A stretch of 64,000 bases of DNA from an uncultured Mycobacteriaceae bacterium (GTDB taxonomy: Bacteria; Actinomycetota; Actinomycetes; Mycobacteriales; Mycobacteriaceae): contig CADEGF010000001.1 of the NCBI GenBank assembly GCA_902826815.1, positions 207,673-271,672 of the forward strand, read 5' to 3'. Of this stretch, positions 1 to 64,000 are shown one piece after another (the stretch's first letter is position 1; each line of letters opens with the position of its first letter). A program made the translations under genes and the position numbers. The notes under the pieces are model-generated. The model did no database searches and was not told the DNA's origin. It saw only the letters and a program-made list of their open reading frames with translations.

Positions 1-14
1 GGCTTGGGGGCCAG

Positions 15-1034
15 GTGAACGAACTGACCCAGCTCGTCGACGACATCGGCCGCCGGTCCTTCGACGCCCGTATCGGTCACCGCGACGTGCGTGAGGAGTT
101 CGACGATGCGCTGTGGCGCACAGTCGAGGAAACCGGGCTGAGCCGGCTGATCAGCGGCCAGGAGGCCGGTCCCGCGGAAGCCGCGATCGTGCTGTCCGGG
201 TTGGCCCGGCACGCGGGCGCGGTGCCGATCGCCGAAACGGATCTGCTCGCGGCATGGCTCGCGGGTGAGGCAGGCGTAGGGGTGCCATGCGACGGGCCGC
301 TCACCATCGCGGTAGCCGACGCGGACGCAGTCGACGGCCGGATTCATGGCGCCGCAAACGATGTGCCGTGGCCGCGGTCGACGACGGTGCTGTTGGCCGC
401 GCGCACCTCTGATGCGCTTCACGTCGCGGTCGTCGACCAACCCGACGTAGTCGACGGCCGCAATCTGGCGGGCGAGCCCCGCGGGTCATTCACGTTCGAC
501 CTCGCGGAAGATCAGTTGGCCAAGGTAGGACCGGCCGTCGGCGACGAACTCATCCGCCGCGGTGCGTGGGCCCGCTGCGTGCAGATCGTCGGCGTGATGG
601 ACGCCGCGGCAGATCTCACCGTCGCCCACACCCGGGAGCGCAAGCAGTTCGGCAGGCCGCTGTCCGCATTCCAGGCCGTGCAGCATTCGCTGGCGGCGAT
701 GGCGGGTGAGGTCGAACGCGCCCGCGCCGCAACGATGTTGGCGATCGCCGCGGCGGCCGACTACGGGTTCGGCAGCCCGCAGGCCGATTACGCGGTGACG
801 GTGGCGAAGGTGGCCGTGGGCCGGGCCGTCGAACCGGTCACCACCATCGCCCACCAGTTGCACGGCGCGATCGGCGTCACTAGCGAGCACCACCTGTGGC
901 TGGCCACCATGCGGGCGCGGAGCTGGGTCGACGATTTCGGCAGCACCACGCATTACGCGCGGCGACTCGGCCGCATGACGCTGGCAGCCGACGACCCGTG
1001 GGACGTCGTCGTCAGCTGTCCATCACCTCGTTGA
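15..1034 (+). CDS. Acyl-CoA dehydrogenase family protein
   Basis: This 339-residue flavoprotein of the acyl-CoA dehydrogenase family is expected to introduce an alpha,beta double bond in an acyl-CoA thioester. The C-terminal half carries the family signature ERKQFGRPLSAFQAVQH (about residues 208-224) and the helix segment around QLHGAIGVTSEHHLWL (about 278-293). The N-terminal half is weakly conserved and the protein is shorter than the usual 380 residues, as in the smaller partner of two-subunit mycobacterial FadE enzymes. The GTG start sits in a GTGA overlap with a stop codon from a gene beyond the left edge, so it is probably the last gene of an operon whose preceding gene may be its partner. 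Its 3' end overlaps the convergent nat gene by 23 bp. The substrate cannot be inferred. Confidence 0.85.
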   Translation: MNELTQLVDDIGRRSFDARIGHRDVREEFDDALWRTVEETGLSRLISGQEAGPAEAAIVLSGLARHAGAVPIAETDLLAAWLAGEAGVGVPCDGPLTIAVADADAVDGRIHGAANDVPWPRSTTVLLAARTSDALHVAVVDQPDVVDGRNLAGEPRGSFTFDLAEDQLAKVGPAVGDELIRRGAWARCVQIVGVMDAAADLTVAHTRERKQFGRPLSAFQAVQHSLAAMAGEVERARAATMLAIAAAADYGFGSPQADYAVTVAKVAVGRAVEPVTTIAHQLHGAIGVTSEHHLWLATMRARSWVDDFGSTTHYARRLGRMTLAADDPWDVVVSCPSPR

Positions 1035-1851
1035 CGCGGGCCTCGACGTCGCCGAGACCGGACAGATCGATGCCGAACCGCTCGGTCAGCGCCTCGACGA
1101 CGTCGGCCGCGGTATCGAATCGGATCCGTTCGCTCTGCCCCTTGCCGTGGATGGCGAGGTTGCGTCCGCGCAGGTTCCACCGCGCGTCGTCGGTGATGAG
1201 CGCGGCGGTGAGTCCACTGACGAAATGCGATCCCGGATACGTTGACACATACCAACTTCCGACCCGCCGGTCGATCATCGGGAACGGCCCGGTGCTGAAC
1301 AGATAGAGCGGTTCCCACTTGTCGCGGATCTCGCTCTCCAGCACCAGCCCGTCGCCGCGCTCACGGATCCGGTACGGCTCGTGCCGGGTCTGCTGCACGG
1401 TGTCGAGCTCGAGCCGGATCGGCGACGACAGGGTCTGTCCGCCGAATCCGACGTCGACCAGATAGCGGCCGTCTTCACCGGGAACCGACACCGCGAGCGT
1501 CTGATGTGTCTGCGCGGGCAACGCATCGCTTTCGGACATCCAGACCACCCGTCCACCGAAGATGTCTACCCCGAAGCCCAACTGCGACAGCACTTCTGCC
1601 ATCACTCCGTTCTGTTCGAAGCAGTAGCCGCCGCGGCGATGCCGAACCATCTTGTCGACGAGTGCGCCTGCGCTGAGGTCGATCACCGGTATGCCCATCA
1701 ACGGGTCGAGGTTCTCGAACGGGATGGTGCGATTGTGCGCGGCGACCAGCGCCGCGAGCACGTCGAGCGTCGGCTCGGTCGGGCCGGTGTAGGAGACGCG
1801 ACGGAAATACTCGGCGATGCTGTCGGCGGTCATATACGCATCGTGCGTCAT
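1012..1851 (-). CDS. nat: Arylamine N-acetyltransferase
   Basis: Transfers an acetyl or propionyl group from CoA to arylamines and hydrazines such as isoniazid. The cysteine-protease-like triad is visible: Cys77 in RGGYCFEQN, His116 in AQTHQTLAV and Asp133 in LVDVGFGG, numbered from the ATG at 1851. The central segment NRTIPFENLDPLMGIPV and the segment GSWYVSTYPGSHFV match mycobacterial NATs closely, and the length of about 275-280 residues is typical. A TTG lies directly before the chosen ATG, and the downstream ATG at 1833 aligns better with the M. smegmatis N terminus. None of the three has a clear ribosome binding site. In M. tuberculosis nat lies in a cholesterol-catabolic operon; here it follows a methyltransferase instead. 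Confidence 0.95.
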   Translation of the reverse strand: MTHDAYMTADSIAEYFRRVSYTGPTEPTLDVLAALVAAHNRTIPFENLDPLMGIPVIDLSAGALVDKMVRHRRGGYCFEQNGVMAEVLSQLGFGVDIFGGRVVWMSESDALPAQTHQTLAVSVPGEDGRYLVDVGFGGQTLSSPIRLELDTVQQTRHEPYRIRERGDGLVLESEIRDKWEPLYLFSTGPFPMIDRRVGSWYVSTYPGSHFVSGLTAALITDDARWNLRGRNLAIHGKGQSERIRFDTAADVVEALTERFGIDLSGLGDVEARVNEVMDS

Positions 1852-1880
1852 CAACCGAGGTTCAGGTCAAGGGTCGGCCC

Positions 1881-2687
1881 TCACCTCGTGGCGGTCGCGA
1901 CGACCATCGGCTGATCCACAACCGTCACACCGCCGACCACATGCTGCCTGGCTCCATCGATGAACCGTCGCTCAAGAGCCGCCTTCGCGTCATCGGGAGC
2001 CTGGTTGACGAACGTGGCCATCGGCGTGAGATTGATATACATCCACAGGAACTCGGCGGGAGGGGGCAGGCGGAACGGGGCCGTTGTCTCGTTCGCGGAC
2101 ACGTCTTGCAGCCCAGCATCCCGAAGCAGCGCGGCAACGGTGTGCGGATCGTCCATCGAGAACACGGAGCTGACGAAGCCGCCGAGGTCGGGACTGATGT
2201 GCTCGACGAGAGCCTTCTCCATCAGCTCGAAGACGGGTTGTATCCGGCCAGGGGTGTTGACTGCGACCCGCCCCGACGGCGCGAGCACGCGTCGCATCTC
2301 GGCGACAACGGCGGCCCGATTCTCCATGAACATCAAGCCCATCTGGCACAACACGACGTCGACCGATGCATCCGGTACCGGCAGCGCCGCGGCATCGGCG
2401 ATGCACCACTCGATCTCGGCGCCCTTCGGCGCGGCGACGGCCTTTGCGACGTCGATCATGTCCGGGGCGATGTCGACGCCGGTCACTGCGCCCTCGACAC
2501 CTACGGATTCGGCCGCCAGTCGCGCGATCAGGCCGGTACCGCACGCGACGTCGAGTACACGTTCGCCCGGCCGGAGGTCGGCCGCCCGAAGCAGGTCTCG
2601 GGATACGGGCGTGGCGATTGCGGGGACGAAGTCGCGCTGGTAGTTCTCGGCCGCCGTACCGGAGAATTTTCGGTATGAAACAGACAT
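1881..2687 (-). CDS. Class I SAM-dependent methyltransferase (UbiE-like)
   Basis: A 268-residue Rossmann-fold methyltransferase. Motif I is VLDVACGTGLIARLA (about residues 45-59), followed by the acidic loop TGVDIAPDMIDVAK and motif post-I IEWCIADAAALPVPD, as in the UbiE/Methyltransf_11 families. The N terminus YRKFSGTAAENYQRDFVPAI is typical of small-molecule methyltransferases of this group. The acceptor substrate is unknown. It lies downstream of the LuxR regulator and upstream of nat on the same strand, with gaps of 82 and 29 bp, so partial cotranscription is possible. ATG start; no strong Shine-Dalgarno is visible. Confidence 0.88.
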   Translation of the reverse strand: MSVSYRKFSGTAAENYQRDFVPAIATPVSRDLLRAADLRPGERVLDVACGTGLIARLAAESVGVEGAVTGVDIAPDMIDVAKAVAAPKGAEIEWCIADAAALPVPDASVDVVLCQMGLMFMENRAAVVAEMRRVLAPSGRVAVNTPGRIQPVFELMEKALVEHISPDLGGFVSSVFSMDDPHTVAALLRDAGLQDVSANETTAPFRLPPPAEFLWMYINLTPMATFVNQAPDDAKAALERRFIDGARQHVVGGVTVVDQPMVVATATR

Positions 2688-2734
2688 GGCGGAACCCTAC
2701 GAAGTCCGTCATGCGTTCGGCATCGGGCGAACAT

Positions 2735-2752
2735 CCCATTGTCGGGAATGGG
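2735..2752. repeat. Short inverted repeat after the LuxR-type gene
   Basis: CCCATT, a six-base loop, then AATGGG in the 82-bp gap between the LuxR-type gene and the methyltransferase gene. No U-tract follows on the minus strand, so it is at best a weak or attenuating hairpin. It could instead be an operator for the methyltransferase. Confidence 0.35.
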
Positions 2753-2769
2753 TCGAACGACCAACGGAC

Positions 2770-4314
2770 TCAGACCAGATGGTGCTGGTAGGCGAAGGCG
2801 GTCGCCGCCGATCGATTCGCCACTCCGAGCTTGGCGTAGATGTGTTCGACGTGGCGGGCAACGGTGTGCGGGCTCACGACCAGTCGCTCTGCGATCTCCC
2901 GATTCGTTCGGCCTGCCGCCAGCAGTGCCAGCACCTCACGCTCGCGGGCGGACAGTTCCACCGATCCCTCCGGCGTCCCGACGGCGGCCAACTTATTGAC
3001 CCGTTCCAGATCCGGCGCGGCACCGAGATTTACGAAAATGTCTCTGGCACAGTCGAACTCCACCTTTGCGCCGGTGAAGTCTCCCAGTGCAGCGCACGCC
3101 AGTCCCAGCAACACCGCGGTGCGCGCGGTCTCGTACTGCATGTGCGCCGCCCGCCAACTCCTCGCGGCGGCCCGTAGCTCGGGCAGGGATGCGGTCACCT
3201 TCCCCTCCCCGAGCAGCACCGACCCCGCGGCTTGAGCGGCCATCGCGCCAACCACGTCCGAACTCGACCTGTCGGCGATCGCCGACAGTTCGGCGGTCAG
3301 CTCCCGCGCCCCCGTGACATCGCCCGCTGACCGGAGAATGTCGACGGCCGCGAACAGCAGAGCCGCCCGCGAACCCGAAGTACCGGATTCTGTCAGAGCC
3401 CGGCGGATCGTCGCAGCTGCGGCCGCATCTCGGCCCTTGGCGAGCTCAAGCAACGCCAATCCCGGCACCGGATCGTGGCCATGCCTGCCTGCTTTCCGGT
3501 AACACCGCTCGGCCAGGCCGAAGTTCCCGACCAGCCGATGAAGCTCGCCCTCCTGGTAGCTGGCCAGTCCGAGCGCCGGGTGCAGCGGGTCAGCCAGCCG
3601 GCGGCACGCGCTCTCCGCACTGGAAAGCGCCCCGACCCAGTCTCCGCCGGCCTGCTGAAGTTGCGATCGGTGCACCAGGCACTGGCCCCGGAAAGGCACC
3701 AGGTCCGGCTGGGCTTCACACCATGCCCCGAGCGCGTCGGTCCACTGTGACGCCCGGCGCAGATCCAACAGGTTCATGTACTCGAGAATCGCGGCGCAGT
3801 AGGCGATTCCCGTGGTTATCGGCCCGAGTTCACCGGTCGTCGCCGCCACCATGACTTCGTCCAACTGGCCGACACCGGCATCCGCGTCGTCGAGAGCGAT
3901 GAGTGCCTGGCCCTGGCACAGGGTGCCGAAGGCACGCAGATCGGCGTCGCCGAACCGCTTGCCGGTTTCACTGGCTCGAGCGCCGAGAGTCAAAGTCCGA
4001 TGAGGATCGCCTCCCTCGAGCGCGGCGAGAGCCTGTGGGATGAGAACGTAGCCCGCCGCGCGACATGGCGTCCCGACCTCGGCGATCAAGCTGTCGGTCC
4101 TGGCGAGCCAACCGTTGCCGAGCGCCGTCCGACCGCTTAGCAGGAGGACCAATCCGAGCCAGAACGCGTATCGGGCGGACTCGGCCGGATGCCCAGCGGC
4201 AAGGGCCGCCCGATGCGCGGACTCCCAATGCTTGGCGCACTCGTCGTCGGCGCCGGCCAGAAATGCCCGGATCGCCGCCTGTTCACAGTCCGACGCGTCG
4301 ACCGACGACGTCAT
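2770..4314 (-). CDS. LuxR-family transcriptional regulator with helical-repeat N-terminal region
   Basis: A 514-residue regulator. The last 65 residues form a LuxR/GerE helix-turn-helix: LSAREREVLALLAAGRTNRE, then IAERLVVSPHTVARHVEHIY and AKLGVANRSAA. The preceding 440 residues are Ala/Leu-rich and look like tandem TPR-type helical hairpins. There is no P-loop ATPase, unlike full-length MalT-type LAL regulators, so this resembles the C-terminal half of one. I chose the ATG at 4314 because GGAGG lies just upstream. The reading frame stays open further upstream, but only inside echA1 and with an atypical Arg/Pro-rich composition. The start is 10 bp after the echA1 stop, suggesting cotranscription. 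The inducer and targets are unknown. Confidence 0.88.
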   Translation of the reverse strand: MTSSVDASDCEQAAIRAFLAGADDECAKHWESAHRAALAAGHPAESARYAFWLGLVLLLSGRTALGNGWLARTDSLIAEVGTPCRAAGYVLIPQALAALEGGDPHRTLTLGARASETGKRFGDADLRAFGTLCQGQALIALDDADAGVGQLDEVMVAATTGELGPITTGIAYCAAILEYMNLLDLRRASQWTDALGAWCEAQPDLVPFRGQCLVHRSQLQQAGGDWVGALSSAESACRRLADPLHPALGLASYQEGELHRLVGNFGLAERCYRKAGRHGHDPVPGLALLELAKGRDAAAAATIRRALTESGTSGSRAALLFAAVDILRSAGDVTGARELTAELSAIADRSSSDVVGAMAAQAAGSVLLGEGKVTASLPELRAAARSWRAAHMQYETARTAVLLGLACAALGDFTGAKVEFDCARDIFVNLGAAPDLERVNKLAAVGTPEGSVELSAREREVLALLAAGRTNREIAERLVVSPHTVARHVEHIYAKLGVANRSAATAFAYQHHLV

Positions 4315-4324
4315 ACCTCCAGTG

Positions 4325-5104
4325 TCAGGTACCGGTCCACTTCGGCGGCCGTTTCTCGGCGAACGCGACCGCGCCCTCCCTGGCGTCGTTGGACATGAAG
4401 ACCGGCGCCAGGATCTTGCCCTGCTTCTTCCACATCTCCTCGGGGCTCCAGCCGCGCGCCTCGACGACGATGCGCTTGGTGGCGGCCACCGCAAGCGGGC
4501 CGTTGCCGCTGATCCGCTCGGCAAGGCCGATCGCGGCCTCCAGCGCAGACCCGGGTTCGGCCAGCAGGTTCACCAGCCCTAGCTCGTGGGCGCGCTCGGC
4601 AGGGAGGTTCTCACCGGTCAGCGCCAGCTCCATGGCGATCGCGTACGGGATGCGCTGCGGCAGCCGCAGCAGGCCGCCACCGCCGGCGACAAGGCCGCGC
4701 TTGACCTCGGGGATTCCGAACGCAGAGTCCTTCGACGCCACGATCAGGTCGGTGGCAAGGGCCAGCTCGCATCCGCCGGCCAGGCAGTAACCCTCGACGG
4801 CCGCGATCAGCGGCTTGGCAGGCGGGCGTTCGGTGAAGCCCATGCCCCTGCCCTCGACGACGACGTTCTCGCCGCGCGCGAACGCCTTGAGGTCCATACC
4901 CGCGGAGAACGAGCCGCCCGCGCCGGTCAGGATGCCGACCGAAAGGCCGTCATCGCCGTCGAGGCGGTCCATGGCGTCGGCCAACCCCTTGCTGACTTCG
5001 GCGTTCACCGCGTTTCTGGCCTTGGGGCGGTTGATGGTGATGATCAGGATGCGGTCGCGCTGTTCGACCTGCACAACTTGTTCGTTGTTGGCTTCTTCGC
5101 TCAC
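4325..5104 (-). CDS. echA1: Enoyl-CoA hydratase/isomerase
   Basis: A 259-residue crotonase that hydrates 2-enoyl-CoA in beta-oxidation. Both catalytic glutamates of the hydratase subgroup are present: Glu113 in AGGCELALATD and Glu133 in FGIPEVKRGL. The oxyanion-hole segment is SFSAGMDLKAF (about residues 65-75). Sequence and position suggest the orthologue of M. tuberculosis EchA1 (Rv0222), next to the lipC/WS-DGAT block. It is divergent from the acyltransferase operon across a 93-bp region that holds a KstR-like palindrome, so control by sterol or fatty-acid metabolites is plausible. The LuxR-type gene follows 10 bp downstream. Confidence 0.93.
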   Translation of the reverse strand: MSEEANNEQVVQVEQRDRILIITINRPKARNAVNAEVSKGLADAMDRLDGDDGLSVGILTGAGGSFSAGMDLKAFARGENVVVEGRGMGFTERPPAKPLIAAVEGYCLAGGCELALATDLIVASKDSAFGIPEVKRGLVAGGGGLLRLPQRIPYAIAMELALTGENLPAERAHELGLVNLLAEPGSALEAAIGLAERISGNGPLAVAATKRIVVEARGWSPEEMWKKQGKILAPVFMSNDAREGAVAFAEKRPPKWTGT

Positions 5105-5163
5105 GCGGGTGATGCTAGCGAGCAGCGTTTGGCGCGTTGCACCGACTGGGTACTATGTAAAAC

Positions 5164-5177
5164 TAGAACACGTTCTA
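5164..5177. promoter_or_regulatory. KstR-like operator (TAGAAC-n2-GTTCTA)
   Basis: The palindrome TAGAACACGTTCTA has perfect six-base arms and a two-base centre. It is flanked by AAC and ATT, so near-symmetry extends outward. It matches the consensus TnnAACnnGTTnnA described for the mycobacterial TetR-family repressor KstR, which responds to cholesterol catabolites. It lies 21 bp upstream of the acyltransferase ATG and about 60 bp upstream of the divergent echA1 ATG, so one bound repressor could control both operons. The assignment to KstR rests on the motif alone. Confidence 0.65.
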
Positions 5178-5197
5178 ATTCGACGAGGGGACCCCCA

Positions 5198-6007
5198 ATG
5201 GCCACCACCGATATCGAGGCGTCGGAGCTCACCAAGTGGGATCCGGGCCTGACTGAGCGGGTGATGGGGATCCTGCGACCGTTCCTCAAGCGGTACTTCC
5301 GCTCGGAGGTGCGCGGCCTGGAGAACATGCCGCAGGGCGGCGCACTGCTGGTGTCCAACCACTCGGGCGGCATGCTGCCGATGGACGTGCCGATCCTTTC
5401 CGTCGACTTCTACGCCAAGCATGGCTACGACCGGCCGCTCTACACACTCAGCCACGACATGCTGGGGGTAGGACCGACAGGCGACTTCTTCAAGAAGATC
5501 GGCTATATCAGCGCCAACCACGAGAACGCCGACGCGGCGCTGCGGTCGGGCGGCCTGGTGGTCGTGTTCCCCGGCGGTGACTACGACGTCTACCGGCCGA
5601 CGCTGTCGGAGAACAAGATCGACTTCGGCGGCCGCACCGGCTACGTCAAGGCCGCGCTGAACGCGGGTGTGCCGATCGTGCCGACGGTGGGCGTCGGTGG
5701 CCAGGAAACTCAGCTGTACCTGACCAGGGGTACCTGGCTGGCCAAGCGCCTCGGACCGATCGCGCGCCTGGCCCGCGCCAAGATCGTGCCGATCTCATTC
5801 GGCTTCCCGTTCGGTTTGAGCCTGGTGGTCCCGCCGAACATCCCGCTGCCGGCCAAGATCACCATGGAGGTGCTGCCCGCCATCGACATCGTCGCCGAGT
5901 TCGGCGAGAACCCCGATATCGACGAGGTCGACGCCCACGTCCGACATGTCATGCAGCGGGCAATCGACGAACTGGCCGCCGAACGGCGTCTGCCGATCCT
6001 CGGCTGA
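5198..6007 (+). CDS. Acyltransferase of the PlsC/LPLAT type (Rv1428c-like)
   Basis: A 269-residue glycerophospholipid-type acyltransferase. The catalytic block is LLVSNHSGGMLPMDVPIL, where the usual NHxxxxD is NHSGGMLPMD. It is followed by FFKKIGYISANHENADAAL and the acceptor-binding block VVVFPGGDYDVYRP. Likely donor is acyl-CoA from the next gene and the acceptor a glycerolipid. The ATG at 5198 follows GACGAGGGG. An upstream open extension is only the antisense of echA1. The stop is 3 bp before the ligase start, so the trio acyltransferase-ligase-esterase is one operon, resembling M. tuberculosis Rv1428c-fadD12-lipO. A KstR-like site precedes it. Confidence 0.88.
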   Translation: MATTDIEASELTKWDPGLTERVMGILRPFLKRYFRSEVRGLENMPQGGALLVSNHSGGMLPMDVPILSVDFYAKHGYDRPLYTLSHDMLGVGPTGDFFKKIGYISANHENADAALRSGGLVVVFPGGDYDVYRPTLSENKIDFGGRTGYVKAALNAGVPIVPTVGVGGQETQLYLTRGTWLAKRLGPIARLARAKIVPISFGFPFGLSLVVPPNIPLPAKITMEVLPAIDIVAEFGENPDIDEVDAHVRHVMQRAIDELAAERRLPILG

Positions 6008-6010
6008 AGC

Positions 6011-7645
6011 ATGGCTCTGTTGGACCGACTGAACGACACCGTCGGCCTCGTCACCACGATGGCGAGGTCAGGCATGATCGCGCCGCTGCGTCCGGACAAG
6101 TACCTGCGGATCGCCGCGGCCATGCGGCGCGAAAACATCTCAGCCGTATCGGGTTTCGCATCCGCCGCGCAACGCTGCGCCGACCGGCCCGGCCTCGTCG
6201 ACGAGCTGGGCACCCTGACCTGGCGTGAGATCGACCAACGCTGCGACGCGTTCGCGGCCGCGCTGCAGGCGCTGCCCGGCGGGCAGCCGAAGGTGATCGG
6301 AATCATGTGCCGCAACCACCGCGGCTTCATCGAGGCCGTCGTCGCCGCCAACCGCATCGGCACCGATCTACTGCTGCTGAACACGTCGTTCGCCGGCCCG
6401 GCGCTGGCCGAGGTGGTCGCGCGCGAGGGCGCGGACGCCATGGTCTACGACGAGGAGTTCACCGAGATCGTCGGCCGCGCACTCACCGACCGACCGGATG
6501 CCACCCGCATCATCGCGTGGACCGACGATCCGTCCGCGTACGGCGACTCGCCGACGGTCGAGAAGTTGATCACCGCGCACGCAGGCCAGACGCCGAAGCG
6601 TGCCACCGAGAAGCCGCGAACCATTTTGCTCACGTCGGGCACCACCGGAACCCCCAAGGGCGCCAAGCTGACCGGCGGCGACCCGAGCGCGCTCAAGGCC
6701 ATCCTGGACCGCACCCCGTGGCACACCGAGGAAGCGACCGTCGTCGCGGCGCCGATGTTTCACGCATGGGGTTTCTCGCAGTTGATCTTCGCCGCCACGA
6801 TGGCATGCACGATCATCACCAGGCGAAAATTCGATCCGGAGGCAACGCTGCAGCTGGTCGACCGCCACAGCGCCACCGGCCTTGCCGTCGTTCCGGTGAT
6901 GTTCGACCGGATTATGGAACTGCCCGACGGGGTACGAAACCGCTACAGCGGACGGTCCCTGCGGTTCGCCGCCGCATCGGGGTCGCGGATGCGCCCTGAC
7001 GTGGTGACGGCCTTCATGGATCAGTTCGGCGACGTCATCTACAACAACTACAACGCCACGGAGGCCGGTTTGATCGCGTCGGCCACGCCAGAAGACCTGC
7101 GGGCGGCGCCCGATACGGCGGGTAGGCCCGCGCCCGGCACCGAGATTCGTGTGCTGGACAAGGAGTTCCGCGAGGTGCCAACGCGCGAGGTGGGCCAGAT
7201 CTTCTGCCGCAGTGCCACCTTGTTCGACGGCTACACCTCAGGCAATACCAAGGATTTCCACGACGGCTTCATGGCCTCGGGCGATATGGGCTACGTCGAC
7301 GAGAACGGCAGGCTGTTCGTCGTCGGTCGCGATGACGAGATGATCGTCTCCGGCGGCGAGAACGTCTACCCCATCGAGGTCGAGAAGACGCTGGCGTCGC
7401 ACGCCGATGTGGCTGAGGCGGCGGTGATCGGGGTGGACGACGAACAGTACGGCCAGCGGCTGGCGGCATTCGTCGTGCTTGCCGATGGCGCGCGCGCGAC
7501 ACCCGATACCCTGAAGCAGCACGTGCGGGAGAACCTCGCGAATTATAAAGTGCCGCGGCAGATCACGGTTCTCCCAGAACTTCCGCGCAGCATCACCGGC
7601 AAGATCGTTCGTAAGGATCTCCAGGCAATGATCGACAATGGGTAA
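6011..7645 (+). CDS. fadD12: Fatty acyl-CoA/acyl-AMP ligase (FadD12-like)
   Basis: A 544-residue adenylate-forming enzyme that activates a fatty acid to acyl-AMP and then acyl-CoA. Visible motifs are the P-loop LLTSGTTGTPKGAKLT (about residues 206-221), the A5 region YNNYNATEAGLIASATP, the hinge GRDDEMIVSGGENVYPIEVE and the C-terminal lysine motif SITGKIVRKDL. The N terminus (LLDRLNDTVGLVTTMARSGM) has no signal. Order and sequence resemble FadD12 (Rv1427c). The 3' end overlaps the following esterase gene by 8 bp, indicating translational coupling. The chain-length preference is unknown. Confidence 0.9.
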   Translation: MALLDRLNDTVGLVTTMARSGMIAPLRPDKYLRIAAAMRRENISAVSGFASAAQRCADRPGLVDELGTLTWREIDQRCDAFAAALQALPGGQPKVIGIMCRNHRGFIEAVVAANRIGTDLLLLNTSFAGPALAEVVAREGADAMVYDEEFTEIVGRALTDRPDATRIIAWTDDPSAYGDSPTVEKLITAHAGQTPKRATEKPRTILLTSGTTGTPKGAKLTGGDPSALKAILDRTPWHTEEATVVAAPMFHAWGFSQLIFAATMACTIITRRKFDPEATLQLVDRHSATGLAVVPVMFDRIMELPDGVRNRYSGRSLRFAAASGSRMRPDVVTAFMDQFGDVIYNNYNATEAGLIASATPEDLRAAPDTAGRPAPGTEIRVLDKEFREVPTREVGQIFCRSATLFDGYTSGNTKDFHDGFMASGDMGYVDENGRLFVVGRDDEMIVSGGENVYPIEVEKTLASHADVAEAAVIGVDDEQYGQRLAAFVVLADGARATPDTLKQHVRENLANYKVPRQITVLPELPRSITGKIVRKDLQAMIDNG

Positions 7646-8873
7646 ACGCAGACCGCTGCTGCGCGCCGGCATCGAGCTCGCGAACGCCGCCAACGGCGTG
7701 CGGCCGTTCGGTCGCGACGGATATCCCACCGTACCGGCGTTCTTCGCGGGCTGGCCCACCACCGAGATGGCCCCGCTGTACATGGCAGGCTCGATGCTCG
7801 GTGCGGTGTGGCGATGGCTGCGGGGCGACTACGCGACTCGCGGCGGCCGAATCTCGCTGCTGCTCAAGGTGATCACCTGGGGGCTGCTGTACCTCATCCA
7901 CCGCCGCAATGTGGATTCGGAGCCCTACTTCGAAACACCGCTACGGGAAACCCTCGGCGACGACTACGAATCCGTCGCCGCCCAGTCGCAGCCGATCGGT
8001 CGCAGGCGCCTCAGCAACATGTTTCCCAATGATTTCCTTCGCCGCCGCTATGTGGAGAAGACCGACATCGTCCGTTACGCAGGGCCCCGCGCCGACTTCG
8101 CCGACATTTGGCGCCGCCGCGACCTGCCGCGTGACGGGAAGGCCCCTGTGCTGCTGCAGGTTCCCGGCGGCGCGTGGTCGATCGGCATGCGTCGTCCGCA
8201 GGCCTATCCGTTGATGAGCCACATGGCTGAACGAGGATGGATCTGCGTATCGATCGGCTATCGGGTCAGCCCGGTGCATACCTGGCCGGACCACATCGTC
8301 GACGTCAAGCGCGCACTGGCCTGGGTCAAGGAGCACATCGCCGAATACGGCGGCGACCCCGCCTTCGTGGCGATCACCGGCGGCTCGGCAGGCGGGCACC
8401 TCTGCGCGCTGGCCGCCCTTACCCCCGACGACCCGCAGTATCAGCCCGGTTTCGAGGACGCCGACACATCGGTTGTCGCAGCGGTTCCGGTTTACGGGCG
8501 ATATGACTGGTTCTCCACCAAGGGACCCGGCCGCTGGGAGTTCGTCTTGATCATGCTGCAGCGGTTGGTCGTCAAGAAGCGGCTGACGAAGCATCTGCAG
8601 GTCTACCGCGACGCATCGCCGATCACCCGGGTGCGGCCCGACGCCCCGCCGTTCTACGTGTTGCACGGCGTGGACGATTCCCTGATCCCCGTACCAGAGG
8701 CGCGCGAATTCGTCGCCGCCCTGCGCGACGTCTCCAAGGAGACCGTCGTCTACTCCGAGATCCCGCACGCTCAGCACGCGTTCGACTTCTTCGGTTCGCC
8801 GCGCGGCTACTACACAGCGCACGCGGTCGGGAAGTTCCTGTCCTGGGTGCACGCCACCCACGACGAGAAATAG
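7638..8873 (+). CDS. Alpha/beta-hydrolase, hormone-sensitive-lipase-like esterase (LipO-like)
   Basis: A 411-residue carboxylesterase/lipase. The oxyanion loop is the variant VPGGAWSIGMRRPQAY in place of HGGG. The nucleophile serine sits in ITGGSAGGHLCALAAL, the acid in HGVDDSLIPVPEA and the histidine in PHAQHAFDFF. About 130 N-terminal residues precede the catalytic core and include hydrophobic stretches, suggesting membrane association. It is the last gene of the acyltransferase-ligase-esterase operon, and it ends one base from the end of the convergent WS/DGAT gene. It is a paralogue of the LipC-like protein at 10.3-11.6 kb. It probably hydrolyses esters or acylglycerols related to the lipids made by its neighbours. 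Confidence 0.88.
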   Translation: MGKRRPLLRAGIELANAANGVRPFGRDGYPTVPAFFAGWPTTEMAPLYMAGSMLGAVWRWLRGDYATRGGRISLLLKVITWGLLYLIHRRNVDSEPYFETPLRETLGDDYESVAAQSQPIGRRRLSNMFPNDFLRRRYVEKTDIVRYAGPRADFADIWRRRDLPRDGKAPVLLQVPGGAWSIGMRRPQAYPLMSHMAERGWICVSIGYRVSPVHTWPDHIVDVKRALAWVKEHIAEYGGDPAFVAITGGSAGGHLCALAALTPDDPQYQPGFEDADTSVVAAVPVYGRYDWFSTKGPGRWEFVLIMLQRLVVKKRLTKHLQVYRDASPITRVRPDAPPFYVLHGVDDSLIPVPEAREFVAALRDVSKETVVYSEIPHAQHAFDFFGSPRGYYTAHAVGKFLSWVHATHDEK

Positions 8874-10292
8874 TTACTGCGCCATTGCCTTTTCGACCAC
8901 GGTCAGCTCCTCGGACAGCCCTGCGGCGCGGCGGATCTCGACGAACGCCGCTCTCATAGCGTCGGTCAGCTCATGGGGATCGGCCAACGTTGCGCCGTCG
9001 GACAGCACCGAGACGTTGAGCTGGTCGACGTAGCTCCACACGGTGATGTTCAGGCCGCTTCCGGTCGTCAGCGGCCCCACCGAGTAGATCTCGGTCACCA
9101 GCGCGCCACCGACCCGGCCGTAGTCACGCGGCCCCGGCACGTTGGAGATCGGAATGTTCAGCACCTTGTTCTGGCCGTCCTTGTCTGCGAGCCATCCGAA
9201 AAGCTTCTCGGCGGGTGCGGGCGGGAAGTAGGCCGCCCACCTGCTGACGAGCTCGGGCCCCATCAGATAGTGGGTCTCCTTGGCCTCGACCGCGGCCTCG
9301 TGGGTGGCTCGCACCCGCTCCAGCGGATCGTCGAGCTCGATCGGCACCACCATCATCACGCCGGTGAAGTAGTTACCCGAGATCCGATCGGGCGAGAAGT
9401 CGAAACTCACTGGCACGGACGCCAGCAGCGGATGGTCGGCATGCCCGTCGTACTTCAGCGACAGCTTGCGCAACGCCCCAGCCGAGATCGCCAGCACCAT
9501 GTCGTTGATCGTGACGTCGAGGTGTTTCGCCGTCAGCTTGACGTCGGCAAGCGCCAACGTGGCGGTTGCGAACCTGCGCTGCGCGTCGACCCGGTGATTC
9601 ATGAACGACGGCGGCGGGGTGAACGGCCGGGTCAGATCCGCGGACAGCTTCTTCGTACTCTTGCGCACCCGATTGATTCCCTGGGCGGTGTATCGCATCA
9701 CCCCGGGAAGCCTGCCGATGTGCCGCATGTGGTCGGCGAACGCGGTGCGAACCAGCTGCGAACTGCTTGGCGCGGGATCCGTTGCATACGAATCACTGTC
9801 GGCCTGCGGTCCCGTCTGCAGGTCCATCCCACGAGCCAGAAGATTGGCCGATGCCACACCGTCGGCCAGTGCGTGGTGAATCTTTCCGAGCACCGCGATC
9901 CTGCCATTGGCGAGACCCTCGATGAAGTACATCTCCCACAGCGGCTTGCTGCGGTCCAGCGCAGTGCTGGCGATTTTGCCGACCGCCTCGTCCAATTGGC
10001 GGCGCCCTCCTGGGCTCTCGACGCGGTACGGACGAACGTGATATTCGAGGTCGACCTCAGTGTTCTCCCGCCACATCGGGTGGTGCATCTTCAGCGGGAC
10101 GTCGACGAGCTGATAACGGAAGGGGTCGAGTTTATGGAGCCGCCCGCGGATGACTTCGCGGAACTCTTCGATGCCGAAGGGGCGGCCCTTGAGGTCGCCG
10201 ATCTCGATGACCGCCAGCTTCAATGTGTGCATGTGCACGGTGGGCGTCTCGGAATACAGCAGTACCGCGTCCCAGCCGCTGAGCCTCTTCAA
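8874..10292 (-). CDS. Wax ester synthase / diacylglycerol acyltransferase (WS/DGAT)
   Basis: A 472-residue acyl-CoA:alcohol or diacylglycerol acyltransferase for storage-lipid formation. The catalytic motif HHxxxDG is HHALADG at residues 139-145. The conserved C-terminal segment includes ISNVPGPRDYGRVGG and a PLTTGSGLNITVWSY strand. The start codon is TTG, supported by a strong GGGGAGG ribosome binding site 8 bp upstream. It lies 23 bp downstream of the LipC-like gene on the same strand, as in M. tuberculosis lipC-Rv0221, so the two are likely cotranscribed. The acyltransferase/ligase/esterase trio converges from the other side and could supply or recycle acyl-CoA. Confidence 0.93.
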   Translation of the reverse strand: MKRLSGWDAVLLYSETPTVHMHTLKLAVIEIGDLKGRPFGIEEFREVIRGRLHKLDPFRYQLVDVPLKMHHPMWRENTEVDLEYHVRPYRVESPGGRRQLDEAVGKIASTALDRSKPLWEMYFIEGLANGRIAVLGKIHHALADGVASANLLARGMDLQTGPQADSDSYATDPAPSSSQLVRTAFADHMRHIGRLPGVMRYTAQGINRVRKSTKKLSADLTRPFTPPPSFMNHRVDAQRRFATATLALADVKLTAKHLDVTINDMVLAISAGALRKLSLKYDGHADHPLLASVPVSFDFSPDRISGNYFTGVMMVVPIELDDPLERVRATHEAAVEAKETHYLMGPELVSRWAAYFPPAPAEKLFGWLADKDGQNKVLNIPISNVPGPRDYGRVGGALVTEIYSVGPLTTGSGLNITVWSYVDQLNVSVLSDGATLADPHELTDAMRAAFVEIRRAAGLSEELTVVEKAMAQ

Positions 10293-10315
10293 GGACTTAC
10301 CTCCCCATTAGGAGG

Positions 10316-11581
10316 CTATATAACCTCTTTGGCCAACATCTGCGACCGGTTTCGGTGAATCTGGTTGAGGAACAGGCCGATTGCCGTCGACACCGAACCT
10401 GTGCGCGCACCGTCGGTCATGTCGAAACCGTGACCCGCGCCTGGCAGCTCGATGTAGCTCACCACCGCCCGGGACACCGCGCGCAGCCGCTCGACGAAGC
10501 CGCGGGCCTGCGCGACCGGGATCACGGAGTCACCGGATCCGTGGATGACGAGGAACGGCGGGGCGTCGGGATGGATCTGCGCGATCGGGGAAGCCTTGCG
10601 GAAGATCTCGGGATGGCGGTCGATCTTGCGCTTGACCACCACGCGCTCCAGGAAGTCGACGAAGCGATCGCGCTCGGGGGTCGAGCGGTCCTCCCAGTCG
10701 TAGCGGCCGTAGATGCCGACGACTGCGTCGACCGAAGTGTCGGAGCCCTCCGGCAGGTCGGCCTGCATTTCGGAATCGTTGGGCGTCAGACCCGCAAGGG
10801 CAGCCAGGTGGCCGCCGGCCGAACAGCCTGCTATCGCAACAAAATTCCGGTCGCCGCCGAATCGGTCGACGTTGGCGCGGGCCCACGCGATGGCCGTCTT
10901 GACATCGGTGATGTGCTGCGGCCATCGATTATGGGGAGAGACGCGGTAGTTCACCGACAGGCACACCCAACCCTGCTGAGCCAGATGGGACATCAACGCG
11001 TAGCCCTGGAGCTGCCTGCCACCGTGAATCCACGCACCGCCAGGAACGAAGATCATCACGGGCGCCGGTTCCACCGGTAATTCCTTCGGCCGCCATACAT
11101 CCAGCAACTGTGACGGGTGGTCGCCGTAGCGCACCGAGGCCCGATGCAGGCTGCGCCGATGCTGCCGCATCTTCAGGACAGGCGCGTACCGCTGCGGTGC
11201 GGGCCACTCAACGGCCAGATTCGCCGCGGGCACTACCCCACGCAGCGCGGCCTCGATCACGGAGTTCGTCGACTCAAGGTCCTGCTTACGAATCGCGGCC
11301 TGGTCGGAGGTGTCCGTTGAGCGTGCGCTATGTGAGAAGAACTCCGGAACGTGACGGTAACCCCAGATCCCCATCGCGGTCGCAGCACCAAGGGGCTCAA
11401 GGCGTTTCCCGATGATCGGCAACGACGCAGACGCGACGCTCATCGCCAACAAGTAATCAGAAGGACCTGCGCGCAGAAACCAGCGGGCGCGCTTGGCTAG
11501 AGAAGGCGCGGAGTACCGGGCGTCCGGCCGAACCGTCATTGCCCGAATGTACCCCGCGGTAGCCAGACGAAACGCCGACAT
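10316..11581 (-). CDS. lipC: Alpha/beta-hydrolase esterase (LipC-like)
   Basis: A 421-residue hormone-sensitive-lipase-type esterase. It has the oxyanion loop FVPGGAWIHGGRQLQGY, the nucleophile elbow IAGCSAGGHLAALAGLT, the acid segment VIHGSGDSVIPVAQA and the histidine in LPGAGHGFDM. M. tuberculosis LipC (Rv0220) occupies the equivalent position before the Rv0221 WS/DGAT. I chose the ATG at 11581. Upstream GTG codons (11596, 11605) exist but lie within a palindromic regulatory element, and an ATG at 11539 is also possible. An Ala-rich hydrophobic N-terminal stretch may anchor it to the membrane. It is divergent from fadE across a region with two palindromes, one a CRP-type site. Confidence 0.88.
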   Translation of the reverse strand: MSAFRLATAGYIRAMTVRPDARYSAPSLAKRARWFLRAGPSDYLLAMSVASASLPIIGKRLEPLGAATAMGIWGYRHVPEFFSHSARSTDTSDQAAIRKQDLESTNSVIEAALRGVVPAANLAVEWPAPQRYAPVLKMRQHRRSLHRASVRYGDHPSQLLDVWRPKELPVEPAPVMIFVPGGAWIHGGRQLQGYALMSHLAQQGWVCLSVNYRVSPHNRWPQHITDVKTAIAWARANVDRFGGDRNFVAIAGCSAGGHLAALAGLTPNDSEMQADLPEGSDTSVDAVVGIYGRYDWEDRSTPERDRFVDFLERVVVKRKIDRHPEIFRKASPIAQIHPDAPPFLVIHGSGDSVIPVAQARGFVERLRAVSRAVVSYIELPGAGHGFDMTDGARTGSVSTAIGLFLNQIHRNRSQMLAKEVI

Positions 11582-11595
11582 GCGGCAGTTGTTCA

Positions 11596-11612
11596 CTAGA
11601 CGCACGTTCTAG
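11596..11612. promoter_or_regulatory. Palindrome CTAGA-n7-TCTAG upstream of the lipC-like gene
   Basis: CTAGACGCACGTTCTAG has five-base arms. It resembles the KstR-like site at 5164 (both contain ACTAGA and CACGTTCTA), but the centre is one base longer and one half-site is changed. It could be a degenerate site for the same repressor or a site for another TetR protein. It overlaps possible upstream GTG starts of the lipC-like gene, which argues for the ATG at 11581. Confidence 0.45.
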
Positions 11613-11619
11613 GCTCGAA

Positions 11620-11635
11620 TGTGATCTGGATCACA
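11620..11635. promoter_or_regulatory. CRP/FNR-type operator TGTGA-n6-TCACA
   Basis: TGTGATCTGGATCACA is a perfect palindrome apart from its central bases. It matches the consensus TGTGA-n6-TCACA shared by E. coli CRP and the mycobacterial cAMP receptor protein (Rv3676 in M. tuberculosis). It lies 38 bp upstream of the lipC-like ATG and 68 bp upstream of the fadE start, between divergent genes. It could link fatty-acid use to cAMP. Confidence 0.7.
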
Positions 11636-11703
11636 AAGTTCGACCTGCCAGAATGCGGGTTAACTTACTTCTGACACCCGTCAACGGCAAAAGGACTTCC
11701 AAC

Positions 11704-13872
11704 GTGAGCAAGTCAGCGCTAGCCATCACCGACGAACACTCCGATCTTGCCGATGCGGCGATCGGCCAGCTGGCGCGGCTGTCGACCAGGGCGGCTGCGC
11801 GCGCCACGCTCGAAGGCGGGTCCGCCCACCCCGACAACGTGTGGCAGGCGGCCGCCGAACTGGGCTGGCTGGGCCTGGCGATCAGCGAGCAATACGGCGG
11901 ATCCGGCTTCGGGCTTGCGGAGCTGGCGGTCGTGCTCGAAGCTCAAGGCCGCGAACTGAGCCCGGGACCGTTTCTGCCGACGGTTGCGGCGTCGCTGGTG
12001 ATCGACCGCTGCGCATCCGATTCGTTAGGCGCCCAACTACTTCCGGGACTGGCGGACGGGACGACGGTCGGTGCGCTCGGATTGTCGGGCAGCCTTGTCG
12101 TCGGCTCGGACCTCGATGTCACCGGCGAGGTCACCGCGGTGCTCGGTGCGCCCGATGTCGATATTCTCGTCCTGATCGCCGGTGATGACGTGGTGGTGAT
12201 CGACGCCGCAACCGACGGTGTCACGATCACTGCGCTCGAACCGCTCGACACGTCACGCAGCGTCGGGGCGGTTGCGCTGCGCGGCGTGACCGTCACCGAG
12301 GACAGGGTGCTGCGCGGCGCCGCGCGGCGGGCCCGCACGGTGTTCCGGATCCTGGCGTCGGCGGAGGCGGTCGGCGTCGCGTGGACCAGCCTGGAGATGG
12401 CGGTGGAGTACGCCAAGGTCCGCGAGCAGTTCGGCAGGACCATCGGCACGTTTCAGGCCGTCAAGCACCACGCCGCCAACATGCTCGTCGACGCGGAACA
12501 GACCACGGCCGCGGTATGGGATGCGGCCCGTGCCGAGGACCTCGACAGCGCCTGGTTCCCCGCGGCGGTGGCAGCTTCGCACGCCATCCGGGCGCAGGTT
12601 TTCAACTCGCAGAACAATATTCAGCTACACGGCGGTATCGGTTTCACATGGGAGCATGACGCACACCTCTACCTCCGACGGGCCCGCACGCTGGCGGCGC
12701 TGATCGGCGACGGCGCTGATCCGCTGCTGGACGTCGTGGAGGGCAGGCGCAGCGGCCAGGCGCACGGCGCCTCGTTCACGCTGCCCGACGAGGCTGACGA
12801 ATACCGACGTCAGGCGGCCGAAGCCGTCGCGCAGGTGCGGTCGCTGCCGACGGACAAACAGCGCGACTTCCTCGTCGACTCCGGTTACCTGGTGCCGCAC
12901 TGGCCCAAGCCGTGGGGCCGGGCGGCCAACGTGCTCGAGCAGTTGGTCATCGAGGAAGAGTTCGCGGACGTCGAGCGCGCGGATATGGGCATCACCGGGT
13001 GGGTGGCACTGACCATCGCCCAGGCAGGCACCGACGACCAGCGCGAGCGCTGGGTGGAACCCGTGCTGCGGGGTCAGGTGATGTGGTGCCAGCTGTTCTC
13101 CGAGCCGGGTGCGGGCTCCGATGCCGCCGCCGTGCGCACGGCGGCCAAGAAGGTCGACGGAGGCTGGCGGGTGACCGGGCAGAAGGTGTGGACCAGCCTC
13201 GCCCAGCACTGCCAGTGGGGGCTGGCCACCGTCCGCACCGATCCCGACGCCGCCAAGCACGCCGGTGTGTCGATGATGGCGATCGACATGAAAGCCGAAG
13301 GGGTGAAGGTCAATCCGCTGCGCGGGCTCACCGGTGACGCCCACTTCAACGAGGTCTTCTTCGACGACGTGTTCGTTCCGGACGAGGACGTGGTCGGCGA
13401 TGTGAACAAGGGTTGGCTGGTGGCACGGGCCACGCTCGGCAACGAGCGCGTCTCGATCGGCGGCGGCTCCGGCGGCCAGGTCGGGTTCGATGCCGACGAT
13501 CTGGTCAAGCTGCTCGACAGCGCGCCGTCCGACGTCGCGGCCCAGCACGTGCGGCGCGCAGGTGAGGTCATCGCCGAGCTGCACACGCTGAGGCTGTTGA
13601 ACCTGCGCCGGGCCAGCCGCGCCATCGCCGGAGCCGAGCCTGGCCCGGAGGGCAACGTCACCAAGCTGCTGGTGGCCGAATCCGGCCAGCATCTAACCGA
13701 ATTGGGGATCGCGCTGGCCGGCACGGCGGCCGTCGTCGGCGCGAACAAGAAGCTCATCCGCACCTACATGGGCAGTCGGGCCATGACCATCGCGGGCGGC
13801 ACATCGGAGATCACCCGAAACACCATCGCCGAGCGCATCCTCGGCCTGCCCCGCGACCCGCTGCTGAAGTAG
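11704..13872 (+). CDS. Fused two-domain acyl-CoA dehydrogenase
   Basis: About 722 residues containing two acyl-CoA dehydrogenase modules in tandem. Module 1 (about residues 1-345) ends with the helix block REQFGRTIGTFQAVKHHAAN and HGGIGFTWEHDAHLYLRRA. Module 2 (about 350-722) has a complete FAD-binding middle region (MWCQLFSEPGAGSDAAAVRT, then GWRVTGQKVWTSLAQHCQWG) and ends TIAGGTSEITRNTIAERILG. The usual catalytic Glu of the YEGT motif is Gly in module 2 (AGGTSEI). Such fusions mimic heteromeric mycobacterial FadE pairs such as those for sterol side chains; FadE34 and FadE6 have similar length. I chose the GTG at 11704 because AAAAGGA lies upstream. The gene is monocistronic and probably CRP-linked. 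Confidence 0.88.
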   Translation: MSKSALAITDEHSDLADAAIGQLARLSTRAAARATLEGGSAHPDNVWQAAAELGWLGLAISEQYGGSGFGLAELAVVLEAQGRELSPGPFLPTVAASLVIDRCASDSLGAQLLPGLADGTTVGALGLSGSLVVGSDLDVTGEVTAVLGAPDVDILVLIAGDDVVVIDAATDGVTITALEPLDTSRSVGAVALRGVTVTEDRVLRGAARRARTVFRILASAEAVGVAWTSLEMAVEYAKVREQFGRTIGTFQAVKHHAANMLVDAEQTTAAVWDAARAEDLDSAWFPAAVAASHAIRAQVFNSQNNIQLHGGIGFTWEHDAHLYLRRARTLAALIGDGADPLLDVVEGRRSGQAHGASFTLPDEADEYRRQAAEAVAQVRSLPTDKQRDFLVDSGYLVPHWPKPWGRAANVLEQLVIEEEFADVERADMGITGWVALTIAQAGTDDQRERWVEPVLRGQVMWCQLFSEPGAGSDAAAVRTAAKKVDGGWRVTGQKVWTSLAQHCQWGLATVRTDPDAAKHAGVSMMAIDMKAEGVKVNPLRGLTGDAHFNEVFFDDVFVPDEDVVGDVNKGWLVARATLGNERVSIGGGSGGQVGFDADDLVKLLDSAPSDVAAQHVRRAGEVIAELHTLRLLNLRRASRAIAGAEPGPEGNVTKLLVAESGQHLTELGIALAGTAAVVGANKKLIRTYMGSRAMTIAGGTSEITRNTIAERILGLPRDPLLK

Positions 13873-13875
13873 GGC

Positions 13876-15237
13876 TCAGCGGACGGTGAGGTTCGGCACC
13901 TCGCGGATATCGGGCAGTTCCAACAACCGCCAGCATGCGGCGGCCACTTCTTCCGATCGTGCGGCGCCGAGCACCGGAGTGGACAGGCCGACGAACTTCT
14001 CCTCGAGTTGCCCGTCACTCATGGGGTTGTCCGGGGTGCCGAGGTTGTGGGCGACAAGGCGCTCGAGCGTGCGACCGTCCTTGAGTGTCAACATGACTCG
14101 TGCCGAGTCCTTACCCTGCGCGGCGTCGGTGTGCACGTGCACCCGCTCCCGAAGACCGGCCAGCTCCGGGTCGGCCACCCGCTCGTCGGTGAACTGGTCG
14201 AGCAGTGCGGCTCCGTCGGCGAGTGCGACGGCGAGCACGTGGTAGATGCTGAACTTGCCCTGCAGCCCCGTCTGCGGGTCGGTCAGGCCGGTCGTCGTCT
14301 TGACGTAGTCGTGCACGTAGGCGTCCACCGACGCGACGTCCGCAGCGGTCAGGCCGTGCTCGGCGCGCAGTTCGAGAAGTGCCTGCGCGGGCGGATGGGT
14401 GAGCGACCCACATGCGTAGGGCTTGAACCCGTCTCGCGGCAGGTACCAGATGTCGCCGAGACCGTCGACCGCCTTCGTCGGCACCGGGTCGGGCGAAAAT
14501 AGATGCAGAAAGCCGCGATGACCCTCGATGGCTTCTGGGCTGGAGGTGAAGCCGTCGCGGGCGAGGAAGCCCGACAACAGCCCGTCCATCGCGGCCTTGC
14601 CGGGGTGCAGCGACTTGCCCATCGACCCGTAGACCACCTTCATTCCCGCCGCCTGCGTCGCGCCGGTTCCGATCGCGGCGAGCGTCTGCTGCGCGTCGAG
14701 ACCCAGCAACCGCGCGGTTGCCGCGGCAGCACCGATATGCCCGACGGTGCCGGTGACGTGCCAGCCTGCGTCGTAGTGGCCGGGCCCGGCCGCGACGGCG
14801 ACCCGGGTCTGCACCTCGAAGCCCGCGACGAACGCCTCGACGGCGGCCCTGCCCGACACCGGAACCAGTTCGGCGGCGGCGGCGATCGCCGGCCACAGCG
14901 GTGCGCTGCCGTGGATCGTGGTCCGGTCGGGGTTGAAGGTATCGTCGAAATCCAGGATGTGCGCGGCGATTCCGTTCGCGAGCGCGGCATAGCCGACCCC
15001 GGCGCGCTGGCGGGTACCGACGATCGGTGCGGTACCCGTTCCGTCGCCGGCATCCAGTGCGCCGATCCCCGCATGAACGCGTGCGCCCTCGGCCGTTGCG
15101 GACCCCGCGATGGTGCAGCCGAGCCAGTCGACAAGGCACCGGACGGCCTGGTGGACCACATCGGCGGGCAGGTCGTCGATGCTCATCGTGGCCGCGAACT
15201 CGGCCAGCGTCCGGCTTACCGCCTGCTCATCGGCCAC
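13876..15237 (-). CDS. MmgE/PrpD family protein 1
   Basis: A 453-residue member of the MmgE/PrpD family. The family includes 2-methylcitrate dehydratase, cis-aconitate decarboxylase and iminodisuccinate epimerase, all acting on small polycarboxylates without a cofactor. Family blocks seen are AHILDFDDTFNPDRTTIHGS, GWHVTGTVGHIGAAAATARL and GSMGKSLHPGKAAMDGLLSG. It is closer to PrpD protein 3 than to protein 2, since both have the NPxxTTxHGS loop. The GTG start has AAGGGA about 9 bp upstream. It is divergent from PrpD protein 2 across a 59-bp gap filled by a 31-bp palindrome, and it ends 3 bp from the fadE stop. The substrate is unknown. Confidence 0.88.
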   Translation of the reverse strand: MADEQAVSRTLAEFAATMSIDDLPADVVHQAVRCLVDWLGCTIAGSATAEGARVHAGIGALDAGDGTGTAPIVGTRQRAGVGYAALANGIAAHILDFDDTFNPDRTTIHGSAPLWPAIAAAAELVPVSGRAAVEAFVAGFEVQTRVAVAAGPGHYDAGWHVTGTVGHIGAAAATARLLGLDAQQTLAAIGTGATQAAGMKVVYGSMGKSLHPGKAAMDGLLSGFLARDGFTSSPEAIEGHRGFLHLFSPDPVPTKAVDGLGDIWYLPRDGFKPYACGSLTHPPAQALLELRAEHGLTAADVASVDAYVHDYVKTTTGLTDPQTGLQGKFSIYHVLAVALADGAALLDQFTDERVADPELAGLRERVHVHTDAAQGKDSARVMLTLKDGRTLERLVAHNLGTPDNPMSDGQLEEKFVGLSTPVLGAARSEEVAAACWRLLELPDIREVPNLTVR

Positions 15238-15260
15238 CGGTCAATTCCCTTCGGTGTCGT

Positions 15261-15291
15261 CTGTAATACGGAAATAATTTCTGTTATACAG
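15261..15291. promoter_or_regulatory. 31-bp operator palindrome between divergent prpD genes (putative IclR site)
   Basis: The inner core GGAAATAATTTCTG (15270-15283) is flanked by outer arms CTGTA and TACAG. Twelve of 15 positions pair across the centre at 15276. It fills the gap between the two divergent MmgE/PrpD genes. The core recurs at 21918-21931, next to the IclR gene, and at 24487-24500. I infer that this is the binding site of the IclR-family regulator at 22042. Confidence 0.65.
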
Positions 15292-15296
15292 ATTAC

Positions 15297-16676
15297 ATGG
15301 TCACATCGCTGTCGGACTACGACGATCGGACTTCCGCCGAGACGCGCACCCTTCTGGACTTCGTTTCGCGTACGCCCGCCGAAGCGATACCCGCCGACGT
15401 GGTGCACGAGAGCACAAGGTGCCTGCTCGACCACCTCGGTCTGGCAATCGCGGGCGCCGCCGAACCCGCCGCGGGCATCGCCAGGGCTCAATGCCTTCTG
15501 CTCGGCGGTGAACCCCAGGCCAGCGCGCTCGGCACAACAGACCGGCTGCGGATCACCGACGCTGCGCTGGTGAACGGAATTGCCTGTCATGCACTCGATT
15601 TCGACGACACCCATGTGCCAACGATTCTGCATCCGACCACTCCGCTCTATGCGGCGGGCGCCGCGCTGGCCGAGTGGCGAGGTAGCACCGGTATCGAACT
15701 GCTGGCCGCGCACGCGCTCGGCTATGAGCTCGCCGCCCGTGTCAGCAACGCGCTCTATCCCGAGCATTACGATGCGGGCTGGCATATGACCGGCACCACC
15801 GGCGCGCTGGCGTCGGCGACGGTGGCGATCAGGCTGCTCGGCCTCGAGGGCCTGACCGCGACTCACTGCCTGAGCATCGCGGCGACTCAGGCGTCCGGGC
15901 ACCGCGAGCAGTTCGGCACGATGACGAAGCCGTTCCACGCCGGTCACGCCGCGCAGGCCGGCGTGTGGGCAGGCCTGCTCGCCGCCGGCGGGTTCACCGG
16001 CGCGCCTGACCCGTTGCAGGGCCGTCGCGGCATGTTCGCGGTTATGGCCGCAGTAAGCACTCCCGACGACCTGGTAAACGGGCTGGGTGAGCGGTGGCAG
16101 ATCTTCGACAACGGGGTCAAGCCGTACGCGTGCGGCGTAGTGATCCATCCGGCCATCGACGCCGTCCGCGACCTGACGGTACGCAAGGGCTTGACTGCCG
16201 ACCGGATCGAGAGCATCAAGCTGCATGTGCACCCGCTCGTTCGCGAGCTCACCGGAAAGACCGATCCCCGAACGGGTTTGGAGGGTAAGTTCTCGGTGAC
16301 CTATGCCTGCTCGATCGCACTGCTCGAGGGCAGGGCGGCTGAGGAGCAGTTCTCCGACGAGTCGGTACATCGCGGCGACGTCCGGGCACTGATGGCCAAG
16401 ATCGAGGTCATCCCTGACGCAGGCGTTCCGCACACACAGGCGGGCGCGAGCGCGCTCACCGGTGACGGCGAAACGGTTGAGACGTGGGTCGATCACGCGC
16501 GCGGCACCCCAGGCAACCGGTTGACCGATGACGAGTTGCGGGATAAGTTCCACGGGCTCGCAGACAGCGTGATCGGACGCGATCGGGCGGAAAGGCTTGC
16601 AGACGCCGCCTTTTCGCTGAAGACGGGCGGCGATGTCGACGCGATGCTTGAACTCACCACGCCGCAGATGCGCTGA
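15297..16676 (+). CDS. MmgE/PrpD family protein 2
   Basis: A 459-residue MmgE/PrpD protein with the family blocks IACHALDFDDTHVPTILHPT, HYDAGWHMTGTTGALASATV and MTKPFHAGHAAQAGVWAGLL. The FDDTHVP loop and lack of NPxxTT set it apart from the other two copies, so it probably acts on a different substrate or at a different step. The ATG has no Shine-Dalgarno, and TATACA lies 7 bp before it, so the mRNA may be leaderless. The operator palindrome overlaps the promoter. The 3' end overlaps the convergent SDR gene by 23 bp. It could be a dehydratase, decarboxylase or epimerase. Confidence 0.87.
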   Translation: MVTSLSDYDDRTSAETRTLLDFVSRTPAEAIPADVVHESTRCLLDHLGLAIAGAAEPAAGIARAQCLLLGGEPQASALGTTDRLRITDAALVNGIACHALDFDDTHVPTILHPTTPLYAAGAALAEWRGSTGIELLAAHALGYELAARVSNALYPEHYDAGWHMTGTTGALASATVAIRLLGLEGLTATHCLSIAATQASGHREQFGTMTKPFHAGHAAQAGVWAGLLAAGGFTGAPDPLQGRRGMFAVMAAVSTPDDLVNGLGERWQIFDNGVKPYACGVVIHPAIDAVRDLTVRKGLTADRIESIKLHVHPLVRELTGKTDPRTGLEGKFSVTYACSIALLEGRAAEEQFSDESVHRGDVRALMAKIEVIPDAGVPHTQAGASALTGDGETVETWVDHARGTPGNRLTDDELRDKFHGLADSVIGRDRAERLADAAFSLKTGGDVDAMLELTTPQMR

Positions 16677-17361
16677 CGACCTCTGCTCCGTCGCAGTCGA
16701 CGTGCACCACGGTGCCGGTCAGCTCGGCGGCGTCGGCGAAGGCCAGTCGCGCCACCTGAGAGGCGATTTCGGCGCGGCAGCGGTCCAACTCAGAGCCATC
16801 CGAATCGACCCCGGGTGATACGGCGTTCACGGCCACACCCTGGTCGCGCAGTGCGGCCGCAAGAGCAACGGTGAGACCGAGCAAGCCGTGCTTGGCAGCC
16901 GAAAGATGCACCCGCTCGGGGTCACCCGCGAGGGCATTACGTCCGAGAATGTTGACGATGCGGCCCCCAGGCGTCAGGGCGGGCAACGCGTGCCGGACGC
17001 ACCGGAACGCGCCGTCCAGCGTGACGGCGCGGACCTGGTACCAGTCGTCCTCGGTCATCGTCTCGATCCGCTGACGCGGACGGTAGGACGCATTGTTGAC
17101 CAGCACCCGTAGCCGTCCGCGGGCGGCGATATCGTCGAACATGCGCCGCACCGCGGACGGGTCGGTGACGTTCGCCGTCACCGTGAACGCACATCCGCCC
17201 GCTGCCCGGATCGCCGCGACGACCGCGTCGGCATGCTCGGTGTGGGACCTGGTGTTCACCGCCACCGTGAGACCCTCTGCGGCAAGGCCTTCGGCGATCA
17301 CCGCGCCCAGCCCACTGCCTGCCCCAGTGACGAGGGCGATCTCCGGTATGGGATCAGCCAT
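16654..17361 (-). CDS. Short-chain dehydrogenase/reductase-like protein with eroded active site
   Basis: A 235-residue SDR fold. The nucleotide-binding motif TGAGSGLG (residues 12-19) and the VNN strand at 88-90 are intact. The catalytic YxxxK is changed: Lys157 is kept, but the Tyr position is Leu153 (VHLSAAKHG), and the usual ISS serine region reads NILG (137-140). It is probably not a classical oxidoreductase and may be a structural or regulatory partner, or use other chemistry. The ATG at 17361 lies inside the end of PrpD gene 3 (8-bp overlap), so it is translationally coupled as the last gene of the tctBAC-prpD-SDR operon. Confidence 0.8.
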   Translation of the reverse strand: MADPIPEIALVTGAGSGLGAVIAEGLAAEGLTVAVNTRSHTEHADAVVAAIRAAGGCAFTVTANVTDPSAVRRMFDDIAARGRLRVLVNNASYRPRQRIETMTEDDWYQVRAVTLDGAFRCVRHALPALTPGGRIVNILGRNALAGDPERVHLSAAKHGLLGLTVALAAALRDQGVAVNAVSPGVDSDGSELDRCRAEIASQVARLAFADAAELTGTVVHVDCDGAEVVSASAAW

Positions 17362-18709
17362 CGCGCGGCACGGTCTGCGCGAGCAGCTTCGACACATCGT
17401 CGAGCTCGTCGAACCGCCAGCAGGTGGCGAGCAGCCGTTCGGTGCGCTCGGTCCCCAGCACCGGACCGACGAGCTCGCGGAACTTCGCGTCGAGCTCGTC
17501 GTCGCCCAGCGGCGCCGACGGCGTCCCCCGGTTGCCGCGAACCTCGGTCGTCAATGACTGGCCCGAAGCCAACGTGATCTCGACGTCGGCGTCCTGCTTG
17601 CCGAGCGCCGGATCGCTGACCACCTTGACGCGATCGCGCAGGTCGACCACATCCGGACGGGTCAGGATGGCCTTCGCCAACTCGTCAGGCCCGAGCCGGC
17701 CGAAGATGGCTGCCGCAGCCGCGCAGTGGCGCAGGCTGAACTTCGCCTGCAGAGGGGTGGACGGCTGCGGCAGGTCTGTGAAGCGCGCCGCCGGTGCGGA
17801 CACGCGAATATCGATCGACCTGACGTCGTCAGGGGCCACGTCATTGTCGGCCATCAGCGCGATCACGCCGTCGATCATCGGGTGGGTCAGCGAACCGCTC
17901 GGGTAGAGCTTGTAGCCGTTGCTCGTGAGGTTCCAGGTCTCCCCGAGGCCCGCGCTGATCTTCTCGGGTGCCGGTTCGTCGCTCATCACCGCCAGGTAGC
18001 CGAAGTCGCCCTCGAGCGCCTTGGCGCCTGCCGTCAGCCTATGCGCGGCCAGCGTTGCCGCCAGCACACCGTCCATCGCGGCCTTACCGGGGTGCATGCT
18101 CTTGAGGTCGCTGCCCGCCATGATGCGCAGACCTGCGGCCTGGGTCGCGCCCGCGGCGATCGCGTGCTCAACCTCGCTGCGGCCCAAGCCCATCGTGCGC
18201 GCCGCCGCGGCCGCCGCACCGACGTGAGCGGACGTCCCGGTGACGTGCCAGCCGACGTCGTAGTGGGTCTGACCCGCCGCGTGCGCGACGCGCGTCTCCA
18301 CCTCGAACCCGACGGCGAAGCTGGCAAGTGCATCGCGTCCCGTCACCGTCCTGGTGTCGGCGACCGCGAAAATGGCCGGCCACACCGAGCAGCTCCCGTG
18401 CACGGTCGTGCCCGGCGGGTTGTACACGTCGTCGAGGTCAAGGACATGCGAGGCGAACGCGTTGAGGAACGCCGCGAACGGGGGCGAGGCCCGCATCTCT
18501 GCGCCGACTACCGTTGCCGTGCCGCTGCTTTCGCTCGCGGCGACCGCGTCCCTTGCACGGCGGGTGGCGTCGTCCGTCGACCCGCTCACCGACACCCCGA
18601 TGTGGTCGACCAGCGAGCGGCGTGCCGCGTGCAGAACCGGTTCGGGTATCTGCTCGGACCCGTGCTCGGCGACGAACCTGGCGAGAAGTGAGGTCGGACC
18701 TTCAGTCAC
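17354..18709 (-). CDS. MmgE/PrpD family protein 3
   Basis: A 451-residue MmgE/PrpD protein. Family blocks are SHVLDLDDVYNPPGTTVHGS, DVGWHVTGTSAHVGAAAAAA and DLKSMHPGKAAMDGVLAATL. The start codon overlaps the stop of the upstream TctC-type binding protein gene by 4 bp, and its end overlaps the SDR gene by 8 bp. The transporter and this enzyme are therefore expressed together, which suggests that the imported tri- or dicarboxylate is its substrate. It most resembles PrpD protein 1. The reaction could be dehydration, decarboxylation or epimerisation. Confidence 0.88.
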   Translation of the reverse strand: MTEGPTSLLARFVAEHGSEQIPEPVLHAARRSLVDHIGVSVSGSTDDATRRARDAVAASESSGTATVVGAEMRASPPFAAFLNAFASHVLDLDDVYNPPGTTVHGSCSVWPAIFAVADTRTVTGRDALASFAVGFEVETRVAHAAGQTHYDVGWHVTGTSAHVGAAAAAARTMGLGRSEVEHAIAAGATQAAGLRIMAGSDLKSMHPGKAAMDGVLAATLAAHRLTAGAKALEGDFGYLAVMSDEPAPEKISAGLGETWNLTSNGYKLYPSGSLTHPMIDGVIALMADNDVAPDDVRSIDIRVSAPAARFTDLPQPSTPLQAKFSLRHCAAAAAIFGRLGPDELAKAILTRPDVVDLRDRVKVVSDPALGKQDADVEITLASGQSLTTEVRGNRGTPSAPLGDDELDAKFRELVGPVLGTERTERLLATCWRFDELDDVSKLLAQTVPRDG

Positions 18710-19707
18710 TGATCCTTCCTCAGACCGAGTCCCGCGAGCAGATCGCCGACGATCTTGGTCTGCTCTTTAAGGTAGGAGGCGAACTCGTCGCCCTTGAGGT
18801 TCTCGGTCACCAGGCCGCTGTCCTTGGCGAGCTTCTTCCAGTCGTCGGTGTCGACCATTTTCGAGAGGTCGTCCTGAAACTTCTTGACGGCGTCCTCCGG
18901 CATGTCGGGTGCACCCACCACGGCCCGGAACTGCACGGGCAGGTTCGCCGAGTCGATGCCCTGCTCCTCCGTGGTGCTGACGTCGGGGAAGATCTCCAGA
19001 CGCTTGGACCCGATCACCGCAATCACCTTGAGTTGTTTCGCCCGCACCTGTTCCGCGATGTCGGAGGCGCTGCCGAGCATGATATTGGCGTCCCCGCGCA
19101 GAAGGGCGGTGATGCGGTCACCGGTGCTCTCGAAAGACAGGAACTTCCACTTCGCACCGAGGGTGTCCTGCAACACCAGGCGGGTCAGCGCGTCGTTGGC
19201 CGTGCTGGAACCGCCGCTCTGCACCAGCGTGTCGGGGCTCTTCTTGGCTGCGGCGACGAAGTCGGCGAACGTGTTGAACGGCGAGTCCGCACTGGTGACG
19301 ATGACCTGGGGCTCGGTCGCGACAAGCGTGATCGGCGTCAGCATGTCGAGGTTCACCTTGGCGTTCTCGACGGTCATCGGCGTTGCGATCCAGGTGGGGG
19401 TAATTTGGGCGATTAGACCCGGGTTGCCCTTGTGGTCCACCATGTACGCCATCGCCCCGATCGAGTCACCTGCCGGCACATTGCGGACCGGCCAGTTCTT
19501 GTCGATGATCTTGTTCTCGAACATCACCTTGATCATCTGACGGGTGAACACGTCGCTTCCGCCGCCGACGGCGTTGTGGGTGACAACCTCCACCGACTCG
19601 GAGCCGCTTCCTCCTCCGCCTCCTGGGCCGGAACTGCCGCAGGCGGCCGCGGCGGTGAGTGCCACCGCCGCGATCACGACCGTGAGGACTCGGTTGATAC
19701 GGATCAT
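18706..19707 (-). CDS. Tripartite tricarboxylate transporter substrate-binding lipoprotein (TctC-type)
   Basis: A 333-residue extracytoplasmic solute receptor of the TTT family, which delivers carboxylates to a TctAB permease. The N terminus is a lipoprotein signal with lipid-attachment Cys23 (VALTAAAACGSSG), followed by a Gly/Ser linker. Family segments include VVTHNAVGGGSDVFTRQMIK, PAGDSIGAMAYMVDHKGNPG and QSGGSSTANDALTRLV. The ATG at 19707 has an excellent AGGAAGGA site. It follows tctA by 47 bp. A second, diverged TTT system lies at 30.7-33.7 kb. The ligand is unknown. Confidence 0.92.
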   Translation of the reverse strand: MIRINRVLTVVIAAVALTAAAACGSSGPGGGGGSGSESVEVVTHNAVGGGSDVFTRQMIKVMFENKIIDKNWPVRNVPAGDSIGAMAYMVDHKGNPGLIAQITPTWIATPMTVENAKVNLDMLTPITLVATEPQVIVTSADSPFNTFADFVAAAKKSPDTLVQSGGSSTANDALTRLVLQDTLGAKWKFLSFESTGDRITALLRGDANIMLGSASDIAEQVRAKQLKVIAVIGSKRLEIFPDVSTTEEQGIDSANLPVQFRAVVGAPDMPEDAVKKFQDDLSKMVDTDDWKKLAKDSGLVTENLKGDEFASYLKEQTKIVGDLLAGLGLRKDQ

Positions 19708-19754
19708 GGTTCGATTCCTTCCTGGTGAGGGTTGGGCTTGATGACGTTGGTGGC

Positions 19755-21266
19755 TCACACCTCGGCGTCGACCAGTTGCTCGCGAACCTTGCGCGTCCTG
19801 CCCAGCGTGAGGACCAACAGCAGTGCAACCGCCAGGCCGATGAGGACCGCGGAGATCGGCCGCTGCAGATAGATGAGCGGGCTGTTGTCCGAGAGCAGCA
19901 GCGACTGGCGAATCGAGTTCTCGGCGATCGGGCCGAGCACGAACGCCAGCACGAGCGGTGCCGCTGGGATGTCGAGCTTGCGCATCACGTATCCGAGAAG
20001 CCCGAACACGGCGAGCAGGCCGACATCGAAGATCGAGAAGTTCACGCTGTAGACGCCGATCACCGCGATCAGCAGGATCCCCGGATAAAGCACCTTGTAC
20101 GGCGTGTTCAACAGCTTCGCGAAGAATGGCACCATCGGCAGGTTCATCACGAGCAGGGCGATATTGCCCAGGTACATGCTGGCGATGATCGGCCAGACCA
20201 CGTCGGGGTGCTCGTTGAACAGGAGCGGGCCGGGGTTGAGGCCGTAGAGCACCAGCGCGCCGAGCAGTATGGCGCCGGTGCCCGAGCCTGGGATGCCCAG
20301 CGTCAACAGCGGGATCATCGCCCCGCCGGTCTCGGAGTTGTTGGCGGCCTCGGGGGCGGCCACCCCCTTGATCTCGCCCTTTCCGAAGTCCTCGGGGTTC
20401 TTGGAGGTGCGCTTGGCGATGATGTAGGACACGAAGGACGCGACCGTCGAGCCTGCGCCGGGCAAGATGCCGATCAGGAATCCCACGATGCCGCCCTGCA
20501 GCATGGCGGGTGTCGACCTTCTGATGTCCTTACGAGAGGGAAGCAACTCGCGAAGCTTTTTGGGCACGGTGAAGAGCTGCTTCTCGGTCTTCTCCTCGAC
20601 GTTGACCAGCACCTCGCCGATGGCGAAGATGCCGATGCTCACGATGATGAAGTCGATTCCCCCGGCAAGCCCGATCTGGCCTCCGGTGAACCGCGGTTGG
20701 CCGGAGAACAGGTCGGTGCCGATGGTGGACAGGAACAGACCGATGAACATGGAGATGAATCCCTTGAGCATCGAGTCACCGGCCAGCATGATGACCAGCA
20801 GAAGCGCGAAGATCATCAGCGCCGAGTACTCCGGCGGACCGAAGCTGACCGCAACGTCGGCCATCACCGGCGCCAGGAAGGTCAGGCCGATCACGCCGAT
20901 GGTGCCTGCGACGAATGACGCGATGGCCGCGATCCCCAGCGCCACGCCGCCGCGGCCCTGCTTCGCCATCTCATAGCCGTCGAGGCAAGTGACCACCGAT
21001 GCCGACTCACCAGGGATGTTGAGCAGGATCGACGTCGTCGAGCCACCGTATTTGGCGCCGTAATAGATGCCGGCCATCATGATCAGGCCGGTGGCCGGGT
21101 CGAAGCCCGTCGCCAGCGGGAGCAGGATCGAGATAGTCGCCGGCGGTCCCAGCCCCGGCAGGATACCGACGAGGGTGCCGAGCAGGCAGCCGACGATCAG
21201 CCACAACAGGTTCGTCGGGGAGATCGCGGTCTCGAACCCGTGCAGTAGGCCGTCGATCGCGTTCAT
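19755..21266 (-). CDS. Tripartite tricarboxylate transporter large permease (TctA-type)
   Basis: A 503-residue membrane protein with about 11-12 hydrophobic segments. The TctA signatures are GCLLGTLVGILPGLGPPATI near residue 30 and TLGIPGSGTGAILLGALVLY in the second half, repeats that face each other in this family. It forms the proton- or sodium-coupled channel fed by the TctC lipoprotein. It lies 13 bp downstream of tctB, in the order B-A-C. Transcription probably starts at the IclR-type operator upstream of tctB. Confidence 0.94.
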   Translation of the reverse strand: MNAIDGLLHGFETAISPTNLLWLIVGCLLGTLVGILPGLGPPATISILLPLATGFDPATGLIMMAGIYYGAKYGGSTTSILLNIPGESASVVTCLDGYEMAKQGRGGVALGIAAIASFVAGTIGVIGLTFLAPVMADVAVSFGPPEYSALMIFALLLVIMLAGDSMLKGFISMFIGLFLSTIGTDLFSGQPRFTGGQIGLAGGIDFIIVSIGIFAIGEVLVNVEEKTEKQLFTVPKKLRELLPSRKDIRRSTPAMLQGGIVGFLIGILPGAGSTVASFVSYIIAKRTSKNPEDFGKGEIKGVAAPEAANNSETGGAMIPLLTLGIPGSGTGAILLGALVLYGLNPGPLLFNEHPDVVWPIIASMYLGNIALLVMNLPMVPFFAKLLNTPYKVLYPGILLIAVIGVYSVNFSIFDVGLLAVFGLLGYVMRKLDIPAAPLVLAFVLGPIAENSIRQSLLLSDNSPLIYLQRPISAVLIGLAVALLLVLTLGRTRKVREQLVDAEV

Positions 21267-21279
21267 CGGCGAAATCCAT

Positions 21280-21885
21280 TCACTGCCACAGAGTTCCTCC
21301 CGGGAGTTGCAATTCGAGCAGGACGACGAACAGGAGATACATAGCCGGCGTCAGCAGCAGCAGCGCGACGATCGTGCCGACCGACCGGACACGTTCGACC
21401 ACCACGATCACGAGCAGGGCGAGCACCTCGCCGGCGATCAGGAATCCGAGTGGTTCGAGCAGCACCGCGAAGACCACCAGAGTGAGCCACACGAGCATGG
21501 CCCGGGCGATGTGCCGGGGCTGCAGCGAAAGCAGGGGCACGTCACCGCTGCGCGCCTTGGGCCCCCAGAGCCAGACCGCTACCAGGGCGAGGCCCAGGCC
21601 GATCAGGCAGATCGTCAGCAGCACAGGAAAGTATCCAGGGCCGGGCTCGTTGTTAGCACCCAGGAACGCCAGTTCGGTGCGGCTGCGGTACAGCAGCCAG
21701 GCCGCCAGCCCGGCGATCACCAGGCCGAGGATTATGTGGACCAGACGGGTGATCCGCGCATCGCGGGCATGGTCTTCGGAGGTCTGCTCGCCCGCTTGGT
21801 CTGGCGGTTCAGCTGAGCCAACCGGCTGAGCCGGGATGGTCTTGTCGGCCGCCGCTTCGGCCTTCGGCTGTACCTCTTGTTCCAT
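21280..21885 (-). CDS. Tripartite tricarboxylate transporter small permease (TctB-type)
   Basis: A 201-residue protein with four predicted membrane helices after a charged, Ala/Pro-rich cytoplasmic N terminus (about 45 residues). The segment LGANNEPGPGYFPVLLTICL is the typical TctB PGxFP motif. First gene of the tctBAC-prpD-SDR operon, with GAGGTC before the ATG. The 156-bp region shared with the divergent iclR gene contains the operator at 21918. Confidence 0.88.
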   Translation of the reverse strand: MEQEVQPKAEAAADKTIPAQPVGSAEPPDQAGEQTSEDHARDARITRLVHIILGLVIAGLAAWLLYRSRTELAFLGANNEPGPGYFPVLLTICLIGLGLALVAVWLWGPKARSGDVPLLSLQPRHIARAMLVWLTLVVFAVLLEPLGFLIAGEVLALLVIVVVERVRSVGTIVALLLLTPAMYLLFVVLLELQLPGGTLWQ

Positions 21886-21917
21886 TCAGACCTCTTACCG
21901 AATCATGTCTTGAGTAT

Positions 21918-21931
21918 GGAAATCATTTCTG
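21918..21931. promoter_or_regulatory. Putative IclR operator between tctB and iclR
   Basis: GGAAATCATTTCTG, with perfect GAAAT/ATTTC arms, lies 33 bp upstream of the tctB ATG and 111 bp upstream of the iclR ATG. It differs at a single base from the core at 15270-15283. Its position between the regulator and the divergent transport operon is the classical IclR arrangement. Confidence 0.65.
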
Positions 21932-22041
21932 GCTTTAGGAAAAGCTAGGTCTGTTGCGGCCGCGTGTCAAGCGTCACCTTGGGCCGGCAAAGAGTGTGGC
22001 GAGTTGGCAGACACCTGGACAGATGACGGTAGGCTTCTTCT

Positions 22042-22848
22042 ATGCAGAAGTCACGACCGGAGAGCGAAACTGGACCCGCGTATCCCATAGCGTCGGTCAA
22101 CAATGCGCTTCTGCTGCTTCTTCTGTTCCGTGAACAGCCCAGGGTGCGACTGACGGACGCCTGCAAATACCTGGGCGTTGCCCACTCGACGGCACACCGA
22201 CTGCTCGCGATGCTCGCCCACCACGGATTCGTTCAGCAGGAGCCGGTCACCCGCGCCTACATCGCAGGCCCGGCGCTGGTCGAGGTGGGCCTTGCCGTCG
22301 TCGGTTCCCTGAATGTCCGCGAGCAGGCCAGGCCCATGATGGAGGAACTCGCCGCCGAAACCGGCGAGACAGTTCACCTCGGAGTTCTCGAGGGCGATCA
22401 GGTCCGGTATGTGGATGCGGTGGAGTCCGAACGCGCGCTTCGGGTGGTGGCCCGAACCGGAACGCTGGTGCCCGCGCACTGCACGTCGTTGGGCAAGGCC
22501 CTGCTGGCCCAGCTGACCGATCAACAGGTGGCCGCGCTGTACCCGACGTCGGCGGAGCCGTTCGTCGCCCGGACCGACAAATCGATCACCACTCAGGCGA
22601 AGCTGATGAAGGAGGTGGCGAGGGCCAGGGCCCGCGGGTACGCAGTGAACGCGGGCGAGACCGAGGACGATGTGGGTTCGGTCTCCGTCGCGTTCCGCGA
22701 CTTCGCGGGCAGGTCCGCGTCCATCGCCGTTGCGGCGCCGACGAGTCGCCTTACGTCGTCACGGATTTCACTCATCGGCGACCTGATGATCCAGACCATC
22801 TCCCGCGCACCGGAATCGCCGGTGATCGCTCACGTGCCCTCGGACTGA
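22042..22848 (+). CDS. IclR-family transcriptional regulator
   Basis: A 268-residue regulator. An N-terminal winged helix (about residues 17-80) includes the recognition segment LGVAHSTAHRLLAMLAHHGF. The C-terminal IclR effector domain includes ETGETVHLGVLEGDQVRYVD, VPAHCTSLGKALLAQL and ARGYAVNAGETEDDVGSVSV. It is divergent from the tctBAC-prpD-SDR operon and adjoins an operator-like palindrome found at three promoters of the block, so it is the probable local regulator. The effector is likely the imported acid or its product. Its end overlaps the convergent MFS gene by 19 bp. Confidence 0.92.
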   Translation: MQKSRPESETGPAYPIASVNNALLLLLLFREQPRVRLTDACKYLGVAHSTAHRLLAMLAHHGFVQQEPVTRAYIAGPALVEVGLAVVGSLNVREQARPMMEELAAETGETVHLGVLEGDQVRYVDAVESERALRVVARTGTLVPAHCTSLGKALLAQLTDQQVAALYPTSAEPFVARTDKSITTQAKLMKEVARARARGYAVNAGETEDDVGSVSVAFRDFAGRSASIAVAAPTSRLTSSRISLIGDLMIQTISRAPESPVIAHVPSD

Positions 22849-24035
22849 CGATCTCTGCGCGCGTTGAGCACACCTGCCAGCGCGGTCCCGAACATGACGA
22901 CAGCCAAGAGCGCGAAGGCCGTCTCCACTCCCCACCACTGCGACGCGACGCCTGCCGCGGCGAGGATGAAGGTCTGACCGACGCGGTTCGTCGCCAGCCT
23001 CAGTCCGAGCGCAGACCCGCGGCTGGTGTCGTCGACCAGGTCGACGACCCAGTCCATCGTGGTGGTCTGCGACAGCCCTAGCGAGAATCCGAGCACCGAC
23101 ATCGCCAGCATCATCGGTGTCAAGTTATGGCTCAGCGCGACGACGAGCAGGCACGTCGCGGCAACGGCAGTGGCGACCACGGTCAGGTTCAGCGTCGGGA
23201 TCCTTCGCACGAACCACGGGGTGGTCGCCCGCGCCAGAAGGGCACCGCTGGAGCTGATGCCAAGGAGGATGCCCACCTGCGAAGGGGTCAGGCCGACGGA
23301 CGCGCCGAGCAGAGGCAGATAGACAAGTAGTAGGTCGATGCCGCTCTTGGCGGAGAAGCTGGTCATCAGCGCGGCGGGCATGCCCTTCCTGCGCAGCAGT
23401 CGCCATATCCGCTCGGGCTTGCCGGTTCTCACCGTGGACACCTGCATCCTGGTGCGCATCGCGATGGCCGCTGCGGGCAGTCCTCCGACGGCGACCCAGG
23501 CAGCGACCTGCAGCGCTGCCGACGTCGACTCGAGGCTCGGGGAGTCCGTATGGCCGATGATCACGCCGCCGAGCACCGGCCCGACGATCTGGCCGAGCGC
23601 TGAAATCGTTGTGAGAGTGCCGAATCGGCTGATGCGCGCCAGCGAGCTCTGCGCCTGGGCCATGATGCTCTGGCCGCCGATAGTGCCGGTCATGTGCCCG
23701 ATTCCGAGCAGCGTCGTCGCGATCGCAAGGGCCGGGATCGCCTTGGCCACCATGAGCGCGAAACCCGACGCGGCCGTCAGCGCGAGGCCGACGCTCAGCA
23801 GGATCCCCGGGTGATGCCGTTCGGTCCATCGACCGAAGCTGACGGCGAGCAGCATCGGGGGGACCGCGAAACACGCCGACGTGAGGCCAAGGGTGGTGCC
23901 GTCGGCGCCGAGTGCCAGGAGTCGGTACGTCGACACCGGCCGCGCCGACGTGACCGCCACCTGCAGCAGAAAGATCGTCGCGGTGGTGCCGATGAGCCAC
24001 AGCGGCGGAAGGGAACGTTCCTTGAGGTTCACCAC
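22830..24035 (-). CDS. Major facilitator superfamily transporter
   Basis: A 401-residue membrane protein with 12 predicted helices in two halves. The loop between helices 2 and 3 reads VSFGRWTERHHPGILLSVGL, a variant of the MFS GxxxDRxGRR motif, and a central charged loop (TRMQVSTVRTGKPERIWRLL) separates the halves. It follows the VOC gene by 16 bp, so the two are cotranscribed from the promoter with the operator at 24487. It may export an intermediate or import a related substrate. The start is one of two consecutive GTG codons. The substrate is unknown. Confidence 0.87.
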   Translation of the reverse strand: MVNLKERSLPPLWLIGTTATIFLLQVAVTSARPVSTYRLLALGADGTTLGLTSACFAVPPMLLAVSFGRWTERHHPGILLSVGLALTAASGFALMVAKAIPALAIATTLLGIGHMTGTIGGQSIMAQAQSSLARISRFGTLTTISALGQIVGPVLGGVIIGHTDSPSLESTSAALQVAAWVAVGGLPAAAIAMRTRMQVSTVRTGKPERIWRLLRRKGMPAALMTSFSAKSGIDLLLVYLPLLGASVGLTPSQVGILLGISSSGALLARATTPWFVRRIPTLNLTVVATAVAATCLLVVALSHNLTPMMLAMSVLGFSLGLSQTTTMDWVVDLVDDTSRGSALGLRLATNRVGQTFILAAAGVASQWWGVETAFALLAVVMFGTALAGVLNARRDRQSEGT

Positions 24036-24051
24036 CGCTTCGCCGCGGCGG

Positions 24052-24444
24052 TCAGTGCTTCCAGCCGCGCTCCGGCGTGGCCACGTCGACCTCTACGCCA
24101 TCGGGGTCGCGGAACTTGAAGAACCTGGGCGGGTCGGCCTGCTCGGCGCCGTAGACCTCGACGCCGCGTTCCTTCAGCGCAGTCACCACCGCGCCGGTGT
24201 CCTCGATCGCCACCCCGATGTGGTTGGGGCCCATCGCGCCATATGTCCATTCTGAACGCTCGATCTCCGGATTGGGTTGCAGCAGCGAGTAGTTGACCTC
24301 GCCGTCACTGAGGTCCAGTGCCTTACCAGGGTAGTGGCCGGGGGTGCGGACGTCGCCGAGGCGCTTGAAGCCCAGCACGTTCTCATAGAACTCGGCGGTC
24401 GTTTCGAGGTCCTGGACCACGATTCCGAGGTGTCGGATGCGCAC
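24052..24444 (-). CDS. VOC-superfamily (glyoxalase/dioxygenase-fold) protein
   Basis: A 130-residue vicinal-oxygen-chelate protein made of two beta-alpha-beta-beta-beta modules. Likely metal ligands are His4 region (RIRHLGIVV), His in GPNHIGVAIED and Glu in DPDGVEVDVA, the pattern of glyoxalase I, methylmalonyl-CoA epimerase and fosfomycin-resistance relatives. The GTG at 24444 has GGAGA 8 bp upstream. A longer frame from 24495 would overlap the operator. Paired with the MFS gene and divergent from the molybdenum hydroxylase operon. The reaction is not predictable. Confidence 0.82.
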   Translation of the reverse strand: MRIRHLGIVVQDLETTAEFYENVLGFKRLGDVRTPGHYPGKALDLSDGEVNYSLLQPNPEIERSEWTYGAMGPNHIGVAIEDTGAVVTALKERGVEVYGAEQADPPRFFKFRDPDGVEVDVATPERGWKH

Positions 24445-24486
24445 TACTGTCTCCTCTTCAACTGAAGCTGATATCTTCCGTACTGT

Positions 24487-24500
24487 AGAAAGCATTTCTG
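24487..24500. promoter_or_regulatory. Putative IclR operator between VOC-MFS and molybdenum-hydroxylase operons
   Basis: AGAAAGCATTTCTG keeps the GAAA-n2-ATTTCTG core seen at 15270 and 21918. It is 43 bp upstream of the VOC GTG and 148 bp upstream of the divergent iron-sulphur subunit gene. One arm has a mismatch (GAAAG versus ATTTC), so it is the weakest of the three copies. Confidence 0.55.
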
Positions 24501-24647
24501 CAAATCAGACTCTACTTCTGCAGGATGGCGCCCGTCAATGGACGGCCACACCGGCGGTCGCTCGTCGGCGGAACTCGTGTATTCCGCCACCCGAGTTGCC
24601 GCATTGCGACATTGCAGGGTCGGCAGCCGGCTTTCTAGGGTCGGGCT

Positions 24648-25130
24648 GTGACGCACGGGCAGCCTGTCGAGCAGACATTCACCCTCGTGGTGAACGGTTC
24701 CACGGTCGAGGTCACGGCCGCCCCCGAGACGTCCCTGTTGAACGTGCTGCGCAACGACCTCGGGCTGATGGGGCCGCGGTTCGGATGTGGGCTCGCACAG
24801 TGCGGCGCCTGTTTTGTGCGCCTCGACGGCGCGGTGGTGCCCGCCTGCGACACGCCGATGTGGTCCGCGCACGGACGCACTGTTGTCACCGTCGAAGGCC
24901 TTGCGCAGGGCGATCGGCTACACCCCGTGCAGGAGGCCGTATTGGCGATGCAGGCGGCTCAGTGCGGTTTCTGCATCTCGGGAATCCTGGTGTCTGCGGC
25001 TACGCTGCTCGACTCCGAACCGCGGCCGAGCGAGTCTGCCGTGCTCGATGCGCTAGACCGCAACCTGTGTCGATGCGGCGTGCAACGGCGGATTGTCGGG
25101 GCCGTCCTGAAGGCCGGTGAGGTCTCGTGA
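24648..25130 (+). CDS. Molybdenum hydroxylase, [2Fe-2S] subunit (isoquinoline/nicotinate dehydrogenase type)
   Basis: A 160-residue small subunit of the xanthine-oxidase family. The plant-type [2Fe-2S] cluster is bound by Cys47, Cys52, Cys55 and Cys67 (GCGLAQCGACFVRLDG). The second cluster uses Cys106, Cys109, Cys141 and Cys143 (QCGFCISG and NLCRCG). It passes electrons from the molybdenum subunit encoded next, with which it overlaps by 4 bp. Two-subunit enzymes without an FAD subunit (IorAB, NicAB) usually donate to cytochromes or the respiratory chain. GTG start. First gene of a plus-strand operon that continues at least to the isochorismatase-type hydrolase. Confidence 0.92.
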   Translation: MTHGQPVEQTFTLVVNGSTVEVTAAPETSLLNVLRNDLGLMGPRFGCGLAQCGACFVRLDGAVVPACDTPMWSAHGRTVVTVEGLAQGDRLHPVQEAVLAMQAAQCGFCISGILVSAATLLDSEPRPSESAVLDALDRNLCRCGVQRRIVGAVLKAGEVS

Positions 25131-27280
25131 TTCTTGATCGCCATCACAGCGTGGTGGGCGAGCTGCCCAAAAATCTGGCGGCCAATCCTGTTCTCTCTCA
25201 ATGGGTCAGGGTCCGTGATGACGGCGGGATCGATGTGCAGGTGGGCAAAGTCGAGCTCGGTCAGGGCATACTCACCGCGCTGGCTCAGGTGGCCGCCGAC
25301 GAACTCGCGGTCCAGCTCGACCAAATCCGCATGGTGGCGGCCGATACCGAGCGGGGCCCGGACGAGGGCATCACCTCCGGCAGCCTCTCGATCTCGCAGT
25401 CCGGCCCTGCTCTCGCGGTCGCTTGCGCCAACGTGCGCATGCTCTTTGTGCAGGCAGCCGCTCGTCGGTGGCAGGTCGACGAGGACGATGTCGTCGTCGT
25501 GCTCGGCGTGATCCGCACACACTGCGGATCACATGAGGCTTCATACGCGGAGCTCGCGACCGAGGTCGACCTCGAGGTGGCACCGGACCCGGCGGCAGCG
25601 ACCCGACCCGTGGACAGCGCGAGCGTTGTGGGCGACAGCGTGCCGAGGCGCGACCTCCCGGACAAGATCAGGGGTCGGCCACGCTACCTCTCCGACATGC
25701 GGCTGCCAGGCCTGATGTTCGGCGGCATCGTCCGCCCCCCGACCCGCGGCGCGCGACTTGAACACATCGCCGAGAACTGCTTGAACGGACTCCCCGTCCA
25801 CATAGTGCGGGACGGGTCGTTCGTGGGAGTGGTGGGTGAGAACGAGGCGGCTCTGATGGCCGCGGTGGAGAAGCTGCGATCCGCCTGCAGATGGAAGGAG
25901 GCAGCGCTCCTGCCCGACGAGGACAACCTGGTCGCCTTCCTGAAATCGGGTCCGCACGAGACGATTTCGGTGGAATCCGGCCGGCTGCCGGAACCGACCC
26001 CGGCAGATCTGCACCGGCGGGCCACCTATAGTCGGCCGTTCCTCGCACATGCGTCCATGGCTCCGAGCTGCGCCGTGGCGCAGTGGGACGACAGCGAGCA
26101 CATTTCGGTATGGAGCCACAGCCAGGGAATCTTCCGTCTCCGGGCAGCGATCGCTGACACGCTCGGGCTGGCGCCAAGGTCGGTCACCGTCCGGCACGTC
26201 GAGAACGCGGGCTGCTACGGCCACAACGCGGCCGACGACGCGGCCTTCGACGCCGTCCTGCTCGCCCGCTCTGTACCCGGGCGTCCCGTGCAGGTGCAGT
26301 GGGGACGTCGCGACGAGCTGACCTGGGCGCCGTTCGGGTCCGCGATGGTCGCAGACGTGGCGGCGACGATCGGCCAGGGCGGTCGAGTGACAGCGTGGAG
26401 CTATGACGTGTGGAGCCAGGGCCACACCTCGCGGCCGGGGTACGCGGGCGCTGCTGGCCTGCTGGCGGCCACCCACTTCGCCGAGCCTGCGACCTATCCG
26501 GGCGCCATCGATCCGCGTCAGCCTGCGGGAGGGACGACCCGTAACGCCCGCCCGATCTACGAGCTGGGCGGCAGGCGCATCGTCGGACATCGGCTGCTGG
26601 AGTCGCCGATCCGGTCGTCGGCGATGCGCTCGCTCGGGGCCTTCCTCAATGTCTTCGCCATCGAGTCGTTCATGGACGAGCTCGCCGCTGCGGTGGGCGC
26701 CGACCCACTCGACTTCCGCCTGGCTCATTTGAGCGATGCCCGCGCCCGCGCGGTACTTCAGCGCGCCGCGACGGCGGCCGGCTGGGGCTCGCCGGTGGCC
26801 GAGGGAATCGGGCGTGGAATCGGGCTGGCCCGTTACAAGGGTGCCGGCGCGTACTGCGCCGTCATCGCCGAGGTCGAGGCCGAGCATGACATCCGGCTGC
26901 GTCGTCTCACGGTCGCAGTCGACGTGGGCCGGGTCGTGAATCCAGACGGAGTGCGCAACCAGATTGAAGGCGGCGCCACCCAAGCCGCCAGCTGGACGAC
27001 CAAGGAGCGGGTCCGCTTCGACCGGCGACAGGTGACCAGCAACGACTGGGAGTCTTACCCGATCCTGCGCTTCAGCGAGGCGCCGAAGATCGACGTCGAG
27101 GTGATCGATCGGCCCGAGGAACCGTCGGTGGGCTCCGGTGAGGCCGCCCAGGGGCCGACGGCAGGTGCGATCGGCAACGCCGTGGCGGCCGCCGTCGGAG
27201 TGCGAGTGAGGGATCTTCCGCTGACGACCGACGCCGTGGTCGCAGCGATCGAAAGTGACGAGGAAAGGACAGCCCGATGA
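25127..27280 (+). CDS. Molybdenum hydroxylase, molybdopterin-binding large subunit
   Basis: A 717-residue large subunit of the IorB/NicB type. Visible family segments are VQVGKVELGQGILTALAQ (about residues 38-55), GPDEGITSGSLSISQSGPA, AHASMAPSCAVAQW and the C-terminal SVGSGEAAQGPTAGAIGNAV. Glu672 there is in the position of the catalytic base of the family. It probably hydroxylates an aromatic N-heterocycle or aldehyde using water. The C-terminal cytochrome c domains of Pseudomonas NicB are absent. The start overlaps the small-subunit stop by 4 bp, and the stop overlaps the next gene by 4 bp. I saw no maturation gene (XdhC type) nearby, so maturation must be encoded elsewhere. Confidence 0.9.
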   Translation: MILDRHHSVVGELPKNLAANPVLSQWVRVRDDGGIDVQVGKVELGQGILTALAQVAADELAVQLDQIRMVAADTERGPDEGITSGSLSISQSGPALAVACANVRMLFVQAAARRWQVDEDDVVVVLGVIRTHCGSHEASYAELATEVDLEVAPDPAAATRPVDSASVVGDSVPRRDLPDKIRGRPRYLSDMRLPGLMFGGIVRPPTRGARLEHIAENCLNGLPVHIVRDGSFVGVVGENEAALMAAVEKLRSACRWKEAALLPDEDNLVAFLKSGPHETISVESGRLPEPTPADLHRRATYSRPFLAHASMAPSCAVAQWDDSEHISVWSHSQGIFRLRAAIADTLGLAPRSVTVRHVENAGCYGHNAADDAAFDAVLLARSVPGRPVQVQWGRRDELTWAPFGSAMVADVAATIGQGGRVTAWSYDVWSQGHTSRPGYAGAAGLLAATHFAEPATYPGAIDPRQPAGGTTRNARPIYELGGRRIVGHRLLESPIRSSAMRSLGAFLNVFAIESFMDELAAAVGADPLDFRLAHLSDARARAVLQRAATAAGWGSPVAEGIGRGIGLARYKGAGAYCAVIAEVEAEHDIRLRRLTVAVDVGRVVNPDGVRNQIEGGATQAASWTTKERVRFDRRQVTSNDWESYPILRFSEAPKIDVEVIDRPEEPSVGSGEAAQGPTAGAIGNAVAAAVGVRVRDLPLTTDAVVAAIESDEERTAR

Positions 27281-28008
27281 AAAGCACGATCGAACTGCAT
27301 GACCGCGAGGAGTACAAGCGCTCGATGCGCGAGCTGCTCACGATCGACCCCACAAAGACCGTCGCCCTCACGGTTGACATGCAGCGCGACTACCTTGACC
27401 CGTCGATCGCGACGGCTCCAGTTCGCGACGAAGTCGCGAAGAAGGTGGTGGCCGATACCGCGGCGATGCTCGACCTGTGCAGGGAGTCGGGCATCCCGGT
27501 TGTGCACTGCTACGTGAGCCGTCGCCCCGAAGAGGCGGCGCTTGGCGGCCACAATGCGCCCTACATCGCGGCGGGCCAGCGCGCCGGGCTCTCCCAGAAC
27601 GTCATCGCGGCGGCGCGCACCCGGGTCGACCGCGTGGCCGGCTCGGGCAGCGAACAGGTCATGCCTGCCCTCGTCGGAGAGGGCGACGTGATGATGGGTA
27701 ACAAGCGTGAGATGGACAGTTTCCACCTGACCGACCTCGAGATGATCTTGCGCCGCTACTTCAAGCCCGAGGTCGTGCTCATCGCAGGCATCAACACCGA
27801 TACGTGCGTGTACGCAACGACATTCGGTGCTTCGGCCCGCGGCTACCGTCCGGTGCTGGTCGAGGAGTGCGTTGCGAGCATGCGCGGCGCTGATCACCAC
27901 CAGATGGCGCTCGAACTCATCGCGGGCAGTCTGGCCTGGGTGTTGACCATGGACGAGCTGCGGGGCAAGGTCGCGGCCGCGCCGGTGGTCGCCTCCGCGA
28001 CGGGGTAA
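27277..28008 (+). CDS. Isochorismatase-like cysteine hydrolase
   Basis: A 243-residue hydrolase. The Asp-Lys-Cys triad of the family is present: Asp34 (ALTVDMQRDYL), Lys143 (GNKREMDSF) and Cys177 (GINTDTCVYATTF). Relatives include N-carbamoylsarcosine amidase, maleamate amidohydrolase (NicF) and biuret hydrolase, all of which cleave small amides. Fused by an ATGA overlap to the molybdenum hydroxylase large subunit, it may release ammonia from a ring-opened heterocycle. A 40-residue N-terminal extension precedes the core. The exact substrate is not inferable. Confidence 0.9.
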   Translation: MKSTIELHDREEYKRSMRELLTIDPTKTVALTVDMQRDYLDPSIATAPVRDEVAKKVVADTAAMLDLCRESGIPVVHCYVSRRPEEAALGGHNAPYIAAGQRAGLSQNVIAAARTRVDRVAGSGSEQVMPALVGEGDVMMGNKREMDSFHLTDLEMILRRYFKPEVVLIAGINTDTCVYATTFGASARGYRPVLVEECVASMRGADHHQMALELIAGSLAWVLTMDELRGKVAAAPVVASATG

Positions 28009-28099
28009 GGGCGATTGACGCGTGATGTGACTGTCAGACGGCCAGATTGACGGGATGGGCCAGTGCCGGGTCGCGCCGTACTCAACAGACTGGGGAGCC

Positions 28100-28453
28100 A
28101 TGAGCCACATCGAGTTTCGTGAAGAGGACGTCGAGAATCTGGTCGCAGGCCACTACTCCACCGGACGGGGGCAGGTGCTCCGCAGCGACACGATCGAGCT
28201 GACGAAGATCGCGTACAAGCAGGGCTTCGGAGCCGATACCCACCAGCACCCAGAGGAGCAGGTTCTCTACGTGCTCGAGGGGTGCCTGCGATTCACCTGC
28301 GGCGACAACACCTACGACGTGCGACCGGGCGAGGGAAGTTTCCACGCCTCGAACATTCCGCACTCGGTGGTGGCCATCGAGGACACGGTGGCGTTGTCGT
28401 TCAAAAATCAGGTGGCGCCGAACTATGAGGCCACCGGCCGCCTCGGCGGCTGA
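28100..28453 (+). CDS. Cupin-domain protein 1
   Basis: A 117-residue single-domain cupin. Motif 1 is GFGADTHQHPEEQVLYVLEG, with metal ligands His48, His50 and Glu53/54. Motif 2 is PGEGSFHASNIPHSVVA, with His88. The ATG at 28100 has GGGGAG just upstream. It lies 91 bp after the hydrolase gene and 2 bp before the CocE-type gene. It is paralogous to the cupin at 30199, and the two flank the CocE gene. Possible roles are isomerase, dioxygenase or small-molecule sensor in the same pathway. Confidence 0.87.
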   Translation: MSHIEFREEDVENLVAGHYSTGRGQVLRSDTIELTKIAYKQGFGADTHQHPEEQVLYVLEGCLRFTCGDNTYDVRPGEGSFHASNIPHSVVAIEDTVALSFKNQVAPNYEATGRLGG

Positions 28454-28455
28454 GC

Positions 28456-30195
28456 GTGCGCACGTTATGGGACCTGCCGATCCCGATGGACGACGGGATT
28501 GTGCTGCGCGCAGACGTGTTCTGTCCCGATACCGGCGCCGCCCCAACGCTGATGAGTTACGGCCCATACGCCAAGGGGCTGCCTTTCCAGACCGGCTACC
28601 CGAGTGCGTGGGAGAAGCTGGCAGGTGGGCACCCCGATGTCACCGCCGGTAGCTCCAACCGCTACCAGAACTGGGAGGTCTGCGACCCGGAGAAGTGGGT
28701 GCCACACGGGTACGCGGTCGTCCGGGTGGACTCCCGTGGATGTGGACGTTCCCCGGGCTACATCGACCACTTCTCCAAGCGAGAGACCGCCGATTTCCAT
28801 GCCGCGATCGAGTGGGCAGCAGAACAGCCGTGGTCCGACGGCAATATCGGTCTCTCGGGCGTCTCCTACTACGCGATGAACCAGTGGCAGGTCGCCGCCA
28901 CCCATCCTCCCCACCTGCGGGCGATCTGCATCTGGGAGGGCGCGAGCGACTTCTATCGCGATGCGACGCACCACGGCGGGATGTTGTCCACGTTCTGGCA
29001 GCACTGGTACGACAAGCAGATCAAGACGGTGCAGCACGGGGTCGGGATGAAGGGCCCTCTGAGCCCTTTCAACGGATTACCGGTCTGCGGCGACGAGACC
29101 TTCTCCGAGGAGGAGTTGGAGGACAACCGCTGCGACTTCGGCCGGGTCATCCGCAGCCACCCCTGGATCGATGAGTTCCATCGGGAGCGCACGGCGGACT
29201 TCGGCGAGATCTCGGTGCCCCTGCTCTCCTCGGGCAACTGGGGTGGCCAGGGTCTGCACCTGCGCGGCAACATCGAGGGCTTTATCCAGGCAGGCTCGAG
29301 CCAGAAGTGGCTCGAACTCCACGGCGACGAGCATTGGACGTCCTACTACACCGACTACGGGCGCGAGATCCAGCTCCAATTCTTCGATCATTTCCTGAAG
29401 GGCGTGGACAACGGTTGGCAGCACCGGCCTCGGGTCCAGCTACAGGTCCGCCACGCTGACGGCACGTTCACCGAGCGGTTCGAGGACGTCTGGCCCATCG
29501 AGAGAACCGATTGGCGGGAGCTGTCGTTGGACCTGGCGTCGAAGCGGCTCGTTCCCGGTGTCGTCGGTGAGTCGGAGCTGGGCTTCGACGCCATGGGCGA
29601 GGGGCTGGTCCTGCACACAGCGCCCTTCGACGCCGAGACCGAGATCACCGGACCTCTGGCGGCGGCGTTGCGGGTGTCCACCTCGGCCGAGGACTGCGAC
29701 CTCTTTCTCACCGTCCACGTCATCGACCCGGACGGACGGCGACTCTCTTTCTTGGGCGCGATCGACCCACACACCCCGATGACTCAGGGCTGGCTGCGGC
29801 TGAGCCACCGAGCCCTGGACGAGGCGCGTACTGAACCTCACCGGCCCGTGCACCTGCACCGCGGACCAGACCCCGTCGTCCCCGGCGAGTGCTACGACGT
29901 CGAGATCGAGCTCTGGCCGACGAGTGTCGTCGTACCCGCCGGACACCGGCTGGCACTCACGGTCGCGGGCCGCGACTTCGTCGACCAGGACCTTCCTTCA
30001 ATCCGATTGGGCCAGTTCAAGAACGACCTTCGCGGGTGCGGCCCGTTCCTGCACGACGACCCCGACGACCGACCGCCCTCAGTGTTCGCGGGCACGACAA
30101 CCCTCTACGCCGGCGGTGATGCGCAGGCGCGGATCCTGCTTCCCGTTGTACCGGCCAATCGCACCGACCCTGCCAGCACACCCGACAAGGAGTAG
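28456..30195 (+). CDS. CocE/NonD-family alpha/beta-hydrolase (X-Pro dipeptidyl-peptidase S15 fold)
   Basis: A 579-residue hydrolase with an N-terminal alpha/beta domain. Ser137 is the nucleophile in IGLSGVSYYAMNQWQ and the oxyanion region is VVRVDSRGCGRSPG. A helical cap follows, then the histidine segment LELHGDEHWTSYYTDY near residue 295, then a C-terminal jelly-roll domain starting about residue 350 and including VPAGHRLALTVAGRDF. Relatives hydrolyse esters (cocaine esterase), lactones or cyclic esters (NonD), or amides. GTG start 2 bp after cupin 1, and cupin 2 follows by 3 bp: a tight cupin-hydrolase-cupin unit. No signal peptide, so cytoplasmic. Confidence 0.9.
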   Translation: MRTLWDLPIPMDDGIVLRADVFCPDTGAAPTLMSYGPYAKGLPFQTGYPSAWEKLAGGHPDVTAGSSNRYQNWEVCDPEKWVPHGYAVVRVDSRGCGRSPGYIDHFSKRETADFHAAIEWAAEQPWSDGNIGLSGVSYYAMNQWQVAATHPPHLRAICIWEGASDFYRDATHHGGMLSTFWQHWYDKQIKTVQHGVGMKGPLSPFNGLPVCGDETFSEEELEDNRCDFGRVIRSHPWIDEFHRERTADFGEISVPLLSSGNWGGQGLHLRGNIEGFIQAGSSQKWLELHGDEHWTSYYTDYGREIQLQFFDHFLKGVDNGWQHRPRVQLQVRHADGTFTERFEDVWPIERTDWRELSLDLASKRLVPGVVGESELGFDAMGEGLVLHTAPFDAETEITGPLAAALRVSTSAEDCDLFLTVHVIDPDGRRLSFLGAIDPHTPMTQGWLRLSHRALDEARTEPHRPVHLHRGPDPVVPGECYDVEIELWPTSVVVPAGHRLALTVAGRDFVDQDLPSIRLGQFKNDLRGCGPFLHDDPDDRPPSVFAGTTTLYAGGDAQARILLPVVPANRTDPASTPDKE

Positions 30196-30198
30196 CGC

Positions 30199-30534
30199 AT
30201 GCCATTCATCGATCTGGACGAGGTCAAGCCGGAGGTCGTCACCCCGAAGCACTCCACTGCATTCGGTCCCCTGGTGACCGGTGAGGCGATCGAGGTGGGC
30301 AGGCTCCGTTACAAGGCCGGCGAAGGTGCACAGCGCCACGAGCATCCACAGGAGCAGATCATCGTCGTGCTCCACGGCCGGGTGCGCATCCAGCTCGGTG
30401 ACGACATCGCGGAGCTGGGGCCCGGCTCCGGCTTTCATGCGCCGCCGTGGGTGCCGCACCAGATGTGGGTCCTGGAGGACGCAGAGGTGATCAGCTGCAA
30501 GTCGGTCGTAGACGGAGCCGGACACCGGATCTAG
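30199..30534 (+). CDS. Cupin-domain protein 2
   Basis: A 111-residue cupin. The metal-binding motifs are GEGAQRHEHPQEQIIVVLHG (His47, His49, Gln53) and PGSGFHAPPWVPHQMWVLED (His87). It starts 3 bp after the CocE-type hydrolase, with AAGGAG before the ATG. It is similar to cupin 1 in length and motif layout, suggesting an old duplication. It closes the unit before a 157-bp gap that leads into the second tricarboxylate transporter operon. Function unknown. Confidence 0.86.
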   Translation: MPFIDLDEVKPEVVTPKHSTAFGPLVTGEAIEVGRLRYKAGEGAQRHEHPQEQIIVVLHGRVRIQLGDDIAELGPGSGFHAPPWVPHQMWVLEDAEVISCKSVVDGAGHRI

Positions 30535-30691
30535 TTGTGCCGCCTGACGGATTCCGGAAGGAGCTCGCGATTACTTCACGGAACACGCCACTAAAAGCCG
30601 GACGCCAAGAGGCTTGACTCGATAGCGGAGCACTGTAACCGCCGTCACGTTTTCGGCCCGTCAAGAGAACTGAGCTACGAGGAGATCGCGA

Positions 30692-31654
30692 ATGAAGCCC
30701 CTGCCCACCCTGGCTGTCGGAACCCTCATCTTCGGCTTGGCCGCCTGTGGAGGCGGCGGCCAAGCGCAAAACGCAGAGGGCGGACTCGACTGTCGCAGCA
30801 TCGATTTCATTGTTCCCTACTCACCCGGAGGCGGCTCTGATCGCCAGGTTCGGCGGATGCAGCCACACCTCGAAGAGGCGCTCGGCATCAAGATCAACGT
30901 CAACTACATGGAGGGCGGCGACGGCGCGATCGGCTGGCAGGCACTCGCAGGCGCGAAACCCGACGGGTGCACGGTGAGCAATGTGGTCGCACCCAACATC
31001 ATGCTGCTCAGCTCCTCCGGCGAAGAGGTCGGCTTCAAGGCCGAGGACTTCGAATATCTCGGCTGGTCCGAGACCACCCCGAACGTTCTCGCCGTCGCTG
31101 CGAACAGCCCATACAAGACGCTCGACGACTTCGTCGCGGCCGCCAAGGCGGCCCCGGGGAGCCTCACCGTCGCCGGCGTCGGCGAGGTCGGCGAACTGCT
31201 GAACGCCGAGGTGGAGAACTCCACGGGTGCCGAGTTCTCGTACGTCCCGGTCAGCGGCGGTGTCGGTGCCATCATCCCGGACCTCCTCGGCGGGCACGTG
31301 GATGCGGGAACCATCGGTGCCGCCCACGTGGCGGAGTCGGAGGGACGCCTCCGCGCCCTCGCGATGACGGGCACCGACAAGCTGGACTCACTGCCCGACG
31401 TGCCCACCTATGAGGAAGCCGGCTACAAGCCCGCGACGCTGGGTCAGGCGTGGGGTGTCATCGCACCGCCCGACACTCCCGACGACATCGTGGCCGTGTG
31501 GAATGAGGCGATCGCCGGCGCCGCGGCCCAGGAGAAGCAGCAGATCATCGAAGCCGGCCTGATCCCGCTCGAGCAGGACGTCACCCAGGCGCGGGATTAC
31601 GTGCAGCAGATGAACGACGCGCTGTCGGCGGCTCAGGAAACGGTGGCGAACTAG
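30692..31654 (+). CDS. Tripartite tricarboxylate transporter substrate-binding lipoprotein 2 (TctC-type)
   Basis: A 320-residue solute receptor. The lipobox FGLAAC gives lipid-attachment Cys19, followed by a Gly-rich linker. Family segments are DFIVPYSPGGGSDRQVRRMQ, YMEGGDGAIGWQALAGAKPD and PVSGGVGAIIPDLLGGHVDA. GAGGAG lies upstream of the ATG. A possible -35 element TTGACT is at 30614. It is quite diverged from the TctC at 18.7-19.7 kb and leads an operon in the opposite order (C-A-B), so this is a separate acquisition rather than a recent duplicate. The ligand is probably a carboxylate. Confidence 0.92.
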   Translation: MKPLPTLAVGTLIFGLAACGGGGQAQNAEGGLDCRSIDFIVPYSPGGGSDRQVRRMQPHLEEALGIKINVNYMEGGDGAIGWQALAGAKPDGCTVSNVVAPNIMLLSSSGEEVGFKAEDFEYLGWSETTPNVLAVAANSPYKTLDDFVAAAKAAPGSLTVAGVGEVGELLNAEVENSTGAEFSYVPVSGGVGAIIPDLLGGHVDAGTIGAAHVAESEGRLRALAMTGTDKLDSLPDVPTYEEAGYKPATLGQAWGVIAPPDTPDDIVAVWNEAIAGAAAQEKQQIIEAGLIPLEQDVTQARDYVQQMNDALSAAQETVAN

Positions 31655-31656
31655 GC

Positions 31657-33243
31657 ATGATCGAAGGGTTGATGGCGGCGTTGTCGCCGAGCCTCCTTCT
31701 TTACTTGTCGATCGGCGTTCTCGCCGGGATCGTCGTCGGTGCCCTCCCGGGGTTCACGGCGACCATGGGCACGGCGCTGATGTTGCCGTTCACCTTCACG
31801 CTCGAGCCTGCCGAGGGTTTCGCGATGCTGGCCGCCCTCTACGTCGCGGCGATGTTCGCGGACTCGGTGCCTGCTTGCCTGGTGAACACCCCCGGCACTC
31901 CCTCGGCGGTGGCGACTGCGCTCGACGGCTTCCAGATGACCAAACAGGGAAGGGGGCAGGCCGCGCTGATCGCGTCCTGCTTCAGCGCGTTGGTCGGCAC
32001 CATCGTCGGCGGAATCGCCTTTTTGTTCCTCGCCCGCCCCCTTGCAGACATCGCCCTGACCTTCGGGCCGCCGGAGTTCTTCTGGATCGGCATCTTCGCC
32101 ATCACCGTCATCGGCAGCGTCGCCGGAAACTCGCTGCTCAAGGGAATCGCAGGCGGCGGGATCGGCATGCTCGTCGGTGCGGTGGGGATCAGCTCGACCG
32201 GCGCCGTGCCCCGCTACACCTTCGGTATCCCCGAGTTGCTCGGCGGAATCTCGATCGTTGCCGCCCTCATCGGCATCTTCGCCATTCCACAGGTCATCGA
32301 GATGGTCCGGAACAGGCATGACGACCCCCATGTCGCCGACTACGTAAAGCACAAAGGGGTGGCAGCCGAGACGATCTGGGGTCTCGTGCGCCGGCCGCTG
32401 AACCTGCTCCGGTCATCGGTCCTCGGGACGGCGATCGGTATCCTTCCCGGCGCCGGAAGCCCGATCGCGTCGCTGGTCTCATACAACGAGGCAAAGCGCT
32501 GGAGCCGGGACAAGGCCAGTTTCGGTCGCGGCAACATCGACGGGGTCGTCGCTTCCGAGGCGGCCGGTAACTCGGCGGCGGGCGGCTCGATCATTCCGCT
32601 TGTCGCCCTGGGGATTCCGGGCTCGGCGCCCGCGGCGGTGATCCTCGGGGCCCTGCTCCTTCAGGGCCTCAAGCCCGGGCCCGAGCTGTTCGCCTCCGAC
32701 TCGACCCTTGTCTACAGCTTCGCCTGGTCCGTCATTCTCGCCGGTGTGGTGACGTTCGTCTTCGGGATGCTGCTGTCGGGCGGGCTGGCGCGGATGGTGC
32801 TCATTCCGGTTCGACTGCTTGCCCCGTGCATCCTGTTTCTGTCCGTGATCGGCGCCTATGCCATCCGAAACAGCATGATGGATGTCTACTTGATGCTCGG
32901 CCTCGGCTTTGCGGTGTACTTCCTCGCCCAGATGGGATTCCACCCTGGTCCGATCGGGCTCGGCGTGATCCTCGGGCCCATCATCGAGCCAGCACTGGTC
33001 CAGTCGCTGTCCATAGCCCAGTCGAGATCCTTGGCGGAGGTCTTCTTCGGCCGGCCCATCAGCATCGGACTGATCGCCCTCATCCTTGTATCGGTTCTGT
33101 GGGTCGGCATCACCCGATTCAAGGACGGAAGGGAGGCTCGCGTGCCCGCGGCTGATTCGGATTCCCCGGACGTGTCCGAACCGAAGGACCCTTCCGAACC
33201 ACAGGACCATGAGGTCACCTCGGAACATACGGGTTCGCGATGA
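31657..33243 (+). CDS. Tripartite tricarboxylate transporter large permease 2 (TctA-type)
   Basis: A 528-residue membrane protein with about 12 hydrophobic segments. The paired TctA signatures read VVGALPGFTATMGTALMLPF and ALGIPGSAPAAVILGALLLQ. It has a charged C-terminal tail rich in Asp, Pro, Ser and Glu (about 40 residues, cytoplasmic). It starts 2 bp after the receptor gene and overlaps tctB by 4 bp, so all three subunits are translated together. It corresponds in role to the first TctA, with low overall identity. Confidence 0.93.
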   Translation: MIEGLMAALSPSLLLYLSIGVLAGIVVGALPGFTATMGTALMLPFTFTLEPAEGFAMLAALYVAAMFADSVPACLVNTPGTPSAVATALDGFQMTKQGRGQAALIASCFSALVGTIVGGIAFLFLARPLADIALTFGPPEFFWIGIFAITVIGSVAGNSLLKGIAGGGIGMLVGAVGISSTGAVPRYTFGIPELLGGISIVAALIGIFAIPQVIEMVRNRHDDPHVADYVKHKGVAAETIWGLVRRPLNLLRSSVLGTAIGILPGAGSPIASLVSYNEAKRWSRDKASFGRGNIDGVVASEAAGNSAAGGSIIPLVALGIPGSAPAAVILGALLLQGLKPGPELFASDSTLVYSFAWSVILAGVVTFVFGMLLSGGLARMVLIPVRLLAPCILFLSVIGAYAIRNSMMDVYLMLGLGFAVYFLAQMGFHPGPIGLGVILGPIIEPALVQSLSIAQSRSLAEVFFGRPISIGLIALILVSVLWVGITRFKDGREARVPAADSDSPDVSEPKDPSEPQDHEVTSEHTGSR

Positions 33244-33719
33244 GCGCGCCCACCCGCCCACGGGGCCCCCTCGTCAGCATCGACCTCCTGGCGTCAGTGA
33301 CGCTGTTCCTGATCGCCGCGGTGTTGCTTTCGCAGACAGGAACCGACACACGCGACTGGGTGATGCCACGTTCGCTGTGCTACCTGCTCATCGGCGTGGG
33401 TCTGATACTTCTGGTCAAGGGACTGGTGCGGCCGGGCGACAAGGTCCCGCTGGTCCCCGCCGTGGCGCGGCGAAAGGGCTTGGACACCGCGTTCTTCATG
33501 GCGGTCGCCGTGGTGTATGTGCTGGCGATCCCGACCTTGGGGTTCTGGATCTCCAGTGCGGTCGCCCTGTTCGTGCTGTCTCTGACGTTGGCTGAAACAC
33601 GGGACCTGCGTATCGTGCTCCAGTCAGCGGCAACGGCGGTCGGCGTCTCCGCCGGTGCATACCTGCTGATGCAGTACGTCTTCTATGTGCCGCTTCCCAC
33701 TGGTTCGATGTTCGGCTGA
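33240..33719 (+). CDS. Tripartite tricarboxylate transporter small permease 2 (TctB-type)
   Basis: A 159-residue protein with four predicted membrane helices (near residues 10-30, 40-60, 80-115 and 125-150). The segment TRDWVMPRSLCYLLIGVGLI aligns with the PGxFP region of TctB proteins, but with MPR in place of PGY. Last gene of the C-A-B operon. It ends 6 bp from the convergent Rv0216-like gene, which marks the right boundary of the accessory block. Confidence 0.82.
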   Translation: MSAPTRPRGPLVSIDLLASVTLFLIAAVLLSQTGTDTRDWVMPRSLCYLLIGVGLILLVKGLVRPGDKVPLVPAVARRKGLDTAFFMAVAVVYVLAIPTLGFWISSAVALFVLSLTLAETRDLRIVLQSAATAVGVSAGAYLLMQYVFYVPLPTGSMFG

Positions 33720-33725
33720 CAGCGG

Positions 33726-34721
33726 TTAGAACTGCAGCGCGGTGAAGCGCCAATCAAGCACCTGGCGGTCGTCGGCCGCCGCGCCCACCGCATAGACCAG
33801 CGAGCGCAGCTTCAACACGCCGCCGCGATTGCCGGGTAGTGGCACGGCCCCGTCGACGTGCAACTCGCTGTAGAGCGTGTCGCCCTCGTACACCGGACCG
33901 GTGTGGTCACACGACTCCCAGCCGAGCACCGTCGCGATATTTGGCAACAGCCGCGTCGCCTGCGCGAACGCAAGCCCGATGGTGTGCCCGCCGTAGACCA
34001 GGCGCTGCCCACCCGCACGTGAATCATGGTGCGTGGCCGCGATATTCAGCGTCAGCCGAGCCAATTCTGGTGCGCTGCTCACGACGTCGGCGGTGCTGTG
34101 CAACACCGTGCCTGCAATCCCGGAGTCGAAGTGAGCGCCGGGCACCCTGGTGCGGAATGCATCGGCATCCCATTCCGCGGTCGGATCGGGGGCGGCGGCA
34201 GACTCCGCCCCGATCGTCGACATATCGTCGGCGTGGCCGGTGTCGGCCGCACCGTCGCGCAGCGGCAGCATCGCGCAGCGGTGAAAGTCGAGGACCAGCC
34301 TGCCGATCTGGTCGATGGTGGTCATCCGAAGCGCGGCAAGGCCAGTCGGCGCCCGGCCGGGCTTGGTCGCGTTCTGTTTGAGGGCGACGACCTGCGTGCG
34401 GGTGAACAGCGTGTCGCCGATGACGGGAAACCGGTGAAACGACAGGCCGCGGTAGAACAGGTTGGCCTTCACCCGCTGGGTGGCCAGCGTGGTCTGCCCG
34501 ATGGCGACGTCGCAGACCAGTTGCGGGTGCGCCAGCGCGGCGGTCGAACCCGTGACGGCGATGGCGAGGTCCGCGTCCAGCGCCAGCCGCAGCCGGTCAC
34601 CGACGATCGACTGGTGCACCGCAGCGGCGCCCGCGGTCAGCGTCATCGACGGCGCCCAGTCGAAGACCTGCCCGACCGCCAGCTCGTCGAAGTACGGTCC
34701 GCCGGGTTGGTCGCCGCGCAT
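33726..34721 (-). CDS. Double-hotdog MaoC-like protein (Rv0216-like)
   Basis: A 331-residue protein with two hotdog-fold halves, each of about 150 residues. The first begins PYFDELAVGQVFDWAPSMTL and the second contains LNIAATHHDSRAGGQRLVYG, which resembles the R-hydratase segment DxNPxH. Length and neighbours (fadD4) match M. tuberculosis Rv0216, a double-hotdog protein of the R-specific enoyl-hydratase group. The ATG at 34721 is two bases after the fadD4 stop (TGACGATG). A longer frame would lie inside fadD4. It likely hydrates an enoyl-CoA made from the FadD4 product. Confidence 0.88.
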   Translation of the reverse strand: MRGDQPGGPYFDELAVGQVFDWAPSMTLTAGAAAVHQSIVGDRLRLALDADLAIAVTGSTAALAHPQLVCDVAIGQTTLATQRVKANLFYRGLSFHRFPVIGDTLFTRTQVVALKQNATKPGRAPTGLAALRMTTIDQIGRLVLDFHRCAMLPLRDGAADTGHADDMSTIGAESAAAPDPTAEWDADAFRTRVPGAHFDSGIAGTVLHSTADVVSSAPELARLTLNIAATHHDSRAGGQRLVYGGHTIGLAFAQATRLLPNIATVLGWESCDHTGPVYEGDTLYSELHVDGAVPLPGNRGGVLKLRSLVYAVGAAADDRQVLDWRFTALQF

Positions 34722-34723
34722 CG

Positions 34724-36256
34724 TCACAGCTTGTCCGATGAGTACTTCGCGATCAGCTCCTGCTTGTACAGCTTGCCTGTGTCGGTGCGCGGCAGCCGCG
34801 CCTCGAACGAGATCGAGCGCGGACACTTGTAGTGCGCCAGTCGGTCCCGCAGCCAGCCGAGCAACTCGTCGGCGAACTCCTCTGTGGCGTCGTCAGGGTC
34901 GACCGTCTGCACCGCGCCCTTGACGCTCTGGCCCATATCGTCGTCGGGGATGCCGAACACCGCGGCGTCCATCACCTTTGGATGGGTGACCAACATGTTC
35001 TCGGCCTCCTGCGGGTAGATGTTCACCCCGCCCGAGATGATCATGTGATGGCGCCGGTCGGTCAGGTAGAGGAAGCCGTCCTCGTCGAGATATCCGATGT
35101 CGCCGACGGTCTTCCAGCCGTGCTTGTCGCGTGACTTTGCCGTCTTCTCCGGGTCGTTGAGGTACTCGAAGTCGAAGCCGCCTTCGAAGTAGATCTCGCC
35201 GGCCTCTCCCGCGGGCAGTTCGTTGCCGTCCTCGTCGAGGATGTGCAGCGGGGTGATCATCGATCGGCCTACCGACCCTGGATGGGCCAACCATTCGTCG
35301 GCGGTGATGAGCGTCGATCCGATCGCCTCCGAGGAGGCGTAGTACTCGTCGACGATCGGTCCCCACCAGTCGATCATCTGCTTCTTGATCTCGACGGGGC
35401 ACGGCGCGGCGGCGTGCATGACGCGCTTCAGGCTGGACACGTCGTACGAACCACGTACGGGCTCGGGAAGTTTCAGCATGCGAGTGAACATCACGGGTAC
35501 GAACTGGCCGTGCGTGACACCGTTGCGCTGGATTGCGTCCAGGCAGCCCTCGGCGTCGAACTTGTCCATCACCACCGTCGTGATACCGCCTGACTGAATC
35601 GTCATCGACCACACAGAAGGAGCGGTGTGGTAGAGCGGGGCGGGGCTCAGGTAGATCGCCTCGGGGTCGAGCCAGAAGCTCACCAGCGCCGACATCATCC
35701 CAGGCACCTCAGCCGGGGGCAGGTGCGTCAACTCGCGCTTGATGCCCTTCGGTCGGCCGGTCGTACCGGACGAGTACTGCAGCAGATCGCCCTCGATCTC
35801 ATCGTCGATCGGTGTATCCGCTTCATCTGCAACGCATTCCGGATAGCGATGCCAGCCGTCGAGGTCATCATCGGCGGTGATCAAAAGCGGGGGGAGCCCG
35901 TTGGGCAGCTCGGCATCGAGACCTTGGAGCATCTTTCGGAGCGCAGCACTGCCGATGATGGCCTTGGCACTGCTGTTGTCGATGATGTAGGCCGCTTCGG
36001 CAGCGGTCAGGTGGGTGTTGATCGGGACGTAGTAGAGCCCGCTGCGGCGCGCCGCCCACATCACGGCGTGGTAGTGCTCGTTGTTCTCCATCAGGATCGC
36101 GACGGCGTCGCCCTCGCGCAGACCATGGCGTCGGAAGAAGTGCGCCAGCCGGTTCGCGCGTGCCTCGAGCTCGCCGAACGTCACCGTCGTGCCCGACGGG
36201 TACATGATGACGGCGGGCTTGTCGGGACGCGTTTCGGCATGCTCGCGAATCTGCAT
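34724..36256 (-). CDS. fadD4: Fatty-acid-CoA ligase (FadD4-like)
   Basis: A 510-residue adenylate-forming ligase. It shows the phosphate loop LLQYSSGTTGRPKGIKRELT, the A5 motif DEYYASSEAIGSTLIT, the A7-A8 region GDIGYLDEDGFLYLTDRRHH and the catalytic lysine segment PRTDTGKLYKQEL. It activates a carboxylic acid to its CoA thioester for the hotdog protein translated directly after it. The ATG at 36256 is preferred to the frame opening at 36295, since the palindrome at 36281-36296 lies in between. The gene order matches fadD4 of M. tuberculosis, but FadE3 (Rv0215c), normally next to it, is absent here. Confidence 0.9.
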   Translation of the reverse strand: MQIREHAETRPDKPAVIMYPSGTTVTFGELEARANRLAHFFRRHGLREGDAVAILMENNEHYHAVMWAARRSGLYYVPINTHLTAAEAAYIIDNSSAKAIIGSAALRKMLQGLDAELPNGLPPLLITADDDLDGWHRYPECVADEADTPIDDEIEGDLLQYSSGTTGRPKGIKRELTHLPPAEVPGMMSALVSFWLDPEAIYLSPAPLYHTAPSVWSMTIQSGGITTVVMDKFDAEGCLDAIQRNGVTHGQFVPVMFTRMLKLPEPVRGSYDVSSLKRVMHAAAPCPVEIKKQMIDWWGPIVDEYYASSEAIGSTLITADEWLAHPGSVGRSMITPLHILDEDGNELPAGEAGEIYFEGGFDFEYLNDPEKTAKSRDKHGWKTVGDIGYLDEDGFLYLTDRRHHMIISGGVNIYPQEAENMLVTHPKVMDAAVFGIPDDDMGQSVKGAVQTVDPDDATEEFADELLGWLRDRLAHYKCPRSISFEARLPRTDTGKLYKQELIAKYSSDKL

Positions 36257-36280
36257 GGTCAGCACTTTACGACGCGGGAA

Positions 36281-36296
36281 CTTGACAGGTGTCAAG
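36281..36296. promoter_or_regulatory. Palindrome CTTGACA-n2-TGTCAAG upstream of fadD4
   Basis: CTTGACAGGTGTCAAG has perfect seven-base arms around a GG centre, 24-40 bp upstream of the fadD4 ATG. Each arm contains TTGACA, so one arm can be the -35 element of the fadD4 promoter. A repressor bound here would block it. The size and symmetry fit a TetR-family operator; the regulator is not identified. Confidence 0.6.
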
Positions 36297-36370
36297 AGGG
36301 CGATAAGCGCAGGTCGCGCTGGTGATCTACGGCGACCGGACCGTCAAGACCGCCAAGCACGGCGGGGTGG

Positions 36371-36403
36371 GGTGTCCGGACCCAATTGAGGGTGTCCGAA
36401 CCC
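36371..36403. repeat. Two direct repeats GGTGTCCGRACCC, 20 bp apart
   Basis: GGTGTCCGGACCC (36371-36383) and GGTGTCCGAACCC (36391-36403) differ at one base and are spaced by exactly 20 bp, two helical turns, in the gap between fadD4 and pckG. They may form a tandem operator for the small ORF just downstream or be the remains of a mobile-element end. No transposase is nearby. Confidence 0.5.
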
Positions 36404-36411
36404 GATGATCA

Positions 36412-36558
36412 ATGGCTGGAGCATGTTTCGATCCAAAGGCCACTCGAAGCGGGTGCAAAGGGAACTCGTCGACGTCTGGTCGCCTAATCCTAATCGTCGG
36501 CGTCGGCATCGGATTGCTTCTCGCCGCCCTCGGCGTGTTCCTTATCGCGACGGGGTGA
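36412..36558 (+). CDS. Small single-pass membrane protein (48 aa)
   Basis: An ATG-initiated frame of 48 residues in the otherwise empty 390-bp gap between fadD4 and pckG. The N-terminal half is polar with three cysteines and several basic residues. The C-terminal half is one strong transmembrane segment, LILIVGVGIGLLLAALGVFL, ending IATG. This resembles small mycobacterial membrane peptides of the N-in, C-out type. The ribosome binding site is weak, and the tandem repeats lie just upstream. The alternative is chance, but a clean 22-residue hydrophobic helix in a non-coding gap is unusual. It is oriented opposite to both neighbours. Confidence 0.5.
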   Translation: MAGACFDPKATRSGCKGNSSTSGRLILIVGVGIGLLLAALGVFLIATG

Positions 36559-36588
36559 ACGCGCGAGCGGGGCCGACGACAAGACGCG

Positions 36589-36623
36589 AAAACCCCCGAA
36601 ATCCAAGGGATAAGGGGGCTTTC
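36589..36623 (-). terminator. Hairpin terminator downstream of pckG
   Basis: On the minus strand GCCCCC and GGGGG form a stem around a 16-base loop, followed by TTTT. The stem bases are at 36614-36618 and 36593-36597. It starts about 25 bp after the pckG stop. The plus strand also ends in TTTC, so it may act weakly in both directions. Confidence 0.65.
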
Positions 36624-36648
36624 GTGTCTGCTCGCGCTGGGAAGGTGA

Positions 36649-38478
36649 CTAGTCGGCTTCGGCCAGGCGGTGCTTGAGCGCGTCGAACTCGTCCTTGATG
36701 CCGGTCGGCAGCTTCTCGCCGACGAACTCGAACCACTCCTCGATCAACGGGAGTTCCTCGCGCCACTCGGCTGCGTTGACTGCCAGTGCCTCGTCGACGT
36801 CGGCCGCGTTCACATCCAGCCCGGTCAGGTCCAGGTCGGCCGCGGTGGGCACGGTGCCGATCGGCGTCGTCTTCCCGCCTGCCTTCTGCTCGATGCGATC
36901 GATGATCCACTTCATCACGCGACTGTTCTCGCCGAAGCCCGGCCACAGGAAGCGGCCGTCGTCGCCGCGGCGGAACCAGTTGACGAAGAAGATCTTCGGC
37001 ATCTTCGACTCGTCGGCGTTCTTGCCGATGTCGATCCAGTGCGCGAAGTAGTCGCCGACGTTGTAGCCGAGGAACGGCAGCATCGCCATCGGGTCGCGCC
37101 GCACGGTGCCGACCTTGCCTTCGGCGGCGGCGGTCTGCTCAGAACCCAACGTGGCGCCGATGAAGACGCCGTGCTGCCAGTCGCGGGCCTGTGTCACGAG
37201 CGGAACCGTCGTCTTGCGGCGACCGCCGAACAGGATAGCCGAGATCGGCACACCCTGCGGATCGTCCCATTCCGGTGCCAGCGTGGGGCACTGCGACATC
37301 GGTGTGCAGTAGCGCGAGTTCGGATGGGCGGCCTTGCTTTCCGTCTCACGCAGGTTCCAGTCGTTGCCCTTCCAGTCGATGAGGTGGTCGGGCTCGCCCT
37401 CGAGGCCCTCCCACCACACATCGTTGCTGTCGGTCAGCGCGACGTTGGTGAAGACGGTGTTGCCTGCCGAGATCGTCTTCATCGCGTTCGGGTTGGACGA
37501 CCAGTTCGTGCCCGGCGCAACGCCGAAGAAGCCGAACTCGGGGTTGACCGCATACAGCCGGCCGTCCTTACCGAACCGCATCCACGCGATGTCGTCGCCG
37601 ACGGTCTCGGCGCGCCACCCGGGGATCGTCGGCTGCAGCATCGCGAGGTTGGTCTTGCCGCATGCCGACGGGAACGCCGCGGCGACGAAGTACGACTTGT
37701 TCTCCGGCGAGATCAGCTTGAGGATCAGCATGTGCTCGGCCAGCCAGCCCTCGTCGTGCGCCATCGCCGAAGCGATTCGCAGCGAGTAGCACTTCTTGCC
37801 GAGCAGCGCGTTGCCGCCGTAACCGGATCCGTAGCTCCAGATTTCGCGGGTCTCAGGGAAGTGGGTGATGTATTTCGTGTCGTTGCAGGGCCACGGAACG
37901 TCCTTCTGGCCGGGCTCCAGCGGAGCGCCGATCGAGTGCAGGGCCTTGACGAAGAAGCCGTCGTCGCCGATCTTGTCCAGCGCGGCCTTACCCATCCGGG
38001 TCATCGTCCGCATCGACACCACGACGTACTCGGAGTCGGTGATCTCAACGCCCAGCTTGGGGTCTTCTGCGCCGAGCGGCCCCATGCAGAACGGCACCAC
38101 CCACATGGTCCGGCCGCGCATACAGCCGCGGTACAGGTCGGACATGATGCCGCGCATCTCGGCCGGATCCATCCAGTTGTTGGTGGGGCCTGCGTCGATT
38201 TCCTTCTCTGAGCAGATGAAGGTCCGCGATTCCACGCGTGCCACGTCGGACGGATCGGACAGCGCCAGGTAGGAGTTCGGCTTCTTGTTGTCGTCGAGGC
38301 GTTTGAACGTGCCTGCCGCCACGAGTTGCTCGGACAGCCGCGCGTTCTCCTCGGCGGACCCGTCGGCGAACGCGACCCTGTCGGGCTGGGTGAGTTCCGC
38401 GACCTCCTGGACCCAGGCAAGCAAACCTGCGTGTTTCGTCGGTGCGGTGTCCAGACCGGGAATGGTCGCTGACGTCAT
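36649..38478 (-). CDS. pckG: Phosphoenolpyruvate carboxykinase (GTP)
   Basis: A 609-residue GTP-dependent PEPCK, orthologue of Rv0211, which converts oxaloacetate plus GTP to phosphoenolpyruvate in gluconeogenesis from fatty acids. The kinase-1 loop [12 protein letters not shown] spans residues 269-280 and includes the reactive Cys273 typical of the GTP class. Kinase-2 follows as [10 protein letters not shown], and the metal and substrate region [16 protein letters not shown] lies at 215-230. The ATG has CAGGAG upstream. The gene has its own promoter gap of 151 bp with a 13-bp palindrome, and a hairpin terminator follows, so it is monocistronic. Confidence 0.97.
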
Positions 38479-38545
38479 CGAAATCTCCTGCGTAGATTTG
38501 TCGCCAGGACGCGAGCATTTAGCGTCACTGGTGCTTATCGCCCTC

Positions 38546-38558
38546 TTAACCAGGTTAA
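38546..38558. promoter_or_regulatory. Palindrome TTAACC-A-GGTTAA upstream of pckG
   Basis: TTAACCAGGTTAA is a perfect 13-bp inverted repeat with a one-base centre, 68-80 bp upstream of the pckG ATG. It is AT-rich against a GC-rich background. It could be an operator for carbon-source control of gluconeogenesis; the protein is unknown. Confidence 0.5.
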
Positions 38559-38629
38559 CGCGGGTGACATAGCCAGCGAAATCCGGATCCGTGTCCGATC
38601 ACTCACAAGAACGATTCAGAAAGGCCTGA

Positions 38630-40081
38630 TCACTGCGGTTGGCCACCCGCCAACTCCGTGCGGACGGTGTCGAGGGCCTTCTGGAGGGGTGGCAGCCGCC
38701 TGTCCCGCACCGCCGCGGCCCGTGCAGTCGCCACGGCGTGCTCCCGAAGCTCGGAGTCGATCGCGCCGAGGTGAGCCGTTGCCACGTCGGCGTCGGCCTC
38801 GTCGCGGCGGCCCACATCGGCGGTCAGCGTCGCTTCGGCGGCGAGCACACGGGTGGCGACCCGCTCCTCCATGGAGCCCTGCAGCAAGCCGGTGACCACA
38901 CCAACCCATCGGTCCAACATCGCGCGGTCGCTCAGCAGGCCCCGCATGCTGACAACCCAGACGGTGAGCAGCAGCCCGATCACGCCTCCCGCGACAAGTC
39001 CGGCGATGGTCAGCCCCGGCGCGAGCCCGGCGAACAACCGGCTGACCCCGAGCGCCACCCCGAGGCCGAAGCCCGCCCCGAGCACCATCATCAGTCGCGT
39101 CTCGAGCCGACGGGACTTCAACGGCGGCGGCGCGAACGTCGGCGGTGCGGTCGGCGGCGGCGGTTCGGGCGGCGTCAGACCGAGTTCGGTCGCGAGGTCG
39201 GCGATGTGCTGGGTGACTCCGGCCTCCACATCGTCGACCACCTCCTCGACGCGGGTGCCGACGTAGGCCTCGAAACCCGGCAGACGGCGCCTTGTCATGG
39301 ACGACGCGTCCTCCTGCAGCTCCGACCGAACCGACGTGCAGCGGTTGCGGGCGAAGTACGCCAGCTGCACACGGGCCTGCTGAATCTGGCTGCGCAGCGC
39401 GATGGTGCGTTCGGACTTGGACACCCGGCGCTCACGCTGGACGGTCTCGCGGCGCCCGCGCAGTGCCGTCACCCGCGCCTGCCGATCAGCGCCCGCACCG
39501 TCCTTGTCATACCGAGAGATCACAGTCTGCAGGCGAGACTCCCACGCCCGCAACCTGTTTCGTCGCCGAATATCGACATCGCTCAGACGCGTCCGCAGCA
39601 GTTCCACAAGGTCGTCGACGTTCGGCTCCCCGAGATCGGGTGCGGCGGCGACCCCGACCCATGGCACGTCCCGGTAGCGCTCGGAGTGCGCGGCCAGCCG
39701 GGATTCGTCCTCGGCGAGGACATCACGCCAATTGCGGTGAACGTCGATCTTGGACACCGCCCCGACGACGAGGTCCGTGTGCTGTGCGGCGAAATCGATT
39801 AGAGCGCAGTCGGATTCAGCGATGGGGGCCACCGCCGACACTACGAACACGACCGCAGCAGGCGCATCGGGCGGCCTGATGTCCTCGGCTTCGACGAACT
39901 GGTGCTCGGGCAGCCGGTCCCGCAGCGCCGCGATCACGCCGGTCGCACCGGCCAGCCACGGCCCGGTGACCAGCACGACGTCTCGGCTCTCCACCCCCGG
40001 TGAGCTCAGGCCGGGATCGACCCCGGCCACCAGTGCGTCCACCGCGGCGATCGGGTCGCCTGCGTGGTCGACGTCGGTCAC
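38630..40081 (-). CDS. Dynamin-like membrane-associated protein, partner B (Rv0210-like)
   Basis: A 483-residue protein. The N terminus resembles a degenerate GTPase: VVLVTGPWLAGATGVIAALR stands where the P-loop would be, and AVSKIDVHRNW looks like an N/TKxD-type base motif. A coiled-coil region rich in Arg and Gln follows (about residues 190-240), then a Pro-rich linker (PPEPPPPTAPPTFAPPP). Two adjacent hydrophobic helices (GAGFGLGVALGVSRLFAGLA, then TIAGLVAGGVIGLLLTVWVV) precede a final helical region. The order matches the Rv0209-Rv0210 pair. Its start overlaps partner A by 4 bp. Function unknown; membrane remodelling is only an inference from the architecture. Confidence 0.75.
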   Translation of the reverse strand: MTDVDHAGDPIAAVDALVAGVDPGLSSPGVESRDVVLVTGPWLAGATGVIAALRDRLPEHQFVEAEDIRPPDAPAAVVFVVSAVAPIAESDCALIDFAAQHTDLVVGAVSKIDVHRNWRDVLAEDESRLAAHSERYRDVPWVGVAAAPDLGEPNVDDLVELLRTRLSDVDIRRRNRLRAWESRLQTVISRYDKDGAGADRQARVTALRGRRETVQRERRVSKSERTIALRSQIQQARVQLAYFARNRCTSVRSELQEDASSMTRRRLPGFEAYVGTRVEEVVDDVEAGVTQHIADLATELGLTPPEPPPPTAPPTFAPPPLKSRRLETRLMMVLGAGFGLGVALGVSRLFAGLAPGLTIAGLVAGGVIGLLLTVWVVSMRGLLSDRAMLDRWVGVVTGLLQGSMEERVATRVLAAEATLTADVGRRDEADADVATAHLGAIDSELREHAVATARAAAVRDRRLPPLQKALDTVRTELAGGQPQ

Positions 40082-41076
40082 CGGGCCTCCGCCCGCCGCA
40101 TGAGCCTCAGCGAGCCGCGGCAGATATCTGCTCCGCAGTGGCCGTGAAGGCCATTGACGGGGCCCCGGCTGTAGCGATGCCAGCGCAGTGCGCGCTGCAG
40201 ATGCGCCGACGGGTCGTCGCCGTCGTCGACCGTCAGACCAGCGGCAGCCACCACGTCGACAGCCGCAGCCATCGCCGCGAGGACCGCCTCGTCGCCGGAG
40301 AGAAGCTCGGCCACTGCGGGCACACCGCGCGCAGCCATGGTGCGCAGCGATAGCAGCGCCGCCTGCATCCGGCGGTACCGCACCTCCGCGCCGACGGCGG
40401 CCAGCCGGGCCATCACACGGTCGACCTGGCTGAGGCGGCGCAGCACCGCAGGTAGCTCGGCGGCGTCGGTGCCCTGCCGCAGCGCGAGCACACCGGCAGC
40501 GATGCCGAAGAGGTCGAGGCGCTGCAGCAGTCGCTCGCGCACGCCGCGGGGCAGGCTGTGCCCGGCCGAGAGGAACCCGTCAGTTGAGGTCAGATCGGCA
40601 GGCTCAGCGGTCAGCACGCGCAGCGCATCGACGAGTTCGTCGTCAATGCTCGCAGTGGCCAGCAGGCCCACCATCGGGACCGTCGGAACCCCCGTAAGGG
40701 CCTGCAGGTCCGCTGCCCGACGCTCGGCGACGGCGATCGGGCCGCCCGCGCCGAAGCCGGCAAGGTCGGCCTTGTTGAGCACCACCAGCGTCGGGACCGG
40801 CCCGAGCATCGCCCGGTCCTCCGGTTTCAGCGCCTCGGCCACCACCACGACCGCCATATCTGCGGCGGCGTCGTCACTGATGATCAGTCCCCCATCGCCA
40901 AGCGCTGCCGCCACGGTGGCGCTGCCGACGCCGTCGCGTCCGCGAACCGCAACCCGCAGCGGTCCCCGAAGCTCGCCGATGAGCGCAGTCAACCGCGAAT
41001 CACCAGCACGTTGCGCGAACCTCGTCAGCTCGTCGATGAAAATCTGCTGGCCTTCCCTGGTCGCCGTTTCGCACAC
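40078..41076 (-). CDS. Dynamin/GTPase-like protein, partner A (Rv0209-like)
   Basis: A 332-residue Ala-rich protein. GRDGVGSATVAAALG occupies the P-loop position but lacks the canonical GKS/T, and VVLNKADLAGFG gives an NKxD-type base motif, so it looks like a GTPase with a degenerate phosphate loop. The rest is helical. The GTG at 41076 (VCETATREG) follows a G-rich tract; a GTG at 41091 is an alternative. It is divergent from trmB and overlaps partner B by 4 bp, so the two are translated together. Function unknown. Confidence 0.72.
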   Translation of the reverse strand: MCETATREGQQIFIDELTRFAQRAGDSRLTALIGELRGPLRVAVRGRDGVGSATVAAALGDGGLIISDDAAADMAVVVVAEALKPEDRAMLGPVPTLVVLNKADLAGFGAGGPIAVAERRAADLQALTGVPTVPMVGLLATASIDDELVDALRVLTAEPADLTSTDGFLSAGHSLPRGVRERLLQRLDLFGIAAGVLALRQGTDAAELPAVLRRLSQVDRVMARLAAVGAEVRYRRMQAALLSLRTMAARGVPAVAELLSGDEAVLAAMAAAVDVVAAAGLTVDDGDDPSAHLQRALRWHRYSRGPVNGLHGHCGADICRGSLRLMRRAEAR

Positions 41077-41207
41077 GTGTCTGCCCCCCACGCAAATGGT
41101 TTCATCTTCCAGGCCCCTGCGCGAACGCTTGTTTCGGCGGGCCAGATCACATTTCTTGACAACTGTTGGGTATCAATCTGCACCACGATGCGGGTTCATC
41201 GGCGTCG

Positions 41208-41981
41208 ATGGGCGACCATGGACAGGTGTATGCGCAGCGCTGGGGTACCAGCACGCCATCCCCTTCAGAGGCGGCGATGACTCCACCCGCATCGCATCTT
41301 CATCCTCGGGTCACCAGCTACCGGTCCCGGCGATCCTCCGTCTCCAGCGGTCAGCAGCAGACGTGGGAACGGCTCTGGCCCGAGGTGGGAACGAACGCCA
41401 GGTCGGCCGACGGCCCGGCGGGGCTGCTCGACACCGAGAAGTGGTTCGGCAGGTCGGCCCCGGTCGTGCTGGAGATCGGCAGCGGAACCGGAACCTCGAC
41501 GCTGGCGATGGCGATGGCTGAACCAGATATCGATGTGGTCGCCGTCGAGGTCTACCGACGCGGGCTCGCCCAGCTGCTCAGCGCGATGGATCGGGAAGCG
41601 GTGACCAACATTCGCCTGGTCCGCGGCGACGGCGTCGACGTGCTCGAGCACATGTTCGGACCCGCGTCGCTGACCGGCGTTCGGGTGTTCTTCCCCGACC
41701 CGTGGCCGAAGGCCCGCCATCACAAGCGCAGGCTCCTGCAACCCGGCACCGTCGCCCTGATCGCCGACAGGCTGCGCCAGGGCGGTGTCCTGCACGCCGC
41801 CACCGACCATGCCGGTTACGCCGAGCAGATCGCCGAGGTCGGCGACGCCGAACCCCGCCTGCGCCGCATCACAGCCGCTGGCGGCCTGCCGATCTCCGTG
41901 GCGCGGCCCGTCACCAAATACGAGTCGAAGGCACACGACGCGGACAGCGCGGTCGCCGAGCTGCTCTGGGAGAAGTGCTGA
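41208..41981 (+). CDS. trmB: tRNA (guanine-N7-)-methyltransferase
   Basis: A 257-residue enzyme that makes m7G46 in the tRNA variable loop. The SAM motif is VVLEIGSGTGTSTLAMA. The family signature VRVFFPDPWPKARHHKRRLL includes the conserved substrate-binding residues, and VTKYESKAHDADSAV is the C-terminal TrmB block. I chose the ATG at 41208 because the following residues (GDHGQVYAQ) resemble the M. tuberculosis TrmB N terminus (Rv0208c). A -35-like TTGACA lies at 41156. It is followed after 2 bp by a small basic frame and then by the NYN-domain gene. Confidence 0.95.
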   Translation: MGDHGQVYAQRWGTSTPSPSEAAMTPPASHLHPRVTSYRSRRSSVSSGQQQTWERLWPEVGTNARSADGPAGLLDTEKWFGRSAPVVLEIGSGTGTSTLAMAMAEPDIDVVAVEVYRRGLAQLLSAMDREAVTNIRLVRGDGVDVLEHMFGPASLTGVRVFFPDPWPKARHHKRRLLQPGTVALIADRLRQGGVLHAATDHAGYAEQIAEVGDAEPRLRRITAAGGLPISVARPVTKYESKAHDADSAVAELLWEKC

Positions 41982-41983
41982 CC

Positions 41984-42082
41984 ATGAGCACCCGAAGGCG
42001 AGCGCGAGTGAGGATCGCAGCGAAGCGAGGACCGGTGGGCCCACGCCCGCAGGGCAGGGGACGAGTGGGAGCCGAGGCATGA
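41984..42082 (+). CDS. Putative 32-aa basic peptide or dispersed short repeat
   Basis: Between trmB and the NYN gene there is an open frame that starts 2 bp after the trmB stop and ends in an ATGA overlap with the next gene. The product is very Arg/Gly-rich (MSTRRRARVRIAAKRGPVGP, then RPQGRGRVGAEA). The DNA contains GCGAGCGCGAGTGAGGATCG followed by CAGCGAAGCGAGGACC, which looks like a short dispersed mycobacterial repeat rather than a coding gene. The in-frame fit could serve translational coupling. Treat as an element of uncertain coding status. Confidence 0.35.
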   Translation: MSTRRRARVRIAAKRGPVGPRPQGRGRVGAEA

Positions 42083-42747
42083 CCCTAGCCGAGGAGGTCG
42101 TCGAGGCGCAGGAGGCGTCGCCAAGCACCTCGCGCGTCCTGCTGGTCTGGGATGCTCCCAACCTCGACATGGGCCTCGGCTCCATCCTCGGTGGCCGCCC
42201 GACCGCCGCGCACCGGCCGCGGTTCGACGCGCTCGGCCGCTGGCTGCTGGCCCGCACGGCGGATCTGTCGGCGGGCCGCGAAGGCGTCTCCATCGAACCG
42301 GAGGCCACCGTCTTCACCAATATCGCCCCTGGCAGCGCCGATGTTGTCCGGCCGTGGGTCGAGGCGCTGCGTAACGTGGGTTTCGCGGTTTTCGCAAAAC
42401 CCAAGATCGACGAAGACAGCGACGTCGACGTCGACATGCTCAACCACATCGCCCAACGCCATCATGAGGGGCTGGCCGGGCTGCTGGTGGCCTCCGCCGA
42501 CGGACAGGCGTTCCGTCAGCCGTTGGAGGACATCGCCCGTGCGGGTACCGCTGTTCAAGTGCTCGGATTTCGCGAACATGCGAGTTGGGCGCTAGCCTCG
42601 GATACTTTGGAGTTTGTCGACCTCGAAGACATCCCTGGTGTCTTCCGGGAAGCGCTACCGCGAATCGGCCTAGATTCGCTGCCCGAGCAAGGGGCTTGGC
42701 TGCAGCCGTTCCGGCCGCTGTCCTCGCTACTGACGTCGCGTGTATGA
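42079..42747 (+). CDS. NYN-domain protein (Rv0207c-like)
   Basis: A 222-residue protein of the NYN/PIN-like nuclease fold. Acidic positions typical of the fold are seen in LLVWDAPNLDMGLGSILG (near residues 20-38), KIDEDSDVDVDMLNHIAQRH and LLVASADGQAFRQPLEDI. Such proteins often act on RNA. The ATG at 42079 overlaps the stop of the small basic frame. The gene sits between trmB and mmpL3, as Rv0207c does in M. tuberculosis. A biochemical role is not established from sequence. Confidence 0.85.
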   Translation: MTLAEEVVEAQEASPSTSRVLLVWDAPNLDMGLGSILGGRPTAAHRPRFDALGRWLLARTADLSAGREGVSIEPEATVFTNIAPGSADVVRPWVEALRNVGFAVFAKPKIDEDSDVDVDMLNHIAQRHHEGLAGLLVASADGQAFRQPLEDIARAGTAVQVLGFREHASWALASDTLEFVDLEDIPGVFREALPRIGLDSLPEQGAWLQPFRPLSSLLTSRV

Positions 42748-42803
42748 ACAATAGAACTGCGCGACGCGCGCATATATAGAAACTTTGTGAGTTAGGAGCC
42801 TAG

Positions 42804-45749
42804 GTGTTCGCCTGGTGGGGCCGTACGGTCTACCGCTACCGATACATCGTGATCGGTGTGATGGTCGCACTGTGCCTCGGTGGCGGCGTCTACGGCATCA
42901 GCCTGGGCCAGCACGTCACGCAGAGCGGTTTCTACGACGAGGGCAGCCAGTCCGTGCACGCCTCGGTGCTCGCCGACAAGACCTACGGCCGAGACACGTC
43001 GGGCCACATCATCGGGATCTACACGGCCCCCGAGGGTAAGACCGTCGACGATCCGGCCTTCCAGAAGAAGATCCTCGACAACCTCGCGCAGGTCGAGAAG
43101 GACCACCCGGACCAGATACTGCGGTCGATCGGGTATTTCAAGAGCCCCGACGTGCTGACCACCATGGCCGACGCGGATAAGCAGCACGCGTTCATGTCGA
43201 TCCAGCTCAAGGGCGACAACGACGACGCGATCCTGAACAACTACAACAAGAACGTCGGCGAGGACGGTAAGACCGTCAAAGAGGCGCTGAACATCCCCGG
43301 CGTCGACGTCAAACAGGCCGGCCTGCAACCCCTGGCCAGCGAGCTGACCGGCAGCATCGGCGAAGATCAGAAACGTGCCGAGGTTGCCGCCATCCCCCTT
43401 GTCTGCGTGGTGTTGTTCTTCGTCTTCGGTGGCGTCGTCGCCGCCGCCCTGCCCGGCATCGTCGGCGGCCTGACCATCGCGGGCGCGCTCGGCATCGTGC
43501 GACTGCTCGCCGAATTCATGCCCGTGCACTTCTTCGCCCAGCCGGTGGTGACGCTGATGGGGCTCGGCATCGCGGTCGACTACGGCCTGTTCATGGTCAG
43601 CCGGTTCCGTGAGGAGATCGCCGAGGGCTATGACACCGAGGCCGCGGTCCGAAGAACGGTGATGACCTCGGGTCGCACGATCATGTTCTCCGCGGTGATC
43701 CTGGTGGCGTCGTCGGTGCCGCTGCTGCTGTTCCCGCAGGGATTCCTCAAGTCCATCACCTACGCGATCATCGCCTCGGTGATGCTTGCCGCGATCCTGT
43801 CGATCACGGTGCTTGCCGCAGCGCTCGGCATCCTCGGCGCCAATGTCGACGCACTCGGAGTTCGGACCCTGCTGCGGGTTCCGTTCCTCCGCAATTGGAA
43901 GCTTTCCAACACGATCATCACCTACCTGGCCGAGAAGACTCAGAAGACCAAGACCCGTGCAGAGGTCGAGCAGGGCTTCTGGGGCAAGCTGGTCAACCGC
44001 GTGATGAAGCGGCCCGCCGCATTCGCCGTTCCCATCGTCATCGTGATGATCCTGCTGATCATCCCGCTGGGGGCGCTCTCACTCGGCGGCATCAGCGAGA
44101 AATACCTTCCGCCAGACAACTCGGTGCGCCAGGCGCAGGAAGAGTTCGACAAGATCTTCCCCGGCTTCCGCACCGAGCCACTCACGATGGTGATCGCCAG
44201 CGACGACGGAGCGCCGGTCACACCCGCGCAGATCGCCGAGGTGCGCAACAAGGCGCTTGCCGTCCCCGGGTTCATCGACCCCGACAACGACCCGTCCAAG
44301 ATGTGGCAGGAACGCCCTTACCTGGACGGCGCGTCCAAGGACCCGTCGGTCCGCGTGATCCAGAATGGTTTGGAAGTCCGCAATGACGCGCCCGACAAGA
44401 TCGAGGAGCTGCGGGCGATCCCGCCGCCCCGTGGAATATCCGTATCCGTAGGCGGCACACCCGCTTTGGAGCAGGACAGTATCCACAGCCTGTTCGCCAA
44501 GCTGCCGCTGATGGTGACGCTGCTGATCATCACGACAACGGTCCTGATGTTCCTGGCCTTCGGGTCGGTGGTGTTGCCGATCAAGGCCGCGGTGATGAGC
44601 GCGCTCACGCTCGGATCCACGATGGGCGTGCTGACGTGGATGTTCGTCGACGGGCACGGCTCCGGGCTGATGAACTACACCCCGCAACCGTTGATGGCGC
44701 CGATGATCGGCCTCATCATCGCGGTGATCTGGGGCCTGTCGACCGACTACGAGGTCTTCCTGGTGTCCCGCATGGTGGAGGCCCGAGGGCGTGGCATGTC
44801 CACCGCCGAAGCGATCAGGATCGGCACCGCGACCACAGGACGGTTGATCACCGGCGCCGCGCTGGTGCTTGCCGTCGTCGCAGGCGCATTCGTGTTCTCC
44901 GACCTGGTGATGATGAAGTACCTGGCGTTCGGCCTGCTGCTGGCGCTGTTGCTGGATGCCACGGTGGTCCGGATGTTCCTGGTGCCCGCCGTGATGAAAC
45001 TGCTCGGCGACGACTGCTGGTGGGCGCCGCGCTGGATGAAGCGGTTGCAGGAACGGCTCGGCCTCGGCGAGACCGAGCTGCCCGACGAACGCAAGCGGCC
45101 GACGGTGCACGAGCCGGCCGGCCGCGAAGCGGCACTGGTCAGCCCGGGGGCTCCGCTGCCGCCGCGACCGCTGCCGCCGCATGACCCCACGCATCCGGCC
45201 GTCGAAGGCACGTCACGGCCCGGCGCCGCGACCACGCGGATCCCGACCCCGCCCGCAGCCGCCAACAGTCCGTCGATGGCGGGTACCAGCCGGATGCGGA
45301 CACCGCGGGCCACTCCGCCGGCCGAGCCGCAAACCACCCGAATGCCCGCCGCGGGCCGCAAGCCCCGCAACCCGGCGAACACCGCCAACGCCGCGCCTGC
45401 GCGCAAGCGCGCGACACCGCCGCCGCCCGTGCGTGAAGACCGCGAGATCGAGTCGTGGCTCGGCGAATTGCGCGGTAACGGGCCCGCGGCGCCGAAGCCC
45501 GCACCCCGACAGCGGCCGCAGCCGGACGCCGAACCCACCACCGCGATCCCGACACCGCGTGCGCGCGGCAGCCGCCACTCCAACGGGGGTGCCGATCCGA
45601 CGACCGCGATCCCGGCTCAGCGTCCGCAGGATCCAGACGCCACCGAGAAGCTGACCGCACAGCAGGCCGAGGAAGAGGGCAGGCGTCGCGGCACCACAGG
45701 CGGCGTCAGCGCCGCTGACCTGCTGCGCAGAGAAGGCCGCGGGCGCTAG
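42804..45749 (+). CDS. mmpL3: Trehalose monomycolate flippase of the RND superfamily
   Basis: A 981-residue inner-membrane transporter, essential in mycobacteria, that moves trehalose monomycolate to the periplasm. Twelve membrane helices are arranged as 1+5 / 1+5, with two large periplasmic porter domains (about 35-195 and 430-565). The proton-relay pairs Asp259-Tyr260 ([14 protein letters not shown]) and Asp648-Tyr649 ([14 protein letters not shown]) correspond to those of M. smegmatis MmpL3. About 230 C-terminal residues after residue 750 are Pro/Ala/Arg-rich and disordered, with recurring TTRIPTP/TTAIP motifs. The GTG start has TTAGGAG upstream. Its stop overlaps the convergent permease stop by 4 bp. 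Confidence 0.97.
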
Positions 45750-46894
45750 TCGCGCTTGGCAGGTTCCACGTCGTCGGGTTCAGCCTCGATGACCTTGCCC
45801 GACTCGATTTCCTGGGCCGCCATTTCGGCGTCGGGTTCTCGGGCCGCCAAAACCCTGATCGCGCTGTTCAGAAATGCCACCGTCGGAACCGCCAGCAGCG
45901 CGCCGACGATCCCGGCCAGCACCGCACCCCCGGCGATGGCCAACACCACGGCCAACGGGTGCACGGACACCGCCCGGCCCATCACCAGCGGCTGCAGCAC
46001 ATGGCCTTCCAATTGCTGGACGGCAATGATGAGCGCAAGGGTGATCAGCGCGTAGATCCACCCCTTGGCGAGCAATGCGACGACGACGGCCAGGAAGCCG
46101 GCCACCACGGCACCGACCAGGGGGATGAACGCGCCGAGGAAGACGAGCGAAGCCAGCGGCAGCGCCAGCGGAATCCCCATGATGGCCAGGCCGGTGCCGA
46201 TGCCAACGGCGTCGACAAGGGCGACAAGGAACGTCGCGCGCACATAGCCGATCAGCGTTTGGAATCCGGCGCTGCCCGCATCACGCACCCGCTCCTGGAC
46301 GTTCGCCGGAAAGATCTTCGTGACGAACTGCCAGATGTTACGGCCACCGTGCAGGAAGAAGATCAGCGTGAAGAGCACAAGCAGTGCGCCCGTGACGATT
46401 TCGGTAACCGTGGCCGCCGTCGACAGCGCGCCGCTGGTCAGCTTCTCCTGATTGTTGCGTACCGCTTCGATCGCGGAGTTGCCCGCGTTGGTGATCTGGT
46501 CCTTGCTCAGGTGCGCTGGGCCCTCGATCAGCCACGTGCGCGTGCTCTCGATGGATTGGGTGACCTGGTCGACGAGGCCGGGCAGGCCGACGACGAACTG
46601 GCTGACGACGAACGTCAACATGCCGCCGACGATCGCGATTCCCGTCAGCAGAACAAGCGCCACCGCGCCGCCGCGGGGTGCGCCACGGCGGTCGAGGAAG
46701 TCCACGGCCGGGATCATCAACGCGGTCAGCATCAGCGCCAGCGCCACCGGCACCACGATGACCTCGAGTTTCGTGATCACCCAGATCACGGTGACCGCGA
46801 ACGCGATGATCGCGAGCAGACGCCAGGACCAGGCCGCACCCTTGTGGATCAGGGGCGGGACCGCGTCGTCGTACTGAGATCCGACTGCGGCCAT
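45746..46894 (-). CDS. AI-2E-family membrane transporter (Rv0205-like)
   Basis: A 382-residue polytopic protein with about eight hydrophobic segments. The two N-terminal helices ([20 protein letters not shown] and [20 protein letters not shown]) and the [20 protein letters not shown] segment are typical of the AI-2E/YdiK/PerM family. [20 protein letters not shown] is the family's most conserved block. Some members transport autoinducer-2 or act as sodium/proton antiporters; the role here is unknown. A charged tail ends the protein. It is convergent with mmpL3 and divergent from the next gene by 50 bp. Confidence 0.88.
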
Positions 46895-46944
46895 GCCGGT
46901 AGCGTAACCGCCGGTCGGAGACCCAAACCTTTACCCTGTATGGC

Positions 46945-48021
46945 GTGTCCCACGACGCGCCGGCGAACGACGCGCGCAGCCAAGAGGGAGCCACCCGCGG
47001 TAAGTACTGGTGGCTGCGGTGGCTGATCATCGGCGTCGCCGTCCTGGTGCTGACCGTCGAGGTCACCTTGGTGTGGGACCAACTCGCCAAGGCCTTCCAC
47101 AGCCTCTACGCCGCCAAGTGGCTGTGGGTACTCGCCGCGGTCCTCGCGGCGATGGCATCCATGCACAGCTTCGCCCAGATCCAGCGCACGCTGCTGAGGT
47201 CGGCAGGCGTCGTGGTGCACCAGTGGCGCTCGGAGGCCGCTTTCTACGCGGGCAACGCGCTTTCGACGACGATGCCAGGCGGGCCCGTGCTTTCGGCCAC
47301 GTTCATGTACCGCCAGCAGCGGCTGTGGGGAGCGTCGCCGGTGGTGGCGTCCTGGCAGTTGGTGATGTCGGGTGTACTGCAGGTGGTCGGGTTGGCGCTG
47401 CTCGGGCTGGGCGGCGCATTCATGCTTGGCGCCTCGAAAAACCCTCTGTCCCTTATCTTTACACTCGGCGGATTCATCGCGCTGTTGCTGCTCGCGCAGG
47501 CCGTCGCGTCGCGGCCAGATCTGATCGACGGCATCGTGGTGAAGGTGCTTTCGGCGTTCAACTCGCTGCGCGGCAAGCCGGCGACCACGGGCGTGGACAC
47601 CTGGCGGGAGCACCTCAACCAGTTGGAGTCGGTCAGCCTCAGCCGGCGAGACCTCACGATCGCGTTCAGTTGGTCGCTGTTCAACTGGATCGCCGATGTG
47701 GCGTGCCTGGCGTTCGCGGCATACGCCGCTGGCGGTAAGCCCTCCCTTGCCGGCTTGACGGTCGCCTACGCGGCGGCGCGCGCGGTGGGATCGATCCCGC
47801 TGATGCCCGGCGGGCTCCTTGTCGTCGAGGCGGTACTCGTGCCGGGACTGGTGTCGAGCGGTATGACGCTCGCAGCCGCGATCTCGGCTATGTTGATCTA
47901 CCGGCTTGTCAGCTGGATCTTCATCGCGGCGATCGGCTGGGTGGTGTTCTTCTTCATGTTCCGTACCGAAAAGGACGTCGACCCCGACGCCGCATTCGAC
48001 CAGACTCCACCCGACTCCTAG
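46945..48021 (+). CDS. Lysylphosphatidylglycerol synthase-type/YbhN flippase-like membrane protein (Rv0204c-like)
   Basis: A 358-residue integral membrane protein with about eight helices, related to the UPF0104/LPG-synthase transmembrane domain. Typical segments are STTMPGGPVLSATFMYRQQR and IPLMPGGLLVVEAVLVPGLV, the two re-entrant PGG motifs of this family. Members act as lipid flippases or accessory proteins in glycolipid export. No synthetase domain is attached. GTG start. It lies between mmpL3/Rv0205-like and an M23 lipoprotein gene, which follows after 9 bp and is likely cotranscribed. Confidence 0.85.
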   Translation: MSHDAPANDARSQEGATRGKYWWLRWLIIGVAVLVLTVEVTLVWDQLAKAFHSLYAAKWLWVLAAVLAAMASMHSFAQIQRTLLRSAGVVVHQWRSEAAFYAGNALSTTMPGGPVLSATFMYRQQRLWGASPVVASWQLVMSGVLQVVGLALLGLGGAFMLGASKNPLSLIFTLGGFIALLLLAQAVASRPDLIDGIVVKVLSAFNSLRGKPATTGVDTWREHLNQLESVSLSRRDLTIAFSWSLFNWIADVACLAFAAYAAGGKPSLAGLTVAYAAARAVGSIPLMPGGLLVVEAVLVPGLVSSGMTLAAAISAMLIYRLVSWIFIAAIGWVVFFFMFRTEKDVDPDAAFDQTPPDS

Positions 48022-48030
48022 GAGCCCTGT

Positions 48031-49272
48031 ATGCCGTTCGGAACCCGCGCCGTCGCCGCAGTTGTTGGCGCGCTGACGCTTACTGTCGCCGGCTGCTCGT
48101 CGACGGCGCTGGACAAGTTCGACAGCACCGCGGAGTCCCCCTCGGCCACAACCGGTTCGGTGACCGCACAGGCGCAGCCCGTCGCCACCCCTGTGGTGGC
48201 AGACGTCGTCGCCGCCCCCATCCCGGTGCCCGGCACCGACGGCAAGGTCCACCTCGCATACGAATTGAAGCTCACCAACGTGCTCGACCAAGAGGTCACG
48301 TTGACGTCGGTCGGCGTGCGCGCGGGCGACCAAACACTGCTGAACCTGTCGGGTGACCGGCTGCCCTACTGGACCCGAATCATCGGATCACCTTCTCCTA
48401 CAGATAAACTGGGCCCGGCGCAGACCGCGCTGGTGTGGCTCGACGTCGCGCTGGACAAGGGTGCACCGGTTCCTGCCGAATTGGTCCACCTGGTCGGCAT
48501 CTCCGTACCGAAGCCCTCGCCTCCCCTCTTTCCCGCCACCATGACCGAGACCGTCGCGCCGATCGCCGTGCAGACCCGCAAGCCGGTGGTTGTCTCGCCG
48601 CCGCTATCGGGGCCGGGATGGCTGGACGGCAACGGTTGTTGCGATATGGGGTCACACCGCATGGCGCTCAACCCGATCGACGGGCGCCTGTGGGGCGCAG
48701 AGCGGTTCGCGATCGACTACGTGCAGCTAGGCGCCGACGGCAAGCTGTTCACCGGCGACCAGGCCAAAGTGGAGAGCTATCCGTACTTCGGTGCCGATAT
48801 CCGCGCGGTCGCCGACGGGCCCGTGGTGGCTGCCGTCGACGGGATGCCCGAGCAGGTGCCCGGTAAGTCACCGACCGGTCTAGCGCTCAACGAGTACGCC
48901 GGAAACCACATCGTGCAGGACCTCGGCGACGGCAACTATGCGCTCTATGCACACATCAAGACCGGCGCGGTCAAGGTGAAACCTGGCGATCAGCTGACTG
49001 CAGGGCAGGTGATCGGCTCGGTGGGCAACACCGGCAACAGCGATGCGCCACACCTGCACTTCCACGTCATGAGCACCCCGGACCCGCTGCGTTCTGACGG
49101 TCGGCCGTTCGTCTTCGAGTCGTTCACGCTTGACGCGAGGGTCACCAACGCCGACGCGCTTGGCCCGCTGCTGGACGGAGCGCAGGCGCCGTTGCAGCCC
49201 GGCGTCGTGAAGCGGGACGAAACCGACGTGATTCCAATGGATCTCGACGTCATGACCTATGAAACGCAGTAG
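48031..49272 (+). CDS. M23-type (LytM-fold) lipoprotein
   Basis: A 413-residue exported lipoprotein. The signal ends at the lipobox LTVAGC (Cys22). A beta-rich middle region (about residues 55-180) is followed by a LytM/M23 domain. The zinc-site pattern is partly seen in GCCDMGSHRMALNPIDGRLW through RFAIDYVQ, and the hallmark HLHFHV occurs in VGNTGNSDAPHLHFHVMS. It may cleave peptidoglycan cross-links or be a regulatory pseudo-enzyme. It starts 9 bp after the flippase-like gene and overlaps the DUF3054 gene by 14 bp. I did not recognise an M. tuberculosis counterpart at this position. Confidence 0.85.
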   Translation: MPFGTRAVAAVVGALTLTVAGCSSTALDKFDSTAESPSATTGSVTAQAQPVATPVVADVVAAPIPVPGTDGKVHLAYELKLTNVLDQEVTLTSVGVRAGDQTLLNLSGDRLPYWTRIIGSPSPTDKLGPAQTALVWLDVALDKGAPVPAELVHLVGISVPKPSPPLFPATMTETVAPIAVQTRKPVVVSPPLSGPGWLDGNGCCDMGSHRMALNPIDGRLWGAERFAIDYVQLGADGKLFTGDQAKVESYPYFGADIRAVADGPVVAAVDGMPEQVPGKSPTGLALNEYAGNHIVQDLGDGNYALYAHIKTGAVKVKPGDQLTAGQVIGSVGNTGNSDAPHLHFHVMSTPDPLRSDGRPFVFESFTLDARVTNADALGPLLDGAQAPLQPGVVKRDETDVIPMDLDVMTYETQ

Positions 49273-49627
49273 TGCATTCGCCGCGCTCGCCGATATCGTC
49301 GGCGTGCTTGTGTTCTGCGCCGTCGGACGGCGTAGTCACGCCGAAGGCCTGACCGTCGCCGGGGTCGCCGATACCGCATGGCCGTTTCTCGTCGGTACCG
49401 CGGTCGGCTGGCTGCTGAGCCGCGCATGGCGGCGTCCCACCGCGGTCGCCCCGACAGGCGTAGTCGTATGGCTGAGCACGGTTGCGGTCGGAATGCTGTT
49501 GCGTAAGGCCACCTCCGCGGGTGTCGCCGGGAGTTTCATCGTGGTGGCCACCGTGGCGACGGCGGTGATGCTGCTCGGCTGGCGCGTTGTGGTTGTGGCT
49601 CTCCGCCGCCGATCGACTCACACCTGA
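49259..49627 (+). CDS. DUF3054-family small membrane protein
   Basis: A 122-residue protein with four predicted helices, matching the DUF3054 layout: ALADIVGVLVFCAVGRRSHA with the conserved GRRSH, then AWPFLVGTAVGWLLSRAW, VVVWLSTVAVGMLLRKATSA and FIVVATVATAVMLLGWRVVV. Its start overlaps the M23 gene. Its last seven codons lie in a 58-bp sequence that is repeated at 55508-55565, where the same codons reappear detached from the gene. An insertion therefore broke an older arrangement in which this gene converged on the histidine kinase gene. Confidence 0.85.
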   Translation: MKRSSAFAALADIVGVLVFCAVGRRSHAEGLTVAGVADTAWPFLVGTAVGWLLSRAWRRPTAVAPTGVVVWLSTVAVGMLLRKATSAGVAGSFIVVATVATAVMLLGWRVVVVALRRRSTHT

Positions 49628-49660
49628 TCGTCTGAATCCCAATGCGGCTCGGCGGCCGAC
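49603..49660. repeat. Left 58-bp direct repeat bounding the 5.9-kb insertion
   Basis: Identical to 55508-55565 except at one base (A at 49616, G at 55521), with an exact 44-bp stretch at 49617-49660. It contains the last codons of the DUF3054 gene on the plus strand and the last 14 codons plus stop of the PrrB-like kinase on the minus strand. Past 49660 the sequence switches to the dehydratase remnant. Confidence 0.9.
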
Positions 49661-50240
49661 CCAGCCGTCGAAGACGCCTTCTGGTTCATTGGCGGGATCG
49701 TTGGACCGACCGATGAGGAAGTCGAAATCACAGCCCTTGTCGGCTTGCATCACGTGCTCGACATAGAGCGCCGCGTATCCGCGCGGTGGGGGGGGTTGGG
49801 CTCGGTGGTGAGGGTGCGGCGGCGCTGCTCCCAGTCGTCCTCGGACAGTTGCACGTTGAGTGTTCCGGCCGGGGCGTCGAGTGAGATGATGTCGCCGTCG
49901 GCGATGAGGCCCAGTGGGCCGCCTGCCGCGGATTCGGGACTGACGTGCAGGACGCAGGTACCGTAGGCAATCCCGCTCATGCGCGCGTCGGAGATGCGGA
50001 CCATGTCGGTGATCCCTTGTCGCAGCAGCTTGCTCGGGATGGGGAGTTGACCCCACTCGGGCAAACCGGGTGCACCGCGCGGGCCGGCGCAACGCAGCAC
50101 GAGAACTGAGTCGGCGGTGACGTCGAGGTCAGGGTCGTCGAACCGGGCCATCATGTCGGCCATGTTCTCGAACACCACCGCGGGCCCTTCGTGGACGAGC
50201 AATTCTGGGCTGGCGGCGCTGGACTTGATGATGGCGCCTC
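49661..50240 (-). pseudogene. IlvD/Edd-family dehydratase remnant (C-terminal third, frameshifted)
   Basis: On the minus strand the C-terminal third of a dihydroxy-acid or sugar-acid dehydratase can be read. It begins GGAIIKSSAASPELLVHEGP and continues with VLRCAGPRGAPGLPEWGQLP and SDARMSGIAYGTCVLHVSPE, a family signature with the cluster-associated region. A run of eight G (49788-49795) shifts the frame. After it the typical end RGYAALYVEHVMQADKGCDF resumes in another frame. A stop codon lies just before the first recognisable residue, so about two thirds of the gene are gone. It is head-to-head with a truncated IclR gene. Confidence 0.85.
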
Positions 50241-50243
50241 CTT

Positions 50244-50963
50244 AGGATCCTGAAGGCCGTCGAGGCTGCTGGATCGACCCACCTGGCCGACATCGCGCGC
50301 CGGTCCGGTCTCAACGAGGCAACGGCACTGCGATACCTGAACAGCCTGAGCAATCTCGGCTTCATCGAGCGTTTCAATGCAACGCAATACCGTCTCGGCT
50401 GGGAGGTATTTCGGCTTGGCCAGCATGCGATCTCGGGCCGGGTGCCGCGCGATGCCGTCCGCCCGACCATGGAAGACCTGCTGCTCGAGTTCAACGAGAC
50501 GGTCAACTTCTCCATGATCAAGGGCGACGCCGTGGTGATCATCGACGTGTTGGAGAGCCGGCGAGGTGTCAAGAAGGCCAACGTGGTGGGGCAACACGAT
50601 CCGTGGCACGCGTCCGCACTGGGCAAGTGTCTGCGGGCGTCGATGTCAGACGCCGAGTGGCGCAACATCGTCGGCACCTCCACCCTGCCGGCGTTCACGG
50701 CACAGACGATCACACCGGTGGACGAGCTTTCCGAAGAGATCGCGCGGACCCGTGACCGCGGATACGCCATCGACAATGAAGAAGCCGACGAAGAATTGTG
50801 CTGTGTGGCTGCCGCCGTGCCCGGTCGGCCGGGGCAAACGCCAGAGTATGCATTGAACGTCAGCTTCGTCACCCACCGGCTCGCACCGGACAGCGTCGCT
50901 CAGGCCGGCCAGCAGGTGCAGATGGCCGCAGATAAATTGGTGCCAAACTCCGGTAATAGCAAA
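50244..50963 (+). pseudogene. IclR-family regulator remnant lacking its start
   Basis: The reading frame begins abruptly with RILKAVEAAGSTHLADIARR, the first helices of an IclR winged helix. It continues through the recognition helix (NEATALRYLNSLSNLGFIER) and a nearly full effector domain (ETVNFSMIKGDAVVIIDVLE, then DPWHASALGKCLRASM). An in-frame TGA at 50229 and no ATG before 50442 mean that the HTH cannot be translated normally. No stop separates its end from the TetR gene, so the frame runs on into that gene. It probably once controlled the divergent dehydratase; one deletion removed the 5' ends of both. Confidence 0.75.
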
Positions 50964-51025
50964 GCTTCTCGGTGCCTTGGTTCGCCGCGTCGTGTCGGCT
51001 GCCGTAGTGCTGTCCGTCGACATGG

Positions 51026-51046
51026 GGTCCGCCGCACCAGCGGACC
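51026..51046. repeat. Inverted repeat GGTCCGC-n7-GCGGACC upstream of tetR
   Basis: Perfect seven-base arms around a seven-base loop, 26 bp before the TetR-type ATG. No U-tract follows. It is either the terminator relic of the IclR gene or an autoregulatory site. Confidence 0.4.
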
Positions 51047-51071
51047 TCGCGTCCGTATACTTGATGGCGTC

Positions 51072-51728
51072 ATGAAAGCCAAGAACTCGTCCAGCCGTTC
51101 GGAGCCGACGCGAGTTGCCCTCATGACCGCCGCCCTCCAAGTCATCACCGAGACCGGAGTGAAGAGCGTGACCCATCGAAAGGTCTGCGCCGCAGCCAAT
51201 CTGTCGTTGGGCACCGTCAACTATCACTACTCGGACCTCAATGAGCTTCTGCTGGACGCCTTCTCGTGGCATGTGGACGAAGTGTCAGCGAAGTATGAGG
51301 ATAGCTTCCCGATTGCCCATGACGACGAAGGCCTAGCCGACGCTGTACTCCAACTGGTCGCCGCATTGTCAGAGGACACCAAGAGCGCGATCCTGATGTG
51401 GGAGCTGTACGCCGAGGCCGGCCGCGACAAGATCTACCGACGGCTGGTCCGCAAGTGGTCCAGGCGGGCCAAATCGGGCGTCGAACAGTTCTGCGCACCG
51501 CCCACAGCCACCGCCCTCGAAGCGTTGTGGGATGGCACGGTGATGCAGCGCATTCTCGGCGAGGCCCACCTGTCCGACGCAGATCTGCGTGACGTGATCC
51601 TGGCGATCATCCGACTCGACACCGGCCGCTCGTATCCAGCCGCGGTCACCACTCCGTCTCGCAGAACGGCGGTTGCCAGCACGAAACGCCCACGTCGCGG
51701 CGGGAAGACGGCGACTGCTAGTCGGTGA
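51072..51728 (+). CDS. TetR-family transcriptional regulator
   Basis: A 218-residue regulator. The N-terminal HTH spans about residues 12-60, with MTAALQVITETGVKSVTHRK and VCAAANLSLGTVNYHYSDLN, where NYHY replaces the common YYHF. The C-terminal ligand domain is helical (DAVLQLVAALSEDTKSAILM and following), and the tail is basic (RPRRGGKTATASR). The ATG at 51072 starts the recognisable domain; the frame stays open upstream only because of the fused IclR remnant. Its end overlaps the convergent permease gene by 11 bp. It is the likely ligand-responsive repressor of the permease and monooxygenase promoters, which share an ACATTTGTTGAAA motif. Confidence 0.88.
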   Translation: MKAKNSSSRSEPTRVALMTAALQVITETGVKSVTHRKVCAAANLSLGTVNYHYSDLNELLLDAFSWHVDEVSAKYEDSFPIAHDDEGLADAVLQLVAALSEDTKSAILMWELYAEAGRDKIYRRLVRKWSRRAKSGVEQFCAPPTATALEALWDGTVMQRILGEAHLSDADLRDVILAIIRLDTGRSYPAAVTTPSRRTAVASTKRPRRGGKTATASR

Positions 51729-53241
51729 CCGCACGTCGCCGTTGTTCAATCACGATTGTGTCGACATCTCCCGAATGCTGCTTGCTTCTCAGCTGATTCG
51801 CCACCTCAATGGCGTCGTCCTCTGGAGCGTCCGAGCTCCCGTACGGGCGAGCAAACACCATGTAGCCGCCCCCCACCACCAGCACTACGGCCAGTCCGAT
51901 CAGCACGATCCACCGGTCGACGAATCCGAGAGAGGGGTCGCCGGGCACAGCGAGCAGCACCATCGCGGCGATGCCGTACACCAAGGCCAAGACGTTGACG
52001 ACCAGCCCAGCACTACCCAGCGACCACGGGCCGCCTGGACGCCATCCCTTGATCCGCTGGCGCAATGCCGCGAGCACGACCATCTGGAAGCACACGTAGA
52101 TTCCGAGCACGGCGAATGCCGTCACCGCCACCACACTGTCGGGCTTGAAGTACAGCCACACTGTGATAAGCATCGGAGCGATGCAGGACACGATCATCGC
52201 GTTGCGTGGCACAGCACCGCTGCCACCGACCTCCTCGTGCAGCTTGGACAACCAACGGCTCGCGGGGAGCATGCCGTCACGCCCAAAGCTGTACAGCAGA
52301 CGGCTCAGCGCGGCCTGCTGCGACAGGGCCGCCGACAGGAAGATGGTTGCCGCCACGATGAGCAACATTGTCATTCCGAAGTCTCCAGTGCTGCCGCGCA
52401 CGATCTCAGGGATCGGGTCCGCGACGTTTCCGTCGACGATGTCCTGCAGGTTGGGTGCGGCGAGGATGAATCCGGCGTACGCGATGAACGCCGCGACCAG
52501 TCCCACGACAATCGTCAAAATCATTGCCAGCGGTACCCGCCGCTCGGGGTTTTTCACCTCCTCTGCTACGTCTCCGCACGCCTCGAAGCCGTAGAACTGC
52601 CACAAACCGACCAAGGCGGCGAGCAAGAAGGCCCATGTGTATGAACTGTTTGCCCCGATCCCCATCGTGTCGAAGAGGATGCCGAACGAGTTGCGGCGCT
52701 CGAAGAGCAGAAGGTATAGGCCCAGCGCGACGACGCCGATGAGTTCGCAGTAGAAGCCGATACGGGCAACGAGCGCGAGTGTCGTGGTTCCCGTGCTATT
52801 CAGTACGAACGCTATCGCCAGCAGACCCAAGCCGATAGCCAACCCAGATCCTGACGTCAGTTCGACATGGAATAGGTTGGCCAAGAACGGAATTGCGAAC
52901 TGGACGAGCGCGGTCGTCGTGACGGCTAGGGCGGCAATGTAGATCCACGCCGCCATCCACGCGTATCGCCTGCCCCAGAGCCGTCGAGCCCACGGATAGA
53001 TCCCGCCGGTGATCGGGTACTGCGAGACCACCTCTCCGAAGACGAGCGCCACCAGAAGTTGTCCCAACGCGACGATCGGGAACCACCAGATGGACGGCGG
53101 TCCGGCCGTGGCTAGTCCGAGTGCGAAGATCGACAGCACTCCCGCGCCCGGTGAGAGGTAGGTGAAACCGAGCGAGAAGTTGGAAACGAGTCCAATGGAT
53201 CGTTTGAACGTCTCGGGTTGCTGAGCTAGGGACTCTGACAT
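51718..53241 (-). CDS. APC-superfamily amino acid/amine permease
   Basis: A 507-residue transporter with 12-14 helices. Family features are the helix-1 unwound region SNFSLGFTYLSPGAGVLSIF, the GEVVSQYPITGGIYPWARRL block and FGFEACGDVAEEVKNPERRV after helix 6, typical of the amino acid/choline/GABA permease group. The ATG at 53241 has GGAAGGAAG upstream. It is divergent from the luciferase-like monooxygenase gene across 341 bp that contain two copies of the same putative operator. It probably imports the amine or amino acid processed by the neighbouring oxidoreductases. Confidence 0.9.
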   Translation of the reverse strand: MSESLAQQPETFKRSIGLVSNFSLGFTYLSPGAGVLSIFALGLATAGPPSIWWFPIVALGQLLVALVFGEVVSQYPITGGIYPWARRLWGRRYAWMAAWIYIAALAVTTTALVQFAIPFLANLFHVELTSGSGLAIGLGLLAIAFVLNSTGTTTLALVARIGFYCELIGVVALGLYLLLFERRNSFGILFDTMGIGANSSYTWAFLLAALVGLWQFYGFEACGDVAEEVKNPERRVPLAMILTIVVGLVAAFIAYAGFILAAPNLQDIVDGNVADPIPEIVRGSTGDFGMTMLLIVAATIFLSAALSQQAALSRLLYSFGRDGMLPASRWLSKLHEEVGGSGAVPRNAMIVSCIAPMLITVWLYFKPDSVVAVTAFAVLGIYVCFQMVVLAALRQRIKGWRPGGPWSLGSAGLVVNVLALVYGIAAMVLLAVPGDPSLGFVDRWIVLIGLAVVLVVGGGYMVFARPYGSSDAPEDDAIEVANQLRSKQHSGDVDTIVIEQRRRAVTD

Positions 53242-53309
53242 CGCGTGCTTCCTTCCACAGGGTCTGGACGCTGACTCGGCACGTCTCATCGACGAGAACG
53301 CGACTTTGT

Positions 53310-53322
53310 ACATTTGTTGAAA
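53310..53322 (+). promoter_or_regulatory. Operator-like 13-mer ACATTTGTTGAAA (permease side)
   Basis: ACATTTGTTGAAA lies 69 bp upstream of the permease ATG. The same 13 bases occur on the opposite strand at 53453-53465. With its flanks the motif is a partial palindrome (CATTTGTTGAAACG; TTT and AAA arms), as expected of a TetR-type half-site pair. The TetR protein at 51072 is the nearest candidate. Confidence 0.55.
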
Positions 53323-53407
53323 CGTTGGAAGTGGCGTCACCGTAACCCCACGTTCGGGAGCTGTCAATAGACGCCGCGAATGTGTTGGGCGCGCGGATGT
53401 CCGGGGG

Positions 53408-53436
53408 TTGACACGATTTCGGCCCGACGCTAGCGT
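53408..53436 (+). promoter_or_regulatory. SigA-type promoter for the luciferase-like monooxygenase gene
   Basis: TTGACA (53408-53413), a 17-base spacer and TAGCGT (53431-53436). The -35 is consensus and the spacing optimal. The predicted start near 53443 is just upstream of the inverted operator copy at 53453, so bound repressor would block the promoter or early elongation. The remaining 5' leader of about 140 bases has no other feature that I recognise. Confidence 0.6.
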
Positions 53437-53452
53437 GCTCGACATCACAGTT

Positions 53453-53465
53453 TTTCAACAAATGT
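53453..53465 (-). promoter_or_regulatory. Operator-like 13-mer (monooxygenase side, inverted copy)
   Basis: TTTCAACAAATGT, the exact reverse complement of the 13-mer at 53310-53322, 143 bp away. It lies 17 bp downstream of the predicted -10 of the monooxygenase promoter. Two identical sites facing each divergent gene indicate shared control by one regulator. Confidence 0.55.
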
Positions 53466-53582
53466 TCAGGGTATTGGTGCCTAGGGTTCCGGCGACTCGG
53501 GATTTGAGAGTTGCTGCACTCCATAGCCTTTGACGTCCTATCCCCGTCAAGTCAGTCCGGCTACAACAGAAAGGCGGCCGTG

Positions 53583-54662
53583 ATGAAGTTTGGCCTGTTC
53601 AACATCCCCTATTCGCGCGACTACGCACACGGCCGGCGGGCGGCCAAGGAGGTCATCGACTGGGATCTCACCCTCACGAAGTGGGCCGACGAATTCGGTT
53701 GGGATGAGGCTTATTTCGCCGAACATTACACGTTGGGCGGAGAACCCAGCCCGGCCCCGGACACCATGATCGCCGCCGCGTCGCAGATCACCACGAATAT
53801 CAAGCTCGGCGCCGCCGCCCACCTGCTCGCGTACCACAACCCGGTCGCGCTCGCGCACCGCATCATGTGGCTGGACCATATGACGGGCGGCCGTTACATC
53901 GCCGGGTTCGCGCCAGGCGCATTTCCCAGCGATGCACAGCTCTTCAACACCGGCAAGAAGAACCCGCAGATGATGGTCGAGGCGATGGACATCCTCGATG
54001 CGATCTGGACCAGACAGGGTCCCTTCCGAATCGAAGGTGACTTCTGGACGGTCGACATGCCGGCCTACAGCGACGATATTCACGGACCGCATCTGAAACC
54101 GCGGCAGGCGCGAATCCCGGTCATCATGACCGGAATGCAGGCGACGTCACCGACCCTGACCACGGCCGGTCAGCGCGGGTACTTCCCGATGAGCCAGCAG
54201 GTTCACGTGAGCGTGCTTGAACAACACTGGGCCACATACGAAGCCGCCGCCACAGCCTCGGGATACCAGCCCGACCGTGCGGAATGGCGGATCTGCCGCG
54301 ACGTGTTGGTTGCCGACACCGACGACGAGGCGCGCGACGCCTACCTCAACGGCGCGATGGGCGATCTGTGGGGCAACTACAACATTCCAACCTTCATCAA
54401 ACTCGGCATCGGTGATCTCATCTCCGGCGGCACCGTCGCCAGGGAAGCCCTGACCGCCGAATGGATGGTCGACGACTTCCACATCGTCGGCTCGCCCGAA
54501 ACCGTCGCGCAGAAGATCGAGACACTCTACGAACAGGTCGGCGGCTTCGGCACGCTGGTGTCCTTCGGGCACGACTACGCCAGTGACCCAGAGGTGTATC
54601 GCCACAGCTTCGAGCTCATCGGATCGAAAGTGGCGCAACTGGTTTCGCACCTCTCGGCGTGA
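53583..54662 (+). CDS. LLM-class (bacterial-luciferase-like) flavin-dependent monooxygenase
   Basis: A 359-residue TIM-barrel flavoprotein using reduced FMN or F420. Family features are the N-terminal strand MKFGLFNIPYSRDYAHGRRA, DEAYFAEHYTLGGEPSPAPD, IKLGAAAHLLAYHNPVALAH and the GGRYIAGFAPGAFPSDAQLF block, close to the limonene-monooxygenase/luciferase alpha subgroup. The ATG at 53583 follows AGAAAGGCGG; a GTG at 53580 is an alternative. It is followed after 39 bp by an SDR gene that would oxidise an alcohol product, and it shares a regulatory region with the divergent permease. The substrate is unknown. Confidence 0.9.
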   Translation: MKFGLFNIPYSRDYAHGRRAAKEVIDWDLTLTKWADEFGWDEAYFAEHYTLGGEPSPAPDTMIAAASQITTNIKLGAAAHLLAYHNPVALAHRIMWLDHMTGGRYIAGFAPGAFPSDAQLFNTGKKNPQMMVEAMDILDAIWTRQGPFRIEGDFWTVDMPAYSDDIHGPHLKPRQARIPVIMTGMQATSPTLTTAGQRGYFPMSQQVHVSVLEQHWATYEAAATASGYQPDRAEWRICRDVLVADTDDEARDAYLNGAMGDLWGNYNIPTFIKLGIGDLISGGTVAREALTAEWMVDDFHIVGSPETVAQKIETLYEQVGGFGTLVSFGHDYASDPEVYRHSFELIGSKVAQLVSHLSA

Positions 54663-54701
54663 ACGCCCTGTGCAGAGAAGCCCTCACGATTGGAGAATAG
54701 A

Positions 54702-55484
54702 TTGATATCGACTCCTGCCACGGGGCAGATGGTCTCCGGAAAAGTGGCTGTCGTTTCCGGAGGTGCCCGGGGCATGGGTGCCGCGCACGTCCGGCGCCTT
54801 GCCGAGGAAGGTGCGCGTGTCCATTTCGGCGACGTCGAGGATGAGCTCGGCGAGAAGCTCCGCGCAAGACTCAGCGGCGAGGGCCTCGACGTGGTCTTCC
54901 ACCACCTCGACGTCACCAGGTCGGACGGCTGGCAGCGCGTCATGGATGCCGTCGAGGAGTCCGATGGTCGAATGGATGTGTTGGTCAACAACGCAGGAAT
55001 CCTCGACCTGGCGGGACTCGATGACGCGACCGAGGACACTTGGCGTCGAACCATCGACGTCAACCAGACCGGTGTCTTTCTCGGCGCCAAGGCCGCGTTG
55101 TCGCTGCTGCGCCGCAGTCAGTCGCCGTCCATCATCAACGTCTCATCGATCTTTGGCCTGGTGGGTGCGGCGGGCTACATCGCCTACACCGCTTCCAAGG
55201 GCGCGGTGTCGACCATGACGAAGTCGATGGCGTTCACCTACGGGCCAGAAGGCATTCGCTGCAACAGCATTCATCCGGGCTACATCGAGACGCCCATGCT
55301 CGGCGAGGAGCTCAGTGGGCTGCCCGAAGGATCCGCCGAGAAGATCCACGAACAGATTCCGCTACGGCGGTTCGCAAAGGCCCAGGAGGTGTCAGAAGTC
55401 GTGGTGTTCCTGGCCTCGGATCGATCGTCGTACGTCTCCGGCGCCGAGATCGTCGTCGACGGAGGTCTGTTGGCCGGCAGGTAA
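54702..55484 (+). CDS. Short-chain dehydrogenase/reductase
   Basis: A 260-residue classical SDR with all catalytic elements: TGxxxGxG-type SGGARGMGAAHV, NNAG in VLVNNAGILDL, the serine in INVSSIFGLVGAAG and YTASK in AYTASKGAVSTMTK. It ends VSGAEIVVDGGLLAGR. The TTG at 54702 is favoured because GGAG lies 6 bp upstream; a TTG at 54690 is also possible. It lies 39 bp after the luciferase-like monooxygenase and probably acts next in the same pathway, oxidising a hydroxylated intermediate with NAD(P). Last intact gene of the insertion before the right repeat. Confidence 0.9.
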   Translation: MISTPATGQMVSGKVAVVSGGARGMGAAHVRRLAEEGARVHFGDVEDELGEKLRARLSGEGLDVVFHHLDVTRSDGWQRVMDAVEESDGRMDVLVNNAGILDLAGLDDATEDTWRRTIDVNQTGVFLGAKAALSLLRRSQSPSIINVSSIFGLVGAAGYIAYTASKGAVSTMTKSMAFTYGPEGIRCNSIHPGYIETPMLGEELSGLPEGSAEKIHEQIPLRRFAKAQEVSEVVVFLASDRSSYVSGAEIVVDGGLLAGR

Positions 55485-55507
55485 TGACGCTAATAGGGTG
55501 CGCGGAG

Positions 55508-55565
55508 CCGCCGCCGATCGGCTCACACCTGATCGTCTGAATCCCAATGCGGCTCGGCGGCCGAC
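55508..55565. repeat. Right 58-bp direct repeat bounding the 5.9-kb insertion
   Basis: Second copy of 49603-49660, here forming the true 3' end of the PrrB-like kinase gene on the minus strand. On the plus strand it also encodes a detached end of the DUF3054 protein (RRRSAHT then stop), which shows that the two genes once converged here without the insertion. Confidence 0.9.
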
Positions 55566-56860
55566 ACCGTCAGGGTGGCGCGCAACCCGCCGAGCGGACT
55601 CTCGGACAACACGATGCTTCCGCCGTGCAGCGCGGCCTGCTGAGCCACCAACGCAAGGCCCAGCCCCGAACCACCGGGTGCGGCGGTGCTTCCCCGCGTG
55701 AAGCGGCCGAGCACGTTGTCGCGCTCATCGGCGGGCAGCCCGCCGCCGTTGTCGTCGACGGTGATGGTGATCGAATCGTTCAACCGACGACCGGACAGCA
55801 GGATCCTGGTCGCCGGTCCGTGCGCGACGGCATTGCGCACGAGGTTCTCGACGGCCAGCCGTAGACCGCTGGGCCACCCCCAGATGGTGCCGACATTCTC
55901 GTCGGCCTCCACCAAGACCTCCACCGGCCCGCCGGGGCGCATGTTCTCTCGCGCCACCCTGTCGAGCAGGTCGGTGACATCGATGACCTCTCGGTCCTCT
56001 GCCTGTGCGAGCTCCCCTGAGGCGAGCTGACCGAGCGCGGTGATGATCGCCTCGACCCGGCGCTGCGCTCGCGACAGGTCATTGACCACCTCGGCGAGTT
56101 CGTCGGCGGGCAGGTCGTGGATGCGCAACGTATCGAGGTCGGCGCGCATGGCCGTCAGCGGGGTGCGCAGTTCATGTGCGGCGTTCGCGGCGAAATCCTG
56201 CGCGGCCTGCAGCGAGTTCTGGGTGGCCTGCTGCGCGGCGGCCAGCCGGCTGAGCATTCCAGTCATCGCCTCGGAGAGTTGTTCGGCCTCACGCACACCG
56301 CGCACCTCCGGCATCTCCTCTGTGCCCTTACCGAGCTGGCGCGTGTGTTCGGTGAGCCGCCGCAGCGGCCGGATTGCCGGACCGGACAGCAGCCATCCCA
56401 TCCCCGCCGCGATCAACACCGTCACCAGTCCGACCGCGACATAGAACGGTATGCGGGCGCGGCTCAACAGGATGCTGTCGGCGCGGATACCGATCGACAT
56501 CAGCACGCCGCCCTGTTGTTCGACGGGAATGGTGCGCACCCGGTAGTCGACGCCGTTCACCACGACGTCGGCGGTGCCGGGCTGAAGCGGCGGAAGCTGA
56601 AGCCCGCGCTGAAAGACCACCTGACCGGTCGACTTCATCCGGCCGGTCGTCAGCACCCCCTGCCGGGGATCGGACAGCTGCTCGGGGTACATGCTTGCCT
56701 CGACGATGGAGTCCAGCCGCCGATCCATTTGCACCGCATCGTTATTGGCGAGTACGACCGACGTCAGGATCGTGAACACCGCCACCACGGCGGCCGCCGC
56801 GGTCGCCGCGGCGAGGGCGACCCTGGTTCGAAGTGAGGGCGAACGGACGATTCTGCGCAC
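55523..56860 (-). CDS. Sensor histidine kinase (PrrB-like)
   Basis: A 445-residue membrane kinase. Helix 1 spans about 13-38, a periplasmic sensor about 40-138, helix 2 about 139-159, and then a HAMP linker. The phospho-acceptor His229 lies in FAANAAHELRTPLTAMRADL. The ATPase N, G1 and G2 boxes are VENLVRNAVAH, VDDNGGGLPADERDNVLGRF and GGSGLGLALVAQQAALHGGS. Sequence resembles M. tuberculosis PrrB (Rv0902c) in the kinase core, but the sensor differs. It starts 3 bp after the response regulator gene on the minus strand. Because of its operon position after the haemophore gene it may sense haem or envelope state. Confidence 0.92.
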   Translation of the reverse strand: MRRIVRSPSLRTRVALAAATAAAAVVAVFTILTSVVLANNDAVQMDRRLDSIVEASMYPEQLSDPRQGVLTTGRMKSTGQVVFQRGLQLPPLQPGTADVVVNGVDYRVRTIPVEQQGGVLMSIGIRADSILLSRARIPFYVAVGLVTVLIAAGMGWLLSGPAIRPLRRLTEHTRQLGKGTEEMPEVRGVREAEQLSEAMTGMLSRLAAAQQATQNSLQAAQDFAANAAHELRTPLTAMRADLDTLRIHDLPADELAEVVNDLSRAQRRVEAIITALGQLASGELAQAEDREVIDVTDLLDRVARENMRPGGPVEVLVEADENVGTIWGWPSGLRLAVENLVRNAVAHGPATRILLSGRRLNDSITITVDDNGGGLPADERDNVLGRFTRGSTAAPGGSGLGLALVAQQAALHGGSIVLSESPLGGLRATLTVSAAEPHWDSDDQV

Positions 56861-56863
56861 TCG

Positions 56864-57586
56864 CTACGCTTCGTCCCGCAATACGTAACCGATCCCGCGG
56901 ACCGTGTGAATCACTCTCGGCAGCCCGTCGCGCTCGAGCTTGCGTCGGAGGTAGCTGATGAAGACGTCAGCCACGTTGGTGTCGACGTCGAAGTCGTAAC
57001 CCCACACGAGTTCGAGCAGCCGCTGGCGGCTCAGCACCACACCCGCGTTCTCGGCGAGCACCGCGAGTAGATCGAACTCGCGCTTGGTCAGATCGACGCG
57101 CTCACCGTCGACGAACACCAGCCGCCGGGCGGTGTCGATCGTCAACGGGCCGACCGACATGGTGTCAGAGGACTGATTGGTCTGACTGGATCGGCGGAGC
57201 AGCGCGTGCAGCCGCGCGACCAGTTCACCGAGGTCGAACGGCTTCGTCAGATAGTCGTCGGCGCCCGCTTCCAAACCGGCGATCCTGTCGTTGACGGTGT
57301 CGCGGGCGGACAGCACGCAGATGGGGATGTCGTTTCCCAGCGCGCGCAACGCGGTGACCACCGCGACGCCGTCGAGTTCCGGCATCTGGACGTCCAGAAC
57401 CAGGGCGTCGTGCTTTTCGCTGGACAGGAGCCGCAGTGCCTCTTTGCCGGACGCGGCGACCCGCACGTCAAAGCCCGAGTGCCGCAGTCCGCGGGCAACA
57501 GACGTTCTGACGTCCGGATCGTCGTCCACCATGAGCACCATTCGACCGGTGCTCTCCTGCGCGGGCGGCTCTCCCCCGACCCGCAC
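56864..57586 (-). CDS. OmpR-family response regulator (PrrA-like)
   Basis: A 240-residue regulator. The receiver domain has the acidic pocket VDDDPDV, phospho-acceptor Asp65 ([10 protein letters not shown]) and Lys115 ([13 protein letters not shown]). The C-terminal winged helix includes [40 protein letters not shown] and [16 protein letters not shown]. The core resembles PrrA (Rv0903c). The GTG start is only 5 bp after the haemophore gene stop, and the kinase follows by 3 bp, so haemophore, regulator and kinase form one minus-strand operon. M. tuberculosis lacks a two-component system at this position. Confidence 0.93.
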
Positions 57587-57591
57587 GCGGG

Positions 57592-57972
57592 CTACGGGGT
57601 ATCAGCGATGCCGTCGCCGTTGGTGTCGCCGCAGCGATTCTTGATGTCCACCAGCGGCTGGCGGATGCCAGTCAGCTCACCCTTGGCGATCGGGTTGTTG
57701 TTCATATACGTGTCCACCTCGGCACGCACCTCGTCACGGGTCTTCCCCTCGAGGCTGGTGAAGAAGTAGTTGACGTCCGGGTGGCTGAACAGATAGTCCG
57801 ACGTCGCCTTGGAGACGCCTGCGGCCGTGAAGGCCAGGTCGGCGGCGGTGCAGTTGGCGGGCTCCTCGGCCATCGCCGACGGAAGGGCGCCGAACAGCAT
57901 CACGCCGGCAAGCGCACCGGTTCCGATCGCGCCAGCTACCGCACGCCGCGCCGTACGGGCAGAGAGCAACAT
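57592..57972 (-). CDS. Secreted haem-binding protein (haemophore, Rv0203-like)
   Basis: A 126-residue exported protein with a Sec signal ending ALPSAMA before EEPANC (cleavage near residue 35). The mature domain has the mycobacterial haemophore pattern: two cysteines (Cys41 and Cys113), a [20 protein letters not shown] helix pair containing the Tyr/His region thought to bind haem, and a conserved [18 protein letters not shown] end. Rv0203 carries haem to MmpL11 (and MmpL3) in M. tuberculosis; here mmpL11 lies 0.7 kb away on the other strand. It is the apparent first gene of an operon with a two-component system. Confidence 0.9.
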
Positions 57973-58083
57973 CTACAGGCTCCTTCATCAAATGAGTTGA
58001 GGCAGTAACCATTGCGGTTACAGACACCCAAAGCTAATCAGAATCGACGCCGACTTTCCTGCCTTGCGGAGAAACGGATAGTA

Positions 58084-58130
58084 GAAAAATCAAAAACCCC
58101 AGCTCAGCGTTGCGGCCCTCGACCTGGGGT
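58084..58130 (-). terminator. Rho-independent terminator after the secreted-protein gene
   Basis: On the minus strand ACCCCAG pairs with CTGGGGT (58124-58130 with 58096-58102) around a 21-base loop and is followed by TTTTTGATTTTT. This is a strong hairpin plus U-tract, 13 bp after the stop of the gene at 58143. It insulates that gene from the haemophore operon. Confidence 0.8.
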
Positions 58131-58142
58131 GGCGCGGGTCAG

Positions 58143-58490
58143 CTACCGCGTAGCCGTGGTTATCGGACCGGGCAGCGGGCCGGTGCCACCGATGATCGCC
58201 GACGCGGGCGACGACTGAGCTGGCAAAGACGAACCGGGCACACCCACGGTCTGGGCGCCTGGCAACGATCCTGGCAAACCGCCGGGCAGCCCCGCGTTCT
58301 GCTGCGCGTTCTGCATCAGACCGAGCACCTGCGGGATCGTGATCGGCAGCTTGCACTCACCTGCGAGATCCGTCAGCGGCCGCTGCAGCGTCTGCATGTC
58401 CTTGGCGACCTGACTGGCCGCGCATGGATCGGGCGCTGCGGCCGCACTCGGTGGCAAACGCCCCCCACGCGATGGCGGCCAAGGTGACAT
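58143..58490 (-). CDS. Small secreted haemophore-related protein, signal region possibly frameshifted
   Basis: From an ATG at 58490 a 115-residue protein is read. Its mature part starts near AAAAPDPCAASQVAKDMQTL and has a second cysteine in LAGECKLPIT, a spacing like that of haemophore-family proteins, with a Gly/Pro/Ser-rich tail. The N terminus in this frame (MSPWPPSRGGRLPP) is not a signal peptide. In the next frame the same DNA reads VTLAAIAWGAFATE, which is. The two frames meet at a run of six C (58461-58466, plus strand), so a one-base error or mutation there probably hides the true signal peptide. A terminator follows. Divergent from mmpL11. Confidence 0.6.
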   Translation of the reverse strand: MSPWPPSRGGRLPPSAAAAPDPCAASQVAKDMQTLQRPLTDLAGECKLPITIPQVLGLMQNAQQNAGLPGGLPGSLPGAQTVGVPGSSLPAQSSPASAIIGGTGPLPGPITTATR

Positions 58491-58708
58491 AATGCCAGTG
58501 CCGCCCGCAGCAGACCAATTCAGCAACCGAACGGGCAGGTGAAAGCCAGGCAATAAGGAGCTGCCAGCAAGAATCCGGGCCATTCACAAGGGGCCGGTTA
58601 GAGCAGCTTAAGGCGTTAGTTAGGCCGCATCGTGCCAGCGCACGCTGTTATATCCTCACGCTACGTAACGCGAGCGGGGAGAAAGCGGGACAGACCATCC
58701 AGCAGTTC

Positions 58709-61630
58709 ATGATGCGCTTGAGCGGTGGCCTGCGCAGATTCCGCTGGGCGGTTTTCGTGGTGTGGCTACTTCTCCTTGTTCCCGCGGTGTATCTCGCGAT
58801 GAATCAGTCCGGTCACCTCACCGGCGGCGGTTTCGAGGTGACCGGGTCGCAGTCGCTGTACGTGCAGCGCGAGCTCGAAGAGCAGTTCCCCGACCAGGGG
58901 GCCTCACCGCTTGCGCTGGTCGCTGCGCCGCGGGCCGACGCGTCGTTCGCGGACATGGACGCAGCCGTAGCGCATCTGGAACGGCTGGCAGGCGAGGTGC
59001 CAAGCGTGAAGGTGGTGCCGAACCCGCAGCAACCGGCGCCGCAGCCGGACCGGCCCTACGTCATCACACTGCAACTGGACTTCAACAACACCGGCGCGGT
59101 CGACATCGCCAAACAGCTGCGCCAGAAGGTCGGGATCGACGGCGAACAGCCTGGTGAGTTCGCCGACGGCAAGGTCAAGCTCTACGTCATCGGCCAAGGC
59201 GCGCTCGGCGCGGCCGCGACCGCCGCCACCAAACACGACATCGCCCAGGCCGAGAAGTGGAACCTGCCGATCGTCCTCGTCGTGCTGCTCGCGGTGTTCG
59301 GCTCGCTTGCCGCTGCCGCGATGCCGCTCGTCCTCGGCATCTGCACCGTCGCGGTCACCATGGGACTGGTCTATCTGCTGTCCATGTATACGACGATGTC
59401 GGTGTTCGTGACGTCGACGGTGTCGATGTTCGGGATCGCGCTGGCGATCGACTATTCACTGTTCATTCTGATGAGGTTCCGCGAGGAACTTCGTGCGGGC
59501 CGCGAACCGGATCAGGCCGCCGACGCCGCGATGGCCACCTCGGGCCTGGCCGTCGTGCTGTCCGGCTTGACCGTCATCGCGTCGGTGACCGGCATCTATC
59601 TGATCAACACCCCGGTGCTGCAGTCGATGGCGACCGGCGCGATCCTCGCGGTGGCGGTCGCGGTGCTGACGTCGACAACGCTGACTCCAGCGGTGCTCGC
59701 GACCTTCGGACGGGCGGCCGCGAAGCGATCGTGGCTGTTGCACTGGTCGCGACGGCCCGAGACCACCCAGTCGCGGTTCTGGACACGGTGGACCGGCACG
59801 GTGATGCGCAGGCCGTGGCTGGCGGCGCTGGGGGCGACGGCGCTTCTACTCACCATGGCCGCGCCCGCATTCTCGATGGTTCTCGGCAACAGCATGCAGC
59901 GGCAGTTCGACCCGACGCATGAGATTCGGGGGGGCGTCAACGCCGCTGCGGATGCGCTCGGCCCCGGCGCACTCGGCCCGGTCCGCGTCCTGGTGAGCTT
60001 CCCCGACGGCAACTCCGCCTCCGCGCCGACGAAGGAACCGCTTCTTCAGGAAGTGCAGCAGCGAATGTCGCAGGCGCCCAGCGTCGTCACGGTGCAGCCT
60101 GCGGTGTTCGGAAACGACTACCGGAGCGCGCTCGTGTCGGCCGTGCTTTCGGTGGATCCCGAGGACATGGCCGCTCGCGAATCGGTCGACTGGATGCGGG
60201 CCGGGCTGCCACCGGTGGTCGGCAACAACGCCACGATCGACGTCGGCGGCCCGACCGCGTTGATCAAGGACTTCGACGACCGGGTATCGGCGACGCAGCC
60301 CGCGGTGTTCGGCTTCGTCGCGCTGATCGCGTTCGTGATGCTTCTGGTGTCCATCCGGTCGGTGTTCCTGGCCTTCAAGGGCGTGCTGATGACGGTGCTG
60401 TCGGTGGCGGCGGCGTACGGCAGCCTCGTCGTCGTCTTCCAGTGGGGCTGGCTGGAAGAGCTTGGCTTCCGGCAGATCTCGTCGCTTGACAGCACAATTC
60501 CGCCACTCGTTCTCGCGATGACATTCGGGTTGTCGATGGACTACGAGATCTTCCTGCTGACCCGTATCCGCGAGCGTTTCCTTCAAACCAACAACACCCG
60601 CGACGCCGTCGCCTATGGCGTGAGCACCAGCGCGCGCACGATCACCAGCGCGGCGCTGATCATGATCGCGGTGTTCATCGGCTTCGCGTTCGCGGGTATG
60701 CCGCTGGTCGCCCAGCTCGGCGTCGCGTGCGCGGTGGCGATCGCCGTCGACGCGACCGTCGTTCGGCTCATCCTGGTGCCCGCGCTGATGGCGATGTTCG
60801 ACGAGTGGAACTGGTGGCTGCCGCGCTGGCTGGACCGCATCCTGCCGTCGGTGGACTTCGAGAAGCCACTGCCCAAGGCCGACATCGGCGACCTGGTCAT
60901 CATCCCCGACGACATCTCGACGCTGGCCGCCTCGGGTATCGACATCCGCAACGTGGTGAAGTCAGCGGCCAAGCTCAAGCACATGGCGCCGCACACGATC
61001 TCCGTCGCCGATCCCCTGGCGTTCAGCGGCTGCCTGCCGTCCAACGGCTCGGACTGCGTCAACGCGCTGGGCGGCTACACCAACGGGCATTCGCACACCG
61101 GTGGCGGCACGGGCGGCGGCAGAACCGTCAAGCTGAAGCGCGGGCCGCGGCCGATGCACCCCGTCACGATGTGGCGGGGCCGGCTGTCGGTGGCGCTCGA
61201 CGCCCTGGAAACCGAGGCAGAAACCGATCGTCCGACTGTCGAGCGCAACAGCCCGATGGAGACCACCAACGTTCAGCTGCCCACCGGCGACCGGCTCTCG
61301 ATACCGACCGGCGCGGAGACCCTGCGGCTGAAGGGCTACCTGCTCATGTGCCGCAACAGCACAAAAGACTTCGCCGAGTTTGCCGATTTGGTCGCCTCGA
61401 TGGAGACTCAAACCGCCGCCGTGGTTTTGGCTGGAATGGATCGGTACTACTGTGGTGAGCCATCCAGGAAGCAATGGGTGGCCACGCAGTTGGTGCGCCG
61501 ACTGGCTGATCCGCATCCGTCGGACGAGTTCGACATCCCGATGTCGGGCTCGGAGGCGGAGGCCGATTGGGCCAAGGTCAGAGAGCGGTGCCTGTCAGTG
61601 GCGGTCGCGATGCTCGAGGAGGCGAGGTGA
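58709..61630 (+). CDS. mmpL11: RND-superfamily lipid/haem transporter MmpL11
   Basis: A 973-residue inner-membrane transporter orthologous to Rv0202c, which exports mycolic-acid wax esters and long-chain triacylglycerols and is linked to haem uptake with Rv0203. Twelve helices surround two periplasmic loops (about 30-180 and 395-525). Proton-relay pairs occur in FGIALAIDYSLFILMRF and TFGLSMDYEIFLLTRI. The 250-residue cytoplasmic C terminus has a Gly/His-rich linker (GYTNGHSHTGGGTGGGRTVK), then a folded region near MDRYYCGEPSRKQWVATQLV. ATG-ATG start. The stop overlaps the next gene by 4 bp. Confidence 0.95.
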   Translation: MMRLSGGLRRFRWAVFVVWLLLLVPAVYLAMNQSGHLTGGGFEVTGSQSLYVQRELEEQFPDQGASPLALVAAPRADASFADMDAAVAHLERLAGEVPSVKVVPNPQQPAPQPDRPYVITLQLDFNNTGAVDIAKQLRQKVGIDGEQPGEFADGKVKLYVIGQGALGAAATAATKHDIAQAEKWNLPIVLVVLLAVFGSLAAAAMPLVLGICTVAVTMGLVYLLSMYTTMSVFVTSTVSMFGIALAIDYSLFILMRFREELRAGREPDQAADAAMATSGLAVVLSGLTVIASVTGIYLINTPVLQSMATGAILAVAVAVLTSTTLTPAVLATFGRAAAKRSWLLHWSRRPETTQSRFWTRWTGTVMRRPWLAALGATALLLTMAAPAFSMVLGNSMQRQFDPTHEIRGGVNAAADALGPGALGPVRVLVSFPDGNSASAPTKEPLLQEVQQRMSQAPSVVTVQPAVFGNDYRSALVSAVLSVDPEDMAARESVDWMRAGLPPVVGNNATIDVGGPTALIKDFDDRVSATQPAVFGFVALIAFVMLLVSIRSVFLAFKGVLMTVLSVAAAYGSLVVVFQWGWLEELGFRQISSLDSTIPPLVLAMTFGLSMDYEIFLLTRIRERFLQTNNTRDAVAYGVSTSARTITSAALIMIAVFIGFAFAGMPLVAQLGVACAVAIAVDATVVRLILVPALMAMFDEWNWWLPRWLDRILPSVDFEKPLPKADIGDLVIIPDDISTLAASGIDIRNVVKSAAKLKHMAPHTISVADPLAFSGCLPSNGSDCVNALGGYTNGHSHTGGGTGGGRTVKLKRGPRPMHPVTMWRGRLSVALDALETEAETDRPTVERNSPMETTNVQLPTGDRLSIPTGAETLRLKGYLLMCRNSTKDFAEFADLVASMETQTAAVVLAGMDRYYCGEPSRKQWVATQLVRRLADPHPSDEFDIPMSGSEAEADWAKVRERCLSVAVAMLEEAR

Positions 61631-62172
61631 CGTTGGCTCCCGAAGTCCGGGCCGCGCGTTCCGACGCCGAGACCACACGGATACCGACCGGCGCGCCGAA
61701 GCGGGCGCGGCGCCCGTCCAGCGACGCCACGCTCGACGAGAAGCCTGTCGAGTTCTGGCCGACGGCCGCTATCCGCGAGGCGCTGGAAACCGACGAACTG
61801 ACGGTATGGCAACGCATCGTCACCGCCATCAAGCGCGATCCGTACGGCAGGACCGCGCGTCAAGTCGAGGAGGTGTTGGAGTCGACACGTCCGTATGGGG
61901 TTTCCAAGGCACTGTCCGAAGTGCTCACCCGCACCAGGGAGAACCTGGAAGCCAACGAACGCGCTGAGGTCGCCCGTCAGATTCGGGTGATGGTCGGCCG
62001 GTCTGGTCTCAGGCCAACGGAATTCGCCTCGCGCATCGGGGTACCCGGCGACGAACTCGCGGGCTACCTCGAGGGCAAGACCAGTCCGCCCGCGTCGCTC
62101 ATGGTCCGGATGAGCCGGCTGTCGGATCGCTTCGCGAAGATGAAGGCGCACCGCACCGGCGGTCCACGCTGA
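61627..62172 (+). CDS. Conserved protein with C-terminal XRE-like HTH (Rv0201c-like)
   Basis: A 181-residue cytoplasmic protein coupled to mmpL11 by a GTGA overlap. A Thr/Arg/Pro-rich N terminus (about 35 residues) is followed by a helical region (EFWPTAAIREALETDELTVW, then DPYGRTARQVEEVLESTRPY). The C terminus looks like a lambda-repressor-type helix-turn-helix (GLRPTEFASRIGVPGDELAG, then YLEGKTSPPASLMVRMSRL). Position matches Rv0201c. It may regulate envelope transport genes, but DNA binding is only inferred from the pattern. Confidence 0.8.
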   Translation: MTLAPEVRAARSDAETTRIPTGAPKRARRPSSDATLDEKPVEFWPTAAIREALETDELTVWQRIVTAIKRDPYGRTARQVEEVLESTRPYGVSKALSEVLTRTRENLEANERAEVARQIRVMVGRSGLRPTEFASRIGVPGDELAGYLEGKTSPPASLMVRMSRLSDRFAKMKAHRTGGPR

Positions 62173-62594
62173 CCCCCGACGTCGATCGCATCGATCGCAT
62201 CGATCGCATTCTGCGCGAAACCCGAACGGTCGCGATCGTCGGCGCATCCGCCAACCCGGCTCGTGCCGTCTACGGCGTGTGGAGTTATCTCAAGTCCGCC
62301 AGCGATTATCAGCTGTATCTGGTCAACCCGACGGTCAGTGATGTCGACGGCACACCCAGCTACCCCGATCTGGCGTCGCTACCCGTCGTACCCGATCTCG
62401 TCGACGTGTTCCGGCGCCACGAGCATCTGCCTGCCGTCCTCCACGACGCGATCAAGGTCGGCGCCAAGACGCTGTGGCTGCAGTCCGGTCTTTCGGATGA
62501 ACAGGTGGCCCGCGACGGCGAGGCCGCGGGTCTGCAGGTGGTGATGGACCGCTGCCTGAAGGTGGAGTACGCCCGCCTGCTCAGCGGGAGTTGA
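62169..62594 (+). CDS. CoA-binding-domain protein (YccU-like) with apparent CTG start
   Basis: A 141-residue Rossmann-fold CoA-binding protein. The nucleotide motif is TVAIVGASANPARAVYGVWS, then YLVNPTVSDVDGTPSYPDL, PDLVDVFRRHEHLP, GAKTLWLQSGLSDEQV and MDRCLKVEYARLL, all typical of YccU-like proteins. Recognisable homology begins before any ATG/GTG/TTG. The only frame-compatible start for the expected N terminus (TPDVDRI) is CTG at 62169, in a CTGA overlap with the previous stop. The first in-frame GTG, 62277, would cut into the fold. A nine-base triplication encodes DRIDRIDRI. The 3' end overlaps the convergent gene by 14 bp. Confidence 0.72.
   Translation: MTPDVDRIDRIDRILRETRTVAIVGASANPARAVYGVWSYLKSASDYQLYLVNPTVSDVDGTPSYPDLASLPVVPDLVDVFRRHEHLPAVLHDAIKVGAKTLWLQSGLSDEQVARDGEAAGLQVVMDRCLKVEYARLLSGS
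62184..62210 (+). repeat. Three tandem copies of GATCGCATC/T
   Basis: Nine-base units GATCGCATC, GATCGCATC, GATCGCATT in frame near the 5' end of the CoA-binding protein gene, encoding Asp-Arg-Ile three times. It is a short in-frame microsatellite that can change length without breaking the frame. Confidence 0.8.
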
Positions 62595-63270
62595 TCGGCG
62601 AGACGTCGTCGACGAGCCAGCGGTCGCCGTCCTTCGTCAGCATGATCCGCAGCGCGAGCACCGCGACGTCCGGCGGCTTGTCCGGCACGTTCTGCGTTCC
62701 GCGCATCATCACCGCGACGCTGGCGTTCTGCGGGCCGATGGCCTCGACGCCCGCTGAGATCGTGGTGGCCTGAGCCGAGACGTTCTTGCTCGTCAATTGC
62801 TTTGCTACGGCGGCGAATTCGTTCTTGTACTTCGCCGCCCGGTCCGGCGTCATCAGCTCGGTCGCACGGTCGATCGCCGCCGTCGGGCTCGACGGGGTGA
62901 ACGTCGCACTGGCCTCGGCCACGCTGCTGGCGATGCCAACCACCTCGCGGCTGTCGTCGCGGAATTCGCGGTCGCGAACCGTCCACTGCGTATAGCCGAC
63001 CGCCACCGCGGCGACCAACGCGGCGGTGGCGAGCCCGACCACCGACAACCGCAGTCCGGGCCCGTCGTCGTCGGTGCCGACCGTCACTCCGTCGCGGCGC
63101 GCCAGCACCGCGTTGACGATCACGCCTTCGACGATGAGCAGACACAGCACCGACGCCAGCGACACCCACCACAGCGGCCACGCCATCGCGATCCCGATGT
63201 AGATCAGCGCGGCGATCGCCGCGAGCGGGGCCGCGATGTCGAAGGCCAGTACCCGCAGCCGGTTCCTCAC
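62581..63270 (-). CDS. Mce-associated-type membrane protein (Rv0200-like)
   Basis: A 229-residue protein, the length I recall for Rv0200. Three hydrophobic segments occur at about residues 7-28, 30-55 and 78-96, followed by an extracytoplasmic domain of about 130 residues with the pattern of Mce-associated (Mam/NTF2-like) proteins: REVVGIASSVAEASATFTPS, ELMTPDRAAKYKNEFAAVAK and LRIMLTKDGDRWLVDDVSPI. The GTG start overlaps the upstream gene stop by 4 bp. Such proteins stabilise Mce lipid-import complexes, but no mce operon is in the window. Convergent with the CoA-binding gene. Confidence 0.82.
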   Translation of the reverse strand: MRNRLRVLAFDIAAPLAAIAALIYIGIAMAWPLWWVSLASVLCLLIVEGVIVNAVLARRDGVTVGTDDDGPGLRLSVVGLATAALVAAVAVGYTQWTVRDREFRDDSREVVGIASSVAEASATFTPSSPTAAIDRATELMTPDRAAKYKNEFAAVAKQLTSKNVSAQATTISAGVEAIGPQNASVAVMMRGTQNVPDKPPDVAVLALRIMLTKDGDRWLVDDVSPINSR

Positions 63271-63875
63271 CGGACCTGCTCCAGCCGCGAGATCAACAGC
63301 TTGCCGTCGACGTCGGACACGTCCATTCGCATGTTCCAACGCACGGTCTGCGGCTTCCCACCGATGTTTTCGCTGATGGACGTCGCCACCACCATCACGG
63401 TGTCGGTCCGCTTGACCATCTCGGCGAGCGCGGGCTGTGGGGTCGGCGGAGACATAGGCCGACCGTCGGGCATTGTCTGCGGACGATGGTAGATCGATTC
63501 GATCGCGACCGAGTCGACCTGCCCCTTGGTCCGCGACTGCAGTGTCTCGATCACCTTCTTGTAGGGCTCCAGCACCGACTCGAACTCATTGTTGAGCTCG
63601 CCGACCGTGCCGTCGTGGAGCTTCTGCAGGCTGGCGTCGATGTCGTCCTTGTTCATGTTGATCAGCACGGTGATCCAGTCCGCGGCGGTGTTGAGCACCT
63701 CGGTCTCGTACAGCCGCTCGTCCGCGTCGGACTTGTGGCCCGACCAGATGATCAACGCGAGCACGATGGCGGCCACCGAGAGCAGGCCGAGTGCCGCCGA
63801 TGCGATCCCGAAACCGGAGAAGACGCGACCGTCGTCCTCGGTGGCGTCGGCGGCGGTGGGCTCGTCGTCGGGCAT
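63267..63875 (-). CDS. Mce-associated-type membrane protein (Rv0199-like)
   Basis: A 202-residue protein. An acidic cytoplasmic N terminus (MPDDEPTAADATEDDG) is followed by one membrane helix (SAALGLLSVAAIVLALIIW, about 23-41) and an extracytoplasmic domain that ends with a beta-rich part (TDTVMVVATSISENIGGKPQ, then WNMRMDVSDVDGKLLISRLE). This layout is that of Mce-associated proteins such as Rv0199, and it pairs with the overlapping Rv0200-like gene. I chose the ATG at 63875 for its typical N terminus; the open frame extends to 63977. The last 125 bp of the window hold no feature that I recognise. Confidence 0.82.
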   Translation of the reverse strand: MPDDEPTAADATEDDGRVFSGFGIASAALGLLSVAAIVLALIIWSGHKSDADERLYETEVLNTAADWITVLINMNKDDIDASLQKLHDGTVGELNNEFESVLEPYKKVIETLQSRTKGQVDSVAIESIYHRPQTMPDGRPMSPPTPQPALAEMVKRTDTVMVVATSISENIGGKPQTVRWNMRMDVSDVDGKLLISRLEQVR

Positions 63876-64000
63876 GGGCGTGAGGGTACCCAAGCAGTCA
63901 TTCCGCGGTTCCGACGCATTGAGACTGCGGCCAGGGCGGCCCCCACTCGCACTTTGTCGCCCTGTGCGCAGTTTCAACGCGAGAGAAGCGCACTTGCGCG

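Follow-up and report, generated by a model that had tools for sequence, protein, structure and literature searches.

Does a single regulator of the IclR family govern the carboxylate-related genes around it in an uncultured Mycobacteriaceae bacterium, and how far does its regulon reach? The question arises from one motif found at three promoters of the window, that is, the whole stretch of 64,000 nucleotides analysed here. A preliminary description had tied uptake (TctABC, MFS), enzymes (three PrpD, SDR, VOC) and a molybdenum (Mo) hydroxylase operon into one unit under IclR control. Most of this proposal holds: one operator type is located at three promoters next to iclR, recurs in the corresponding gaps at eight further loci and accompanies a sister IclR elsewhere, but the membership of the Mo-hydroxylase operon is not supported. 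A conserved IclR regulon with a well-defined predicted operator, serving a small carboxylate-uptake and breakdown cluster, is very probably real; the type of regulation is an ordinary, already-known kind of gene control. No publication on this regulon was recognised among the open-licence papers listed.

Genes of the cluster and the likely substrate

The regulator (Table 1) belongs to the IclR family by both of its Pfam domains, HTH_IclR (PF09339; 50.7 bits, cut-off 22) and IclR_C (PF01614; 136.9 bits, cut-off 24), and its matches in the PDB include IclR, TtgV, AllR-type, KdgR and Pca regulators. Its best NCBIfam match is BhcR (NF045644), with a score of 157.7 bits that lies far under the equivalog cut-off of 350 bits and does not make it a member; a score of 129 bits against a cut-off of 284.75 likewise places it outside the PcaR/PcaU/PobR subfamily (TIGR02431). 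TctA, TctB and TctC are encoded together and score 555.4, 60.8 and 89.9 bits, all over their cut-offs, which identifies a tripartite tricarboxylate transporter. The three proteins previously called PrpD are members of the MmgE/PrpD superfamily (PF03972, PF19305), but the narrower reading as 2-methylcitrate dehydratase PrpD (NF042438) fails, their scores being 38.5, 41.5 and 40.1 against a cut-off of 950 bits.

Taken together, TctABC, the PrpD-like enzymes and the SDR, VOC and MFS proteins likely constitute a catabolic route for a di- or tricarboxylate. The search for the substrate of the cluster is narrowed to compounds that TctABC imports.

Table 1. Coordinates of genes, predicted operators and candidate promoter elements of the cluster, counted from the first letter of the window
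Feature	Position	Strand	Description
prpD1	13876-15237	-	MmgE/PrpD superfamily; best solved-structure match IDS-epimerase
Operator 1 (predicted)	15260-15292		Between divergent prpD1/prpD2; 0 mismatches, relatives 0-2
prpD2	15297-16676	+	MmgE/PrpD superfamily; best solved-structure match Bacillus subtilis IRG1
SDR oxidoreductase	16654-17397	-	Assigned by Pfam
prpD3	17354-18709	-	MmgE/PrpD superfamily; best solved-structure match IDS-epimerase
tctB-tctA-tctC	18706-21885	-	TctC 18706-19758, TctA 19755-21266, TctB 21280-21885
Operator 2 (predicted)	21908-21940		Between tctB and iclR; 2 mismatches, most degenerate of the three
tctB promoter (candidate)	21942-21970	-	TTGACA (21970-21965), 17 bp, TAGCTT (21947-21942); ends beside operator 2
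iclR start (candidate elements)	22030-22048	+	TAGGCT (-12 to -7 relative to the ATG) followed by box TCTT-N5-CAGA (22036-22048), partly coding
iclR	22042-22848	+	268 aa, IclR-family regulator
MFS transporter	22830-24035	-	Assigned by Pfam
VOC (glyoxalase-like) protein	24052-24444	-	Assigned by Pfam
Operator 3 (predicted)	24477-24509		Upstream of VOC-MFS; 0 mismatches, relatives 0-2
VOC promoter (candidate)	24509-24538	-	TTGACG (24538-24533), 18 bp, TAGAGT (24514-24509)
Module (putative insertion)	24515-33721	+	Fer2, Mo-hydroxylase subunits, isochorismatase-like, cupin, S15 hydrolase, second TctC-TctA-TctB

The predicted 33-bp operator and its conservation

The core motif from which the proposal started, GAAANNATTTCTG, is present in exact form on the + strand at 15271-15283, 21919-21931 and 24488-24500; all three places are thereby confirmed, each start having been given one base too early. 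Also confirmed are the single-base difference between cores 1 and 2, the 31-bp palindrome at 15261-15291, in which 12 of 15 pairs are complementary, and the placement of all three cores in the gaps of divergent gene pairs (15237/15297, 21885/22042 and 24444/24648). The third placement depends on the choice of GTG at 24444 as the VOC start; the alternative ATG at 24495 would put the core inside the gene. The stretch separating the two candidate starts is poorly conserved and varies in length among relatives.

With up to two mismatches, the core is matched 15 times in the window (palindromic sites being counted on both strands) against 3.8 expected, a number reached in none of 100 shuffles. The host genome (6,871,345 bases in 141 contigs, 6.87 Mb) contains the exact core three times, all within 9.2 kb of the window. 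Exact cores are present in 94 of 297 genus genomes, host included, and three of them within 10 kb occur in the host alone among the matches listed from these 297 genomes. Since the core was chosen from the same region, its clustering is post hoc, and independent evidence has to come from conservation among relatives. Among 19 sites of relatives, the 13-base core is exact in five; what has been conserved is a pattern of boxes spanning 33 bp.

This extended unit, TCYG-N5-YRGA-N7-TCYG-N5-YRGA, emerges when the gaps are aligned with those of relatives, where conservation extends past the core. Each operator contains two palindromes with centres 20 bp apart, and the original core corresponds to the inner box pair. 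Self-complementarity, computed over 22 sites relative to the centre, is highest at -10, 0 and +10 (0.58, 0.78 and 0.81; the next value is 0.50 at +1). The arms of the right-hand palindrome are fully paired in all prpD (5) and VOC (9) sites, and the weakest self-complementarity is that of the tctB site (0.50, 0.69 and 0.47). At up to two mismatches, the extended pattern occurs at three sites only in the host genome, all in this cluster; at three mismatches, three additional places appear, one of which (on C10) precedes another IclR match in this genome by 65 bp. The shorter GAAANNATTTC is found at 24 places in the host genome, and counting each as a site was rejected, as 21 of the 24 fall outside the extended pattern even at three mismatches. 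A candidate fourth site in the window (8865-8879) was discarded as well; it lies at a gene end and its symmetry is poor.

A scan of named genomes recovered five loci encoding an IclR protein 83-94% identical to that of the window (Mycolicibacterium stellerae, M. agri, Mycobacterium sp. ACS1612 and two metagenome assemblies), while orthologues are encoded in seven of 396 genus genomes, host included (E up to 1e-80). Three of those seven are the same DNA as named loci, giving a total of nine distinct clusters, window included. Gene order is maintained where the contig is long enough, the exceptions being L070, without prpD2, and L072, which is rearranged. The operator is present at VOC in all nine loci, at tctB in all eight with adjacent tctB and iclR (several of these sites are weak: in six of seven relatives they deviate from the extended pattern at 3-4 positions), and at prpD in all five with divergent prpD1/prpD2; the last count leaves out L026 and L027, which end before the gap, and L070 and L072, which have no divergent arrangement. 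The position matrix suggested in the preliminary description, built from the three window sites only, returned all 19 sites of the relatives (eight VOC, seven tctB and four prpD) as top matches in the eight other loci. Neither the matrix scan nor the gap alignment found a prpD site in L070, which has lost the divergent prpD pair; in L072, the sole remaining operator is that at VOC. What emerges is a regulon that lends itself to direct testing, together with an operator code of 33 bp for a group of mycobacterial IclR proteins.

Candidate promoters and the reach of the proposed regulon

Promoter-like elements stand in a fixed relation to the operators. At tctB, TTGACA-17-TANNNT is present in all eight loci and ends 0-2 bp before the operator, and at VOC, TTGAC-17/18-TANAGT is present in all nine, the final base of the -10 box being the first base of the operator. 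A control with a test of this type gave 3 hits among 20000 positions drawn at random from other mycobacterial loci. The end of the -10 box at the operator in every tctB and VOC locus suggests repression. The start of iclR itself is preceded by TANNNT at -12 to -7 in nine of nine loci and carries a lone box TCTT-N5-CAGA in each of them; in the window, this box at 22036 is the fourth-best matrix match, scoring 8.5 versus 42-51 for the operators. Probably the iclR message is leaderless.

It is proposed, with good confidence, that the product of 22042-22848 would bind all three 33-bp operators and repress the predicted prpD1, prpD2, tctBAC-prpD3-SDR and VOC-MFS units. A palindrome pair at about two helical turns would suit two dimers (a tetramer). 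As the operator starts at the -10 end at tctB and VOC, bound IclR would cover the transcription start and prevent initiation; at prpD2, a -10-like TATACA (15285-15290) lies inside the operator itself, within the right outer box of operator 1. The ligand that would release IclR is probably a di- or tricarboxylate taken up through TctABC, or a product of that compound. The single palindromic box at the probably leaderless iclR start may be an autoregulatory half-operator, through which the gene could repress itself.

Some IclR-family proteins, such as PcaU, activate. An activator acting on the same sites, at all promoters or at some of them with repression at the others, is quite improbable here: two dimerization modes are raised in the accessible text of PMC8222616, but the operator begins at the -10 end in eight of eight tctB and nine of nine VOC loci, the position of a repressor.

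Beyond operator 3, homology with M. stellerae ends at 24514 and returns at 33722 (9.2 kb between), and that with M. agri ends at 24540 and returns at 33724. In the 2.1-8.4 kb readable past the site, module genes are found beside VOC in none of the eight relatives; in ACS1612 and G366, different DNA separates VOC from maoC. The best identity of the Mo subunit is 54% elsewhere in the 396 genus genomes (E up to 1e-150); among 249 genomes of the order it reaches 64%, and at the two best of these loci (64% and 55%) the Fer2 and Mo subunits alone matched within 16 kb. Compared with a loss in the relatives, an insertion here is the simpler reading, to which composition adds no sign of foreign origin (G+C 66.4% in the module vs 66.5%). 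The module has a candidate promoter of its own, TTGCAG (24612-24617) and TAGGGT (24636-24641) separated by 18 bp, before the GTG at 24648.

The inclusion of the Mo-hydroxylase operon in the unit is thus unsupported: it is part of the 9.2-kb putative insertion, it has its own candidate promoter, and site 3 stands without the operon beside it in eight of nine loci. IclR could also control this operon from operator 3, captured when the module inserted, since the operator is located in the divergent gap ahead of the Fer2 gene, the module includes a second Tct transporter, and the homology with M. stellerae breaks just past the operator. Such a capture is nevertheless unlikely, as the relatives retain site 3 without the module, and the candidate -35/-10 elements of the module would serve a leaderless start from which the operator, 139-171 bp upstream of the GTG, is too distant for simple blocking. 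The module is probably outside the regulon, and a likely unit of carboxylate uptake and MmgE/PrpD enzymes is set apart from a neighbour that would have arrived separately.

Sister regulators and known IclR operators

Matches to the extended pattern with up to two mismatches are present in all seven genomes bearing this IclR gene and in 143 of the 396 genus genomes (host and orthologue bearers included), hence also in genomes without this IclR; a reversed control pattern gave some matches in the 396 genomes too. Among the matches listed, at least 96 distinct sites are located outside this cluster, four sites of its orthologues having been removed. An IclR match within 2 kb accompanies just 3 of these 96 listed sites, a result that speaks against any simple rule of IclR proximity. 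An AT-rich class (GC at most 48%, a cut fixed after inspection of the table) comprises 50 of the 96 listed sites, and 38 of the 50 belong to one conserved locus by BLAST clustering, the dioxygenase class. As all 38 represent one orthologous locus, they amount to one independent case.

In two loci of this class, Pfam, applied to proteins of L201, L123 and L209 only, places the sites upstream of Rieske ring-hydroxylating dioxygenase genes. When the flanks were extended to as much as 10 kb (some shorter on one side, where the contig starts or ends), an IclR gene lay 3.6-5.4 kb from the operator in all 13 loci examined out of 38. The sister IclR proteins are 46-50% identical to that of the window (nine compared), the L209 regulator is an IclR-family member by Pfam, and the stretch STAHRLLAML of the HTH is common to both groups; in this fold, it is presumably the recognition helix. 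The 38 sites show the same three maxima of complementarity, at -10, 0 and +10 (0.79, 0.68 and 0.81). The strict promoter test found none at the 38 dioxygenase-class loci, although 33 of them have a TTGAC whose start precedes the operator by 26-29 bp, and none at the GC-rich pattern sites (0 of 92; 46 sites, both strands). Next to the L157 site, two genes scanned with Pfam matched no family.

These outlying sites bear on whether a regulator of another family (e.g., TetR or GntR) reads the operators, the IclR neighbour being coincidental. TCTG-N5-CAGA palindromes alone are not specific to IclR, and none of the five other AT-rich sites examined (12 in total) has an IclR gene within up to 10 kb. 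The reading is highly improbable all the same, as none of the other nine proteins scanned between 13876 and 24444 belongs to a regulator family in Pfam, and two kinds of loci pair the operator with IclR proteins that have the HTH stretch in common. IclR remains the preferred reader of the sites.

The mycobacterial dioxygenase operon with its sister IclR (L209-L217 and L223-L226) has the same 33-bp operator architecture as the window; unlike in the window, the regulator gene is located at the far end of the operon, whose genes encode Rieske dioxygenase, SDR and class II aldolase. The operon may resemble phthalate-type operons. The operator code offers a route to more catabolic operons under sister regulators.

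For many IclR-family proteins, tandem palindromes 18-22 nt apart are predicted as binding sites in the accessible text of PMC8222616, and the 20 bp between palindrome centres found here agree with this rule. Compared by eye with the group 1 consensus given there, GKTYCRYW3-4RYGRAMC, the half-site TCYG-N5-YRGA often has T in place of the consensus C; the outer palindromes match most group 1 core positions and the inner one matches E. coli IclR, neither group consensus being complete. The operator of E. coli IclR is listed as TGGAAATNATTTCCA (Table 1 of PMC8222616), to which the inner GGAAATNATTTCTG of operators 1 and 2 is almost identical. The systems differ in their target genes and in the two extra boxes that flank the inner palindrome here, resulting in 33-bp overlapping palindromes. 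A speculative and rather doubtful extension is that the four-box operator of this mycobacterial lineage could be read in two registers switched by the ligand, by two dimers on the palindromes spaced 20 bp apart or by one dimer on the inner GGAAA-TTTCY, and that such an operator code could be common to regulators of unrelated catabolic operons. The tandem and three-box sites of PcaU, PobR and HmgR, as far as they are described in the accessible text of PMC8222616, are likewise multi-box, with alternating box direction and a spacing of about two helical turns, whereas the operators of the present cluster have four boxes.

Box at the iclR start and module beside VOC

The palindromic box at the start of iclR, the gene for the IclR-family regulator, retains its arms in L072, a relative with a rearranged iclR cluster, while its spacer is altered. 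The 9.2 kb module adjoins the glyoxalase-like gene VOC in the window and was not found next to it in eight relatives.

Features of the window and of the dioxygenase operon
Feature	Window position	Description
Lone palindromic box, TCTT-N5-CAGA	22036-22048	Spans iclR start
9.2 kb module	24515-33721	Mo-hydroxylase, isochorismatase-like, cupin, S15 hydrolase, second Tct transporter
Dioxygenase operon		Rieske alpha + beta, SDR, class II aldolase

Operator-type sites in other loci

Strong sites of the 33-bp operator type lie close to class II aldolase genes in three mycobacterial loci, L218, L219, and L220 (site near 10017), with LigB-type and Rieske dioxygenase genes also close by in L218; no IclR gene was found within up to 10 kb of these sites.

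A conserved mycobacterial dioxygenase operon (38 loci) carries a 33-bp operator of the same kind as those of the window. The gene for a sister IclR lies at its far end in all 13 loci examined of the 38 (L209-L217, L223-L226).

Host genome

An operator-like site with three mismatches is present at G000:C10:111732-111764, and another IclR-family match lies 65 bp downstream.
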